A stretch of DNA of 64,000 nucleotides. It comes from Hyaloperonospora brassicae (lineage: Eukaryota > Oomycota > Peronosporomycetes > Peronosporales > Peronosporaceae). The stretch is from positions 62,001-126,000 of the forward strand of contig CANTFL010000226.1 in NCBI GenBank assembly GCA_947650285.1, given 5' to 3'. The stretch's first letter is position 1, and every line of letters starts with the position of its first letter. The notes under the pieces are model-generated. The model had not been told where the DNA came from and ran no database searches. It worked only from the letters and a program-made list of their open reading frames with translations. The position numbers and the translations under genes were made by a program. This document shows, in pieces, positions 1-64,000 of this stretch.

Positions 1-286
1 GAAATGTCTCTTACAAGGAGATGACATGTATTTTTAAGCTTTGCGCAATTACACGTTTTGCGGGGCGCGGTTTGTATCCGCCTTGATACCAGCGCTAGAC
101 TCTATCCGGGGAGAAGCCCGACTGCTGGGGCTGCGGCCTTCACGGCACCATCCACAGCACGATCTTGATAGGCTCCTCGCTCCCACCTCAAACCAAGTTC
201 TTGGGTCGCGGGCTCGGATTGCGAAGCATTATGCTCGGCTTTTGGCTTGGGCAAGCAAATGGTGGGAAGAACCAGATTAGGTCATG

Positions 287-291
287 TCTTT
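287..291. other. Target-site duplication, left copy (TCTTT)
   Basis: The 5-bp TCTTT directly before the solo LTR is repeated at 682-686 directly after it. Five bases is the usual duplication length for Ty3/Gypsy integrases. Confidence 0.85.
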
Positions 292-681
292 TGTAACGGG
301 GCAGCCCGTTACATAATATTGTCACTTAAGGAAAGTGACAATAAAGAATATAAAGATGGATATTCTTTAAACAATATCACCGAAGCGGTGATATTGAAGG
401 GTCGACCAGAAGGGTCTGTTCATTGGTTGATATCTTGATGATATCAACCCACCAATCGCCGCAAGACGCGCGCAATGAGTGGTGACGAGACGTCACCATA
501 CATGCAGTTATATTAGTATAATTGAATTAAGTCAAACGAAGAGACAGTAGTTTAAGGACTTAATTTATTAATATAACAGTTCTACTTTTACCCTACCTAC
601 GCTTCCTCGCTCGCCACGTGTACGTCCGTCGGGGCACCCAAATCCCTTGCGTTAAGTTACGCAAGGGTGTGCCCCGTTACA
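292..681 (+). repeat. Solo LTR of Gypsy family A
   Basis: A 390-bp LTR starting TGTAACGGGG and ending CCCCGTTACA, a perfect 10-bp terminal inverted repeat. It aligns over its full length with the LTRs at 17825-18215 (opposite strand) and 35905-36296. It is flanked by a perfect 5-bp target-site duplication, TCTTT at 287-291 and 682-686, so it is a genuine insertion later reduced to one LTR by LTR-LTR recombination. It interrupts the LINE relic in the same orientation. It folds into several perfect stems, for example 317-327 with 333-343 and 372-382 with 386-396. Confidence 0.9.
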
Positions 682-1639
682 TCTTTCCTCTGTGATTTCC
701 CAGTCGCTTCTGTGGCCGACGATCACAGAGAGAATCCTCTCACTAGATTTTGTTGCCAAATTTACTGGAATGACAATCCTTGGATTTTGACCATCCGTGG
801 CAAGCCTCTGAAGAGCTCTTAATTCGCTTGAATACGTTCGTGCCGGATCCGAGATTTCTGTATTCAGCACACAGGACCGCACATTTTTGCTTTTACCATT
901 CCGTCTCTCGGTGAAGGTGCTGCTAGCCATCTACACCTAAATTACGCCGGTGGGCGTCTCTGATTCTGCTCGCATCGCCGCATATTGCTATAGGGACGGT
1001 ACTGACAGAACCGACTATACTCTTGCGGCAGCCGCCACCATTTCAACAACATTATCATTGGACTCGGTTCTCCGCCACGTCTGTCGTTGGTACAGCGCTA
1101 GGCTTCTCTTCGTCGCCGGAGCAGACCGTTCGACTTTCGAGGGGGGTTGATGGCCTTCTCTGGTTTTTGCACGGCGACCCTCTCGACTTACGCACCTCTT
1201 ACGAGCGGGAGGCAGCTGACTGGCATCACCGGCTCAAACAGGGACTCGTCTTTCTCGCCCATCCGGCCATTCATCAGCTGCCTTGGAGCGTGCCATATCA
1301 AGTAAAAAATCACCGGGTGTCGTCATCGTATGTACGCTAGGCTTTTCACTACCATAAACGGCAGCTTCGCCTTGCGCTGCAGCATTGGCTAGACTCGGTT
1401 GGAGCGGTGGCTTGAAGCGGTTGCGTATCAAAGACCCGCTCAAATTTGGTAGCACGCGGACAGTCTTACGGAGTACCAAGTGTGGACGGGTTACCGATTC
1501 GCAACCAATCAGCTCACTTTATATCACGCCGAACGCTTTGATGATCCCAGTTGCCAGAAACTCGAGCACTGCAAGCGGCGCAAAGAGACTGTCATTCAAT
1601 AAATTTTGTGATTGTTCAACCGCAGTAGCCTGCCGAACG

Positions 1640-2142
1640 TTATTCCTCTGTCATCGGTCTGGTGAGGGGGTTCAGGAATCCGCAGTGACGGGTCATTTTC
1701 GGTATTTCGCCTATCGAAGGGCGCCTCCGCTTCCACCGCGTTTGCTGCAGCTCTTGATTGATCGTTTTGGGGACGATCACACGGCAGCGGCAGATGAACA
1801 CCGTCGGATCTGGTTTGGGTTTGCTTCTTGAGTCAGGCGCATCTTTGGGTGGAGCGCAATGCGGTAATCTTTCGAGGGGAAACCACTTCTCCGGCTCAAA
1901 GTGCCCTTGCATTCTGGCGGGGCGGTCTGCGGCAGTTAAAGGCAATTGCTATTCGAGAACATCGGTTCGCAGCTACAGCGGTCAGAGGGGCGCGTCTTCA
2001 CGCCTGCCTGGACATTCCCAGCCAAGTTCTTACATGTTGCCAGGCTTCACTGACTATCAGCCACGATGAGCTAACTGTTTTTTTCCAGCGCTCGTATCCT
2101 GGTTCAGGACTTTTCAGACATCTTGCACATCTTAACATGTAA
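1640..2142 (+). pseudogene. LINE ORF2 C-terminal region (broken)
   Basis: The open stretch 1828-2142 encodes a C-terminal block with a WVERNAVIFRGET-type motif followed by a WRGG-LRQLKAIAIREHR-type basic segment. I recognise this as the conserved C-terminus of L1/Tx1-like ORF2 proteins in oomycetes. It probably joins, through one frameshift near 1760-1830, to the frame ending at 1831. No catalytic residues lie in this part. The plus-strand orientation sets the orientation of the whole relic. Identification is from memory of the family, not a search. Confidence 0.55.
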
Positions 2143-2254
2143 ATAGACAATCATGAAACTCCTCCATCAAAAGACGAGGTACAGAGCCGCTCCTCTGTCT
2201 AGCGCACAAGCCATGAGCGTGTCGCCGGCTCAAGTCGTACCTGAATCATGAACC

Positions 2255-2775
2255 AACGACGTGGTACATCAGCTTGGTCCCACGAGCTGGAGAAAGTGAG
2301 ACACCACCGATGTTGTGTAGCACTTTTCCAGCTCGTAGGATCGTCGCTTTTCGCGAGTGATGTTCACATCTTTACTTTGTCTCGATTACACGTCGCACCA
2401 ATCTCGACAAACCCAGCTATCGTCCTATCGTCTCTGCTGTGACCACGCTTGATGGATGCGGCTTGCATTCACCCTGTATGGGTACATTTCACTTCTTACA
2501 CTTACAATGCAGGATTTCACTTCGCGTCGCAAAGCTGTGCCGCAGTTAATTTTGTACACCCGATCTTTTGTCTGTACATTGCACGACGAAAGTTCTGCAC
2601 TACATTGCAAGCAGTCCTCGACAGTGCACTTCGTATCTGCAAGGTTACAACGTAAGTGCAGGCGCTCGAGCACGGGTGCTTCACACTGTGTATGGTGCAA
2701 GGTCGGCATCGATCACTTTCTTTTCGTTCGTGGTAGCTCGCGTTGCGTTTTCATCACACCATTGTTGAACATCTT
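2255..2775 (+). repeat. Dispersed repeat R1, copy 1
   Basis: About 500 bp that aligns colinearly, and in the same orientation, with 47225-47735. Shared blocks include ATCTTTTGTCTGTACA (about 2564-2579), a TTTACTTTGTCTCGA block near 2373-2387 and a PVWV-type translated motif at about 2470. The two copies share one translated plus frame better than random DNA would (VWV, then FC-PIFCLY, then FC-T-Q), so the repeat probably descends from a protein-coding element that I cannot name. Copy 1 lies just downstream of the LINE relic. Confidence 0.6.
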
Positions 2776-3092
2776 TGCAGTCCGATAGTGCATGTGTCGA
2801 ATGACGGGTCGACGGTTCACTACACCGCTTCGTTCAATAGATGAGGTGCATTCTACATACACTTCTGCTAGTGCTTTGCAAAAAGTCATCCTTCACGATA
2901 TCGAACGCAGCTATCCAGAAAGTAGATACAAGCGATGACATGGAGGTGCATCACCGCCATCTCGTCTATGCCAATGAACCAAGCCCCATAACTTGCCAAG
3001 TTGTGCTTGACGCATCGTCTACTTGATAGCGAAACTTTGGGGGTACGAACCGTCCGCCTGCGACATACCGCTGGATTATGGCATGTATTGCA

Positions 3093-3218
3093 ATCGAGTG
3101 GTGACAGCCTAAAGACCAAAGATAAAGATCTGCGATCAGGAGGTGCGAGCTTACAAGTGCCAGCTTCAAGTCTACGATCATGTGGTGGCAGCCTGGAAAG
3201 CCCATGTTGTAGCTTTTC
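3093..3218 (+). repeat. Three-unit 42-bp tandem repeat
   Basis: Units start at 3093, 3135 and 3177 with the shared pattern ATC-(6 nt)-GTG..AGCCT. The exact 42-bp period keeps a reading frame, and within the plus frame 3001-3291 it gives three 14-residue units rich in Ser, Gly and Leu (SGxSL...LR pattern). The units differ at many positions, so the array is old. Confidence 0.55.
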
Positions 3219-3889
3219 CAATGATGGGATGGCGGCTTTGACAACGCATGGGGAACAAGCTTATGACGAGTATCGATGCGACGGATGCTGATTGGACAAG
3301 AGTACTCGGGAGTAGGTTGTACCTTGTTGTGGAAGATTCGTGGTAGCACAATAGTTTGTGCGCATGTGACATACATACATGCTTTGCATGGGGTGATCGG
3401 CGGCATCTTCATTTGCACCTGTCGTATAGAGTACCAATTATTGCGTCGGGTAATCTCTTGGTTGATGGTTGACAAAGGCCGCCGACGCAAAGCTTTCACT
3501 ACGGCAAGCCAACTTGAAATGCCGGACTATCATTGAGATACATCAGTTGAGTAGATGTTGGCGTCACAGTGATTTATCTTGACGAGCTTACACTGTTCTA
3601 TTCGCTGCCAAATCTGACAACATTCTTGACGTAGACGGCATTTTCGTGCGACCATTCCATGAAAAGAAGGCAACTTGTTCCAATGAGGAAGCAGTCAGCC
3701 CCGATTGCGGGTGCGAGGGCGAAGTAACTAGTAAACGTGCACTTATTAGTAGCCCATCGCTTTCCTCAGCAGCTGCTATCGTGGAAGCGCTTGTGATGGT
3801 CGCACGACGCGTATAATTATCTTACAAGCGGTCGATGACAAACGTCAAGCAATACTTCTTAGTCGAGAAGGTCTCGGAACTCCAGCAAC

Positions 3890-4025
3890 ACGGCCTCAGC
3901 AAAATAGCACCAGCTCGGTAACATTTGAAGCAGCACCGCTATCAGCATCTCTATCAGCACCACAACATCATTTCGATATCAATATCAGCAACACCACCAT
4001 CAGCAGCTCAGCAATCGTCGAATCT
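3890..4025 (+). repeat. Degenerate CAGCA/ATCAGCA-rich simple-sequence patch
   Basis: Repeated ATCAGCA, CACCA and CAGCAC words occur over about 130 bp, for example 3935-4020. It could encode a Gln/His/Ser-rich tract but no sustained frame surrounds it. Confidence 0.45.
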
Positions 4026-4774
4026 ATTAGCACTGGTTAGAACGGGAGGCCCTGCGAGCACGCCATAATTTGCAGAGTTACTAACGTGGTAAGACAGCCG
4101 CCTCAGCAAGCGTCGTACCCGGAGCTCTCACGCCAGAATAACTTCTTCATTGACGCTAGCGTACGGACGATCGTCAAGTATATGTAGCCGTGGGTAAGTC
4201 AACTTCGGCTTGTTGACTATGTCGCATAGCTGCAGTAGCTCATGATCATATGAAGGTTAGACACGAAGAAATACTTCGTTCACCATAATCTTAGCGAGGA
4301 CTTGAGATTTGGACGTCATCTTCCTCAACAAACTAAAACGCTTAGGCTCACAGAGTGAACTAGCTCACATAGCGACATGCTTAAAAAGGAATCCACAGCA
4401 TCGAGTGCTCAATAGTACGCCTCAACTAACGTACCTATCGATAATGGCTTCTAACGTAAGTTCACGTCTAATTAGTTCGTGCAACGAGGACATAAAATAT
4501 ATACAAACAATTACCATGATAAAAGTGCTCAAATAATTTAAAAAACCCAACGCGAAATTAGAAAATAAATTAAATAGACAAAAATCACCACATTAAAGGG
4601 CCACGAGCGCCACAAGATCTTAAGTATGAAACGCACCTTTGATGTATGCTATACTCCAAGTATGACATGCCTGCGATCATTCATTTACATCCTTACTTAT
4701 GTGTTCCATAATTCGCCTGTTTCATGAGTAGCAAACAAACCTACCAAATTGTCAAGAGTCGTGATGCACAAAGC

Positions 4775-5165
4775 GTGTCGGGGCACGGGTAGCTACGCAC
4801 TGACAACAGTGCGTGTCAAGTTCTTACTGGTTGCAGTGAGAAGTAGTTCCTATTAGATGGCGTTAGTAGGAATCAACAAAGTTTCGTAAGAGAAGAGATA
4901 AACCTGTATCAATATATATCAGAGTCCCAAAATATGTTTATCTTGTTAGTCCTGTCTCAACTATTTAATTGCCATAGCATGTTAAATGACGTCTCCTCAT
5001 CACCCACAACACGCGTCTAGCTGTGATTGGTGGGTTGATATAATGGTAATATTAACCAATGAGTGGACCATCAAGTCACTGCAACAGTTTATAGAATTCA
5101 GAAACATTGGAGTTAGAATATAAGGTTTGTATTTCCCAGAATCATATGTCACAAATTATAATATT
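4775..5165 (-). repeat. Old, diverged Gypsy family-A LTR
   Basis: Aligns in reverse complement with the family-A LTR. The block at about 4987-5080 (a GACGTCTC-like start, ACGCGTCTAGC, GATTGGTGGGTTGATAT, then TTAACCAATGA) matches 18013-18088 position by position, and 4905-4970 matches the TATTAATA/CTGTCTC segment. Ends are blurred. The terminal hairpin is kept as a perfect 8-bp stem (4795-4802 with 4807-4814), although its sequence differs from that of the younger copies. No internal Gypsy sequence adjoins it, so it is probably a solo LTR. Confidence 0.65.
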
Positions 5166-8100
5166 TTGAAAAAGGCTCACTCCGATTCCATTTCGTACCC
5201 TGTGTTTTGTAATTTTTTATAAGCATGTTGCCGATTTCTTTATGTATTTAACGCTATGCAACAATCGACCGTGTTAGAAATGGTAGGGGGTGATTGTACG
5301 AAATACCTGGCACCATGGCGGGTAAGCGTGGAATATTAGATGCAAATCGCCCAACCTAAATTGGATCGCCTAAGTCAAGATGTTTTACTTAAATTATTTA
5401 CCTTCGGAACACTTAAGTCGTTTTAAGATAGCCTTTATCTATCCACAGCGGTTGTAGGCGTCGAATAATTTTATAAAGTACGATAATCCACAGTGCTTTG
5501 GCATTTATACATGAGCATTGTTCTTGACGAACGTGTCGATAGTTTGATGAAGTTAGGCGCTCTATACTATTTTAAGACCAATATAAAATACGTTTAGCGG
5601 AATAAAAATAATTACAAGTGGATGTTTATTTACGAAATCCATTGAACAAAGAGGTCAGTCTGGTTTTATTATGATTGATATTACAATTCACGTGGGATTA
5701 TAAAGTTATTAATCACATGAGACAACATCATCAAATATCCCTGTGGAACATATTACCCCGGATATTACTGGTATTCCGAATTGCAATATGAGGGGACGGA
5801 CTATGCTGGATCGCGATTTAACAAATCGCATTACACCAGGTTGCGTATAGCCTTATCGCATATTGTGTAATTTGTCTCACTACATATTTGTGGCGACTCC
5901 ACGCAATAGATCCAAACCAATTTTTTTCACAATCCCGGTATCTACAATATAGATAGAACTCTTACTAGTCTGGAGGCTCTCTAGTACGATGTTTAGGTCT
6001 CTTAACCATCGAACCTTCGATCTCAATTTACATCTGCATACATCACTTATATGCGAGCTCAAATTTCATAATGGAAGTATAATCCGTTTTTATTAAATTG
6101 TGCTTTTTCCAGACAAAGGATCATGTGTTAGCGGGTCGCAAACCTTATTCAGATGTAAATTGCAGACCCACCTGTTGTCCAAATCAATTTGCCTATCTAT
6201 GGATTTTAAAAGAACTTGGTCAGACGTAGTCTCTGTGTGATTCCTCCTTCCACTTTATGGTTATGTGATGCATTTTTCCCAATGTGTAGTGACGAAATCA
6301 CGTTGGTGTGAAGCTACAAGTGTGATAGTATTAAAATCTACCAAACTGAGGGCGACTCTCACGGGAGTTTTAACTGAGGTATTAGCTACGTGGAAACGGT
6401 ATTCAAACTTTAACCTGGCAAAACGCTTGTTGACTTTGTTTCACGAAAACGTAAGATTCATTCAAGATCACTTGACTAGCGGGATGTGTTATGTTAATGT
6501 GTAAATGCTGTTTAAGTAAATATATTTCCCACATAGTAATGTAAAAACTTTACCATTTCACGATACATTGTTTTTAAAATAACTCGGATTCGAAGAATCT
6601 TCGAGGCGCGTGAACCTTGTGGTTATATAAAAGTACTACATCTGCAACCAAGTGCTGTCAAATATTGCTGTATATAAGCTTGATCATGTCGTTATGTTAT
6701 TACGTATCAGTCAAAAATTGCTCATACATATTGGTGTTCGTAGATCGATCAACTAAACTGGTATTAATCAGCATTTCAGCTACATAATGATGTATCAATA
6801 AAAGACACGGTATAAAAGCCGAAAGATTTTCCTACTTACCAAATCACTTGATTTCGACAATATAGAATCCATTATTTTTATCACCGCGGCCATAATACCA
6901 CGCCATATCTGTACATGTGTCTGTCCTACTTGTGAAGTATATTTGATGTTAAAATAAAGTCCACGGTGCGGCAAATGACTGTTTATGATACTGCCAACAT
7001 CGAAACGAATAGACATAAAAGTATGTCAATAAGAAATACAGGTTATTTGCACTTATCCAAGTCGAGCTCTTTACCGAATCTGTGTTAGCGCTCATGTATT
7101 TATCGCTCTTATGGCATGTTAATTAGAATCTGGCACTATAATATAGAAATCAGCTCGACTATCTGAAGAAGTAGAAGCAGCTTCATTGAAGGCTTGGAGG
7201 TACGGCCATCTTATTTGTATTTGAGATGTTTTTGTCGTAAGTTTTTACCACTTGCTGATACTACTGACGCGCGAATTTGACTTATCGTACAATGGGTATT
7301 TGAAAATACATCTTTGCGCTTATTGTTAAGTTGCACCCATGCTGCATCATATACAAAAATTGAAATAACGTTATGCAGGATACTCAAATCATTGAATGTT
7401 CAAAGCCCGCCGGACCAGATGGCAGAATAAGTTTTACGTTTTAGTGATACGGAATAGAATTGTCGACCGAATTCGACACTTCCATTCGTAAAACAAATAA
7501 AGTAAGTCCAATCATAATACTAATGAGATATCTCGCTCCTTGCCTTCATAGCCACACTGAAAACTAATGAGAAGCTAGAGAGATCGAAAATAAGAGATGT
7601 TGACAACAATTTGTGTCTAATCATTAAACATTGGGTCCGTGTGTTCTGTGAAAGCAATGTCGCATACTTAGTCGTTTGGCATACTCTGAGAGTAGATTTA
7701 TGAGTTTGTCTTTCTGGACAAACAATACAACTTTTATGAACATAAAGGTACCGTCATACAACCTTATCGAATTATGTGTAATATACAGTACCATAAGCAG
7801 CCTATATCGAGCATAATTCGAAAGTAGCTACGTTATTTCTCCGCCACTTTCCCGTGTTGAACGTCAAAAATGCCGTTAATATTCTTTCGTATCGAATAGG
7901 ATTGAATCGTTCGTTTCATCCATTTCAAATAAAAATAATGAGTCATCCGTCTAACTTTTAATGTTATCTTACATGAAAATGCTCAAAATTTGACGACCTT
8001 TCTACTTTGCTCTTAGATCTTTTGTAGTACCAAACGGCCTCGGACCATTTAAGCCAATTTTAATGGGGTAATTTAGAACCTGATTTTTTATAAAGAAAAA

Positions 8101-9291
8101 TACAACTTATTATGTGATTTATGCTGTTATACGATCCATTATATCGCAATTTATTGTCTTTCGTGCAAGATACGTTTCTTATTATTATCGGGTAATAAAG
8201 AAGGTGTGACAAAAAGACATGATTCAAAGAGGGTAATGTTAGTCAAAACAATTCGGCTTAATGCAATGTATTGACCCAGGGAGAGGTACACGAATGGGGT
8301 TTAAAAGAGCAATGAATCCAAAAAATCAACTCAAGAAAATTGACTTACTCCAATCCGCCACCCATTATATAAACTTGTTTAATACCACAAATATATTGGA
8401 CCACACCACAAGGCGGGTAATACGCCATAAGCGCCTAATACGGAGTGCTATAGGGACAAATATTTTGCAGAAATTCTTTTATTCATATTCTTTGACGTTA
8501 AGATTTTGTGCGAAAAAACAACAACATTGACTTAATGACAATTAATAAAAGCGAAAACTTTACAGTAAGACACAAAAGTGTGCATCCAGTTGGGTTCGAT
8601 GAAAAATTGAAATGTAAAGATATGGAAAGCAGTATCTCTCCTTTAAAGGAATAACAAACGATACAGAATGGGAATGAAAATGACATGTCGGGAATTCACG
8701 AATCGTCATCATTATGTGTATTATGAGAGAATGTGCACATTCATAAGATCAGTAGTGTACATCCGCGCATATATTTTGCGAACCCTTTTATAATTAATAA
8801 TGTAATCCTTTTCAGCTTTTTAGGTATTCGCAACATGAAGAAAAGGAGATTTGACCCTTTGATCCTGCTTTTCAACCGGCATTATCACTCGTTTTCTAGT
8901 CCGCGTTAATACATTTTCAATATCTTGACCTTATGGTGTGAAAATATAGTTGTGTAAGCTGTCACCTCGGCAGTATTGGATTGATCATATGGAAGATATA
9001 GTGAGGTGTCAAAGTAGTTCGAGGACAATGCGAGCATTTTGTTCGAGTCAAGACCTGTGTCATCTTAATTGTACAGAATGGAAAACCGTAGTTTAGACAA
9101 TTAAATGTAGTAGAGAGCAGATGAATTAGAATTGGTAGTATTGTAGGCTGTCGTGCAGAGACTAGCGGACATGAAGTCCAAATGAACACTGAGATAGAAA
9201 AATATAAATGGTATGAGGAATATTCGAGTACCATTACGACCCTTTCATATCAGACTTTGGCAGACATTATCTGGTGATGTGTAATCGTACA
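5166..9291. other. AT-rich stretch without recognised features
   Basis: Low-GC DNA with only short spurious open frames (60-90 codons) on both strands. I see no splice-supported gene, RNA gene or terminal repeats. Confidence 0.5.
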
Positions 9292-9362
9292 TATTCAGCA
9301 ACGGAATCGATCCACGAACCTCCCGGTTCCGGTGACAACGCCTTTCACTTGGCCACAAGGGT
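9292..9362 (-). repeat. tRNA-like block, probably a SINE or tRNA pseudogene
   Basis: On the minus strand an A-box-like TGGCCAAGTG (9355-9346) is followed at tRNA spacing by a B-box-like GGATCGATTCC (9313-9303; consensus GGTTCGANTCC). These are RNA polymerase III internal promoter elements. The acceptor and anticodon stems do not pair convincingly, so this is not a functional tRNA. tRNA-derived SINEs are known in Phytophthora. No second copy was seen in the window and the 3' end of any SINE body is not defined. Confidence 0.45.
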
Positions 9363-12300
9363 CGATTTAAGCAGACCAGACACTAAGCAAAAACACAATT
9401 CTATCAGATTATATTTGTCACATTGAACAGGACTGCTCATGCTGGTTGGTATATATGATCAAAGCTGTGATATGCCATATTATTGATACAACAATAAGAT
9501 ATTGTTTTGTGCTGAGGAAGTAATTACAAGAACAAAGGTTCAAATGTCGTCACCCAACATCTAAATAGCACATAATATGTACCACTCGGTCATCAATGAC
9601 GTTTTTGTTGTTGTAAACAACAAAAAGGGGCTAGTGTGGCGCCATTATATAATCAGGTAACTCTAAACAACCCCAATTGTTGGTTCTCTTTTTTAATGCC
9701 AGGGTATTTGATAAGTAAGATGCACACAATTAAATCTATTAACCGACCAGAAAAAATTCTGAGCCTCGATCGAATTTCTCAAATTTGTGTATGACCCTTC
9801 TTGATACACTGTTTTCGTACCCTCTATCGATATGTTTGGTTGAATCTGTACCAAATAAACTCAGCTTACTTAAATAGCAAACGCTCATTTTTGCTCTTGA
9901 AACAATCGCAATTAACACGTCTATTCAGCATTTCTCGTTCTCAAACTGTTTGTAATAGCAGCGAAATGATAACTTATATACAAATATAATTTCTCATCGG
10001 TGCTTATTGAAATGGTAATGTATAAGCCAGCTGTTATAATCGAACATAAGACGATATTACGTACCCATCGTGCGTACATTTCACTTCTAGTCGATCGTAA
10101 ATTTTTCTTTTATTAGTTTTGTGTGTGTTTGCTTTCTTGCTTTCTCTTTACTTCTCACCATTGGTCCTTGCAGTAAATAAAATGAAAACATTAGGTGCAA
10201 CGGGGTGCTCACAGAATGGCAATTACACCGCTTAAGCAGATGTCTGTGCAAAAAAATGTTATCAATGTCGTTAAATATGAACCATAACGCAGCATTACAA
10301 ATTGTTGATTTGATAATATGGAAGCAAATATAGACTCATTTGAAATTTTGAATCCGAGATAAAATCACGATGTAGCAACACATTATGGAACAGAAGAATA
10401 GTAGCCACAACACAACACACAAAAAGGAAAAGCTAATGGGTTAAGAAAGTCGCGTTTTTTAAACGTCTCCACGTATTTATATAAGAACGTTGTAAGTGCT
10501 CCCGTTATGTATTCCAATATTTAGGCTGACAGAGCAAAATCAGGCTTTAAAATTCTTGTATAATTTGTTTTCTTAATAGCGCTATTAAAATAGGGTCTTT
10601 CTAAGTGCTGCCGGAGACGCGGCAATGTACAAAACCGTGTATGCTTGTTTGAGCTTAAATGGCTGTTTTTAGCAGATTCAGGTTAGTTTGAGGGCAACAT
10701 ATGCTGCATAAGATTGATATTTCAATTTAACTACCTTAACTACGGAATGATGGACTGACTGATGAACAAACATTGTTCCCTTAATACCTAATATTTTAAA
10801 TATTATGGTTCAATACTCTGCATGACAGACAATAATCGGTATCGAATGGGCCTTGTCTAAATATGCTACCATCTTACGATTGCTTTATAGATGTAAAATT
10901 TTCAGAAATTTACAAACAATCGAGAACGGCGGAAGATATCAATTTGCGAACAAATATTTTGATATGTTTTTTCCGATCTCTATTTACATATGTCTTTTTA
11001 TACCTCAATGTATGTAACGGCATCGTACGGGATGATGATCCTGCTTTTTTTAGTGTAAAATAATTATCTCATATGAGTTCAAGAAGACAATAAAGATTGT
11101 CTAAATGTAGGCTGGTGAAAATCTTCGTCATGCCATCAAAAGGTGTACAATCAACTTCTGACCTGCAAACCACACACAATTAGTTTTTTTTCAAGAAGTA
11201 TTCGATTGAGGGACCAGACCAGCAAAAAAGATTGCTATTTTTGACAAAGTGAACAAATGTGTTTGCCACATCTATTTAATTGGGTTTGTTGTGAGCTAAG
11301 TAGATGTTATCGGAATACAAGATTATCGCTATTAGAAGTTACGAAATTTCAAGATTTTTAAATACAAGTCGATGAACTCATTAGTCGAATGTTTACCTTG
11401 AGGTATAATTACATTCTCCTAAAGGATGCATATGTTGCTACCACATCAATGCAGCTGCATACAGTCCTATCTTAATTAAACCAGTACAAAAACGAATAGA
11501 TTTTGTCAAGCTTCAGCAGTATCGTCTAGACTATAATCTTTACGACGTAGCAATTGTATATACTGTCCAAGCATCATATTATTGCCATTCTTAAATAGTA
11601 TTAAAACCTTGGATCTTATAACGTAGCATAAGATATTGATACTATAGGTGTCTTGTTATTCACATTAGACTGCAAATTTGAAAAAGATTTGTAGAAATAT
11701 ATACTTGCATATCTCTTTTACCATTATGACTATAACTTTCGAATATGAAGAGTGTTTATTTGTGAATATAGGAATTTGTATAAAGATCGGGGCCGATACG
11801 TTCCGCCTTTTTGTAATTAAACGCGAATTTATTATGGAAAATTAATTCACAGATTATACACATTCTGACTTGTGCATTCAACATTTTTAAATGTACAGGA
11901 AGATTGGAGTTGGTCGTAATTTTCTATGGATTGATGTAGATTTAGAGGAATGCCTCATGTGGCCGACTGTTGCATTGTTTCTGAATTGTACGCATCTTAA
12001 ATTAGAATTGAGATAGTAATTTATATTTAGGCGTTACATGAAAAATTCGCAGTAACCTAGCAGACTTATATTCCGTAATAAATCGCAACGGTATACGGAA
12101 GGTGATCGAAATGCTTTACAGACTCGCGATCCTCACCGTTGGAGCGCACGTATCATGTTGTAGTCATTGTATGATTTTTTTACAATAACTTTAATTCGAA
12201 TGTTATATATATTTATATTTATATATTTATAAAGCGCAGAAATTGACATATTTGTGACAAAATCCCCTATATCCTACAAAATATTGCTCGGCAAGCTTGA

Positions 12301-13429
12301 CCTACATTTGTTTTTCGCGCCTACCGGATGGATCGAGGCTTTTAGAATTTTCTATGATTCTCACGTTCAATCTATGTACGATCGCTTGTCGCGTTAATAT
12401 ATATTCAAGCTATTGAACATACCACGATTGACTTTGTTGTTCCATAAATTCACTTTGCTATATTTTGATGCGCTTCCAATGAAAATGAATGTATTGCAAA
12501 CGTATTGATGACTAATAATATTACTCTACGTCATCTTTGAAGAATTTGATATCGAGATGAATTATTCATCCATTTTGGTCTAAAAATCGGAAATGACAAA
12601 ACAAATAACGACATCAACTTATAAATTAATCATCAATTATATCTTTGGTAACATCCGATACACACTTTACTATACTTGTCGAAACATTTTTTAGCGAGGA
12701 TACATGCATATCAGCATTAAGACGTGCTCTTTATTTAGTGAATGGCTCTCTGGTAAAAAAAAAACTTTGAGATAATGGATCGTGGTACGTGACCCTTACA
12801 TAAGTAAATAATGGGCCTGTGAGATATTTGCTAAATTTGATGCCATTTTCAACCTATCCATATAATCGTGTATAGAGGAATTCTGTACAACACTCAATGT
12901 GGTCAAGTCCCCTGTTAAGTCAGCCATAAGCTTTACACTATAAACACCTATTTCTATCCATCTATATTATAGCATTCTAGATTTCGAGACCGCATTTTTC
13001 GCTCACGAACTTGATATTGCGGATTATTCATATTAGTATTGTTTTGTTTTTGTCTATTGCACTTAACTGCTTTACTTTGTCATCCGGGAAATCGTTCTAC
13101 CAACCTATATATTAATTTTAATTGATGCGGTATATCAGCACAAGTGCAAGCGTGTACATCCAGATTCCTATTGCATACTCTTTTGGCCTCACTGGGGGAC
13201 CTAATTCGCTATCGTTCAGTGAAAGTTGAAGCTAAACGTTTACTGCAGGACATTGCTTTATTAAAGAATTTTAAGCATGGTCACTTGGATATGCGATGTT
13301 ATACCAGCAGTGTCATACATCTTCTGGTTTGTAAACAAGGTTGACGTCTCTATAGGCAAAAAGTGTATCTTTAATACATTAATAAGATGCGTATAAACTG
13401 CTTTGGAAATCTAAATTTTAAGCCAATGC
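9363..13429. other. AT-rich stretch without recognised features
   Basis: Very AT-rich, with an A/T-only run at 12203-12231. Open frames are short and carry no recognisable domains. Nothing else supported. Confidence 0.5.
9602..9626. other. Perfect 11-bp inverted repeat
   Basis: Arms TTTTTGTTGTT (9602-9612) and AACAACAAAAA (9616-9626) with a 3-base spacer. It stands alone in AT-rich DNA. It could be a hairpin in RNA or a MITE remnant; no flanking terminal repeats were seen. Confidence 0.5.
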
Positions 13430-15620
13430 ATTCGCTCACATCGGCAGATGTGTAATGCAAATTGCTGACTGCCTGAAGTCTTTCGGGATGGGAAGAGGCT
13501 GTTATTGTGAACGGGGAGAAGCATTAGGCTTCGCCCGTTATGGAACATCGCAAGCACGAATGTACTTGCGCACAAACAGAAACTTTCGGGGCCAGTAAAA
13601 GTCGCGACTTCCTGTAAAGGAGTCTTTCCCCTACCACGATGCCCGCCGGACGGGGCGTTGTGACATTCAACGATCAAGTGAAATCGCAAATTAGCATGAT
13701 TGGGAACGACAACGCGAGAAGTGTCATCAGCAACTTTTGTGTAGTACATGATGCCATTGAGAGTTGTAAACCGATCTAAATAGAAACGGTCCAGAGCCGA
13801 TAATCCCGACAAGGATTTATTAGGATGGATCGCACGATGACCTATCAAACGGAGTAGATTCGTATCTCCAGCGTACGACTTCCGCAAGTCGACGGGTGAA
13901 GGCGACAACGACACGCTGACTGACAGCGTCGCAATCGTGGGCTTATCCTCACTGTTGATTTTTGCGTCCGGCTCGAAATCGGGCCGGCGCGAAAGCGCAT
14001 CAGCGACGAAATTGAGGCTTCCTGGTTTATACTCCACGGAAAAGTTGTACTCCGCGAAGAAAGACAGCCACCTCGCCATCCTTTGCGAGAGGTGTGGGCT
14101 GTTTACGGCCGTGCGTAATGACGCATGGTCCGTATAGACAACAAACGGTCTATCTCCCAAGAGATAGACGCGAAACTTAGCCAGTGCGTACTTCATGGCA
14201 AGGAGTTCCTTGTCATGCACTGGGTAATTACGCTCAGCTGCTTGCAGATGACGCGACTGATAACAGATGACGCGCTCCGCGCCAGTTGCATCGAACTGCA
14301 TTGACGCACAGCCGATTGCAAATTCGCTGGCGGCACAGACCACATGAAATGGTCTGTCCTGATCTGCAATCGCCAAGATCGGCGATAGCATCAAGCTTTG
14401 CTTGATACCCTCAAAGAAAAGCTGGCACTCAGCGTTCCATGACCACTTGACATTTTTCTTGAGCAAGCAAGAAAGATGAACAGTCATCTTAGCGTAGTTG
14501 CGCGAGTACTTGTGCAAGTACGCCGCAAGACCAAGGACTTTCGAAGTCCCTTGACATAGACTGGCACTGACCAGTCGGTGATCGCCTTGATCTTTTCGGG
14601 ATCAGGGCGTACTCCGTAATTACCCACGGTGCACCCAAGAAGTGGTATTTCGCTAGCCGCGAATTTAAACTTCTTGAGGATGGCGTACAACTTAAGCTTG
14701 CGCATAAGGTGAAGAACCTGAAAAACGTGTGATCTATAAATTTCAACGTCCGTCATCCCGTCCATAGCCCGACTATGGACAAATACATCGTCAACGTAAA
14801 TCAATGCGAAATCTCGCACTAGTATCAACACATTTGTGACACATCTGTTGAATGTTGCAGGGAAATTGCTCAGCCCCTGTGGCATCACTAGCCACTCCCA
14901 CAGCATCCCGCTGAAGGTAATCACTGCCGTGAACTGGATATTCCGTCACGCATGAGTATTAGATAGAACCATTTATCAGATCAATGGACGAAAAGATGGT
15001 ACTCTTTGACATACCATCTATGATTACGTCCTTCCTCGGTATCGGCGTCTGATCCGGTACCGTTGCAGCATTCAATTTGTTGAATGCGTGCACTATCCGC
15101 TACCCTCCTGTGGACTTTCGCGCACAGAAGTTCGGAGAGCTGTGAAGGAAAGTTAATTTCCTGGTATGGCCCGCTGCAAAGCAATCGGCAAAGAACGTGT
15201 CGATCGCTAGTAATTGTTCACTAGGTAAAGACCACTGCTTCATAACACAGTTCTTCGAGCCCGGTTTAAGCTCGATTTCGTGTCAAGTGCCTATTTGTTT
15301 GGGACTCGCAAGGTGCGGATTCAGGGAATACATCCCTGAATTCGATCAAATCCTTATACAAAGGATTTGCCTGAAGAGATTCGCAGGATTTAGACGGGTG
15401 TCACTCAATTGGACTTTCTCATCAAGGACACATTCGTTCATCGATGAGCTGCTAAGAACCCGTTCGTTCTCAGCGAATACTGTTGCCGACCGAAAATCGG
15501 CCATATATTTATTCTCTGTGTCGAGTACGTAGATCGATTTGCCCTTGCCACTACGCAGCTCACGCAAGAACCGTTTCGGTTCTAGCGTTGGTGATCGAGT
15601 TATCCCCGACGTTACCTTCG
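13411..15620 (-). pseudogene. Gypsy A copy 1 pol remnant (RT, RNase H, start of integrase)
   Basis: Frames 14484-14924 and 13411-14517 cover the RT fingers/palm, the connection and RNase H. The RT motif reads YVDDVFVH, so the catalytic DD is kept. RNase H is damaged: CDASD of copy 2 is CAASE here, losing the first catalytic Asp, while the KELLAMKYA and VYTDHASLR motifs remain. The integrase zinc-binding start (ECHNAPSGGHRG) is seen near 13645, then homology decays. The RT N-terminus (about 14950-15620) is broken by indels. The last residues of the 13411-14517 frame are read from decayed DNA. Confidence 0.85.
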
Positions 15621-17767
15621 GAGCACAATCAGATCAAGCGTATAAGCGCCTACGCTTGATCCGTCACTAACCAAGACGTTCAACATCTCGGTTTCATCCC
15701 GGGAACTTGTTTCCACAGGTTGCTGTGGGCCTGATCCCTCAGCAAGTGACTCTTGAGGAATTCCTTCCTCAAGTACGTGGGGACTTATTCCCTCGACGTC
15801 TTCCGACTGTGGCTGTGCAACCACAGTCAGGCACCGATCCTCTACGGTCGACTTTCTAGTCGACCTAGAATTTCCATGTTGCCCCTTGGAGGCAACAGAT
15901 TTCTTTCTTCTAATATGCTGCCCGCTAGGCATGCATCCATGTCCCGGTCCACTCGACTTATTCGAGTGGTGGACCTTCGGCGCAGCCTGTACATCTGTAC
16001 AGCCGCCGGGGGCTTGCTCCAACTGTAGTGATCGTCTACACTGTGATCTTGTGCAGTCGTGCTAACGACCGTACCGCAAGTGAGGCCATCGCACTCACTC
16101 GCAGAACATCCACACGCTTGTGGAAGCTCCATGACATTTATCCGATGGCCATCAGTTAAACGAGCGGCAGACATCTTTACGGATCAATGCCGCCAGCTCA
16201 CCATTACCTCATACGTTCTGAGCCAAGGTAATCCCAGGATGACATCAAATTTGTTATCCAGATCCAGTTCGATGAAATCATCATCGTATAGTTTGCTCTC
16301 TAACGTGTAGTGGATTCAGACTACACGTTTTGCAACGGTTATCGATGCGCTTTTGGCGAGGTGCACCGTCATCCTCGTTGAAGTTATGTCGCGCTCAACG
16401 AAAGAAGAGCTTACGGTCCTCTAGTGACTAGCAAATAACAATGTTGGTCGGCTCCCCACAGTCAACTAGGGTGCGAAGTGAAGAATCCTTTGTCACTTGA
16501 AACTTCAAGGTGATGAGTGATATCTAATCACAAGGTGCAATGACACACAACGACTGTGTGTCTGGAGCAACTTTCGTCAAGAAATTTGCAAATTCTCTTG
16601 GAATTGCTGGATCAGTAGGGAGCTCCGGCCCTTATGACCCCGACCATGTTTTGATGGTCAATTTACCTCTTGTGGTTTCGTAACAGAGTTGAACCTACGA
16701 CCATTGATGTTTCAGCAAATAGTCTTTCATTCCGCTCAGGCATGTTTGATACTTGGCGTGGGGCCCTACACTCGTAAGCGTAGTGTCCTAGCTTCTGACA
16801 GCGATTGAACTTCTGCAAGCGCTTGTTGTTCTAAGAGCGAGGTGGCTTGCTTTCTACATAACAAAGGTCCATGGGTTCTTGACCTCCAGTCTCTGTTCGT
16901 CTCGGTGGACGATAAGAGCATGAGCTAGCATGAGCCTGTCTCATGCTAAAGTCTTCCTGTTTCGCAGCTGCAATTGCTTGTTCATTCGTATCCAGCTCTA
17001 AGCGGAACAGGTGATTCCTGACGAGACCATCTGCGAGCCCTTGCATGAACACAGTAATCAACGTGTTTACATGTACAATGTTGGCAGTTATACTACTCGC
17101 GAGGAGTCGTGCATGTTGAGCATAAGTGCGCACATTACGCTTACCTTGTTTGATTTTCAGAAGCTCCTATCGAGCTCTGAACTCCTCCCGGGGCGGCTCA
17201 AACGTTTTATTAAGCCGGGTCCAAAATGATTCTAGCTAAGCGAAAGCATAAAGGTCGCCAATCTCGAGCCCTAAGGCCCAAGACTTGGCACGTTCTGCCA
17301 TGTGGGATTGATCCAATATAAATTTATATGCTCATCGTCGATGCGACGTGCCTTTATGGCTCTGTCAACTTCGACGAACCATAATAACAGGGAGTCTTCC
17401 TAGACTCCTCTGTACTTGGAGATGTCAACTCATAAGATGTCGGGGTGAAGAGTATGCGTCGTCCCGCCCACAGAACCATTGAAACGCTGCTGTCTCAACC
17501 GATCTGTTTGTCGAGCACCGAGTTCTCTCAACTGCGAGGCCCGTTAAGACCCTTGCTGGTGAAGCAAGGATAACTTTTCTCTTTCGGCGACAAATTATTT
17601 TGAATGAAGCTGGCTATATCGGCATATTGTTGGCCCCTGTCTAGAGACTCCAACATGGCGCTAATGGCGGTATCGCCTACGATAGAACTCATTCGTTTTA
17701 CTGCAATCCGTTCAATGCACTCAAATGGCAAACCATTCACGCGTGGCGTGAAAGGTCTCTTCATCAT
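15620..17767 (-). pseudogene. Gypsy A copy 1 gag-protease region (broken)
   Basis: The minus frame 17528-17767 is the gag N-terminus and 16831-17133 the gag capsid C-terminal part; the frame around 15612-16174 is the protease-RT linker. The 100-residue capsid frame is identical to that at 29399-29701 in copy 2. Both copies share a stop just before the zinc knuckle, a knuckle that reads FNRCQKLGHYAYEC (first Cys replaced by Phe) and a protease loop reading LVDCG. Because the disabling changes are shared, the two copies descend from a common damaged template or were homogenised. Confidence 0.8.
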
Positions 17768-17824
17768 CCAACATGTTCATGTTGAATGTTGTGGTCGTTG
17801 GAAGGACTACAAAGTGCTACTAGG

Positions 17825-18215
17825 TGAAACGGGGCACACCCTTGCGTGAACTTAACGCAAGGGTATCGGTGCCTCGACAGATGTACACGTGGCAAGCGAG
17901 GAAGCGTAGGTAGGGTAAAAGCAGAACTGTTATATTAATAAAATTAAGTCTTTAAACTACTGTCTCTCTGTTTGACTTAACTTAATTATGCCAATATAAC
18001 TGAGTGTACGGTGACGTCTCGTCACTACTCATTGCGCGCGTCTTGCGGCGATTGGTGGGTTGATATCATCAAGATATCAACCAATGAACAGACTCTTTGG
18101 TCGACCCTTCAATATCACCACTTTAGTGATATTGTTCAAAAAATATTCAACTGCATATTCTTTATTGTCATTATCATTCAAATGACAATTCCATGTAACG
18201 GGCGGCCTCGTTACA
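17825..18215 (-). repeat. 5' LTR of Gypsy A copy 1
   Basis: 391 bp, in reverse complement TGTAACGAGG...CCCCGTTTCA, very close to the LTR at 35905-36296. In element orientation it is followed by CCTAGTAGCAC, a decayed form of the CCTGGTAGCAC primer-site sequence seen next to the family-B LTR. The 5 bp outside it (18216-18220, CAAAA) have no partner because the other end of the element is lost. Confidence 0.88.
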
Positions 18216-18228
18216 CAAAAGGTGGGGG

Positions 18229-18418
18229 TATCCGCGATGGTACCATTGGCGCCTTAGTTGCCCAAGACGATATATCTGCAGCTGTAGACAAGGCTGCCAA
18301 TATTCACCTGAGTACTGATACTGCAATTTTGCGTGCTGCGCGTGCGGAGAAGACCGCGAGTAGTGTTCGGCAGTCAAACCGCAAAATGCTCGAACGGATG
18401 AAGAACCTGGAACTATAG
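18229..18418 (+). CDS. Antisense coiled-coil-like frame downstream of Gypsy B integrase
   Basis: An open plus-strand frame, antisense to Gypsy B, ending at a TAG at 18418. It reads through the flank of the A-copy LTR, but the coding-like part starts near 18229. The last 50 residues are Ala/Lys/Arg/Glu/Asp-rich without Pro or Cys, ending LERMKNLEL, as expected for a helix or coiled coil. It sits just past the end of integrase, the place where Gypsy A copy 2 also has a helical antisense frame (34167-34514). It has no start of its own here because the upstream part is lost at the A insertion. Function unknown; chance openness is not excluded. Confidence 0.35.
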
Positions 18419-18539
18419 TCTCTTAACATACTTAGACAAAAACGCAGCCGTGCCTCATGATATCGGTGCGTCGAACAAGGCGAAAGTGAAGGTCTACTTT
18501 TAAACCCAAGCATCGGGGATTGGAACCAATTTGTGATGC

Positions 18540-19860
18540 GTAGCCGGACGATAATCTTTATGCCGTCCAACGTAGAATGTCTAGTCAAGCCGTAATGACC
18601 AAGGAATGTCCAACGTTTAGGCGTCGCCGATTGCCTTGACTACCGTAAATTGACCGATGAAGCGTGGCGAGAGTTTACTCGCGCCTAGATTAGTAAATGA
18701 TAAATCAATCAAGTCTTCAGTAAATTGTAATAAAGGATCTCCCTTCATAAATATACTCTTGTTCGTTCTTCGACGCTTGTCTGTGTTAGATTTCTGTTTT
18801 TTATGGTAATAGAAGTGTATAAGGTATTAACCGTGTAATGGCGTGACGTTGGAATATAAATGTCGATAAAGCCATGTCATTCTTTTGCAGCACTAAATCG
18901 ATCGACGCTTAATTGGCTGTAGGTGAGTGCATACCCGAAGAATAGTAATTCAGCGTCACCGCAGTCCATCGGTCTAGCGGGAATGCCACGTCATGTGGCG
19001 CTAAAATAGGAGGTTTGCTTTAATTCGGGTGACCACATTCGCTCTTAGCTTTCGTGAGCTGCAGTCGATCAATATTTATTGCTTTTTTTACAGTCCCTGA
19101 GTGGAGCTGCAAAGATTCGTGAGCCAATTCTCGGCAAGAAGAGTATTAACTCCAGTATGGAGAGCCGAATGGACGTACAATAACGTCGATCCAGTTGAAG
19201 CGTGTACGGCATTGTTGAGTGCTTAGTTAGCTTGAGGTAGGAACGCGCTTAACGCTAAAACGAAATATAGTAGCTTCGAAGTATATCATCGATAATCCGG
19301 TTTACTCGCTCGATTAGCCTATTAGTTTCTGGATGGACCGCTGTCGACTCATGTAGCTGCATTTTTAGATGATCAAAAGATATCATTTTAGAACGCGGAT
19401 TCAAAGCTAGTTTGTCGGTCCACAATTAAATTTTATGGTAAAACGTGATGGCGGAACAATGTGTCAAAAAAGTGCCTTGCGGTCTCAACCGCGATGATCT
19501 TGGTGTTAACAGGCACCAGTTTCGTTTCCTTGCTAAATTTGTATGTAAAGACGATAATAATCGGGTCGGCCTTGACTATCGGGCGCCAGCTCGAAATTAA
19601 AGTCAATCGAAAGATGGATATAAACCTTAGCTGCGGACGGAATGTATCCCAGAGGTGCCTACAAAATCGAGATGGCTACACTCGCTGACCGATTTCGCAC
19701 TTTCGATCCATTTGGCTCACCCACTTGCACATGTAAGGCAAATACCTCACGAGACACAGCCGCAAGAGTCTTTTTGCGGCAAGGAAGGCCGCCAACTGGA
19801 GCATTGTGGTATTTGTGGATGTTTTGACCACGCAAGTCCGCATCCTTTGCGATCATTCTG
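18540..19860 (-). pseudogene. Gypsy B integrase remnant
   Basis: In minus-strand translation with several frameshifts, the core is recognisable: a VSDRDPRF-like segment (read as LIVDRQTSFESAF) and an EST-HPETNGQIERVNRII-like segment near 19250-19310, followed by the SKL-PRFIGPFTVVKAIGDA-like C-terminal domain and a TFYVGR end near 18560-18660. Open frames on the plus strand at 19461-19891 are shadows of this region. Confidence 0.6.
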
Positions 19861-20199
19861 TACGAGATGCTTCGAAATGATCGATGCTTGAATAAGCAAA
19901 TTAACATTATTCGGTAGCGCTGAATGTGATCTTGCTACGTTCGCGATGAAGCTCCAGTGCGACATTAAATGGAGCTCTTACATAAGGAATGATGTCCGCG
20001 TAATTTGGATATACTGTTTACGGATCGACGATCTCAATAAAAAGTTAAAACTTGGGTCTAACTCGAGCTTAAGTTTCTACGACAAACGCCGCACATCGAT
20101 CTTTATCTACATCTTCGTCACTTATCCGACGACTCAGATAAACCTAGGGTAGGATTCTGGACGTCATGACAGCGCGTCTGCAAGAATTTTAGTCTTGTC

Positions 20200-21480
20200 T
20201 GACTTGTAGTGATACGAAGAATTTGTACTTGAAACATAACGTAAGGCACCGTGCCATCCGCTGATACAGGAGCGGAATCTTTATCGCTGTACGCAGCGAT
20301 GCGTGATAGGTGTACAGATATGACGTACTTTCAACCAGTAGATGTATGCCTATTTAGATGAGAGCGCAGTGCATTGCTCGAATTTTGTTTTCGTGAACTG
20401 GACCGTTCTTCTCTACATTCCTTTTTTGTCGTGAGTTGAATCCCACGACTCATTCACAAAACTTGTAATAAAACAGTATGAGGGCACAGCTAATTTCAAG
20501 TTCGCGTTCATTACACACCACGTGAAACTGCTTGTACATGTCCGGGAGTACCAGCACTGAAGCTGACATTAGACCCTTCTTCTTTGCGTCGAATGCCATT
20601 AGTGATCGGACGCCACGACCGCGTGGCGTCTTTCTCCACAAGTGACGACAGAGGTTTTATAGAGCCGGCAAAATTTTTTTATATACTTATGCAATTGATT
20701 AGCTAGACCGAGCCATTGAAGCGATGAAGTAGGGTTCTTGGGTTATGGCAAAGAACAGATCGATGACAATTTCTCTAAATATGCTTGAGCTCCCGTTTGG
20801 ATCACATAGCAACCCAGCACCGGAGTCTCCGGTGCACAGATTTCGCACTTCTATAAATTTATATTAAATTTGTTGTTTTGAATGAATTTTAAGACCTGTT
20901 TTAAGTGTTGAAGATGGGCTTATACAGCATTATGGTTGCACTCAGCTCGATAGTGGACAAAATATCATCAAAGTGGCTTGGAGCAAAGTCTTGGAGTGGT
21001 CTCAAAACTTGATACATTATGAAATAAAAAATGGCTGGTGCGTACTTCAACTCTTGTGGAATCACTAGGCACTACCATAACATGCCACTCGGAGTACAAC
21101 CCTATGAGTGGTATGTCTCTCTTTCGCATCCATATCGGATAAAAACCATCGGTCAGGTCGATGGCGCTGAAGATGACACTTTCTGACATAAAGTTTATCA
21201 CCATGTATTTCTTGGAGATAAGAGTTTTGCGGGTATAGTCGTAATATTTAGCTTGTTAAACGCATCAACTATCCGCCAGCCCCCCCCGTAGCCATGTCAA
21301 CGCAGTAAATTATACTTGAATGTGGTGAGATACGCTAACGCACTCATAAAGCTTTGCGGCTACCTGTAAAGAATGCATTGATGGCCTCAACCTGATCTCA
21401 GGGTAAAGCTTACTACCGCGTCGCACAATACTTCAAGTCTGACACAAGGCCAATCTCGTACCGAACAACATGATCCGCAG
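20200..21480 (-). pseudogene. Gypsy B reverse transcriptase and RNase H remnant
   Basis: Minus frame 20968-21204 carries the RT segment FSAIDLTDGFYPIWMRKRD, matching the SSMDLMDGFYQILMRERD of Gypsy A. Just downstream, a SHFDDI-type YxDD box is read at about 20950-20970 after a frameshift. Minus frame 20450-20641 matches the start of RNase H (QFHVVCNERELEISCALI against PFHVVCDASDFAIGCALM), with the catalytic Asp lost. The conserved pre-RT block (RYEIGL...KYCATR) is seen near 21420-21460. Confidence 0.7.
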
Positions 21481-22039
21481 AAATTTAGCCGAAATCTATT
21501 TAGAGAACACTTCGGCATTCTATCCTACAATGTCGTGGACAGGGTTATCAGACTCATCCAGAGCCTCTCATTATTGCAAAGCAAATCTTTCTTTACGCGC
21601 TGACTTCGATTCAGCGCTTAGAGGGCGCGTCATGTGCCCCTTGTTTCACTTCGAGGTCACTCCGATAGTGACCATGCAAACTTGTTCCACCGTGCCTCCC
21701 TCTAGGTCACGAAGCAAATTTCTTCTAGGATATACGTGAAAGGCTCAAATAGAAGACCTGTCGCGCAGTGTACTCGCGACTTCAATGTATTGGCGCCTTT
21801 ATAGACTACCGTCTACGTACAGAATAGCGTAGACACATTTTACCGCTCAAATTTTAATACTTGCCTATCTATCATGTTTTGAGTCTGTGCTTATAGCTAG
21901 CGAACCGCATATAGGTGATCAACCATAACCCCTCAAGGCACTGGATATCCTCATCTATAGAACCGAAATCTCAAGACGTTAGAAACCCATATTCGTGTGT
22001 AACGGTTAATGCAGGAACCTTTACGTGACCTCCATGACT

Positions 22040-22425
22040 CCGTGTAAGAGCCTCTGCTCGACCCCAAATTGCCCATCTGGGCACCTTAGTTTAATTACAA
22101 TGGGTGATGATAGAAATTCTTCTTCGGCTATAATTCTCTCACGTGGGGAATCCTGTCTGTCCTTGTCACTCACGGTGCGAGGGCATGCTCGTCCACATGT
22201 TTCACTTGCGGAACCTCTGCTCATTTTAATAGGTGCAGGTAGGAACCCCGGTCGAACCACTGCTCTCGCGTGATGAACCTCTGTTTGACCGCGCCTTCGG
22301 TGCGCGTAAACCTCTATTCTACCACGTCGTCATCGTGCGGGAGCCACCGCTCGTCCGTATCATCAATAAGCAGTAGCCTCTGTTCGTCCACTTCGTTCCA
22401 AAGCGGGAGCTACTAATCGTCCGCT
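22040..22425 (-). repeat. Degenerate 32-36-bp tandem motif inside Gypsy B
   Basis: The plus-strand word CCTCTGYTCGWCC recurs at about 22049, 22211, 22277, 22309, 22341, 22377 and 22410, with spacing of 32-36 bp between the last five. In the element's sense direction (minus) this reads VDEQRLL-like peptides separated by acidic residues, so it may be a repeated linker between gag and RT. The units are heavily diverged. Confidence 0.4.
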
Positions 22426-24125
22426 TCGATCGTCTCGCTGCAAAAATGAATTACATCGTCATCTTTGCATATAAAAATGACACAAGCGATACAGAGAGGG
22501 CCATCGCTCGCTTTGTGCACCGCTTGCGTAATAACGATTGATTCATTTAACCAATCACTCGGGGATTCCAAGTGTTTTGTTTAAAATTTCACTGACGTCT
22601 AATTTAAGTCGACTCCTAACAGACCTGGCTGACCATTTATTCTCGTCCTTATAACGTACCAACCATTGCATGCTCAAGATGCAAAAGAATTCGTTATTCA
22701 TTTTAATCACCAAAAATATGTCGTTGCTACAAAAATTGCTAAAGGTATTCAGCGGCAGAACTTTGCTCCGCGATACGCGGTGTGGTGATCCATAGCTTAG
22801 CTGGCGACAAGTTCGCCCGGTCCCTCGCGTACCTGGATACTAGGTGGCAGCACATATATGCAAGTACAGGATATTAATAGATCGTTGCTCATAGATCCAG
22901 GAGGGCTCGTAGAGGTCGGCGGAAATTGGCGATATGCTAGCTAATAATTATCAGGCGTGAATCACTACGCGTAATGGTGGAGTTTAATCGTGAACGTAGC
23001 ACAGATAGAAAGGGATGTTGGTCTGCTACTGGTTGAATTAGACCTCCATTTTAACCAGTAGGGCGCCCTGCACAAACTGATCCCTACTGGTTTTTAAACG
23101 TGCGGTCGGGACAGCGCCATAATTATGGACGTCCACCTCATGCGCTGACGTTGCCGCTGGCGCGCGGCATTCAATCGCGCGGTTTACTGTATTTTTAGTA
23201 ACGAAAGCAAATCATTTGACTTCTAATACAGACGTCGCGCGTTTTAGGTGCAGCACGTCGTTGGTCACCCGACGACTCGTTTACCTCGATTCCATTTGTT
23301 TTAGGACAGACGGCCGGGCGAATATACTATAGAATGCTCGGTGTAAGCTTTGGTGAAACTTAAGCCTTCACGAAGAGAAATGGTAAATGCCTCCTCAAAC
23401 AAGGCAGGATCCAACCATTTCAAGATTAGTCTAGTCTGCTTCACATGCATGTCATTACCGAAGGCACTCCATTGCGTTTGTCGTTTCCATATGGTGCATG
23501 ATGATGCACGATGCCAGATGTCAAGCCATCTATACGTAGTCGCGCATAGCTATCTTACCTTGTCGCATCGACAGAAACCTTGAGCGCACCATCTTCTACT
23601 TTTGCGATGGCTCGAAGGCAAGGCAAAGTTTACTCTGTATGGCACCCATAAAGGAAAAGGGTACTCGTCCAAGACGAGCTCGTTTGGAGCTTATCCTTGG
23701 CTTTTCCAAAGGTTCGTAAAAAAGGAAGCTTAACTTCGTCTTGAGCGCCTCGAGAAACCTCGAGGCGATGGAAATGTCGACTTCACAAATTAGCTAGTTA
23801 TCGATATTCGCTCCCTATCTACTTCTATAAATGCAGAGACTACCCTCTTTACGAGAAATTTTTCGTGAAGGCTGCGAGGGATTTAAATATCGCCATCTGG
23901 ATTTGGCGAGATCGCGGGTCATGAATCGCGTATGGCGCGACGCTATCCATCAGGAGTCGGTTATTGCATCAGCGATGAAACGAATGCCTCTTCCGATATC
24001 GCCGCGAGGCGATTGATGGCATCCCACTCAACACCAGTAAGGTGATGGAAAGTTGCGTGATCTAGAATTACAATCGAGAGTCACAGTCTGACGAATAGTT
24101 CATCCCGAAGTTGGGTCTGAAAAGG

Positions 24126-24143
24126 ATACCAAGTGCTACCAGG
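24126..24143 (-). promoter_or_regulatory. Primer binding site of Gypsy B
   Basis: In element orientation the LTR end is followed by CC and then TGGTAGCACTTGGTATCC. The first eight bases TGGTAGCA are complementary to the TGCTACCA 3' end of eukaryotic initiator methionine tRNA (known for the vertebrate tRNA; assumed for oomycetes). The match weakens after eight bases and starts two bases inside the LTR edge. Family A copies have decayed versions at the same place (CCTAGTAGCAC; CCTGAAAGCAC). Confidence 0.55.
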
Positions 24144-24463
24144 GGTAACGGGGCTAGAATATCTCGCACTTAGCTTACATTTTCTACGGTTTGAGGAAGC
24201 CGTAAAGACTAAGTCTTAAGTGTTGAGTATTTTAAGCGCTGTTTATATTTTTGTCCTATATCATCATAAGTACGGATAGTTTCCTTGGACTCATGGGAAA
24301 TAATTAATCTACATGCCGATATCTTTCTGGCTAATACTAGGACCAAGCCCAGTAATTTAGCTGAAATAAATGGCGTGCCACTTCCGCTAACTCAAAAGTA
24401 GCCCCCTTACGTAGGTAAAATATATACCTGATTAGTTTTTTTGTAATGAAGTGGCCCATTATA
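24144..24463 (-). repeat. 5' LTR of Gypsy B
   Basis: About 320 bp aligning in reverse complement with 37405-37726 over its whole length. Shared blocks include GGCGTGCCACTTCCGCTA, GGACCAAGCCCA, CCGATATCTTTCTGGCTAAT and CTCATGGGAAATAATTA. Ends resemble those of family A (TGTAAT...CCCCGTTACA) but have drifted to TATAAT and GTTACC here. Confidence 0.8.
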
Positions 24464-25249
24464 CCTTTGCTTTATTGATGAGGTCTGTATAACACAGAAC
24501 ACTAACTTACTTATAGAAAGCTAGACAAGGCTATGATGGGTAAGACTCATTACATTTAGTTTATATCTATGGGCTGTTCTCCCTCATAAAAACCCAAATC
24601 GATGGGTGTAAGGAACAATAAAAGAAATAGTGAAGCAAAGCTGCAGATAGTTATTTTTAAATGAACATCGAGTCGGTCGACGATGCTATACGTGCAAATT
24701 TACTCACACTCTGCGCCAAGGTTGTACTTTGTGCAAACCGATTCAGCCTTCTATGAGTCGTGTACCTTCATAAAGCGTACATTTGTTTATTTGTAAAAAA
24801 GTTAGATCAAAGAAGTCCTTCAAGGCGTTATGAGTAAAGGTAAAGGCTCTATGGTTCTTTAAGGGGGTGGATAGAACAATGTCACTCGGTTAAAGCACAG
24901 TGCTAAAGAAAGCATGAAGATATGCAATCCGGTAATGCGGGTTGGTAAGCAAATTTAGTGGGAAATCTAGCCCTTAAACAGTTGTAATGGATTACGGAGA
25001 ATCGTTGTATCATGCATCTCGTTGACCTTTGATAGGATCATGAATACGCTGACGAGCTAATATATCAAATTGTTATATATTGTCCGTTTACCACGGTGTC
25101 AGTAACACTTGAAATTTATGTTATACTCATTTTATGACATCATTGCCAACTCACTTCTTCTCTAGGACAAGTATAGCATCGTCTGATATGTACTCATATT
25201 CCAATACCGAAACCTTTGTGAATGGGATCAGTGCGGATATTGTAAGCAC
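24464..25249. other. AT-rich stretch without recognised features
   Basis: No open frame of note and no repeat recognised. It lies between the Gypsy B LTR and the pogo-like relic and may contain the decayed end of the latter. Confidence 0.45.
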
Positions 25250-25688
25250 ATAGAAATACGGCATCTAGACAGTATGAGAGTTGTTAATCTTTGTCGACTA
25301 AATTACACCATTGTCGAGATCCTGAAGGACCATACGGTTGAAATTGCGCCGATAGAATGCTTAAAGATTGCGTATATTTATTGATTAACGGCTGGCCCTT
25401 TTACGTCATGTAAAGTTGAAGGTGGTGAATTTTCGTGTTGCGAAGTGTGTTCCGACGGAGTATATCACCAAGTGGGACGTGTGCGCTAATGTTGTTCAGC
25501 ATCAGCAGCACCTTGCGGCTTGCAATAATCCGAGTGTAGTCTATCCACCATTCCAATAAATTAATTAATGCCATACTGGACTTCTTGTTGCTCCGATACT
25601 GACGGTCATGATATTGGAGATTGGCAAGGCGTAAGCGGTGAGGAGTGGCAAACTTGGCAATGATCCAAATGAGCATTTGTCGGACCAA
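25250..25688 (-). pseudogene. DDE (CENP-B/pogo-type) transposase fragment
   Basis: The minus frame 25401-25688 reads RSNKKSSM...LLEWWIDY... then SRKVLLMLNNISAHV...IHHLQLYMT. This matches the DDE_1 superfamily pattern in which a Lys/Ala-Trp-Met segment is followed by ILLLLDNASSH and then HFLPPNTTS-LQPLDQGI-SFK-YR. Past the stop at 25401 the match continues as KGQPL and, after a frameshift, AFYRRNFNR near 25290-25350. The second catalytic Asp of LLDNA is Asn here (LNNIS), so the protein would be inactive. The N-terminal helix-turn-helix part was not recognised. Confidence 0.65.
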
Positions 25689-26660
25689 TTATTATTGTAA
25701 CAGTGAGTTTTATTTATATATATTAATTTCTTTGATTCCTTCTCTCCAGCTCCCGCGTTGTAAGTGAATCATCAGACTAGCACAAAAGTATTGCAATCGT
25801 CAATAGAAGACTTAAAGAATTAATGCCATTTGTATAGAGCTTAGCTGCATCCAATAGAACAAGCCAGTCTTACCCATCTTGTAGGTATTTTTTCATACGT
25901 ACTAATTGACAACCTCAATATGACGCGGAAGTGCAATTTCTACGGCAAATATGACCTTCAATCCGCTCTCTCCAAATCAATGATAAAAGCGATTTCCATT
26001 GCAATCGTTAAATGATTCCGGCCATCCATTGGTAAAGTAAAATAACATATGTTCTTAAGGGGCAAGATCAAAACTCCGCTCTTAAAAGTAACGATAAAGG
26101 TCTTCACTATGATTGATGCCAACCTGATGCGCAGTTTACCAAGCCAGCAAGCTGATTTCATGAACGGATGTATGACTGCATGTCGACATTTAGCACACAT
26201 GTCGCTGTCTTCTGGAAGACGAAGAAAGTATGATTATCTCATTCGCGTGATGGAGACTGTTGCCTGGATGACCCTTTGCTGATTATTATTCTGAAGCTAG
26301 CTGGCAAGCTCAGCCTAAGTTGGTGCCGGTTTTATGGCAGAATGTTTGCAGAAAACCACACGGACATCGTCCGTCCTTGTGGTGTGGCGTGCTCGTCTCC
26401 TAGAATTATTAATGTGCTGCTAAGTTTTAGTTGAGGAATTTTAAAGGTGCCTTGAGAATTAAAATTGAGCACTACATTGATAATTGCAAGGTAAATATAT
26501 TTTTGTCCCTAGATAACAAACTCACGTTGCCACTCTGAGCGTGCTGGATTTTTTTGCCCATACAACAATGATCGCCTCATTGCGCATTACCGCTGGTATT
26601 AAGAAAAATATAATCACCAACCGCGCATTACGGATCATCTGGTCGCGCATTACAAATTCG
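25250..26660 (-). mobile_element. pogo/Tigger-like DNA transposon relic
   Basis: A DDE transposase remnant on the minus strand (25250-25688), followed at its upstream side by three copies of GCGCATTAC at 26582-26590, 26623-26631 and 26645-26653, which look like subterminal transposase-binding repeats or a degraded terminal repeat. The opposite terminus was not identified. Boundaries are approximate. Confidence 0.45.
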
Positions 26661-27640
26661 GCTAGTCGTTCGTTTCTCATTTCGGTCTTGATTATCTTTA
26701 TACTTAAACGTACCTAAATGAGGATACGTAATTTTCTGGCAGGACAGTGCTTATGAATTTTAAACACTACGACCAGAACGTTTAGCATTCACGTCAATAA
26801 TCGTTTTTATTTTTAAACCAGGGACTTTTGTGTCGAACCACCATTCCAAACCGCCTGAGCTACAGAACACTTTTCTCAAACAAGTACTTTTTTATACCCA
26901 CAGCTGTCCAAAAACGAGATATTATATATATTTGGAGAAATGGTACGCTCGTCTGAAATCATTATAGCTTATAATTTATCAGGGCATGGGATGCCAGCAT
27001 TACTATTTTGAACTTGTTCTACTGCGGCTCGCGGCTAGAGGATAGGTCGTACGCCGTGAGTTGCACATCAACAGTGATTGTCTTGCTGGCAATGCCTTAA
27101 CTTGTTCGTGTTGATGATGTGCAGAAGATAAAGATGAACGTAAAGTAGGACAGCAGCTGATCTCGTGCGTGCAAAAGCACCATCCACAACAAAAACAACA
27201 CGAATATGACAAGTGACACGAGAGAGATGGAGAACTAGAGTAAGAAAAATTAAGAGAGAGGTAGAAATAAAAATAAGAGACATCCTTCCGCAGAGTGACA
27301 CTACATGTATTTACGTCTTTTAAAACAGTTGCTTTATAAAGTAGGACAAGGGAGCGTCATGCTTGTGTAAATAAAGACACTCTAAATGTGCGAGAAATGC
27401 AACAGCGTGCTGAATGCCAAGAGATTCGCCTTTTAATGTGCTCTCACTCACTAATGGGTTTCCCATTGTGACCACAATATGTGCCGCATTCTTGTATTAC
27501 CCCAATCAACACGCTAATCACATTCAAACGACGTTTTAAACTAATTCATAATGAAGTTAAGTACGTCCACCATTTAAATTGATAACGTGTGAATGAGACT
27601 GGTATCACAATCCGTGAATTGGAAAGACGACGTGTGCTCC
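26660..27640. other. AT-rich stretch, one purine-rich run
   Basis: No gene recognised. A purine-rich run of GAGA/GTAGAAATAA type spans about 27219-27282. The short minus-strand frames at 27003-27301 look random. Confidence 0.45.
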
Positions 27641-28249
27641 ATTGAGCTTGGACCGAGGAAAGCAAGATATTACCGACCTAAGGTCAAAGCCATATTTGAG
27701 CCTATGTTTTACGCGCTCTCAGTAAAACGATACCCCATACAATATAAGATGTAAATGCACCTACATAGGCGCCCGATCGAACCGGTGTAATCGCAAGCTC
27801 GGCCTACCAATCTTAAGTGGGCGTAGCCGATGCGAGGTTGCACGTCGAGAAATAGCCTTTAAATTCTGCGGCAAACCCTGCGGTGGCCGCTAAAGCAACC
27901 GTCCAAACTCATCTCGCGATCGCCAAAGCGATGTTAATAAAGCGAGGGACTCCTACAGCTGAAATTATGCCATCCAGGCCGCTTGCTCGACTGTTTGGTA
28001 TGTACGACCACCAAATCGGCAACGGATGTCTGGGGGTACGCCGTTGACCGTATACAACCCATATATGGCCGCTTGCGCTGTTTCTCGATCTTACTTGTGC
28101 GTATACCATGGCAAAAATGCACGGCGCTAGGTAAGCCGTCGACCGAGTACATTCACCTTTATTGAAACTTGCGCGATCTGTCGGTCCACCACGCCCACAC
28201 TCGGAACTGCAAACGCAGCTTGCTTGACGCGGAACCCATAATCCTCTTC
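27640..28249. other. GC-richer segment of unknown origin, cut by Gypsy A copy 2
   Basis: The base composition rises sharply at about 27640 and the segment ends exactly at the 5' LTR of Gypsy A copy 2. It resumes in character at 36302. Frames 27983-28165 (+) and 27909-28152 (-) are open but unrecognised. It is probably the interior of an older element that received the A insertion, possibly the family-B element whose 3' LTR is at 37405. Confidence 0.45.
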
Positions 28250-28701
28250 TGTAATGTGTTGAGCCCGTTACATATAAAATTGATATTATTGCATCTTTTT
28301 TTGAGCAATGTCTACTTCGTTAATGTTCGATTGACATTAATCGAAAGGAGTAAGGCTTATAGGTAATTTACCCCTAAGGGTGATATTATTGATGGGTTGA
28401 TCCACCTGATGGTCGATGTTCACGTTACATCAAATAAAATATTTAACAATTGCTGCTGGACGCGCGCAATAAGTGGTGAGCAAGAAACTCACATAGGATA
28501 TCATAGTTTTATGTAGTTAGCTCAAGACAAAGGATTGTTATTTTGATAAAACAGAACTATATAAAAATACAGTTCTACTTTTATCCCTTAGACGGAGCTT
28601 TCGAGTTCTGCCTACTTCGTTGCGCTTCCTCACGCGACGTGTACGTGACGTCGGGTGCACACAACCTTGTGTCGAATTGACACAAGGAGCGATTCGTTAC
28701 A
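28250..28701 (+). repeat. 5' LTR of Gypsy A copy 2, strongly diverged
   Basis: 452 bp starting TGTAATGTG and ending GATTCGTTACA. Anchor words align with the 3' LTR in order (GACGCGCGCAATAAGTGG, CAGTTCTACTTTTA, CTTCCTCACGCG..ACGTGTACGT, the terminal stem), but the middle is far more diverged than the 3' LTR is from the solo LTR or copy 1. Its terminal stem is still perfect (28665-28673 with 28679-28687). It is followed by CCTGAAAGCAC, a decayed primer site. Confidence 0.8.
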
Positions 28702-28764
28702 CCTGAAAGCACTTAGTTGTCCGTCCAGCTACCACAAATACCTCATAGAAAATGAACATGTTGG

Positions 28765-29860
28765 ATGATGACGAGAGCTTTCACGCCACGCGTGAAGGGT
28801 TTACCATTTGAGTGCATTGAACGGATTGCAGTAAAACGAATGAGTTCTATCGTAGGCGATACCGCCATTAGCGCCATGTTGGAGTCTCTAGACAGGGGCC
28901 AACAATATGCCGATATAGCCAGCTTCATTCAAAATAATTTGTCGCCGAAAGAGAAAAGTTATCCTTGCTTCACCATCAAGGGTCTTAACGGGCCTCGCAG
29001 TTGAGAGAACTCGGTGCTCGACAAACAGATCGGCTGAGACAGCAGCGTTTCAATGGTTCTGTGGGCGGGACGACGCATACGCTTCACCCCGACATCTTAT
29101 GAGTTGACATCTCCAAGTACAGAGGAGTCTAGGAAGACTCCCTGTTATTATGGTTCGTCGAAGTTGACAGAGCCATAAAGGCACGTCGCATCGACGATGA
29201 GCATATAAATTTATATTGGATCAATCCCACATGGCAGAACGTGCCAAGTCTTGGGCCTTAGGGCTCGAGATTGGCGACCTTTATGCTTTCGCTTCGCTAG
29301 AATCATTTTGGACCCGGCTTAAGAAAACGTTTGAGCCGCCCCGGGAGGAGTTCAGAGCTCGATAGGAGCTTCTGAAAATCAAACAAGGTAAGCGTAATGT
29401 GCGCACTTATGCTCAACATGCACGACTCCTCGCGAGTAGTATAACTGCCAACATTGTACATGTAAACACGTTGATTACTGTGTTCATGCAAGGGCTCGCA
29501 GATGGTCTCGTCAGGAATCACCTGTTCCGCTTAGAGCTGGATACGAATGAACAAGCAATTGCAGCTGCGAAACAGGAAGACTTTAGCATGAGACAGGCTC
29601 ATGCTAGCTCATGCTCTTATCGTCCACCGAGACGAACAGAGACTGGAGGTCAAGAACCCATGGACCTTTGTTATGTAGAAAGCAAGCCACCTCGCTCTTA
29701 GAACAACAAGCGCTTGCAGAAGTTCAATCGCTGTCAGAAGCTAGGACACTACGCTTACGAGTGTAGGGCCCCACGCCAAGTATCAAACATGCCTGAGCGG
29801 AATGAAAGACTATTTGCTGAAACATCAATGGTCGTAGGTTCAACGCTGTTACGAAACCAC
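28765..29860 (+). pseudogene. Gypsy A copy 2 gag (capsid and zinc knuckle), broken
   Basis: Frame 28765-29004 gives the gag N-terminus, the frame near 29290-29400 the WTRLKKTFEPPREEF block typical of Retrotrans_gag capsids, and 29399-29701 the capsid C-terminus ending in MDLCYVES. A TAG at 29699-29701 precedes the zinc knuckle, which reads KFNRCQKLGHYAYEC: the first Cys of the C-x2-C-x4-H-x4-C motif is Phe. The reading frame changes between the pieces. The same lesions occur in copy 1, and the capsid frame is identical between copies. Confidence 0.82.
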
Positions 29861-30019
29861 AAGAGGTAAATTGACCATCAAAACATGGTCGGGGTCATAA
29901 GGGCCGGAGCTCCCTACTGATCCAGCAATTCCAAGAGAATTTGCAAATTTCTTGACGAAAGTTGCTCCAGACACACAGTCGTTGTGTGTCATTGCACCTT
30001 GTGATTAGATATCACTCAT

Positions 30020-30345
30020 CACCTTGAAGTTTCAAGTGACAAAGGATTCTTCACTTCGCACCCTAGTTGACTGTGGGGAGCCGACCAACATTGTTATTTG
30101 CTAGTCACTAGAGGACCGTAAGCTCTTCTTTCGTTGAGCGCGACATAACTTCAACGAGGATGACGGTGCACCTCGCCAAAAGCGCATCGATAACCGTTGC
30201 AAAACGTGTAGTCTGAATCCACTACACGTTAGAGAGCAAACTATACGATGATGATTTCATCGAACTGGATCTGGATAACAAATTAGATGTCATTTTGTTA
30301 ATACCTTGGCTCAGAACGTATGAGGTAATGGTGAGCTGGCGGCAT
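30020..30345 (+). pseudogene. Gypsy A copy 2 aspartic protease (broken)
   Basis: The segment TLVDCGEPTNIVI at about 30058-30097 corresponds to the LVDSGA-NNFV active-site loop of retroviral-type aspartic proteases. The Asp is present but DSG has become DCG, and a TAG follows five residues later. Downstream pieces (MTVHLA, a YDDDFIELDLDNKLDVIL block at about 30240-30297, WLRTYE) match the rest of the oomycete Gypsy protease, with two further stops. Copy 1 carries the same DCG and stop near 16450-16472. Confidence 0.7.
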
Positions 30346-31090
30346 TGATCCGTAAAGATGTCTGCCGCTCGTTTAACTGATGGCCATCGGATAAATGTCA
30401 TGGAGCTTCCACAAGCGTGTGGATGTTCTGCGAGTGAGTGCGATGGCCTCACTTGCGGTACGGTCGTTAGCACGACTGCACAAGATCACAGTGTAGACGA
30501 TCACTACAGTTGGAGCAAGTCCCCGGCGGCTGTACAGATGTACAGGCTGCGCCGAAGGTCCACCACTCGAATAAGTCGAGTGGACCGGGACATGGATGCA
30601 TGCCTAGCGGGCAGCATCTTAGAAAAAGAAATCTGTTGCCTCCAAGGGGCAACATGGAAATTCTAGGTCGACTAGAAAGTCGACCGTAGAGGATCGGTGC
30701 CTGACTGTGGTTGCACAGCCACAGTCGGAAGACGTCGAGGGAATAAGTCCCCACGTACTTGAGGAAGGAATTCCTCAAGAGTCACTTGCTGAGGGATCAG
30801 GCCCACAGCAACCTGTGGAAACAAGTTCCCAGGAAGAAACCGAGATGTTGAACGTCTTGGTTAGTGACGGATCAAGCGTAGGCGCTTATACGCTTGATCT
30901 GATTGTGCCTCCGAAGTTGACTTCGGAGATAACTCAGTTGCCAACGCTAGAACCGAAACGGTTCTTGCGTGATCTGCGTAGTGGCAAAGTCAAGCAGATC
31001 TGCATACTCGTCACAGAGGATGAGTATGTGACCGACATTCGGTAGGCAACAGTATTTGCTGAGAACGAACGGGTTCTCAGCAGCTCATCG

Positions 31091-32590
31091 ATGGACGAAA
31101 GTGTCCTCGATGAGAAGACTCGGATCGAGCGATACACGTCTCAATCCTGGGAGTCACTTCAGGCAAATCCTTTGTATAAGGATTTGATCGAATTCAGGGA
31201 TGTGTTCCCTGAATCCGTACCTTGCGAGTTGCCTAAGGACAAAGGCACTCGACACGAGATCGAGCTCAAACCGGGCTCGAAGTACTGTGTCATGAAGCAG
31301 TGGCCACTGCCTCGTGAACAAGTACTAGCGATCGACAAGTTCTTTGCCGATCGCTTAGCAGCGGGCCATGTGAGGGAATCAACATCCCCTCACAGCTCTC
31401 CGACCTTCTGTGTGCGAAAGGCCACAGGAGGGTGGCGGATAGTGCACGCATTCAGCAAGTTGAATGCTGCAACGGTACCGGCTCAGACGCCGATACCGAG
31501 GAAGGACGTAATCATAGATGGTATGTCAAAGAGTACCATCTTTTCGTCCATGGATCTGATGGATGGATTCTATCAGATCCTGATGCGTGAACGGGACGTC
31601 CCGTTCACGGCAGTGAGTACCCCCAGCGGTATGCTGTGGGAGTGGCTAGTGATGCCACAGGGGCTGAGTAATGCCCCTGCAACATTCAACAGATGTGTAA
31701 CAAATCTGTTGAGACCGGTGCGAGACTTCGCACCGAGTTACTTCGACGATGTGTTCGTCCATTGCCGGGCTATGGACGGAAAGACGGACGTTGAAGTTCG
31801 CAGAACTCAAGTTCGTCAGGTTCTTCAACTTATGCGCAAGTATAAGTTGTACGCCAACCTCAAGAAGTGTATATTCGCGGCTAGCGAAATACCACTTCTT
31901 GGGTGTATCATGGATAAACACGGCGTACGCCCTGATCCCGAAAAGATCAAGGCGATCACCGACTGGCCAGTGCCAGTCGATGTCAAGGGACTAAGAAAGT
32001 TCCTTGGTCTTGCGGCGTACTTGCACAAGTACTCGCGCAACTACGCCGAGATGACTGTTCATATTTCTTGTCTGCTCAAGAAAAATGTCAAGTGGTCATG
32101 GAGCGCTGAGTGCCAGCGTTCCTTTGAAGGTATCAAGCAAAGCTTGATGCTATCGCCGATCTTGGCGATTGCAGATCAGGACAGACCATTTCATGTGGTC
32201 TGTGACGCCAGCGATTTCGCAATCGGCTGTGCGTTAATGCAGTTCGATGCAGATGGCGTGGAGCGCGTCATCTGTTATCAGTCGCGTCAGCCGCAAGCAG
32301 CTGAGCGTAATTACCCAGTGCATGACAAGGAACTCCTTGCCATGAAGTATGCACTGGCTAAGTTTCGCGTCTATCTCTTGGGAGATAGACCGTTTGTTGT
32401 CTACACGGACCATGCGTCATTACGCACGGCCGTAAACAGCCCACACCTCTCGCAAAGAATGGCGAGGTGGCTGTCTTTCTTCGCGGAGTATAACTTCTCC
32501 GTGGAGTATAAACCAGGAAGCCTCAATGTCGTCGCGGATGCTCTTTCGCGCCGGCACGATTTCGAGCCGGACGCACAAAACAACAGTTAG
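31091..32590 (+). pseudogene. Gypsy A copy 2 reverse transcriptase-RNase H segment
   Basis: 499 open codons. RT motifs: SSMDLMDGFYQI at about 31546 with the first catalytic Asp, VMPQGLSNAPATFNRC at about 31651, and YFDDVFVH at about 31740 with the catalytic DD. RNase H motifs: VVCDASDFAIG at about 32197 (Asp), KELLAMKYA at about 32329 (Glu), VYTDHASLR at about 32398 (Asp), closing with VVADALSRRHD at about 32530. All catalytic residues are present. The upstream TAG (31043) and downstream TAG (32588) isolate the segment. RNA-dependent DNA synthesis and template removal are the family roles. Confidence 0.92.
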
Positions 32591-32689
32591 GATAAGCCCA
32601 CTGTTGCGACACTGTCAGTCAGTATCCCGTCGTCAAGTTTACATGACGACGTACGAAAGGCATACGCGGAAGATAAGGATCTTCTACGA

Positions 32690-33530
32690 TTGATGGATCA
32701 TCTGGTAAATCCATTCAGTAAATCCATGAGGGATTTACCGGCTTTGTATCGATCCTCATCGGATCGGTATAGTACACGCAACGGATTGCTGTACTATACA
32801 TCTGTTGCCCACGACACGCCTCGTGTCGTCGTACCCGCTCATCATGATTTGCGTTTGCGCATCATGTATGAGTGTCACGATGCCCCAACAAGCGGCCATC
32901 GTGGAAGGGAAAAGACTTAACTCACAGTAAGTCGCGACTTTTACTGGCCCCGCCAGTATCAGTTTGTTCGCAAGTACATACGTGCTTGCGAAGTTTGTCA
33001 ACGGGTGAAGGCTAGTCATTCATCCCGTGCGCCATTGCAGCCTCTGCCTGTTCCGACAGAGTGCTGGCAGTCCGTTTCAATGGACTTCGTCTTCGGGTTT
33101 CCCAAAGACGCTCACAAGAATAATGGTATTCTTGTGTTTGTTGACCGATTCAGCAAGATGGTCCATCTTGCTGCTGTCCCTGAGTCGATCAAGGCTCAAG
33201 GTTGTGCTCGTGTCTTGCTAGACACGGTCTTTAGACTCCACGGGTTACCCCGTGAACTCGTATCCGACCGTGACCCTCGGTTCACGGCGGCATTTTGGCA
33301 AACCGTGTTCCGTACTCTCGGAACACGATTGAAGATGTCCACTTCTGACCATCCAGAAACAGATGGTCAGACGGAACGTGCGAACCGTGTCCTCGAATAG
33401 ATCCTTCGAGGATATGTCCACTCGTTTCCGAGTTGGAGCGAATTCCTACCCATGGTGGAATTCGCCATCAATAATTCGGTGCATGCTTCCACACAGCACA
33501 CACCGTTTTACGTGAATGGCCTACGCCATC
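32690..33530 (+). pseudogene. Gypsy A copy 2 integrase segment
   Basis: The zinc-binding start reads ECHDAPTSGHRG (about 32869-32904), then FYWP and CEVCQRVKAS (about 32987-33017). The catalytic core has MDFVFGFP (Asp, about 33080), VSDRDPRFTAAFW (Asp, about 33260) and ETDGQTERANR (Glu, about 33357). So the D,D-35-E triad is intact, but stops at 32918 and 33398 split it. An FAINNSVHASTQHTPFYVN block follows. The C-terminal SKLLPKYIGPFRVL domain lies at about 34045-34090. Confidence 0.9.
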
Positions 33531-34166
33531 CACGAGTGCCCAACCTTATAGAGTGTGACTCTTGGATAAGAGGGGGAGGGACTCGCTCGAGCAAAAACCG
33601 TTTTGGCTCTTGCTCATCACGTGTCGACGTTAACGTCGTCACGTATGATGCCGATGTCGATCAAGTCGACATCGATGAAGAAGATCGCCTCAATAAAAGC
33701 GACGACGCTATTATTGACTCGGATGATGATGACGATGCTGGTATATCCAGCAACGCCAACGATTATGCCAGCGAGGAAGAAGACAACATCGCTGAAGAAG
33801 AGAACAATCTCTTAGCAGTGCGCACGAAGCGCACTGCCAGACAAAACAAAGAGTCAGCAGAGAACTTCCTGCTGACTCCAGAAGCGGTAGTCCGTTTCGT
33901 TCAAGACTCCATCGCAAATGCGGTGGACCGTCAGAAACGGAACGCAGACAAGAATGGAAGAGCCAATGTTCTTTCATTTAAGGTTAATGACCTAGTACTA
34001 CTGTCTACGGTAAACTTACCTGGACATGCAGTCACTAGTGTCGGCAGTAGTAAACTACTGCCGAAATACATTGGGCCATTTCGAGTGTTGCATCGCAAGG
34101 GCAATGCATACACACTCGAATTGCCACGTAGGATGCGCACGCATCCTACGTTTTACTTGTGGAGGC

Positions 34167-34514
34167 TCAGGCCGTACTTTCAGTACGAGCCTTCTTCTTC
34201 CGATGAAGATAGCCCCCACGTTCAAGAACATCCATCAAGTTCTTGCGTTCGCGCTCCAGACGATCCGTCTGGTCGCGCAGATATGATATCTCGGAACTCA
34301 ACCGAGATATCTCCCCGCGAGCTGTCGCCAGCCCGCCGAATAGGGAGCGGACATCCCGCTCGACCTGAAGCTGCGCTGTGGCATAATCGGCGCGATCCAT
34401 CGCCCGATCAGCCTCGTGATCCTTGCGGTTCTTTCGCACGGTATCGGTCAAAGCGTAGCGCCGGTCGCGCTCGTGCTTCAAGTCATCGCGCAATTCATCG
34501 ATTGCGCGATCCAT
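34167..34514 (-). CDS. Antisense coiled-coil-like frame overlapping the Gypsy A pol spacer
   Basis: 115 codons on the minus strand, ATG at 34514, opposite the region between integrase and chromodomain. The product is extremely rich in Arg, Asp, Glu and Leu, with DELRDDLKHERDRRYAL and EISRLSSEISYLRDQTDRL segments having hydrophobic residues at heptad-like spacing, and a basic RKKKAR tail. The sense strand here is also open but Pro/Arg/Ser-rich. It could be the 3' exon or a frameshifted end of the antisense gene at 34733-35782. Gypsy B has a helical antisense frame at the same place. Function unknown. Confidence 0.45.
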   Translation of the reverse strand: MDRAIDELRDDLKHERDRRYALTDTVRKNRKDHEADRAMDRADYATAQLQVERDVRSLFGGLATARGEISRLSSEISYLRDQTDRLERERKNLMDVLERGGYLHRKKKARTESTA

Positions 34515-34578
34515 CTCGTAAGGGTCGAGATGGTGAACCGAATCATCTGGAGGAGGTTTTCCTCCTCCACCACATCCT

Positions 34579-34794
34579 TTGGTGGACGCTCACGGTGATC
34601 AACGCTTTCTAGTGGAGAGTATTTTGAATCACCGTGACGATTCAGGATTAAGGACGAGCTACCTCGTCCAGTGGCGGGGGTATCCACCATCTTGGAACAG
34701 CTGGGAGCCCCGCTCTCAGCTGTTGATGGATGTTAATGGTCTCGTCCGCCAGTATGACGAGACCCATCCGATGAGTCCTGTGGCCCATCGATAA
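34579..34794 (+). pseudogene. Gypsy A copy 2 chromodomain
   Basis: QRFLVESILNHRDD...TSYLVQWRGYPPSWNSWEP is a clear chromodomain, the C-terminal targeting module of chromovirus-type Gypsy integrases that recognises methylated histone tails. It is in a frame one base off the preceding pol frame, which runs to 34612, so a frameshift within about 34560-34612 disconnects it. It ends with ETHPMSPVAHR and a stop at 34792. Confidence 0.85.
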
Positions 34795-35782
34795 ACACGC
34801 GCTTCTGGCGCTTGTAGACGGATTGCAAGTTTGCAATCGCGTCACGCATCTCAGCCGAGATGTGTGCCCTTCCCCAGGGCGAATTTAGGGAATACACATC
34901 CCTATGTGCACGCTGCGAGTTGTCAACACAACTCGCACAAGGGTCTCCCCATGTGAGGCAAGGAATGCCTGCCTCACTCGATAAAAAATGCAACCGGTAC
35001 CTAGCACCGGTTGGCGTTCGCCGTTCGAACCTGAGGCGTGTCGCCTCAAATTTCTTGAGCCACCCTTCTCGTCCAAAATTCTTAACATTTTGGACGAACG
35101 CGTTCCACGCAGCCAAAAGCGAGGCCTTGTCACGGTTTTGGTTGCTGTTGTACCATCGATGTCTAAGGAAGATATCGAGATACTAGTCTTCCTCAGCGCA
35201 AAAGTTCTTCGCGTTGGAACTCAAGCCGTGAAGCTCAGTTGCATCGAATAAGGGTATTCGATGATGTTGGGTTGTCTCGTGAGACAAACAATTCATGGGC
35301 CGTTCGAGCAAACGCCACGGCTTCGGCTCAGCACGCTTCACAGTGGTACCCTTGTCGGTACCACGGCTCCCAGATTGACGACGGCTCACGCCCTCGTCAT
35401 CACGCTCGTGCGAAGACGCACGAGCCGGCGGTGGTAAGGAATAGTATTCCTCACCGACCTGATCATCGTCATCACTGCCGAACATACTGTGATGCAAATC
35501 ACGAGTCCGTTCGTTCGGCAGTGGCCTTAGCGAATACTGAGGCGTCGCCGGTGAGCGAGACGCCTCTGGAGCATTGCCCGAGTCAGACACGTCTGATTCG
35601 CCCGAGTAGATAACCGCAACGTTGGGGTCATCATGCGCACGCGGTGAGGTGCCGCGTGCACCTGCCGAACCTATTGCTGCAGGCGAAGAAGGAGCAGCAG
35701 AAGACGAATCGTTTAAGGCAGATGCTGGCACAGCACCGGGCTGTGTAGGTCTTAAGTCACCTCGCAAAGACATGTTAACCAT
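34733..35782 (-). CDS. Long antisense ORF between chromodomain and 3' LTR of Gypsy A copy 2
   Basis: From ATG at 35782 the minus strand stays in one frame for 350 codons to a stop at 34733, with a single internal TAG at 35183-35185. The first 130 residues are Ser/Pro/Asp-rich and look disordered (SGESDVSDSG, FGSDDDDQVGEEYY). The second half looks globular, with Trp/Phe-rich helices (AAWNAFVQNVKNFGREGWLK), a CLTWGDPCASC cysteine cluster and a basic YKRQKR segment. It overlaps the last 62 bases of the sense chromodomain frame, tail to tail. I do not recognise the family. The sense strand opposite carries no pol homology past 34794. Confidence 0.5.
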
Positions 35783-35892
35783 GCGAGGTCAAGCGGAAAG
35801 TTAATGGAACGGACCCAAAAAGTGCTCTCTGTCCCAATGGTGGCCAACGGATGACCGCCATATTTTCAATAGTCACGCGATGACTATCAGTT

Positions 35893-35904
35893 AAGGGGAG
35901 AGGA
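35893..35904 (+). promoter_or_regulatory. Polypurine tract of Gypsy A copy 2
   Basis: AAGGGGAGAGGA lies immediately before the TG of the 3' LTR, the expected position for the plus-strand DNA primer. Confidence 0.8.
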
Positions 35905-36296
35905 TGTAACGGGGCAGCCCGTTACATGGAAATTGTCATTTGAATGATAATGACAATAAAGAATATGCAGTTGAATATTCTTTGAACAATATCACCAAAG
36001 TGGTGATATTGAAAGGTCGACCAAAGAGTCTGTTCATTGGTTGATATCTTGATGATATCAACCCATCAATCGCCGCAAGACGCGCGCAATGAGTGGTGAC
36101 GAGACGTCACCATACACTCAGTTATATATGCATAATTAAGTTAAGTCAAACAGAGAGACAGTAGTTAAAAGAATTAATTATATTAATATACCAGTTCTGC
36201 TTTTACCTTACCTACGCTTCCTCGCTTGTCTTGTGTACATCTGTCGAGGCACCGATACCCTTGCGTTAAGTTCACGCAAGGGTGTGCCCCGTTACA
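35905..36296 (+). repeat. 3' LTR of Gypsy A copy 2
   Basis: 392 bp, TGTAACGGGG...CCCCGTTACA, closely matching the LTR of copy 1 and the solo LTR at 292-681 but not its own 5' LTR. Perfect stems: 35905-35913 with 35918-35926; 35932-35940 with 35949-35957; 35988-35997 with 36001-36010; 36039-36048 with 36054-36063; 36258-36266 with 36274-36282. Confidence 0.92.
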
Positions 36297-37404
36297 TCTT
36301 GTGAACGCGTACGGTCAGACGTATTGGATCGTGGATCACATAGTAGGTAACGATGATCGTCTTCGCGATGTGGAATCGCCGACTCCTTACTCACGCGGAA
36401 TTTCACTTGCGTGCAAGTGCTGTGTATGTTGGCCAGGATTTTAAAATCAGCAGGATACGGAGCCATGTTCCTCGACTCTTTGCGAGGTTACAGATTTTGT
36501 AGAGGCGTGTGTGTCGATGGAGCTGACATATATTGGCGTGGTTGCGGAAGTCAACATTCTCGTGGGGTCCAAACGACGACGATGTTGTGGAGAATTGTCA
36601 CTTCGACCACGGGTATGAGAGCGAAAATGGGAACGTCGTGATGTATATGCATCATCAAGACTCTGAGGATGTAAGCGTCCTCGTGAATTAGTTCCATATA
36701 GACCACGAGAACGAGAGCGTCGTGGAAAATTTACATCATCCACAACGACCACAAGATGAAGAAGGTTGACGCCTTCGAGACACATCACGGATCCATTTTC
36801 GCAGATTGAACTCATACTTTTGGATCTAAAGTCATTCGTATTCGCTAAGTGGATCATCAGCGACGTGTCGTCGCCATTCTACGCAAAATTGACGTGCCAT
36901 TGATTTACAAGAGTGACACGTTTATGCTCACGTAGACGTAGCAACGTCAGTCCACGTTCCACGCGTTCTGTCATATTTTCTCACGCAACAAACCGATAAA
37001 GTGATTGGTATTATCTATAGTCAAGACATTGCGGAAAGCTTTTTCCCTTCTCAATATTCCGTCTTTTAACGCCAGATAAAATGTCATTATGAACATCGAA
37101 GAGTATATGATATGCCGTTAAGGCACTTCGTGCGCAATATGCGGAAAATCCGGAAGTAATCTTGCATCATTATAATATCGTTCAGATCTTAAGCTCCAGA
37201 CATTTGGTACAACGACCAATAAATAAAGTGTGGGTCTATCTCATGGATGGTTAATGGTTGATTGCCCACCTGCTGATGGTGTTAGCGACAGCTGTGCTGT
37301 GGGTGCTTGTGTATTCAGCAGCCATCGTTTGGTACGGATGTGATTGTGGTGGATTGTACTTATAGCACTCACGGTTGGTGAGTGCTGTTTTGAGAAGAAG
37401 GTGA
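36297..37404. other. 3' internal region of an older (family-B?) element
   Basis: Starts at the target duplication of Gypsy A copy 2 and ends with a purine-rich GAGAAGAAGGTGA (37392-37404) before the family-B LTR, so it is probably the 3' interior of a plus-strand family-B element. The minus frame 36447-36857 (136 codons, Arg/Ser-rich) would be antisense to that element. Short inverted repeats such as CCACGA/TCGTGG at about 36700-36725 are present here too. No pol domain recognised. Confidence 0.5.
36447..36857 (-). CDS. Uncharacterised minus-strand frame, antisense to the family-B remnant
   Basis: 136 open codons with an Arg/Ser-rich middle (RRSRSRGLYGTNSRGR). By position, between older pol-like DNA and a 3' LTR and on the antisense strand, it is in the same situation as the antisense ORF of Gypsy A. 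No similarity to that ORF is visible by eye. It may be chance. Confidence 0.3.
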   Translation of the reverse strand: MIHLANTNDFRSKSMSSICENGSVMCLEGVNLLHLVVVVDDVNFPRRSRSRGLYGTNSRGRLHPQSLDDAYTSRRSHFRSHTRGRSDNSPQHRRRLDPTRMLTSATTPIYVSSIDTHASTKSVTSQRVEEHGSVSC

Positions 37405-37726
37405 TTTAATGGACTACCCCGTCACATACGTGTTTCTGATCAAGATATATTTTACTTACGTAGGGGATCTACTTTCAAGCTAGCGGAAGTGGCACGCCGT
37501 ATATTTTAGCTGGTTTATTGGGCTTGGTCCTAGTATTAGCCAGAAAGATATCGGCACGTAGAATAATTATTTCCCATGAGTCAAAGAAAACTATCCGTAC
37601 TTAGAATGATATACGACAAAACTATAAATAGCGCTAAATATACTTTACACTTAAGACTTAGGCTTTACGGCTTCCTTAAAGCGAAGATAGCGTAAGCTAA
37701 GTAAGGGGTATTCTAGCCCCGTTTCA
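37405..37726 (+). repeat. Family-B LTR (3' LTR)
   Basis: About 322 bp, the reverse-complement partner of 24144-24463. It is preceded by a polypurine tract (37392-37404) and not followed by a primer site, so it is a 3' LTR of a plus-strand element. Ends have drifted (TTTAAT...GTTTCA). Confidence 0.78.
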
Positions 37727-38495
37727 AATGTGACGATGGCGAAAGACTTAAGGTCCGGACTCACCAATGCAAAGGCCTTCCACGAACAAAGTAAAATTAT
37801 CGTTATCCGGAACATAATGGGTTGTATCGAAGCTATGAAAGGTATAACTAAATCGTGGATAATGGCTTGCAAATTGATCTTTACCTGATGGGTAGACAAG
37901 ACATAGGCGTACACGGGCTTTTGGTTAAAGAAACAAAATAAAGATAAGATGTTATTATAATGACATTCTCGTTCAAGAGGTATAGTATGAAAAGATATTA
38001 CATTCCAGTCCCCACTTTTGCTTAACCCTGAGCTTTTACATACCTAACTTTACTCGCCGATCACAATAGAGATCAAGTTATAGTATGCACATCTCTTTCT
38101 CATGGATCCAATTTTAAAAATGATTACATTTCTGTTAATGTACATAACGGAGCTCACTATGCCTCGAAGAATTATCGCTTTTTCGTCGACTCGAGCCCAT
38201 TGCATTTTGTCTTATCAATATCACTTTAGACTTGGTACGACCCTTCAACAATGACGCGTAACATTGAAGAATCCTTTCACACACGCATTTTACACTTCAA
38301 GATCTTGTGTTACAAGATTATTTCAAGCAACGCCAAGCCAATGCTTCGAACTGTTCAGTCTGAGCGACGTTTTTGTCCTATAAAGAGGGAAGGGTGCTCG
38401 TTTGTTTCATCCTCGCAAAAATTCCGTCGTTCTGATGCATGTATTGGCCACAAATATTACATATTGTTGCCAAAAATTAATTAGAAATTTATTGA
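37727..38495. other. No features recognised
   Basis: Mixed-composition DNA between the family-B LTR and the first MULE-like element. The short frames (37651-37914 minus, 38251-38484 plus) have no recognisable domain. Confidence 0.4.
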
Positions 38496-39360
38496 GGGAA
38501 TTGCGAAATTCTGGCCCCTTTTCCTTAGATCACTCTTTTCCTTCAGAAAGTTATAAATACAAGGTACGCAATCGCCGTTGGACAGAGATATGTACTTTCT
38601 CAGCCACTTGGCCACGGGCGACATCTTGCGCGCTGCTGTAGCTGCTGGCACCGACATAGGCAAAAAGGTCAATGCCGCGATGGAGTCGGGCGCACTTTCG
38701 ACCGAAGAGATTGTCGTCGGTATCATTAAGGACGTCATCGAGAGTTCGAAATGCCGTCATGGCTTAGTTCTTGATGACTTTGCACGAACCTTCGTGCAGG
38801 AGAAAAAGGTGAGAACAAGAGGTGATACCTACAAGTGTCCAGGTTGCAACGCACAGGCTGACCATATGTCCCTCTTTTTGTATGCGTAGTCCTCGCAACT
38901 AAAATTGTACCTGCTGGCCTTCAATGACGTCTCTTGCGCTGGCTGGGCGTACGTGTCGTACCTAACAGTGACAACGGTCCTCAAGGCGCGTGATGGTGGC
39001 GATCTGGACTGAAGCCAAGTGGCACAAATCACGTGGGACGTTGTGTCACTGCCGCTCAAAATGGTTCAGACGATGGCCGTAATAAAGATTGTGCACGATG
39101 CCGTGGGCTTTGTGCTATACGCAACTTCGGAAGAAGGAAGCATGTTATTTCGCGGTGCCCGATCAGTTAACACTGGAGAAGCTAGACCACAGGCGTGAGC
39201 AGTATGCTATGTATTTCTTACGTATTATATGCCAATTAATGGCCCAGATTATTAAGTAATACCTTTGTCAGATATCAAACCTTAAAAAAAGCAATTTATT
39301 TATAATATTTTGAAGGAAGGGTGTAAATCTAAGCAAAGCGGAGTGAATTTAGCAATTCCC
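38496..39360 (+). mobile_element. MULE-like TIR element 1 carrying an adenylate kinase fragment
   Basis: About 865 bp bounded by inverted repeats of roughly 60-70 bp. The left end reads GGGAATTGCGAAATTC and then a CCTTTTCCTTAGAT..TTCCTTC block. The right end, in reverse complement, reads GGGAATTGCTAAATTCA and then CTTAGATTTACACCCTTCCTTC. The interior has a captured adenylate kinase piece at the left. Its right-hand 200 bp match 42425-42590 of element 2 in reverse complement. I could not find a matching 9-bp target duplication at the flanks. The MULE assignment rests on element 2, which carries a FAR1-like DNA-binding segment. Confidence 0.65.
38560..38889 (+). pseudogene. Captured adenylate kinase fragment
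   Basis: The plus frame starting at about 38560 reads SPLDRDMYFLSHLATGDILR, AAVAAGTDIGKK, SGALSTEEIVVGIIKD, CRHGLVLDDFARTFVQEKK. This is the AMP-binding part of adenylate kinase (compare HLATGDMLR...GKK...L-DE-VV-LI...GF-LDGFPRT--QAE of the AK2 type). Homology ends near 38812; the last 25 residues are unrelated. The N-terminal P-loop exon and the LID/C-terminal half are absent, and the DGFPR motif is DDFAR, so it cannot be a working enzyme. No intron is visible in the captured part. Confidence 0.8.
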
Positions 39361-42340
39361 TATATGTATCAGATGAAGGATTTGTTATCGAATGATTTCC
39401 GCGTTGCTTACATGGATCGACTGTGCAAATTTTCTTCTCTCTCTCTGCTGCTAGTCCTGGTTATAGAATCTTTTAAATTTAATAACTAACAGCACCAAGT
39501 GAAAAAAAGTTTTTACCTTAACTAGTATCTTTACACTAATCTTTAAGACTAAAAAAAGTGTCGAATGCGGATCTGATTTCGATCCGAGGTAAAACAAATT
39601 GAAACGAATAGTAAAGTATGCGTATTGGAAGAAATGTTAGATGATGCAATATACTAGGGCAAAGTTTAAAACGCACTACTACTGGAGGAAGCGAAAAAAT
39701 TTAATTTGAATGAAAATACCTTTCAGGATAAGCATATCTAGTGCATATATGTAACAATCACATTAAACCAAGGTTACAGGCTAAATGTACCGAGAAATTA
39801 TATTTTTAATGCATGCTATTGTTGTGTGCACCAAGATGCTGTTAATTATACCGAAACGGAATTTTAGCATATATTCTATACTTCCTGCTCAAAATAGGCG
39901 TACAATTTCGCTTACTTGATATGTGTCGATTGTAAAACTATAGCCAGTTAGTCGTCGCATGTAGCCACTACATGGACCGTTTGATTTTGTATTCTCTCTT
40001 TTATCTCCGTTTTCATCATGAACAGACGGTAGTGTATGCAGTATGTATCTCGTAGGGTTAGCGAAGAGGCATGATAAAATTTCGTCATTATTTCGTAATC
40101 AGATACATTATCTAGAATTTAAATCCATCTTATATCGATGTACTATAAAAGCAAAGCAATGGAACCGCAAAAGAATTAATTTGTATATGAAATAGTCAGA
40201 TGCATGTGTATGAAACGATCTTTACATCGAGCATCTTTCGCTGTATCGCTTCGAAAATAATATTGATGTCTGTAGCATACCAAACATACCACACTATGAA
40301 CAACCTATCGTCTTTTGTCTAATTAACGCTATATAAATTGGGAGAGGGTAGAACAATGTAGTCAAAAAGTGTCGTTGTACACATAATCAATGAGGTATGC
40401 AAGTCCGACGTTTCCAAATTTTTCAACTATAAACCCACTGCCCCAGAGCTATTAAAGTGTTTATTATTTATAAAATATTTGATTTAGGCAATTGTACCAA
40501 GCTTTGTCAACATCTGAGCATTAAAGTTAGCATCAAGTAATATTGCAGCGTGATGTGGTATTTATGTACGGTTACTTGAATCCGCTATATATTTAAATGC
40601 TGGATAAGGTAGTAAACATATTATATACTAAACGTTTACACCATTTATAGCGCGATACGTCGTGCTTGCGTGAGTGGTATCGGCCGTGTGATCATTAAGA
40701 CGAGCACTTTTTATTATTCGCTTTTTTACATGAGTGAAAGGTTGTCGGTATCATCTAATTTTTTTAATTATGGTAACTCAAATGACAAGGTATCGCAATA
40801 GTATCGGATCGCGACTATGACGGATGAGAAGTAGTGGTTTATAAAGGCCACTCAGAGGATGGATTAAATATATGAGGACCCGGTCGATAGGCAGTCATAA
40901 ATTAATTAAAAAACGGTGATTCATATAAATCTTTTTGAAATGATAATGCGAGAAAAAAGCAAACTTACCGCTTCTTTGTCCAAGAGAAATGTATTCTTAT
41001 AGTCACAAAGTTTCTAGCAACACAAGTGGTTTATAATAGCTCCTATTATAAACGAAACGGTTGAGGGTCAAATAGTTGGAAGAACAACGTCTCGAAAATC
41101 AAGTCGGTCATATGCGATATCGAAAGTACTCGGAGTGTATATGAGCGTCCGTAGAGCCCATTTCTCGTTTTGAGTATGGAATATTATTCTTTATTTTCAT
41201 GGCCACAGATGCCCGTATATTCGCGCTAATACAACTTCTGGACGCTTCGATTAAACGACGCCTCGATAAGACACATGCCATCGATGGACGAACATGAAAT
41301 TTGCTTTAATTTCTCGTATGATCGATAGTTTCAAATTTTACCGAAACACTTATACAAAAGTTTTTATTACTACTCTAAATAAAAGCTAAGATATAGCTAC
41401 ATGGATGGAATGAACGCGTGAAGATTATATTATAAAATTAGTACAACACTAACCTACGGTTGTGGTGCATTTCCCGACAAACCCACACATATTGTGGTAT
41501 AATTATCACACTTCGCCTCCAGTAAAACATTTAAATGGATTAACGGTGATGAAAAATATATTAAGAATAAGGAATGGTTGACAGAGGGACAATTTTGCCA
41601 CTAATGCTACTTCCTAAATTCCATGATCGGAATACAATACAAATTGGAAATAATATATAGGGTGGGATAAAAGTTTTAGGAAAATTGAGGCTCCCATTAG
41701 GCGCCTTTTGCGTGTATATTAGTAGTGTGACAAAGCCAAGTCTAGCGGTTTGCACGTGCCGTGTCCAGGAGTCGATATATGTAATGAATTTTATGGGCTT
41801 AAATTCCAGCGCTTTCGGCGAGCCTAAGATAATATAACTTTGTCGGAAATCTAGCTATTGCGGAAGTTGCAAATGCATTTCAGTTATTGCATTCTAATTT
41901 CAAGGCTATAAATTGCTTTTTACGAGACCGGTTTTATAAACGCTGGATCTGTTCGAAAAAGTTCGTGGTCAGTTTTGCAGGGAGCGAAGAAGACGAAATA
42001 AATACGAAATGCAAGGTTATGCGTCAATTCACCAGGTAGCGATGTATACATAGATAGAAGAAGAAAAGCTAAGATTATACAGTGAAAGAAATCAAAATTG
42101 CGTATTTATACAGAGTAAGGAGTACTCGTTTAAGCACAAAGCCAAAGCAATGTTTAAAATTTATACAAAAGAAATTTCAACAGAGTTTACTAATGTCAGT
42201 GTTTTGTACTGCTGTAGTAACTTGTCAACGCATCTCGTTTATTATCATCTGAGCCTTCTGAAGCCACGCCAAAAGCATAATAATAAACGGTTTTATTATA
42301 TCTTTTCGAAATACTAATACAAAAATGGATCACTATATTT
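39361..42340. other. AT-rich stretch between the two MULE-like elements
   Basis: No gene or repeat recognised. Only short random frames (e.g. 41561-41755 minus). Confidence 0.5.
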
Positions 42341-42608
42341 AAGGAATTGCTAAATTCACACCCTTTTTCCTTAGATTCACACCCTTCCTTAAAAATTTTT
42401 TATATAAAATTTATAATCAGTATAAGATTTGATACATGACAAAGGTATTACTCAATAATCGAGGCCAGTAATTGGCAAGTAATACGTAAGAAATACATAA
42501 GATACTACTCACGGATGTGGTATAGCTCCTCCAGCGTTTACTGATAGGGCACCGCGAAATAACATGCTACCTCCTCCCGAGGTTGAGTATGCCAGTTAGG
42601 ATCAACTT

Positions 42609-42806
42609 ATGAAAACTGTGCAGACGTTCGCACGTGGCCAAGGCTATGCTGTTACGATTATAGGTTCGATTGCAGGAAAGTGTGTCTACCTTAAATGTGA
42701 TCGAGGTGCCGTACACGTACCAAAGCTTGGAAAAAAGCGCCAACGCCAGACCAGCTCACGCCGAATCAATTGCCCGTTCCTTTTATGTGGAAATTTCTAT
42801 ATATAG
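42609..42806 (+). pseudogene. FAR1-type DNA-binding domain fragment of a MULE transposase
   Basis: 65 codons reading QTFARGQGYAVTIIGSIAG..VYLKCDRGAV...SSRRINCPFLLCGNF. This fits the FAR1/MULE N-terminal zinc-binding pattern (aFA---GYav--..S-----vyl-CDRgG-y---...sR-tgCPF-l), with the paired Cys residues of CDRG and CPF present. The following Trp and His-x-His part of the domain, and the transposase core, are absent. Confidence 0.6.
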
Positions 42807-42847
42807 GATTTTGAAGGAAGGTTGTGAATCGAAGGAAGAGGGGTGTG

Positions 42848-42922
42848 ATGTCGCCCGTAGCCAAGTGGCAGAAAAAATACTCGTCTTTGTCCAACGGCGA
42901 TTCCGTACCTAATATATAATAT
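42848..42922 (-). pseudogene. Second copy of the captured adenylate kinase exon (short)
   Basis: On the minus strand SPLDKDEYFFCHLATGDI matches SPLDRDMYFLSHLATGDI in element 1. The CHLATGD here fits the adenylate kinase consensus better (Cys kept). Homology stops after about 20 codons, where a TIR-like block begins. So both elements descend from one capture event. Confidence 0.7.
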
Positions 42923-42975
42923 TTGAAGGAAGGGTGTGAATCTATGGAAAAGGGTTTTGAATTTAGCAATTTCCT

Positions 42976-45900
42976 ATATCAATTTTCAAAATATGTAAAC
43001 ATATTTTGGCAATCGCAATGATCCTCTTCAGCGCAAATATCCATGTTCTTTTCAGATTGTGCCTATCTTGACACACGATATAAAGATTACTTATAAAACC
43101 TAATTTTCAAACAGTTTATGTAGCTCTTCACCTTATATGGCGAGGATCCATATTCCAGATATTCATTAGGTGTCAGCAGGAGGGCTCCCGGGTTGCGTTT
43201 ATCAGTATTGTGTGTCAAAATCTATTTTTTAGAACTATAAGTTTGCGTTGGAGGGGTATGGCGCGCTACCCGTTATACTTATTGGTGATTGCTTACACAA
43301 GATCTAGAGAGAATATTGACCTAACGTGCCCGCGTAAAAAAATACCCCAATAAAAAAATTATTAGCGATACCAAGCGTTGTAAAATTCGAAATTTAGTCT
43401 AATAATGCAGATTTAGCGGTACAGATACCTTGATCGATCTAATAATGCGTTTGGACGCAAGATTTGATTTACATATGTGGTCTTATCCGTTATTAAATCA
43501 CAGAACGTCGTGACTATTTTATCAAAATTGGCCTCTCAACTGAAATCTTTTAAAACAAATTTATTGCGCAATGTGGCAAGTTGGCAAATCAATGTTCATA
43601 CAAAAAGTAGAAGGCTTGAGATACAGGACTTTCAGTGTCAAATAGTTATTCCAAATTTCTTGTTATAACTCTTTGATGCAGGGACCTGTTGTGGCACATA
43701 AAGTCATGGTAGCTTGACCGAAGTAATTTACCCATGCAAGTGACTTCATGATAGTTGTGCGGGAGGTCGGCGACGATAAAGGCATCATGGACCAATCATA
43801 ATAATGGCCCGATGACTGAAGTTGTCGGGTAAGCGATTAAGATAGCACTTATACGCGCCAATGAAATTTTTAATTGAGGGTTTGAGCGAATTTGTCGAGC
43901 GTGAAAGGTTTTAACATCGAGGCAGCCGAAAACACTATATGTGTGTAATGGGGCAACCTATTTTACTAATAGGATACATATATTACTACATAGTTTAATA
44001 ATATGAGATATAGGCAATATCCGAATAGCAAAAAATGTGCGCCAATTCATTATTGGTTGATAATTGGGGTGTCAGATCCAGCAGTTAGCCAATAATTAGG
44101 TGTATGCTAAAGGGTACCTATGATCTAGTTTGCATAATTTTGCCTTAAGTGCAAAAATATATCAAAAACACATTTGAACAGTTCAATTTACGAGTCAATA
44201 AAATCCCCCTTTTTACGCCCTTATGGTGAAAGATTATAATAAGGATCATTTCCCCGTAACAGGGTGCGAACAAAGCGATTCCTATTACCTCTTACGATAG
44301 ACAGTGTATAATGCAGTACATACGTTCAATGCAAGGCGTATAACTGAAGATGCTCGATATCGTCGAGTATTACGGTAAAAGCTCACCGATAGAAACACTT
44401 AGCAACTGAAAACTGTGTTGAATTGAGCACCATTCAGGAAAAATGAGGTTAGGCGGGAAGGGCGTTGTTAGTCCTCTTGTACTAAGAGGACAAGCAGTAA
44501 GATAAAATTTGCTGATTAAATTGCAGCGGGGAAAAATGGAAACCAGACGTTTTATATTACAGATAATACGGTAGCTGACACCGAGCCTAGTTGCCGGCTC
44601 TAATCAAAATATGTGTTTTGGTAACCCCCTGCGTCGATAAGGGAGCCATCAGACGTTGGTACATAACATCGAAGCAAAGCAACGAGAGAAATGATAAGAA
44701 ATGATTGATTCTTATCGTATTGGCCTGTCTTCAACACGCAAATAATTTCAAAGACTAGAATAATCGTGGCGAGTAGCCTAAAACTAAGAAAAAGCTTGTA
44801 GAATGTCTTAATGAATGCATAGAAATAAATAAAGCAGGCATCAAGATTCGCTTTGGATACTAGAAGTCTCTTATGATCTTGCGTTCGATTCAAAATTTTT
44901 GCTGCGGGATTACTGAAGCCTGCATTATGGCTGCCACTATTGAGACATGAGTTACTTGACTAGGCAATGACATAAATATAGGCAAAGGCGGCGAATCATC
45001 TCAATGATAGTACAACTATTATAGATACGGTAATAAATGCTCATTGGATCAGGCAAAAACACCGTTTCAGCGCCAAATCCGCTTAAAACCTACTATATAG
45101 CAGTCAACGCTATACCCTGCCATTGCATTTGTTAGTCGATACGATATTTAGGTATCCCTACACCAATGGAAATTTTAATCCTGCTAATCTATCCTGCTGA
45201 GCGAAGTACATCGTACATTCTGTACTTGGTTGGTGTGGAGAAGCGGGTCGAAGAATAGTGTAAGTAATGTGCTAAAGAAGGGCTACCCCGTTACCTGTAC
45301 TAAATACGAAGATCAAATTTATAGATCGGTTCCGATCGACAATCGGAACTGATCTGGCAGTAGACCCTATCCGAAAGGAGATTTAATCAAAGAAGCATCC
45401 AATTCAAAAGTAATTTTAATCTATGATGGATCCAATCTGATATAGTATTCTTATCTAAGAGAGGATCCGATCCAAGCTCCGATTTTGATCAAAGCCAGAG
45501 GTAAGGATTGAATCAATGACCTTACATTATACACGAGACAGATTGTTTCATTCGCGACACGTGTCGAGTTTCTTTTCATCAAAAAGTCTAAGCCGTAAAA
45601 TTTGTGAAATGTTCGGTTAACATTTGGAAGATTTTTTTACCATCGTTTTGCACAGGACGCGTGTCTACCCTTACCGGTAAAAAAATGATTTTGACCTTTT
45701 GACTCTGGGGTATTTCACGCGTCTCTAATAATATCAATTTCTTCCGATTCCTTAGCTTTCTGTATACGCCCGACGTGTCACATTTTAGGACAGAAACCGA
45801 TAATGGCCTTTCGATGTGTCATGGGTTACCTGCGTCCGAGCCGTGTCAGTCCCAGTGTCGTGTGTATAGATATTGTATCTCAGGTTGACTAATACGCTCC

Positions 45901-46130
45901 GTTACGTTATCACGGACGTTGACACTTATTAATCTGGGCACGAGTCCTGAAAACGTTTTCGGTATGGCAGGACCTTATATTGGCATCATGAGGATCAAGG
46001 CAAGAGTACCGCGTGTGAATCAAGATGAAGTGATTCCATTATTAATTTGGCCAAGGAGTTCGTAAAAATTGTATTTAACGGTTCATTAATAGATAAATTA
46101 GACTTAAAACAATTAAAAGAAACGCGTCAT
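42976..46130. other. No genes recognised; one strong hairpin
   Basis: AT-rich. LTR-end-like words (TGTAATGGGGCAACC at 43946-43960, CTACCCCGTTAC at 45283-45294) hint at very old LTRs but no full alignment was possible. A strong hairpin lies at 45323-45355. Confidence 0.4.
45323..45355. other. 14-bp inverted repeat (one mismatch)
   Basis: AGATCGGTTCCGAT (45323-45336) pairs with ATCGGAACTGATCT (45342-45355) with 13 of 14 matches and a 5-base loop. Related GATCC/GATCNGATCC words continue to about 45490. It may be part of a MITE or LTR relic. Confidence 0.55.
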
Positions 46131-46178
46131 CGCTTCGAAGATGGATCTGTGGCCTCCCGACAAAACGAGTAACGCCAT

Positions 46179-46361
46179 ATGTCTATACAAGTATTTCACT
46201 TCGATTGTTCGGCCGACTGTTTACAACACTTTCCCAACATCACGACACCTGCATCAGGACGCAGCAAGAAAGAAAGGCATGACCAAGATCGCGAGACGGC
46301 TTACGTGGTCAGAAGGTTAAGGAGATTGAGATTTACGCATGGTACAAGGCGATCTCGATGA
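46179..46361 (+). pseudogene. Possible transposase C-terminal remnant
   Basis: 60 codons with a TPASGRSKKERH segment followed by a basic RRLRRLRFTHGTRR region. It resembles the PPGRPKKKR tail of MULE transposases, and two MULE-like elements lie nearby. The assignment is weak: no core domain is present. Confidence 0.25.
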
Positions 46362-46636
46362 GATCCAGGTGGCGCATATTGAGTGCCAACAAGTGACATT
46401 TGATCGCATAAAGATCTTCACGCCGTTACCCTCGTCATAAACACGTTCAAGTTTAACATCTATAATAGTTTACCGAAAAGATTCCAGCCTACCCTGCTGA
46501 CAATGACCCGAGGGGGAAGGGAAAAAGCACGTACATGGATTACCTTTTCCGATTGTCCACCGTCTGAATATCAGTAGAGAGGCGGAATTACATAAGCAAT
46601 ATTGCGAACCCCGCATTACTACGAACACATATTTAG

Positions 46637-46846
46637 TACCGCCTCCTGGATCAGATTGAGTGTGAGCTCGATGACAGCCACGAACAGCATAATATTACTG
46701 TCACAGATGCTTCAAAGGCAACTGATTTAATAAAAACATTTAAGCTGCAACAGGACAGTGATGCAAAAACTGTAATCAAGTCGCTACAGCAGATGAAGGA
46801 CGTGTTCAAGCGGTCGGAACGGAAAAATGGTATATATAATAAATGA
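46637..46846 (+). pseudogene. Uncharacterised coding-like fragment
   Basis: A 70-codon open plus frame without an ATG at its start, reading LLDQIECELDD..., KATDLIKTFKLQQD, KSLQQMKDVFKRSERK and then TGA. Composition and helical character look protein-coding in otherwise AT-rich DNA. A CCGCATTAC word lies just upstream (46611-46619), similar to the GCGCATTAC words near the pogo-like relic, so it may be the C-terminus of that transposase type. Not recognised with certainty. Confidence 0.35.
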
Positions 46847-47224
46847 AACTTCTTCAGACGTATTATGGTAGTGTTTTCATCATTAGACAAATACGCCAAA
46901 ATGTTCAAGAAAAAGAATACGAAAGAATAACATTAATAAGAGGGTAATATCTTTTGAATTTCAAATTATAATAGTAGAAGGTTTACTATTGTATGTATTG
47001 ACCCGACCTTGGGTCGGACATATAAACTATTTCTATAGATTATGATTTCAAAAAAGTTATATTTTTGAGAGGGTTTATACTGCGAGAAGTCCGTGCGTAG
47101 ACAGATCTTGGTGTTGAGCTCTGGACTGACTTTGTGGTAAAAACGGCGAGTTACAGAATCGTTTTTATTTCATGTCTATAAGCCATGTACGTGGAGTTGT
47201 CTCATATCGGACCCATTTTATTTA

Positions 47225-47735
47225 TAAAGATGTGGTACCACAGCTTAAACTTATGCTCTGAAAAAAGAAGCTAACGTTGTTGAGGCTCACTTTTTTAGCT
47301 CTTAGGATTGCCGGTTTTTCGCGATTGATTTTCGCATCATTACTTTGTCTCGAATACACGTCTCTCTCATATCTGTGGGCGCAGCTGTTGTCCTATAGTC
47401 TATGCTTTAACAACAGTTGTTGATGAAAATTGCACCTACCCTGTTTGGGTATTTACAACTTATTTCAAATACAGTGCATGGTTTTACTCCATATCACACA
47501 ATTGTGGAGTATTATTTTGCACACCGATCTTTTGTCTGTACACTAGACATATAAAGTTCTGCGCTACGACACAACTAGAACCCGACGGTACAGCTTTATC
47601 AACAGTTTACTCACTTAAAAAGGCACTTGAGCATGGAGTTCTTCACACTGTATATAGTTTAGGGTCATTAACTTCTAAATTTGTATCCGTTTGTGGTAGC
47701 TTGAGTTTTTTTCTTACAACATTGCAAGACAGCCT
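47225..47735 (+). repeat. Dispersed repeat R1, copy 2
   Basis: Colinear with 2255-2775. Its best plus-strand translation (TYPVWVFTTYFKYSAWFYS..., FCTPIFCLYTRHIKFC) is longer and cleaner than copy 1 and continues to about 47690. Terminal repeats were not found. Confidence 0.6.
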
Positions 47736-49802
47736 AAGGATTCCATAGAGTATATTTTTTAAAGAAAGGACGACGCAATTTTTATTATACGTCTCGCTCC
47801 CATAATCCATATCTTACATTTGTTGCCTAAAGTGCTATACAAAAACCAAGAGGATGAACCGAATATCAAGTAAAACAATCCATATAGTGGCTACATGCGA
47901 AGGCACAGGAGCTATACCCCGTCCAAATGTACTTACGCAGTAATCAACATTAAGTGCCTGTTATAAGCAGAAACTGTTGCCCATATACAAGTGATCAGTT
48001 TCGGCCATACGTATGGCCTTTAGTGCGTGTCTGAGAAAAATGCATCGACTATTTGCTTCGGCTGTGTACGGGTCCAACCATGTTTGTAAATGTCGATTCG
48101 TCTTTTCCCGTGCTTCATGTGTCATAAGCCTGATTTTCAGCGGATCAACTGGCAAAATTTACGATAATATTGTGGTATTACACTCGCCCGGCGTAATACA
48201 AAAAAACACCGCTCATTATTCACATGACCATCGCAAAAATTATACGATATCGTTGAGTTGCGAAGAAAAGTTGTTTTTGTCCGCTATTTGCCGCTGGATA
48301 ACGGTAAACATGAAATCAAAAGGAGACAGTAAAAACTATATATCATGGAATGAATTCAGGCGGTGAAAGCGTCCCATCATTAGATTCCTACAATCTATAA
48401 ATGACAGCTGTAGCAGAGCTGGTATAGCTCCTGACCATAGGAAGGTAATTGGAGCTGGCTCGGCTCCTAGACATATATCGGCTTCCTGATTAGTGAGCGA
48501 GATAATTTTTTACAAGAGTTCGACCCTACAACTCAATAGGCCTAAAGCTTCAGGTTAACGTTAAAAGTCTTCATCGATATAGCAAATCGACTGCACAGTG
48601 TGCTGAGTGTTTTATATCTGAACACAAAAGTTAAGTGCCGTACAACCAGAGACGCTTTTGGAAGACGTGTCTCTCATAGATTAAAAAGGGGATGAACTAT
48701 ATCCTGATTTTATACATGAGAAAACTTCGACCAAACGTACCCAATCCAGACACAAATGCTGTTTATTAGCACATATTTGGAGAATTTCTATTTGGTGGCT
48801 GACACTCGTCACCCCTCAACACCTGATTAAGTGTTCTAATATCACTTTCAGTCGGACCACATCCCTGGTGCGAAACGCACAAGTAATATTGGTTATTAAG
48901 CGACATGTATCCTCGTTACTCGATCAAATATCTTCTTCAAAGAGGTCTGTGTGCGTGCGGTTAATTGCATGGTTGGTCATAAGCACTGGACACCATGGCG
49001 TGACAAGCCTCCGACACTTTCTTTTTACCTTCATCTATATGACGAGTTGGACTATGCTTAGCAATGCCATTTTATATGGAAAAATAGTAATTAACACATC
49101 CATGTTTGAGGCACGGCCTCATTCGGCACAAATTGTTCGCAGAAGTTAAAGATGACATGACGCTATCTATGCATCATCATAGATCAGATGCAGGTATACC
49201 ATCACCACCACAAACCCTTTCTATGAGCTACAACAGCTGCATTTTCAGCTAGAAATAGAAAGCTCCGTGTCGTTCTCAGGACGCTATAGCGCTTACAAGT
49301 CATTATGAATATAATCTCACACCACCTGACAACGAAGAACGTTTCCGTCATATTGTTAATTATGAATTGACGAGGTGGACCATCGGCCCAACTACTATTC
49401 GCCTAAGGATAGATTACTAAGCTATGCTCTACGCGGGAGTTACCGGAAGGCCTATTTAAGCAGACGTAATCATCACAAGGGGCGTCATGCTAGTCTATCG
49501 CGTAATGGACTGGTTCCACCGTTCAAGGGCGAGCCCACTATCCTGTGGACCGCCGAAGCACCTGTTGAGGCAGATAACCACTCCATTCGCCGAGTGTATC
49601 GAGCACGGCAACACAGTAAAATGATAGCTTTGAGATAAGTAATATTAGCGTGGCAGGTGTTTGTCTGGAAAGAAAATTTGGGATGATAAGGACAAGCTTA
49701 AGTCCAAAGACTTGTAGCGCACTCGCTCGCGCTAAGCTGCGGACACGAAGATAGCCGCTAGTCGCAGCTAAACGCTAAACAATAACCGGCTTATTCACAC
49801 CC
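47736..49802. other. No genes recognised
   Basis: Open frames on plus 48013-48366 (117 codons), 48868-49149 and 49375-49638 and on minus 47961-48155 do not resemble known families. Composition is slightly GC-richer at 49350-49640, which may be the decayed 3' end of Gypsy C. Confidence 0.4.
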
Positions 49803-50006
49803 CTACTGGTGCGAAATATCTCTCGCCTCCAGACACACCTGCACAGGGCGCTCATAAGCACCAACGCCATAAGCACAATCTTGTCGTAGCTTAATTTCCA
49901 ATTTCCCCGACTTAGTAGACGAAGGGTACCCTCTCCACTTCACCAAGTATTGGTAATTATCGTTCCGAGAAAGTCGCTTGAGCGTGTCTTCACATGGAAC
50001 GGGCAT
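49803..50006 (-). pseudogene. Gypsy C chromodomain remnant
   Basis: YQYLVKWRGYPSS followed by a RQDCAYGVGAYER end matches the chromodomain and C-terminus of oomycete Gypsy integrases. The expected SWEP segment is disturbed. Confidence 0.75.
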
Positions 50007-50851
50007 TTCTCTTGCTCGTCGAGGTGAACTGGAAGCGCCACATCGGAGGCATCTTATGCCGTTTCATGCCAAGTGATCGATGACTAAAAATTCGGATGTG
50101 CAATCGACTTGAGAGCGAGTGTAACCCGTATAATCAACGGATGCTCGGCTACTAGCCCTGGAGCAGAGCCGACCTCATTTAAAGGATCTTCTTTATATCT
50201 TGTGGCGGGTGTACCTATTTGTGGCACAGCCACCTTCGGCGGCGCAAGCGCCTCAAGACGCACGTACGAAAGAAACCGATACGGCGTAGGTAAGCCAGCG
50301 AATAAACGGAGTCTGTTTGCGATTCAAGCTGAAGAATTAGCGTACAAGCAAAGTTTTTATTCGATACGACCTTAAATAGCCCAGTAAAGGGTGGACGAAA
50401 TATTGTCTTATACACGGCAGACAACATGTTTTACGGTAGGGTTTTGGTAAAAAGTATTTCTTATTGTCCGAGCGAAACCTTTTTATTATATCTTCATCCT
50501 TAAGCATCCCCTTGTTCGTTTTATTTTCCTGGCTTTTAGCCGTTGTATCACACACATGGCGTAATAAATTTTATTGCGTTGCGAAAAAAACACTTTAATG
50601 TTTGTATACAGTGATTAGGCTGAGATCAGGAAGCATATCAGCTATTTCTCCCCCCTTTAATTCCAAAACCATGTTGTAGTCTAAGTGTATAGAAATCAAG
50701 GGCGTGGGAGCCCGTATACGTAGAACGGGGTATGGCTAGTGGAGGCAGGGACGGTGTGGATTAATCAGAACTTGGACGACACGAAACAGTGAGCATTAAT
50801 GTTGAAACTTTCCAACACAAAGACTAAATTAAATTACACCGATAGCACAAT

Positions 50852-51136
50852 TCACTCGTAACTTTGATCATCGTTTTGTGAATAATCCTCGTTGGATATG
50901 CTTAAACAGGTACCCATCTTTATAAAGACATTCCTCCAGAACTTTCTAGTGCAGCGAAGACCTAGATCGGAGATGATTGTCATAGGCAAACCGTGTTGAC
51001 GAAGCAATTGATCGATAAATAGATAATATTTGAAATTCCCTGTACTGTCCCACCCGTCAATGGTACTTGAACAGACGCCAAACAAGCAATTTTGCTTAAC
51101 GGTAAAAAAGATCACATGCCAGTGTTGGCGTTCCAA
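50852..51136 (-). pseudogene. Gypsy C integrase core remnant
   Basis: LFIDQLLRQHGLPMTIISD, then RCTRKFWRNVFIKMGTCLS and DYSQNDDQSYE, correspond to the second Asp, the fingers and the HPQTDGQTE block of the integrase core. The Glu-bearing motif is degraded (QNDDQSYE). Confidence 0.75.
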
Positions 51137-51729
51137 ACCTTCGGTAGACCAAACACGAGGTTGATGCTAATGAATTTCGGATTCGCAGAGGGCACGAAAA
51201 ATTAGCGAGCGGCGAAGCCGAGATGGATGCGGGTTTGACCCGCTGACACGTTTTACACGTATGCACATACGTGCTTACCCATTTATAGAGTTTAGCCCAC
51301 AGAGGTAAAGGTATTTTTAGGACCGAGGTGACCCCTCAACACAGTATCATGCGCATCAAATAAGTTCAGATACCCTAATTTTTATCGTTTTAAAACACGA
51401 TACGAGGAAGATTTTTAACATTCTTGTCGTAGCACAATGAGTATCGGTTGATGTGATTTCGATGTATATGTGCACGCAATTGTGCAAAAATTCTATATCT
51501 GTGTCGGTACACCTAGCAATCAAGAATACGTAGTACAGCTACAACAGTATTGATCACGGGCATAGATCATACGAATCAAACTCGATAGGAATAATGACAA
51601 AGTTCTCACATAAGCAATTGCATAGTAAGGACTGCGCGATAAAGCATTAATCAACCGGATTTAGTTTCTCGACTTGTAATTGTTTTATTGGTAATCGGGA
51701 AGTTATGAGTGTTATCGAGCTATTATTAG

Positions 51730-51990
51730 AGAGATAAGACGATTAGGTAGCAGTACGTGTTGACGCAGGATCATTGACATCAAAAAAAATATCGATAAGC
51801 AGATGAACTCTTCATTTGACGAGACCATACATATTTGCAAGCAAAAATTTGTCATGAACAGATTAGTTCTGCTCTGCGGTCTTATTCTGGGGAGACTCAT
51901 CTGCGACAACACGCTCATGACCATCTGGGTCATTTTGAAATAATGCACACTCAATGGAAAAATGGGAAGCGTGACAGAAGACACTGAAGG
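51730..51990 (-). pseudogene. Gypsy C RNase H remnant
   Basis: Minus-strand translation gives FCHASHFSIECALFQNDPDGHERVV and, after a stop, SVHDKFLLANMYGLVK and RVHLLIDIFF. This matches VVCDASDFAIGCALMQFD...YPVHDKELLAMKYAL-KFRVHLLGDRPF. Two Asp residues of CDASD are His and the Glu of KELLA is Phe, so it is inactive. Confidence 0.7.
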
Positions 51991-52332
51991 GCCGCGCAAG
52001 ATATATAAAACTCAAAATTAAATACTATAGGAGACATCCCTTTAACTCACCGGATCATCGTTGTTATTGCTAGGCTAGTACCATTCCACAGGCTTCTTTA
52101 AGAGATTAAATAATTTTTGAGCAATGTCTGCAAGAATGCACTGTACTTGTGTAAGTGGTTGGAGAGACCGGGACTTTTGCGTAAGTCTTTTATTATTTAG
52201 GAAATGGCCATTCGACTATGGAGTCGACCTTAGCAGCATCAGCTCGTAATCTTTTCCGTCCAATGAAGCATTATTAAAACAACATATCTTTAGCGTCAAA
52301 GAGACAATTAGATGCTTTCGCATACAGCTTAT

Positions 52333-53000
52333 TCATTCATCTTTACTCAAGCACTGATCGCAAAAGATCAACTCGATTCTGTACGTCGGACCACCATTCC
52401 ATAAACGAGTATCGACAAAAATATCATTATAGTACATTTTGGTATAGCCTCGATGAAGTCTGAACAATTGCGTCACGAAAAAATCAAATGTAGGAGAAAC
52501 ATTGGACAGCCTTCGGGGCATTAAAAGCTACTCTCAATGCATTACACTTGGACTGATGACTGCGGTTAGCGTTATATCGCTTGCTTGCATGAGCAATTAG
52601 TATTAAACATCGACAAGGTCGTGTGCACTGAACCTGTTATATCTATTCATGGCGTTCTGCAGCACATTCGTTTGATATATGGGTGTTCTTACCGGTATAG
52701 TTTCTTTATCCTGCTCACAATACGCCTAAACAAGACCCTCTAACTATTCAGATTATTTATACAAAATGTGGGCGTAGAATGACGAGACTTTTATTTTTGT
52801 ATCATATTCGACGTGTGCATTTAAATTAACAATTTCGTCAAGGATCCTGCACTATTTCTCTGCTAAAGGCCACTTTCGTAGAACGCAGTACCCAGCTCCA
52901 GGAATTAGATCAATTTCATGACGAACACCTCTATAGATAGGAAATCCAGACGGTGGGTCATGACGCACCACGTCCGATACTTTGTCAATTAAAGGAAAAA
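52333..53000 (-). pseudogene. Gypsy C reverse transcriptase remnant
   Basis: Minus frame 52333-52521 reads MPRRLSNVSPTFDFFVTQLF and YTKMYYNDIFVD, matching MPFGLSNAPATFNRLVT and the YFDDIFVH box, with the first catalytic Asp changed to Asn. The pre-RT block GVRHEIDLIPGAGYCVLRKW is read at about 52870-52935, matching the same block in Gypsy A. Confidence 0.75.
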
Positions 53001-55339
53001 GGTTTTATATAATATAAGGGATCCGTGGGATCATGTAGGTCGCCGATACATTACGGGTATCAAGTACCATCATCCTGTCTTCAAGGGCGGACTCATATTT
53101 GAGTGGTGACAAGTTGAGCTCAGGCCCGGGGTGAATGATCACAAGGTCGGATATGGCGCCTGCCTTAAAAGGCGCCCAATCTCATTGCCAGACATTTTTT
53201 CTACCTCAAACAAAGCATTTAACAATTAAATATATCCAGGCTTATCCTGACAATAAAGCGACTAGTATCTTCATTAACAAATGTATATAGTAAAATAATA
53301 AATATAATCAATGTGTAAAGACATGGACGCTTTGCGTTTCGATGTTTTTGTCTGACTGTTGTCGCTGTTATTTCTAAGATTAAATCTTGCACCTCCTAAA
53401 GACCAAGCCAGGAGGAAACCTGACTTTTGCGCCCATAGGAATATGCTCTATACGAAAGCTAATGTATTAATTGGCATGCAGTATGTCGCTATCGCAGCAA
53501 ACGTCAAATTAAGCATATATGGATGCTGAAAACCCTGAACCGTAATAATATAAAGTTATTTTAAGAGAAATAAATTATGATGACGCATGACCTACGCAGG
53601 CAAATATTCCGCGTAGCATCAAACTTAATATAGAAACAGAGCACTTTTGCGTTGCTTACGCGTGGCCGTCGGCAAGATATGATAAAAATAGGGATGAGCA
53701 CAAATTTTAGTAAATTTTAAATAATGAGACTATTCTAATAACTAGGTCAAATTAAACTTCGAGCACCATACCGAAATTTAATTTCTGTTTCAATCAAGAT
53801 GTGAGTCGTGGCTGCGGATATTGTGTTTATGACTAATAACACTAAACCTTTAATTTTGCCATGGTGGTCGTGTAATCGCATTCCTAGTTTGCGATATCGA
53901 TGAAGTGAAAAACAGATATAAAAGCTAGATAAACGCCGATAGCATTTGTGATTGCGATCACATTACCTATATTCCACGGATGACATCATATTATTTGCTA
54001 CAAAGAAGGTAAGAGAGCAATTTATGTTGCCAAACAATATTTTGGTCCATTCGACTTTCTTGTTATCGTCTGACTGCAAAACACAGGAATAAAACGGCAT
54101 CATATAATACTTATTATTATAGGGTGCATTTAAACGATCGTATTTCGAATGTTAGGTGGCTGTATGTATGATGGACCTTCTTGTTACTTGAGCGGATATA
54201 TTTCTTTAAAGAAGTCCTATTATTAGCTTTTTGATGCTATTCAATATTTTTCGAGCACTTTCTCGACCGTCCTGTGTCTAGATTTTCTTCATAAATCGAT
54301 CATTATCAATTTGCTTACGACGACGTCAAAAAACTGTTCTTTGTCTAAATACGTAACCAACTTGTCCAGTGTATCATAAATTGTTGATTTAAAATCATTA
54401 TGTTGTTACATTGTTAGTCTCTATGATTTTACTACTGAGTGTCGCGACCTGATCACTAAATTCTAACCTTCTTATCTTTTATAAGTGTAAGACATCTGTA
54501 AAATGTGATCGAACAGAATATTGCTAATTCATTTTTGAAGTTTGCTGAAAGTACAAATATTTTCTCCGTGCAGAACTATTTAAATTAATGCAGTTGTAGT
54601 ATAAGCTTAAAATCGTTATGACGATAATACTTTTCATTTTCGAATTCATTTCGCAAACAATATGTAATCAATTGGAATTCATATATCTTGATAGATGTTG
54701 GCCGAGGACGTATGCTTATTGTGCTATTAAATATGAAAAAAACATATATTTACACACTTTACAGGGGTGTATTTTAAATGAAAGAAGAAATATGTCTTAT
54801 TTAAATGCTTGCGACAAGGAAAATTAAAATAAAATCAAAATTGTATATATGGTTCGTATAAATAATGTTACAACAAACGTAAACCAAACTTTCGCTTACA
54901 TCAATCTTTTGGGCGTTGCCGGAGCTTCAGTGTTTAAAGAAAGCAATATCATACAACAAGACTCATAAGAAGAGCTTCGAGATCGACAAAGAAGGTTTGC
55001 ATCTGTTGTAAAAACCTGATGTTTAGTGCGTATTTCCACATAGGAAATTTGCTGCGCAATGTGACAATTGGCTTAATACTATTGAAAGTTGATGTTATTA
55101 TATGTGGCCAAATATATCAAGACGCTCCGATAGTTAGTCAATAAAGCACCCTCGCTTGATACTATCACATTTCCAGCTACATAAAAAAACACCAGGTAAG
55201 CGTTTGCGTATATCTTAAATGCACGAAATATGTAGTGGAAAGCTAATCTCGAGATGGATCACAATCTATTTAATAATTCCGCAAAAGTTATATGATACTA
55301 TAAATATCCTTATTCAACCACTTTTTCAGATTATTTATA

Positions 55340-55460
55340 TATTAAGATTTAAACACTGACCAAATCACCTCGCCCATTACTCAGTACACGCGTCTAATAG
55401 TGAGTCGTGATCAAGCTTTCACATATTATGTAAAACATTAAAGTTGAAGAGATCGATTTA
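55340..55460 (-). repeat. Possible ancient family-A LTR fragment
   Basis: CACGCGTCTAATAGTGAGT and flanking words resemble the minus-strand LTR segment around 18030-18060 and 5005-5040. The alignment is short and gapped. Confidence 0.3.
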
Positions 55461-56922
55461 TGACAGTAAAGATTATTTATATAACACTTATCGTAGCCGA
55501 TTACGATTGGAGTAAGTTACGCAACAAAATATAGAATTATTCTTGGCCTGATGTGGGATGAATGATAATGTATCTTTAAATTGACTTGTTACAGGAAGCT
55601 AGTCACCTTCTACAGTATTTAGTCATAAACTGTAATAAAAAACATTACTTCTTTTAATGCTGATAAACAATGCGCTTTCAATTAGGAATCTATTTTAACT
55701 TCCCCATCGAACTGCTTGTTTGCTCCCCTATCTTCGCCTGAAACGACTTTTACGTGTCAATAGTTTCAGTCAACACATTAAGCTGTATTTTTGCTTAGTT
55801 AGCTAAGTGTTCGGTTATTTCAGGCCTTCGCTACCCAAGACAATCATCCTAGGTATCTGGACCGATATAGGTACCATTAATGCATCGATTCCAGTGACAT
55901 CATGTTGAAGTGGGGAATATGATTTTATAATTAAATTGGAGCTGTTTCAAGAAAAAAAATACGGGTATTGTTCTGTACAGCTAGAGACTAATTGAAGCAA
56001 TATCTACATCTTGCGGCAATTCAATAAAAGCGCGACTGGAATTTCAGCGTCTTGCGGTAAAATTCCATGTTCCATATTGCTCTATAGGTCCAGCGTCCGA
56101 TACTATTAGTGATATATCATTGCCATTAAATCTGGATATAAAATTTCGGTCTGAATAAATGTTTTTAAAGCCCCTTGTGTAAATATCTCGTCCAGCCGCG
56201 AGTTAATAATTCGTCATATCAGCTGGCGTATCACATCCCTACAGTTTAAAAAATCGACTACAATTTTATAAGCGCAATAAGATAATTTGCTTAATGAGTG
56301 GCGCGCAAAAAATTACAATGAAGGGACACATTCCGATAATCTTGTAAGAATTACTACAGACTATTTAAATATAGTCATCACTGATTTTTACATTTATAAT
56401 TTTTTTTCGCCTAGCATGTTTTTGTCAGTATCATGCACACTTTGTACCTCATGTAGTGAAGTTTTGAAAGACACACATAACTAATTTATATCAGTGTAGG
56501 TCAGAATAGTCTATGTTCCCATATAATACGGTATCTTTTGTCCGACATGGTGTCAACAAAATAAAATGGCTAATTAATTGGAGAAAAATTCACAGACTAT
56601 ACAACTATTTAGGTCTGAGAGAATGATGTATATTTTGCAATATATTACGTTTGTCTTTATTAAGTGATGCCGAAAGGGTTTTTACCAATAATGTGTTTTA
56701 TTGTGGTCGCTGGGTATATGCGTCGTAAGGACTATTTAAAAGACGTCGAGAAAATTCATCTATGATCTTGTACGTATACCCTGACCGTGGCTCAGCTACA
56801 TAATGGGTAATCTCTCATCAACAGAGTGGGTGTAGAGATACTAAGGGGCACTGTGTGTGCATCAATTTTTACATATCAAACTATTGAGACAAAGGAGGGC
56901 TCAATCTGGTGTTGTTGAGTTA

Positions 56923-56950
56923 CTTTGAGTATTTAGCTGAATACTCAAAG
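56923..56950. other. Perfect 11-bp inverted repeat
   Basis: CTTTGAGTATT (56923-56933) and AATACTCAAAG (56940-56950) with a 6-base loop, isolated in AT-rich DNA. Confidence 0.5.
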
Positions 56951-59231
56951 GGTGTTTATCTGCAATTTTGTCAGAAGGAAATAAATGTTATGAATCATCA
57001 GCGTTCATGACGCAAAACTAAGTTATTGTAGTAAATGCGATGCGATTATGTGACATACTGACAGGTTAATTCGTGTTGAATAACTACCGTTATTCAAAGA
57101 TAAACCATATATTTGCAAATCATTTGTGTTTGTCAACATAAATTTCTAGGCGAAATTCTCCCAAGCATAACACATGCCTCAAGGGATCTCAGGATAAATC
57201 TGACCTTTACAACTACAAAAAAATATACGTTATAAATTACATACATTTACTAATACGAGCCGTGGGTAGGAATAAAGCTAACGGATGAGAAACCAAATGT
57301 GACTATGTATGTTTTAGATATTAATGTTGGTCGCGTCAAGTCCTGCCTCCTTGCCTGTCGATAAATGTCCTGGATAATTCGAACAGATAGCAAATCGCAA
57401 AGAGCTTTTCTATAGTGGTGCTCCTGTCGACGTGTCGTCTTATTGTATGATAAGACGTTTTAAAAGCGAAGAACCAGATCACAGAAACTCAAATCTTGTT
57501 GCGAGAGATAAATTTGGAATTATGATAGAGGCGATGCCAATAATGCGCCTTTATCATTGATTGGAAAGTAAGCCTACAACATTGATTTTTTGCTTTATTT
57601 TTCGTTAAACCAAATCACTTTCAGGCAATTTTCATTATATACAAGAAGAGAATATGACGCTATTTCATGTCGCATAATCTGTCAAATCGGTCAGACTTGA
57701 TAAATTGAGTAGGCAGTAAAACATTTACCGCTCAAGCAATGTTGCGGAAATCGATATGACAAATGACAAATGTGGCTTGCAACGCGGAGTTGCCTAGAGC
57801 TAACCTCCGTAATCACGTATGTCTTATTACCATGGAAATTGTATGTACAAAAAATATATCCCACTGACTTTGCTATTGCGGGGTATTTTAGAAATGTAGA
57901 AGACTGTAGTAGCTAAGCTTATAGCGTGAGTTTGTGCACAACAAGAAACCTAACCGAAAATAGTTTTGTGCGCATGGATAAGGGTTTGATTGTACTACAT
58001 AATTATGTTAAGTAATGCTCGACACATTTTATAATACGCGCAAATATGACGATATCATTGTAAGAAAGGTGAATGATCAATTAGATGTCATCTTGTTATA
58101 TATTGCCTAAAAATACGGCTCACGGAACGAACGTACTTTTCGATCTGCATACAAATGAGACGCTCGTTGAGATGACGACTATTCGATTAACACTTTGATA
58201 TGTCCACAAGCAAGCATACTTTAAACGACTAATTTAGGTGACCTATCGTGTGAAATGGATTTTGATACATCTGTACAAGACAATGGTGTAGCTGACACCG
58301 GTACTGTGGGTCAAGCTGTTAGTGGCCGTATCAAATTCTGAATAAATGGAGCACCATGCATTATATCGAGTATTCAATCGATATGATCTTCGGTAGAAAT
58401 TTGCACTACGTGTAGATTATATTTCGTCTAGAAGTGGCCGTACGGCAATCGTAGATGTATTCGATTATGTAGTAGAGGGGTTAGCTGTCGCTGAGCTAAA
58501 ACGGTTCGAGAATGTCTCGAGTAAACTTTATACATAGATGGAAACGGTATCTTAGGAGAGAACAAAATTATAATCGCATTCGTTGTCAACGGAATTGGGG
58601 TAGCTTTTCGGGATTGTCTCTCCTGATTTGTATATTTTTCATGCTTGAGATTAAAGTTGTCGTTGCAAGATCTGCAGAATATCAAAGTCAATCAGATGAG
58701 CTTTCTTGTCGCAAAGGAAGACCACATAACCAGTTCATATTCGTAGATATTGATGCCAAAAATGACTATATATAGATATTATCGTTGTCAGACAAAATTG
58801 TAATCGATATATCGTTTCGGAATAAGCAATGCCGACCCCGATCCTATCAGCTTCTTGGCAAGTTCTTAACAGAAACGGTTACGATTTATTAGATACGTAC
58901 CATAAATAGTATTCGATAAAGTCGGTTAAGTACAAAGATATTCATCTAGACACCTTCGTATGCCAATATTGGAAAGAACGCGTTGTTAAACGTTTTTAAT
59001 GCCTGTAATAACAGCAGTAGAGACAACTTAATTTGTCACCGACCTTGTACAGCGTACCAACAAAACAACAGCTCACAATGTTTTCCGACTATCTGTGCGG
59101 GTGTTTAAAAGTACAGGTAGTAGCTATCAAACTACTACTTATGATGTCTTTCATTTGTGTAACAGCTTGTAATGTGGCTGAACCATTTACTTTCTAGTGG
59201 CAGAAAAAAAATGTTGCTACCCATCGACGTG

Positions 59232-59262
59232 GTTGCTGACGCGTTATATCGTCGACCCTATA
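59232..59262 (+). pseudogene. Possible tip of a Gypsy RNase H (fragment)
   Basis: The residues VVADALYRRP match the conserved end of the Gypsy RNase H region (VVADALSRRPD). Nothing convincing flanks it on either side, so it is either a tiny relic or a coincidence. Confidence 0.3.
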
Positions 59263-60031
59263 CGATAATTGTTACGTTTAACAATGCAGCATTCCCGTCA
59301 TTTTATAAAAACAATTTGGGTGCTTTGTTTGTGGTGTGTTTGTCCTATTGCTGACATGTACTCCTCAATTTGCCAGCTACCGCAGAAGTGGACAGAGACA
59401 AGCCCACGCTTGCTCTTCCGCTGTTCGTTCGCCTGCAAGCCTTCGCTCTACGTCCCTTTCTCATCCTTAAGACTTGACCCTCTTGCTACCCAGTCAGTTA
59501 AGCGCATACAGTCTTTGCTGGAAGCTCATCCCTGCTAAGTAACTTGATTTTGCGCTGAGTCTTCTCCGAAAGGAATCGTTTGGGTTACCCCCAACTACCT
59601 TTAGGGCACGACACTAGCATCGATAGGTGTTAATTGTTACACGTACCCAGACGCTAGGCCGAACGGGCGTGGTCGTTGACAGGTTTTCCTTACGTGGAGT
59701 GACGAGAACACTCAGAGGTAGGCTGTAATTTTATTTGTTCCTGGCATTGAGTTACCTTTCGACTGGTGTTTACTTAGGTGTCCTCGATACCAGAGCTGCG
59801 GTTATCGCCTTCCCTTTTTGGTTTCTGGCTCTTTTCTATCGTCTCTGCCGCGTGACTGGCTCCTGCGGTGTAGAGGTGGTACTTCCCATCTGGTGCGATC
59901 ACGTCTCTACCGCTGTATGGTGTTACGCAAGCATAGAAGGGTGCTTCGCATCTTCCTCTTCTCGAAGCCCCTTTGTCAGCTGTAACTTTGTGCATCGCCA
60001 GTTGTATTTAGTCGCCGCGTCGTCTGCTCCT

Positions 60032-61973
60032 ATGAGTAGGGGCAGTGGCGGTCCACGGGATAAAAAATGGCGTCAGGCCTGGCAGTCAGCCGCCCCTCAA
60101 TTGGAATTTTCTCACCCAACAGACGATGTCTTTCCGAAGGCTAAAAGTGTCTTGCTGGATCCTGATCGCGATATGTGTGACAAGCTTTGTGCCGCCCTCG
60201 CGGGCGTGCCTCAACAAGTTTCGCCTGAACTATGTCAACCAATGTGGATACCTGCCCGTGATCTTTCGTCCACGTTTTCCGACACGGAAATCATGACGTC
60301 TCTTGGCCCGTAGACTCAATCCCTCGTGTGGACGGAGAGCCTTGCGAATTTACGGGACTTTAACCCAATCCGTAACGCCGGTATTAGCTTTATGTGTACT
60401 GATCCGGAGGTGTGTACGAAATTGGGGGATTAGGTGTATCATTTTGCGGCCGCTCTATAAGGTCCAAACGTACTCCAAGTACTCCCATTGCTACTACGTT
60501 GATCTTCAGAGCTTACTTGACGACGTTTCGGATGGGCTCATCTATGACTGGTTTGCCGATCTGGGCACTCCGCCGGTTTATATTACACCGGCTCAGTTAG
60601 TTGGTGGTCGACACTCTCTCAACCGCCGGGTGTACTTCAACCGAAGTCGCCTCCACCATCTATAATGCTGGATAAGCGCACCCCTCTCCGCCAAATCTAG
60701 TTCACTGGTCAAGGCTTTGCTGTGGTGCACCATCGCTTGGGTACTTATAACCGCACCATTCCACCAGTTATTGCAGCCTTACGTACGACAATTTAGTCGG
60801 ACAGCAATGTTCAAGCTACAGCTACCTGCCCGTTATTAACTGACGGGTCCACTCCTCCTGCGTATGACAATGACAGCGACTCCGACAAAAAAATCTCCAT
60901 GGCTTTCGTTACCGAACCTGACAATGCGCCAAATAGAATGGGTTCGTCTGGCTCGGGTTTCGGCCATTCTGGTGGCATGGATGATGTGGAGTCGGCAGTT
61001 ACGGTTCGCTCTAAATCTATGTGGCCCACTGGACCAGCACATGCTTTTCCGGTCGGCGCTACTGACTCTAGTTCATTTGCCCCCGCCCGTATCAAACGGG
61101 CCAAGTGTCTGGTCTTCGGGTCCATCCCTGAATGGGGTTGGTCAGCTGGCGACTCTTCCTTCCTCTCAATTGGAACATCCGTACACTATCTCGGTCAATT
61201 TCTACAAATGGCTCAGCGAAGGATCTGGCGGCTCTTTTCCTTCGGATCAAGACATCCTCCTCTGGTATCGATCGCTTGATCCCCCTCGTTCGGTCAGTTC
61301 CTGTGTGGAACTTGCTGCAGTTTCCGAACGGATCCTTAATTTGGCCGTCTATCAAGGCTTGGTGGAGCACTTGACACTTCACGAGCTTTGTGCTGTAATC
61401 GATGACTTTTTGCGCACTTTTGACTATGGTACCGATCCGGATAACGTCATGTCAACGTTCCAAGTACAACCGAGTCTTCTGCGTGTTCTGTTAGACACCA
61501 AAGCTTCTGGTAACTTTCAATACCTCCGCGCGAAGGTATTTGGTCATGCAGTGCTTTGAGTTGCTGCCAGGCTCCATTACCCTTCACCGGACGAAGGCAA
61601 ACTTTCGACGAGGCTTGGCACCTTGTATCCTGCAATGTCTGACTTGGACTATCATTCAGTTCTCAGACAACTTTGCCAGGATCAGGACCATTACTGGGGC
61701 CAAGTCAAATTGGCTGAGATTGATTTGGCACTCCAAATTATTGCACCCAGCATCTATATGGATCTCCTTAAATTAGGATCCATTCTTGGCAAGTCAGCGT
61801 CTGCCCTGCCCCACCCTCTTTGGCTTCTTTGGGACAACAAGACGTTGGCGTCCATCACACTGTCTCCACTTTTTGACCGAATTTTAACGACGGCATTCCC
61901 AGCCAATCTTCAAGACACTTTTGTCTTTGTAAAGGAGCCAGCCTCCGCTGTGGCACCTACCCTAACGCTTTAA
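60032..61973 (+). pseudogene. LINE ORF1 (broken)
   Basis: Start ATG at 60032 (MSRGSGGPRDKKWRQAW). The frame stays open to a stop at 60311, then continues in other frames through pieces at about 60314-60660, 60899-61140, 61132-61559 and 61623-61973. The C-terminal piece (LALQIIAPSIYMDLLKLGS..) is well preserved. About 640 codons in total. In LINEs, ORF1 encodes an RNA-binding protein; no zinc knuckle or RRM was identified by eye, so the role is inferred from position. Confidence 0.6.
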
Positions 61974-61979
61974 TCTAAG

Positions 61980-62690
61980 GAGACTTGGGCCCTTTGGGGC
62001 TATTCAATTAACGCCAGTGGCTGCAATGCCATCACGATTTCGACTTATAACTATTTTTTACAACTTCACCTGGTCGGCCTCCATGAGACCCGTTTTACTG
62101 TAATTAAGAGCTTTGATAGGTCCAAATACCTCTGGCAAACTGCTTTTAGGCTTGATACAATTTTTTTGGTCCCAAGAAAACATGACCTTCTTTACTGGGC
62201 TGGCGGTGTGGAATTGCTTATAACCCCAACCTGTCCAATTCGTGCTCTCCACGATGTTACTTCCCGCTACGTCAGTCCTGCGCTGCTTCTCTCCCGCTAT
62301 GTTCTATTTTCAGGAACGCTGGACTCGATTCGTACCTGCATTCATGTCATATATGCCTCTGCCTCCCCGGAACAATGCCCGCAATTAATTTCGGCCCTAC
62401 CTCGTCACTTCGAGGATGACGCCCACCACGTTGTAATGGGAGACTTCAATACGGTTCTTTCCACTCAATTGGATCAGGCCCGTTCAACCAATCTGGCTCG
62501 CCTTCAAGGCCGTGACGAGTTACTTAGTTGGATGTTGGCATTACGATTGGTCGACCCGTGGCGTCTTCAGCATCCCGACGTTAAGAGTTCACCGGTCCGA
62601 CCCGTGCTTCGCGTGTTTGCATCGACTATCTTTTTGTGAATTATGGACTTTTTCGCTCCGTTTTTATCACGGTTCCCACGATTTTAAGGC
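61980..62690 (+). pseudogene. LINE ORF2 APE-type endonuclease (broken)
   Basis: LVGLHETRF at about 62070 corresponds to the LQETH metal-binding Glu motif. VVMGDFNTVLS at about 62430 is the GDFN motif, and after a frameshift VCIDYLFVN at about 62615-62645 is the end motif (RIDYIF), with the final SDH box not identified. WMLALRLVDPWR precedes it, as in other L1/Tx1 endonucleases. This domain nicks target DNA to prime reverse transcription. Confidence 0.8.
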
Positions 62691-63248
62691 ATAATCTGGA
62701 ACGTGGGATCACATTGGGTTATCCTTTTGTCTAGGCTCCAATACCTTTAAGCCTCCGGGCCGTGTCCCTTAAAAACGCCCTTCATTGGTTATCCACTTGC
62801 CTGAGGCTCAGGAATATTTACGTACTTCCTTACTCCGACTTGCTGCGTCAATTAATCCAATGTTGCAGCGCTCGAATCCCGGATGCTTGCTCGATGAGCA
62901 TAAACGGCAACCATCCATCTTTCTTTCGCGGGTTGTTTCTCGTCCAAAAGAATGCACGTCTTTGTGCTATCGAAGATCCCCACCTAACCGTCAACCGACT
63001 TTACCATCGGCAATCTTTGGACCCTTCGGTGGACCTTTCTTCCGCTATTGCTTCTGCGAAGGCGACCCGATAGTAAAGATAAAGGACTTGTGCAGTTAGC
63101 TTCTCGGCGCAAATTCGCCTCCAATATTCAAGCTACTGGGCGTTGCTCACGCTCTTTTTTCGACCCTTCCCCCAGCTTTTGACAAATCACATATCCCTGT
63201 GGACTCGTCGGACGATTTGGACTCTACCTGTTCTACATTTAACGATTA

Positions 63249-64000
63249 TTGGTATGGTATATACTGCTCGCCTTCCCGCGAATATCAGTATGCGCGATCT
63301 ACTTGGGACCGAATGGGCCTTTCTCGGTTGTTAGAGTACACTACACCACGCTTGTCTCCGACAGACCGGGCTTATTTGGACACCCCTTAACAGCAAACGA
63401 CTTCTTTTGTGCTCTGAAACACACCTCACCCGATAGGACGCCAGGACCAGATGGCTTGCCGCTTAATTACTACCACGACGACTTGCCCATTTGGATCCGC
63501 ATTTTTGAGGTGGTCTACGGTGCCCAGTTCCACAAGGGCAAGATGACTAAGTTCCAGCGACAAGCTTATATTTAACTGCTCTATGAAAAGGGCGACCGCT
63601 CGTCGCCCAGCAATTATCGCCCTATTTATCTCCTTTATGTGGACGCTAAATTGGGACCCCGAATTCGAGCTCACCGGCTTGTGCGAATTCTGGGCTTTCT
63701 CTTGCAATCAGATCAATATGGATTTGTGCCGGGGCTCGATATTCGGACAGCCCATCTTCGGTTCCAAGCGCTGGCTTCCCTCTAATCAGATTCCGCTTCA
63801 CCGGCTGGGCTGTTCACTTTACTTCGCCAAAGCTTTTGATAGCTCTGTTTGGACGTCTTTAGACATGTTGCTTATGCAATTTTGGTTCGGGTCTACCTTT
63901 CGGCGTTGGATACAGGTTCTGTATCCCAAAACCCTTGTTACCTTGATGTTTAACGGCTGCCATTTGGTTCCGTTTGAACGAGAGTCAGGGGTTCGTCAGG
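63249..64000 (+). pseudogene. LINE ORF2 reverse transcriptase (broken, incomplete)
   Basis: SPDRTPGPDGLPLNYY (about 63426) is RT motif 0/1, NYRPIYLLYVDAKLGPRI (about 63610) motif 2 and SDQYGFVPG (about 63709) its end. After a frameshift YFAKAFDSSVW (about 63820) is motif A, in which the catalytic Asp of DFAKAFD is Tyr, followed by FRRWIQVLYP and the start of the GVRQ motif at the window edge. A stop at about 63573 and the frameshifts add to the inactivation. The YxDD box lies beyond the window. Confidence 0.85.

What the first reader, a model, noticed from the sequence alone, without database searches (positions are those of the whole stretch)
28802..36296. Gypsy A is a near-continuous chain of short perfect stem-loops, inside coding DNA as well as LTRs
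Reading 30.6-36.3 kb I find perfect inverted repeats of 7-12 bp with small loops every few tens of bases. Examples: 30870-30880/30889-30899 (11 bp); 30909-30916/30921-30928; 31058-31066/31073-31081; a perfect 24-bp palindrome at 31586-31609 inside RT codons; 31687-31694/31704-31711; 31716-31723/31728-31735; 32369-32377/32382-32390 in RNase H; 34041-34050/34055-34064; 34126-34137/34140-34151 (12 bp, 2-base loop); 34285-34294/34302-34311; 34549-34556/34561-34568; 34914-34923/34928-34937; 35404-35412/35417-35425. My rough expectation for perfect 8-bp stems with loops up to 8 is under one in 5 kb, and I count at least twenty. The LINE at 59-64 kb has no such texture. Family B and C relics still show some. 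No standard feature explains hairpins threaded through pol codons. Possible causes: selection for folded genomic RNA (packaging, or escape from or entry into silencing), or a mutational process in which the reverse transcriptase repairs imperfect palindromes by template switching.
Basis: partly seen in the sequence, partly recalled or inferred. Interest (0 to 1): 0.88.

Follow-up and report, generated by a model that had tools for sequence, protein, structure and literature searches.

The report
Retrotransposon threaded with short hairpins
A jumping-gene family in what is likely an oomycete (downy-mildew relative) genome carries about fourteen short perfect hairpins per thousand bases, from one end to the other and straight through its protein-coding DNA; they are likely kept by selection so that its RNA would fold into a chain of stem-loops.

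Summary
The window element has 59 perfect stems of 8 bp or more (loop up to 12) against 1.2 in shuffles. It is a decayed copy: a young copy elsewhere in the genome carries about 14 per kb from LTR to LTR, against 0 and 1 stems in its two host flanks. Shuffles that keep protein, codon usage and dinucleotides remove nearly all of them. Two further Gypsy families (F2, F3) have 8-9 bp stems; a fourth (F4), bare at 8 bp, is full of 5-bp stems (106 v 29). Copia-type loci and the LINE lack the texture. Preferred stem length thus differs by family within one host.

Stem bases change less than others along F1's internal branches, also at third codon positions; 13 two-sided changes keep pairing where about 1.5 are expected; three hairpins persist at homologous codons with replaced sequence. 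Signatures expected of template switching were not found. I conclude: selection for a folded genome, probably RNA, resembling viral genome-scale ordered RNA structure but stronger (MFED 44-49%). That the element's own Gag reads the hairpins is inference; silencing evasion is the main rival.

The parts
28623..36296 (+). Gypsy copy A (family F1), 5'-truncated and decayed; 59 perfect stems of 8 bp or more within 28802-36296
31046..32590 (+). RT-RNase H coding region with hairpins; 12 stems of 8 bp or more in 31091-32590 v 0.27 in shuffles
   Evidence: Pfam RVT_1, RT_RNaseH, RT_RNaseH_2; stems
32921..33400 (+). integrase coding piece (Integrase_H2C2, rve)
33401..34612 (+). C-terminal pol piece with Tf2-1-like SH3 domain
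34537..34794 (+). chromodomain piece
34173..35788 (-). remains of the antisense ORF (539 aa in the young copy), also threaded with hairpins
35904..36296 (+). 3' LTR of copy A; 7 stems of 8 bp or more in 393 bases, the first four almost end to end
31586..31609 (+). 24-bp perfect palindrome in RT codons (conserved R-x-R-D-V-P-x-T stretch)
34126..34151 (+). 12-bp stem, 2-base loop
34041..34064 (+). 11-bp stem whose homologues in families F2 and F3 are hairpins of different sequence
33344..33371 (+). 10-bp stem, hairpin also present at the homologous codons of F2 and F3
31960..31979 (+). 8-bp stem, hairpin also present at the homologous codons of F2 and F3 with replaced arm sequence
13467..18215 (-). 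copy B of the same family, more decayed, 3'-truncated
291..684 (+). LTR of the same family, 97% identical to the young copy's LTR, all 7 hairpins present

Best explanation
This Gypsy family (F1) is threaded from LTR to LTR with perfect 8-12 bp hairpins, which are likely maintained by selection for a folded genomic RNA that the element's own Gag nucleocapsid would bind and condense. Shown: the hairpins exist at about 14 per kb in a young copy, in LTR, gag, pol and antisense ORF alike; they are built by codon choice on top of the protein; they decay in dead copies; their bases change less and their changes are paired more often than expected; three sit at homologous codons in two sister families with different sequence. 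Inferred: that the selected molecule is the genomic RNA (and perhaps also the antisense RNA); that pairing as such, not one sequence, is selected. Most inferential: that an element-encoded factor, most simply Gag with its CCHC knuckle, sets the stem length. The reason is that families in one host, facing the same silencing machinery, prefer different lengths: 5 bp in F4, 8 bp in F2, 8-9 bp in F3, 8-10 bp in F1.
For: Density: 59 v 1.23; 114 stems of 8 bp or more in 7,993 nt of a young copy, its identical LTRs counted twice; 0 stems in 1,190 nt and 1 in 1,025 nt of its host flanks. Coding null: 59 v 1.4 with synonymous-codon shuffles; 53 v 3.4 at 8-10 bp with shuffles that also keep dinucleotides and change only 17% of bases. 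Length: excess peaks at 9 bp and ends at 12 in F1, at 8 bp in F2, at 5 bp in F4 (106 v 29.3; 16 of 122 longer than 5 bp, p 0.0016 against one in four). Conservation: with stems defined in sister copy L035, third-position changes on F1 internal branches with 4 or more tips are 15/197 in stems, 13/60 in loops, 169/824 elsewhere; no shift of the mask was as low. Covariation: 406 pairs, 19 two-sided changes, 13 still Watson-Crick, v 4.45 and about 1.5 expected. Homologous hairpins in F1, F2, F3. Non-coding LTR: 2/76 stem bases differ v 4/26 loop and 32/289 other; the sequence shows both are one paired C-G to T-A change. Decay: stems against divergence, Spearman -0.87 over 53 copies. Folding: MFED 48.6% (pol) and 44.4% (3' part), MS2 28.0%, Copia L068 4.7%, LINE 4.0%. 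Gag zinc knuckle C-x2-C-x4-H-x4-C in 29 of 30 F1 loci.
Against: No transcript, probing or protein-binding data. No loop or stem sequence motif in F1 that a specific binder would leave (F4 prefers pyrimidine-purine closing pairs, 86 of 122). G-U and A-C changes in stems are equally frequent (internal branches 13 v 10 and 17 v 18), and the minus strand folds as well as the plus strand (53.4 v 48.6%), so a plus-strand RNA target is not shown; MS2 shows the same symmetry, rRNA does not, so the test does not decide. Terminal branches are also depleted in stems (70/197 v 440/824); the internal-terminal contrast is p 0.05, 0.22 or 0.0009 depending on the cut. Within F4 no two-sided changes were seen and stem conservation is slight (0.026-0.033 v 0.036-0.049), so maintenance is shown for F1 only. 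Hairpin spacing is random, not phased. F2, F3 and F4 rest on 2, 1 and 6 loci plus one downstream piece each for F2 and F4.
Confidence: 0.5

Rival explanations
1. The hairpins are RNA armour against silencing: local folding hides the transcript from small-RNA-guided Argonaute and keeps sense and antisense transcripts from annealing into Dicer substrates, while single stems stay too short for Dicer.
For: The element has a 539-aa antisense ORF overlapping the chromodomain region, so antisense transcription is likely; both strands fold equally well. In Phytophthora infestans most small RNAs map to LTR retrotransposons, and on two Gypsy elements they map in both orientations (PMC3522703, abstract sentence and passages). 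In animal RNA viruses, ordered structure went with weaker innate recognition (PMC3950689, passages).
Against: F1 and F4 share one host and both have an antisense ORF, yet their stems are 8-10 and 5 bp; a host sensor threshold would not obviously set both.
Confidence: 0.25
2. A mutational process makes them: the reverse transcriptase switches template within quasi-palindromes and copies one arm from the other, with a family-specific length set by the enzyme.
For: Perfect Watson-Crick arms without G-U preference; decay only after insertion; family-specific lengths would fit different enzymes; a hint that 3' arms match the F4 proteins better than 5' arms (aa identity 0.69 v 0.46 against L046, 0.71 v 0.47 against L039, 0.56 v 0.51 against L052).
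Against: Against 109 homologous proteins the asymmetry is absent in RT-RNase H (3' arm better in 7 of 18 stems, p 0.45). Changes inside hairpins are not more clustered on branches (93 of 203 v 249 of 482 internal; 142 of 361 v 270 of 766 terminal; p 0.18, 0.19). Stems end abruptly: 137 of 565 flanking pairs complementary, as by chance. In the non-coding LTR arms are slow, not concerted-fast (few sites).
Confidence: 0.12
3. The selected molecule is DNA: hairpins in minus-strand cDNA or cruciforms in the integrated copy.
For: Symmetry between strands: G-U equal to A-C, minus strand as foldable as plus.
Against: MS2, an RNA genome, shows the same G-U and A-C symmetry; no known role recalled for about a hundred hairpins in cDNA.
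Confidence: 0.1
4. Chance, codon bias or composition.
For: None found.
Against: Dinucleotide, synonymous, and combined synonymous-dinucleotide shuffles all fail to reproduce it; the same protein domains in F4 lack the long stems at similar GC.
Confidence: 0.01

Closest known systems
[quoted passage not shown]
   Different: Here an LTR retrotransposon of an oomycete; MFED 44-49% against a highest value of 16.0% in that paper's panel of 18 transcripts; perfect hairpins; preferred stem length differs between families in one host.
Ty3 genomic RNA structure of yeast (PMC11381356, passages seen)
   Same: Gypsy-type LTR retrotransposon RNA with internal folding mapped by SHAPE-MaP.
   Different: There a well-folded core of almost 20% of the sequence; a chain of equal hairpins is not mentioned in the passages seen.
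Distributed packaging hairpins of RNA phages such as MS2 (recalled, no paper read)
   Same: Coding RNA with many local stem-loops; MS2 used as control.
   Different: MS2 has 2 stems of 8 bp or more (loop 3-12) in 3,569 nt and a broad, falling length spectrum.
Quasipalindrome template-switch mutation (PMC7202029, listing only)
   Same: Would yield perfect inverted repeats.
   Different: Expected signatures not found here.

Membership tests
Ty3/Gypsy LTR retrotransposon with chromodomain | Protease, RT, RNase H, integrase, chromodomain in this order | tested here: met
   RVP_2 86-188, RVT_1 540-705, RT_RNaseH 794-899, H2C2 1017-1074, rve 1093-1186 in L003's ORF; Chromo in L073
Ty3/Gypsy LTR retrotransposon with chromodomain | Two LTRs with TG...CA ends and a target-site duplication | tested here: met
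   C364 copy: 393-base LTR match, 100% identical; TG...CA ends and CAAAA on both sides read
[quoted passage not shown]
   F1 48.6 and 44.4%, F2 10.8, F3 8.9, F4 14.3; but Copia L068 4.7 and LINE 4.0 also pass in my implementation (8 shuffles per fragment), so the threshold discriminates poorly here
[quoted passage not shown]
   Stems of 8 bp or more per kb: LTR 17.8, post-LTR and gag 12.4, pol 13.7, chromo part 10.0, antisense ORF part 18.0
[quoted passage not shown]
   F1 peaks at 8-10 with 6 of 114 stems of 12-14 bp; F4 peaks at 5 bp
[quoted passage not shown]
   LTR retrotransposon; so it works like GORS but is not a member of the described set
[quoted passage not shown]
   needs probing and small-RNA data
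Quasipalindrome template switching | Clustered arm-copying changes and one derived arm | tested here: not met
   a contrary hint

The most novel reading that the evidence does not exclude
A length-coded genome fold: each Gypsy family of this clade keeps its own hairpin stem length (5 bp in F4, 8 bp in F2, 8-10 bp in F1) along its whole genome in the same host, so the hairpins are an element-specific structural code read by a protein that the element itself encodes.
Probability: 0.3. Interest if true: 0.95.

Novelty: new variant of a known kind. Interest (0 to 1): 0.87.

Why it matters
It shows a second layer of information, at least as strong as in the most structured RNA phage tested here, written into the coding DNA of a retrotransposon. 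Three of my searches aimed at such a report listed no paper describing it. Because four families of one clade sit in one genome with different stem lengths, and hundreds of copies of known relative age, the old question of what genome-wide RNA structure is for becomes testable: length should follow the factor that reads it.

Tried and rejected
Template switching: looked for arm asymmetry (hint; none), clustered changes (none), residual complementarity beyond stems (none). Strand test by G-U against A-C: inconclusive because MS2 behaves the same. First conservation table is biased, since stems were defined in one of the two compared copies; replaced. First LTR table misplaced a gap; replaced, whose four comparisons give p 0.017, 0.091, 0.62 and 0.00095 (the last with stems from an LTR close to one of the compared ones). 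Antisense ORF as the sole reason: rejected because F4 has one too but no long stems. Regular spacing: rejected. Relatives in viral contigs and genome contigs: none confirmed. Paper searches: none of the listed titles or abstract openings describes this. My first reading that F4 lacks hairpins (notes) was wrong and was replaced.
Full report
What is there. The 13 listed inverted repeats are exact. Copy A has 59 perfect stems of 8 bp or more with loop up to 12 in 7,495 bases, v 1.23 (sd 1.30, maximum 5) in 60 dinucleotide shuffles; 18 of 10 bp or more v 0.08. Elsewhere in the window the excess lies mainly in relics of the same family: copy B 13467-18215 (-) and an LTR at about 291-684. The LINE (1 v 0.55) and 5-13 kb (3 v 2.48) are at chance; 39-58 kb has 11 v 5.30, a modest excess that I did not follow.

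The genome. The window is C92:62001-126000 of G000, 100.56 Mb in 898 contigs. The RT protein's best relatives are in Peronospora (80%), Phytophthora and other oomycetes, so the host is likely a Peronosporaceae oomycete; the species is not established. DNA and family searches scored only the best 40 of 2,213 and 150 of 3,511 candidates, so the loci are the best-scoring copies, not a random sample. Of 60 loci, 54 belong to this family (F1) and six (L039, L046, L052-L055) to another Gypsy family, F4, about 65% identical in DNA. An exact 24-base LTR hairpin occurs 762 times in the genome, control 0.

Young copies. 29 loci of 4.5 kb (L002-L030) have 54-62 stems of 8 bp or more; the window copy has 35 in the same stretch. 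Stem number falls with divergence from L003 (Spearman -0.87, 53 copies). In the C364 copy, LTR matches of 393 bases are 100% identical and CAAAA stands on both sides. Its pieces hold 114 stems in 7,993 nt with the LTR counted twice; its host flanks hold 0 in 1,190 and 1 in 1,025 nt.

Not protein or codon usage. In L003's open frame (1,432 aa within the locus) 59 stems of 8 bp or more v 1.4 in 60 synonymous-codon shuffles. Shuffles that also keep dinucleotides and change 17% of bases leave 3.4 of 53 stems of 8-10 bp.

Other families. From an integrase search I fetched loci L064-L071 and, by coordinates, L074-L078. F2 (L074, L076; 99% identical proteins) and F3 (L078) are 53% (L074, L078) and 49% (L076) identical to F1 in protein, and L074 and L078 71% to each other; they have 17 stems (v 0.52) and 12 (v 0.65) in 2.5 kb. 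Ten loci that look like Copia elements (my judgement from domain order, no call) have 0-2 stems of 8 bp or more each: L064-L071 1, 0, 1, 2, 0, 0, 0, 2, L075 1 and L077 0; only L064, L068, L075 and L077 were set against shuffles. F4 has 1 stem of 8 bp or more in 3.3 kb but 106 stems of exactly 5 bp v 29.3 in 4.7 kb, 75 v 22.6 (sd 4.6) with synonymous shuffles and v 28.2 with the strict null. Only 16 of 122 F4 stems of 5 bp or more are longer (p 0.0016 against one in four). In F1 lengths 8 to 12 and 14 have 32, 37, 27, 12, 5 and 1 stems; in F2 lengths 7 to 11 have 4, 19, 7, 2 and 1. MS2 and rRNA fall off smoothly. Two window Gypsy relics (18.5-21.6 and 50-53.2 kb) show little or nothing; they are decayed.

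Evolution. With stems defined in L035, a sister copy 0.884 identical to L003, and changes counted inside the F1 clade, third-position changes on internal branches with 4 or more tips are 15/197 (stem), 13/60 (loop), 169/824 (other); on terminal branches 70/197, 35/60, 440/824. No shift of the mask along the sequence was as low for internal branches; terminal branches are also depleted (P 0.0075). The contrast internal v terminal is p 0.05 (third positions, 4 or more tips), 0.22 (third positions, 2 or more), 0.0009 (all positions, 2 or more). Between L003 and L035, 406 pairs show 47 one-sided and 19 two-sided changes, 13 of them Watson-Crick, where independence gives 4.45 and about 1.5. At three centres F1, F2 and F3 share a hairpin at homologous codons with different arms, at alignment positions where F4 is not perfectly paired. 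Exact-centre sharing exceeds rotation (4, 4 and 3 shared; p 0.0025, 0.001, 0.001), but not at the 5% level with a 6-base tolerance (p 0.06-0.08), and one of the four F1-F2 cases lies in a gapped stretch. Conserved protein motifs may help keep some in place. In the non-coding LTR, with stems from copy B, 2/76 stem bases differ between the young and A LTRs v 4/26 loop and 32/289 other bases (p 0.017); the two are one paired change. Within F4 no covariation was seen (copies 2-5% apart) and conservation is slight.

Folding. MFED, my version of the method described in PMC3950689 (passages seen): F1 48.6% (3 kb of gag-pol) and 44.4% (3' part), minus strand 53.4%; F2 10.8, F3 8.9, F4 14.3; Copia L068 4.7; LINE 4.0; MS2 28.0 and 23.3% on the minus strand. 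59 of 62 F1 stems appear in predicted folds. The highest value in that paper's panel is 16.0%. G-U and A-C are tolerated equally, in MS2 too.

Mechanism. Selection on pairing explains conservation, covariation, turnover with kept pairing and decay after insertion. Template switching would predict clustered arm changes and one derived arm; neither is seen, apart from a hint. What reads the fold is inferred. Silencing evasion is attractive, since small RNAs of P. infestans map mostly to LTR elements (PMC3522703, passages) and the element has an antisense ORF; but F1 and F4 share the host and both have that ORF (539 and 437 aa), while their stem lengths differ. An element-encoded reader explains that better; Gag with a CCHC knuckle (29 of 30 loci) is the simplest candidate. 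No binding or probing data exist here.

Known or new. It works like GORS but is no RNA virus, is stronger, and has family-specific stem length. Ty3 gRNA has a well-folded core of almost 20% (PMC11381356, passages). None of the papers listed by my ten searches describes it by title or abstract opening.

Noticed in passing
L073:80-1696 (-); remains at window 34173-35788 (-): A 539-aa antisense ORF at the 3' end of F1, with antisense ORFs of 465 aa in F2 (L081) and 437 aa in F4 (L082). The F1 protein found 12 relatives at E 0.001 or better among 7,998 scored candidates, two named Peronospora matthiolae, the others unnamed; no Pfam family reached its cut-off.
   Followed up: partly
L072:1192-1202 and LTR end: The LTR ends are an 11-bp perfect inverted repeat (TGTAACGGGGC / GCCCCGTTACA), and the 5' end is itself the arm of the first hairpin (read directly).
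   Followed up: no
L052, L082 (family F4): Closing pairs of the 5-bp stems are pyrimidine (5') - purine (3') in 86 of 122; F1 shows no such bias.
   Followed up: no
window 39000-58000: 11 stems of 8 bp or more v 5.30 expected in AT-rich sequence.
   Followed up: no
L002, L003 start: The gag zinc-knuckle frame and the pol frame differ by one base (frames 1 and 0 of the locus), which suggests frameshifting.
   Followed up: no
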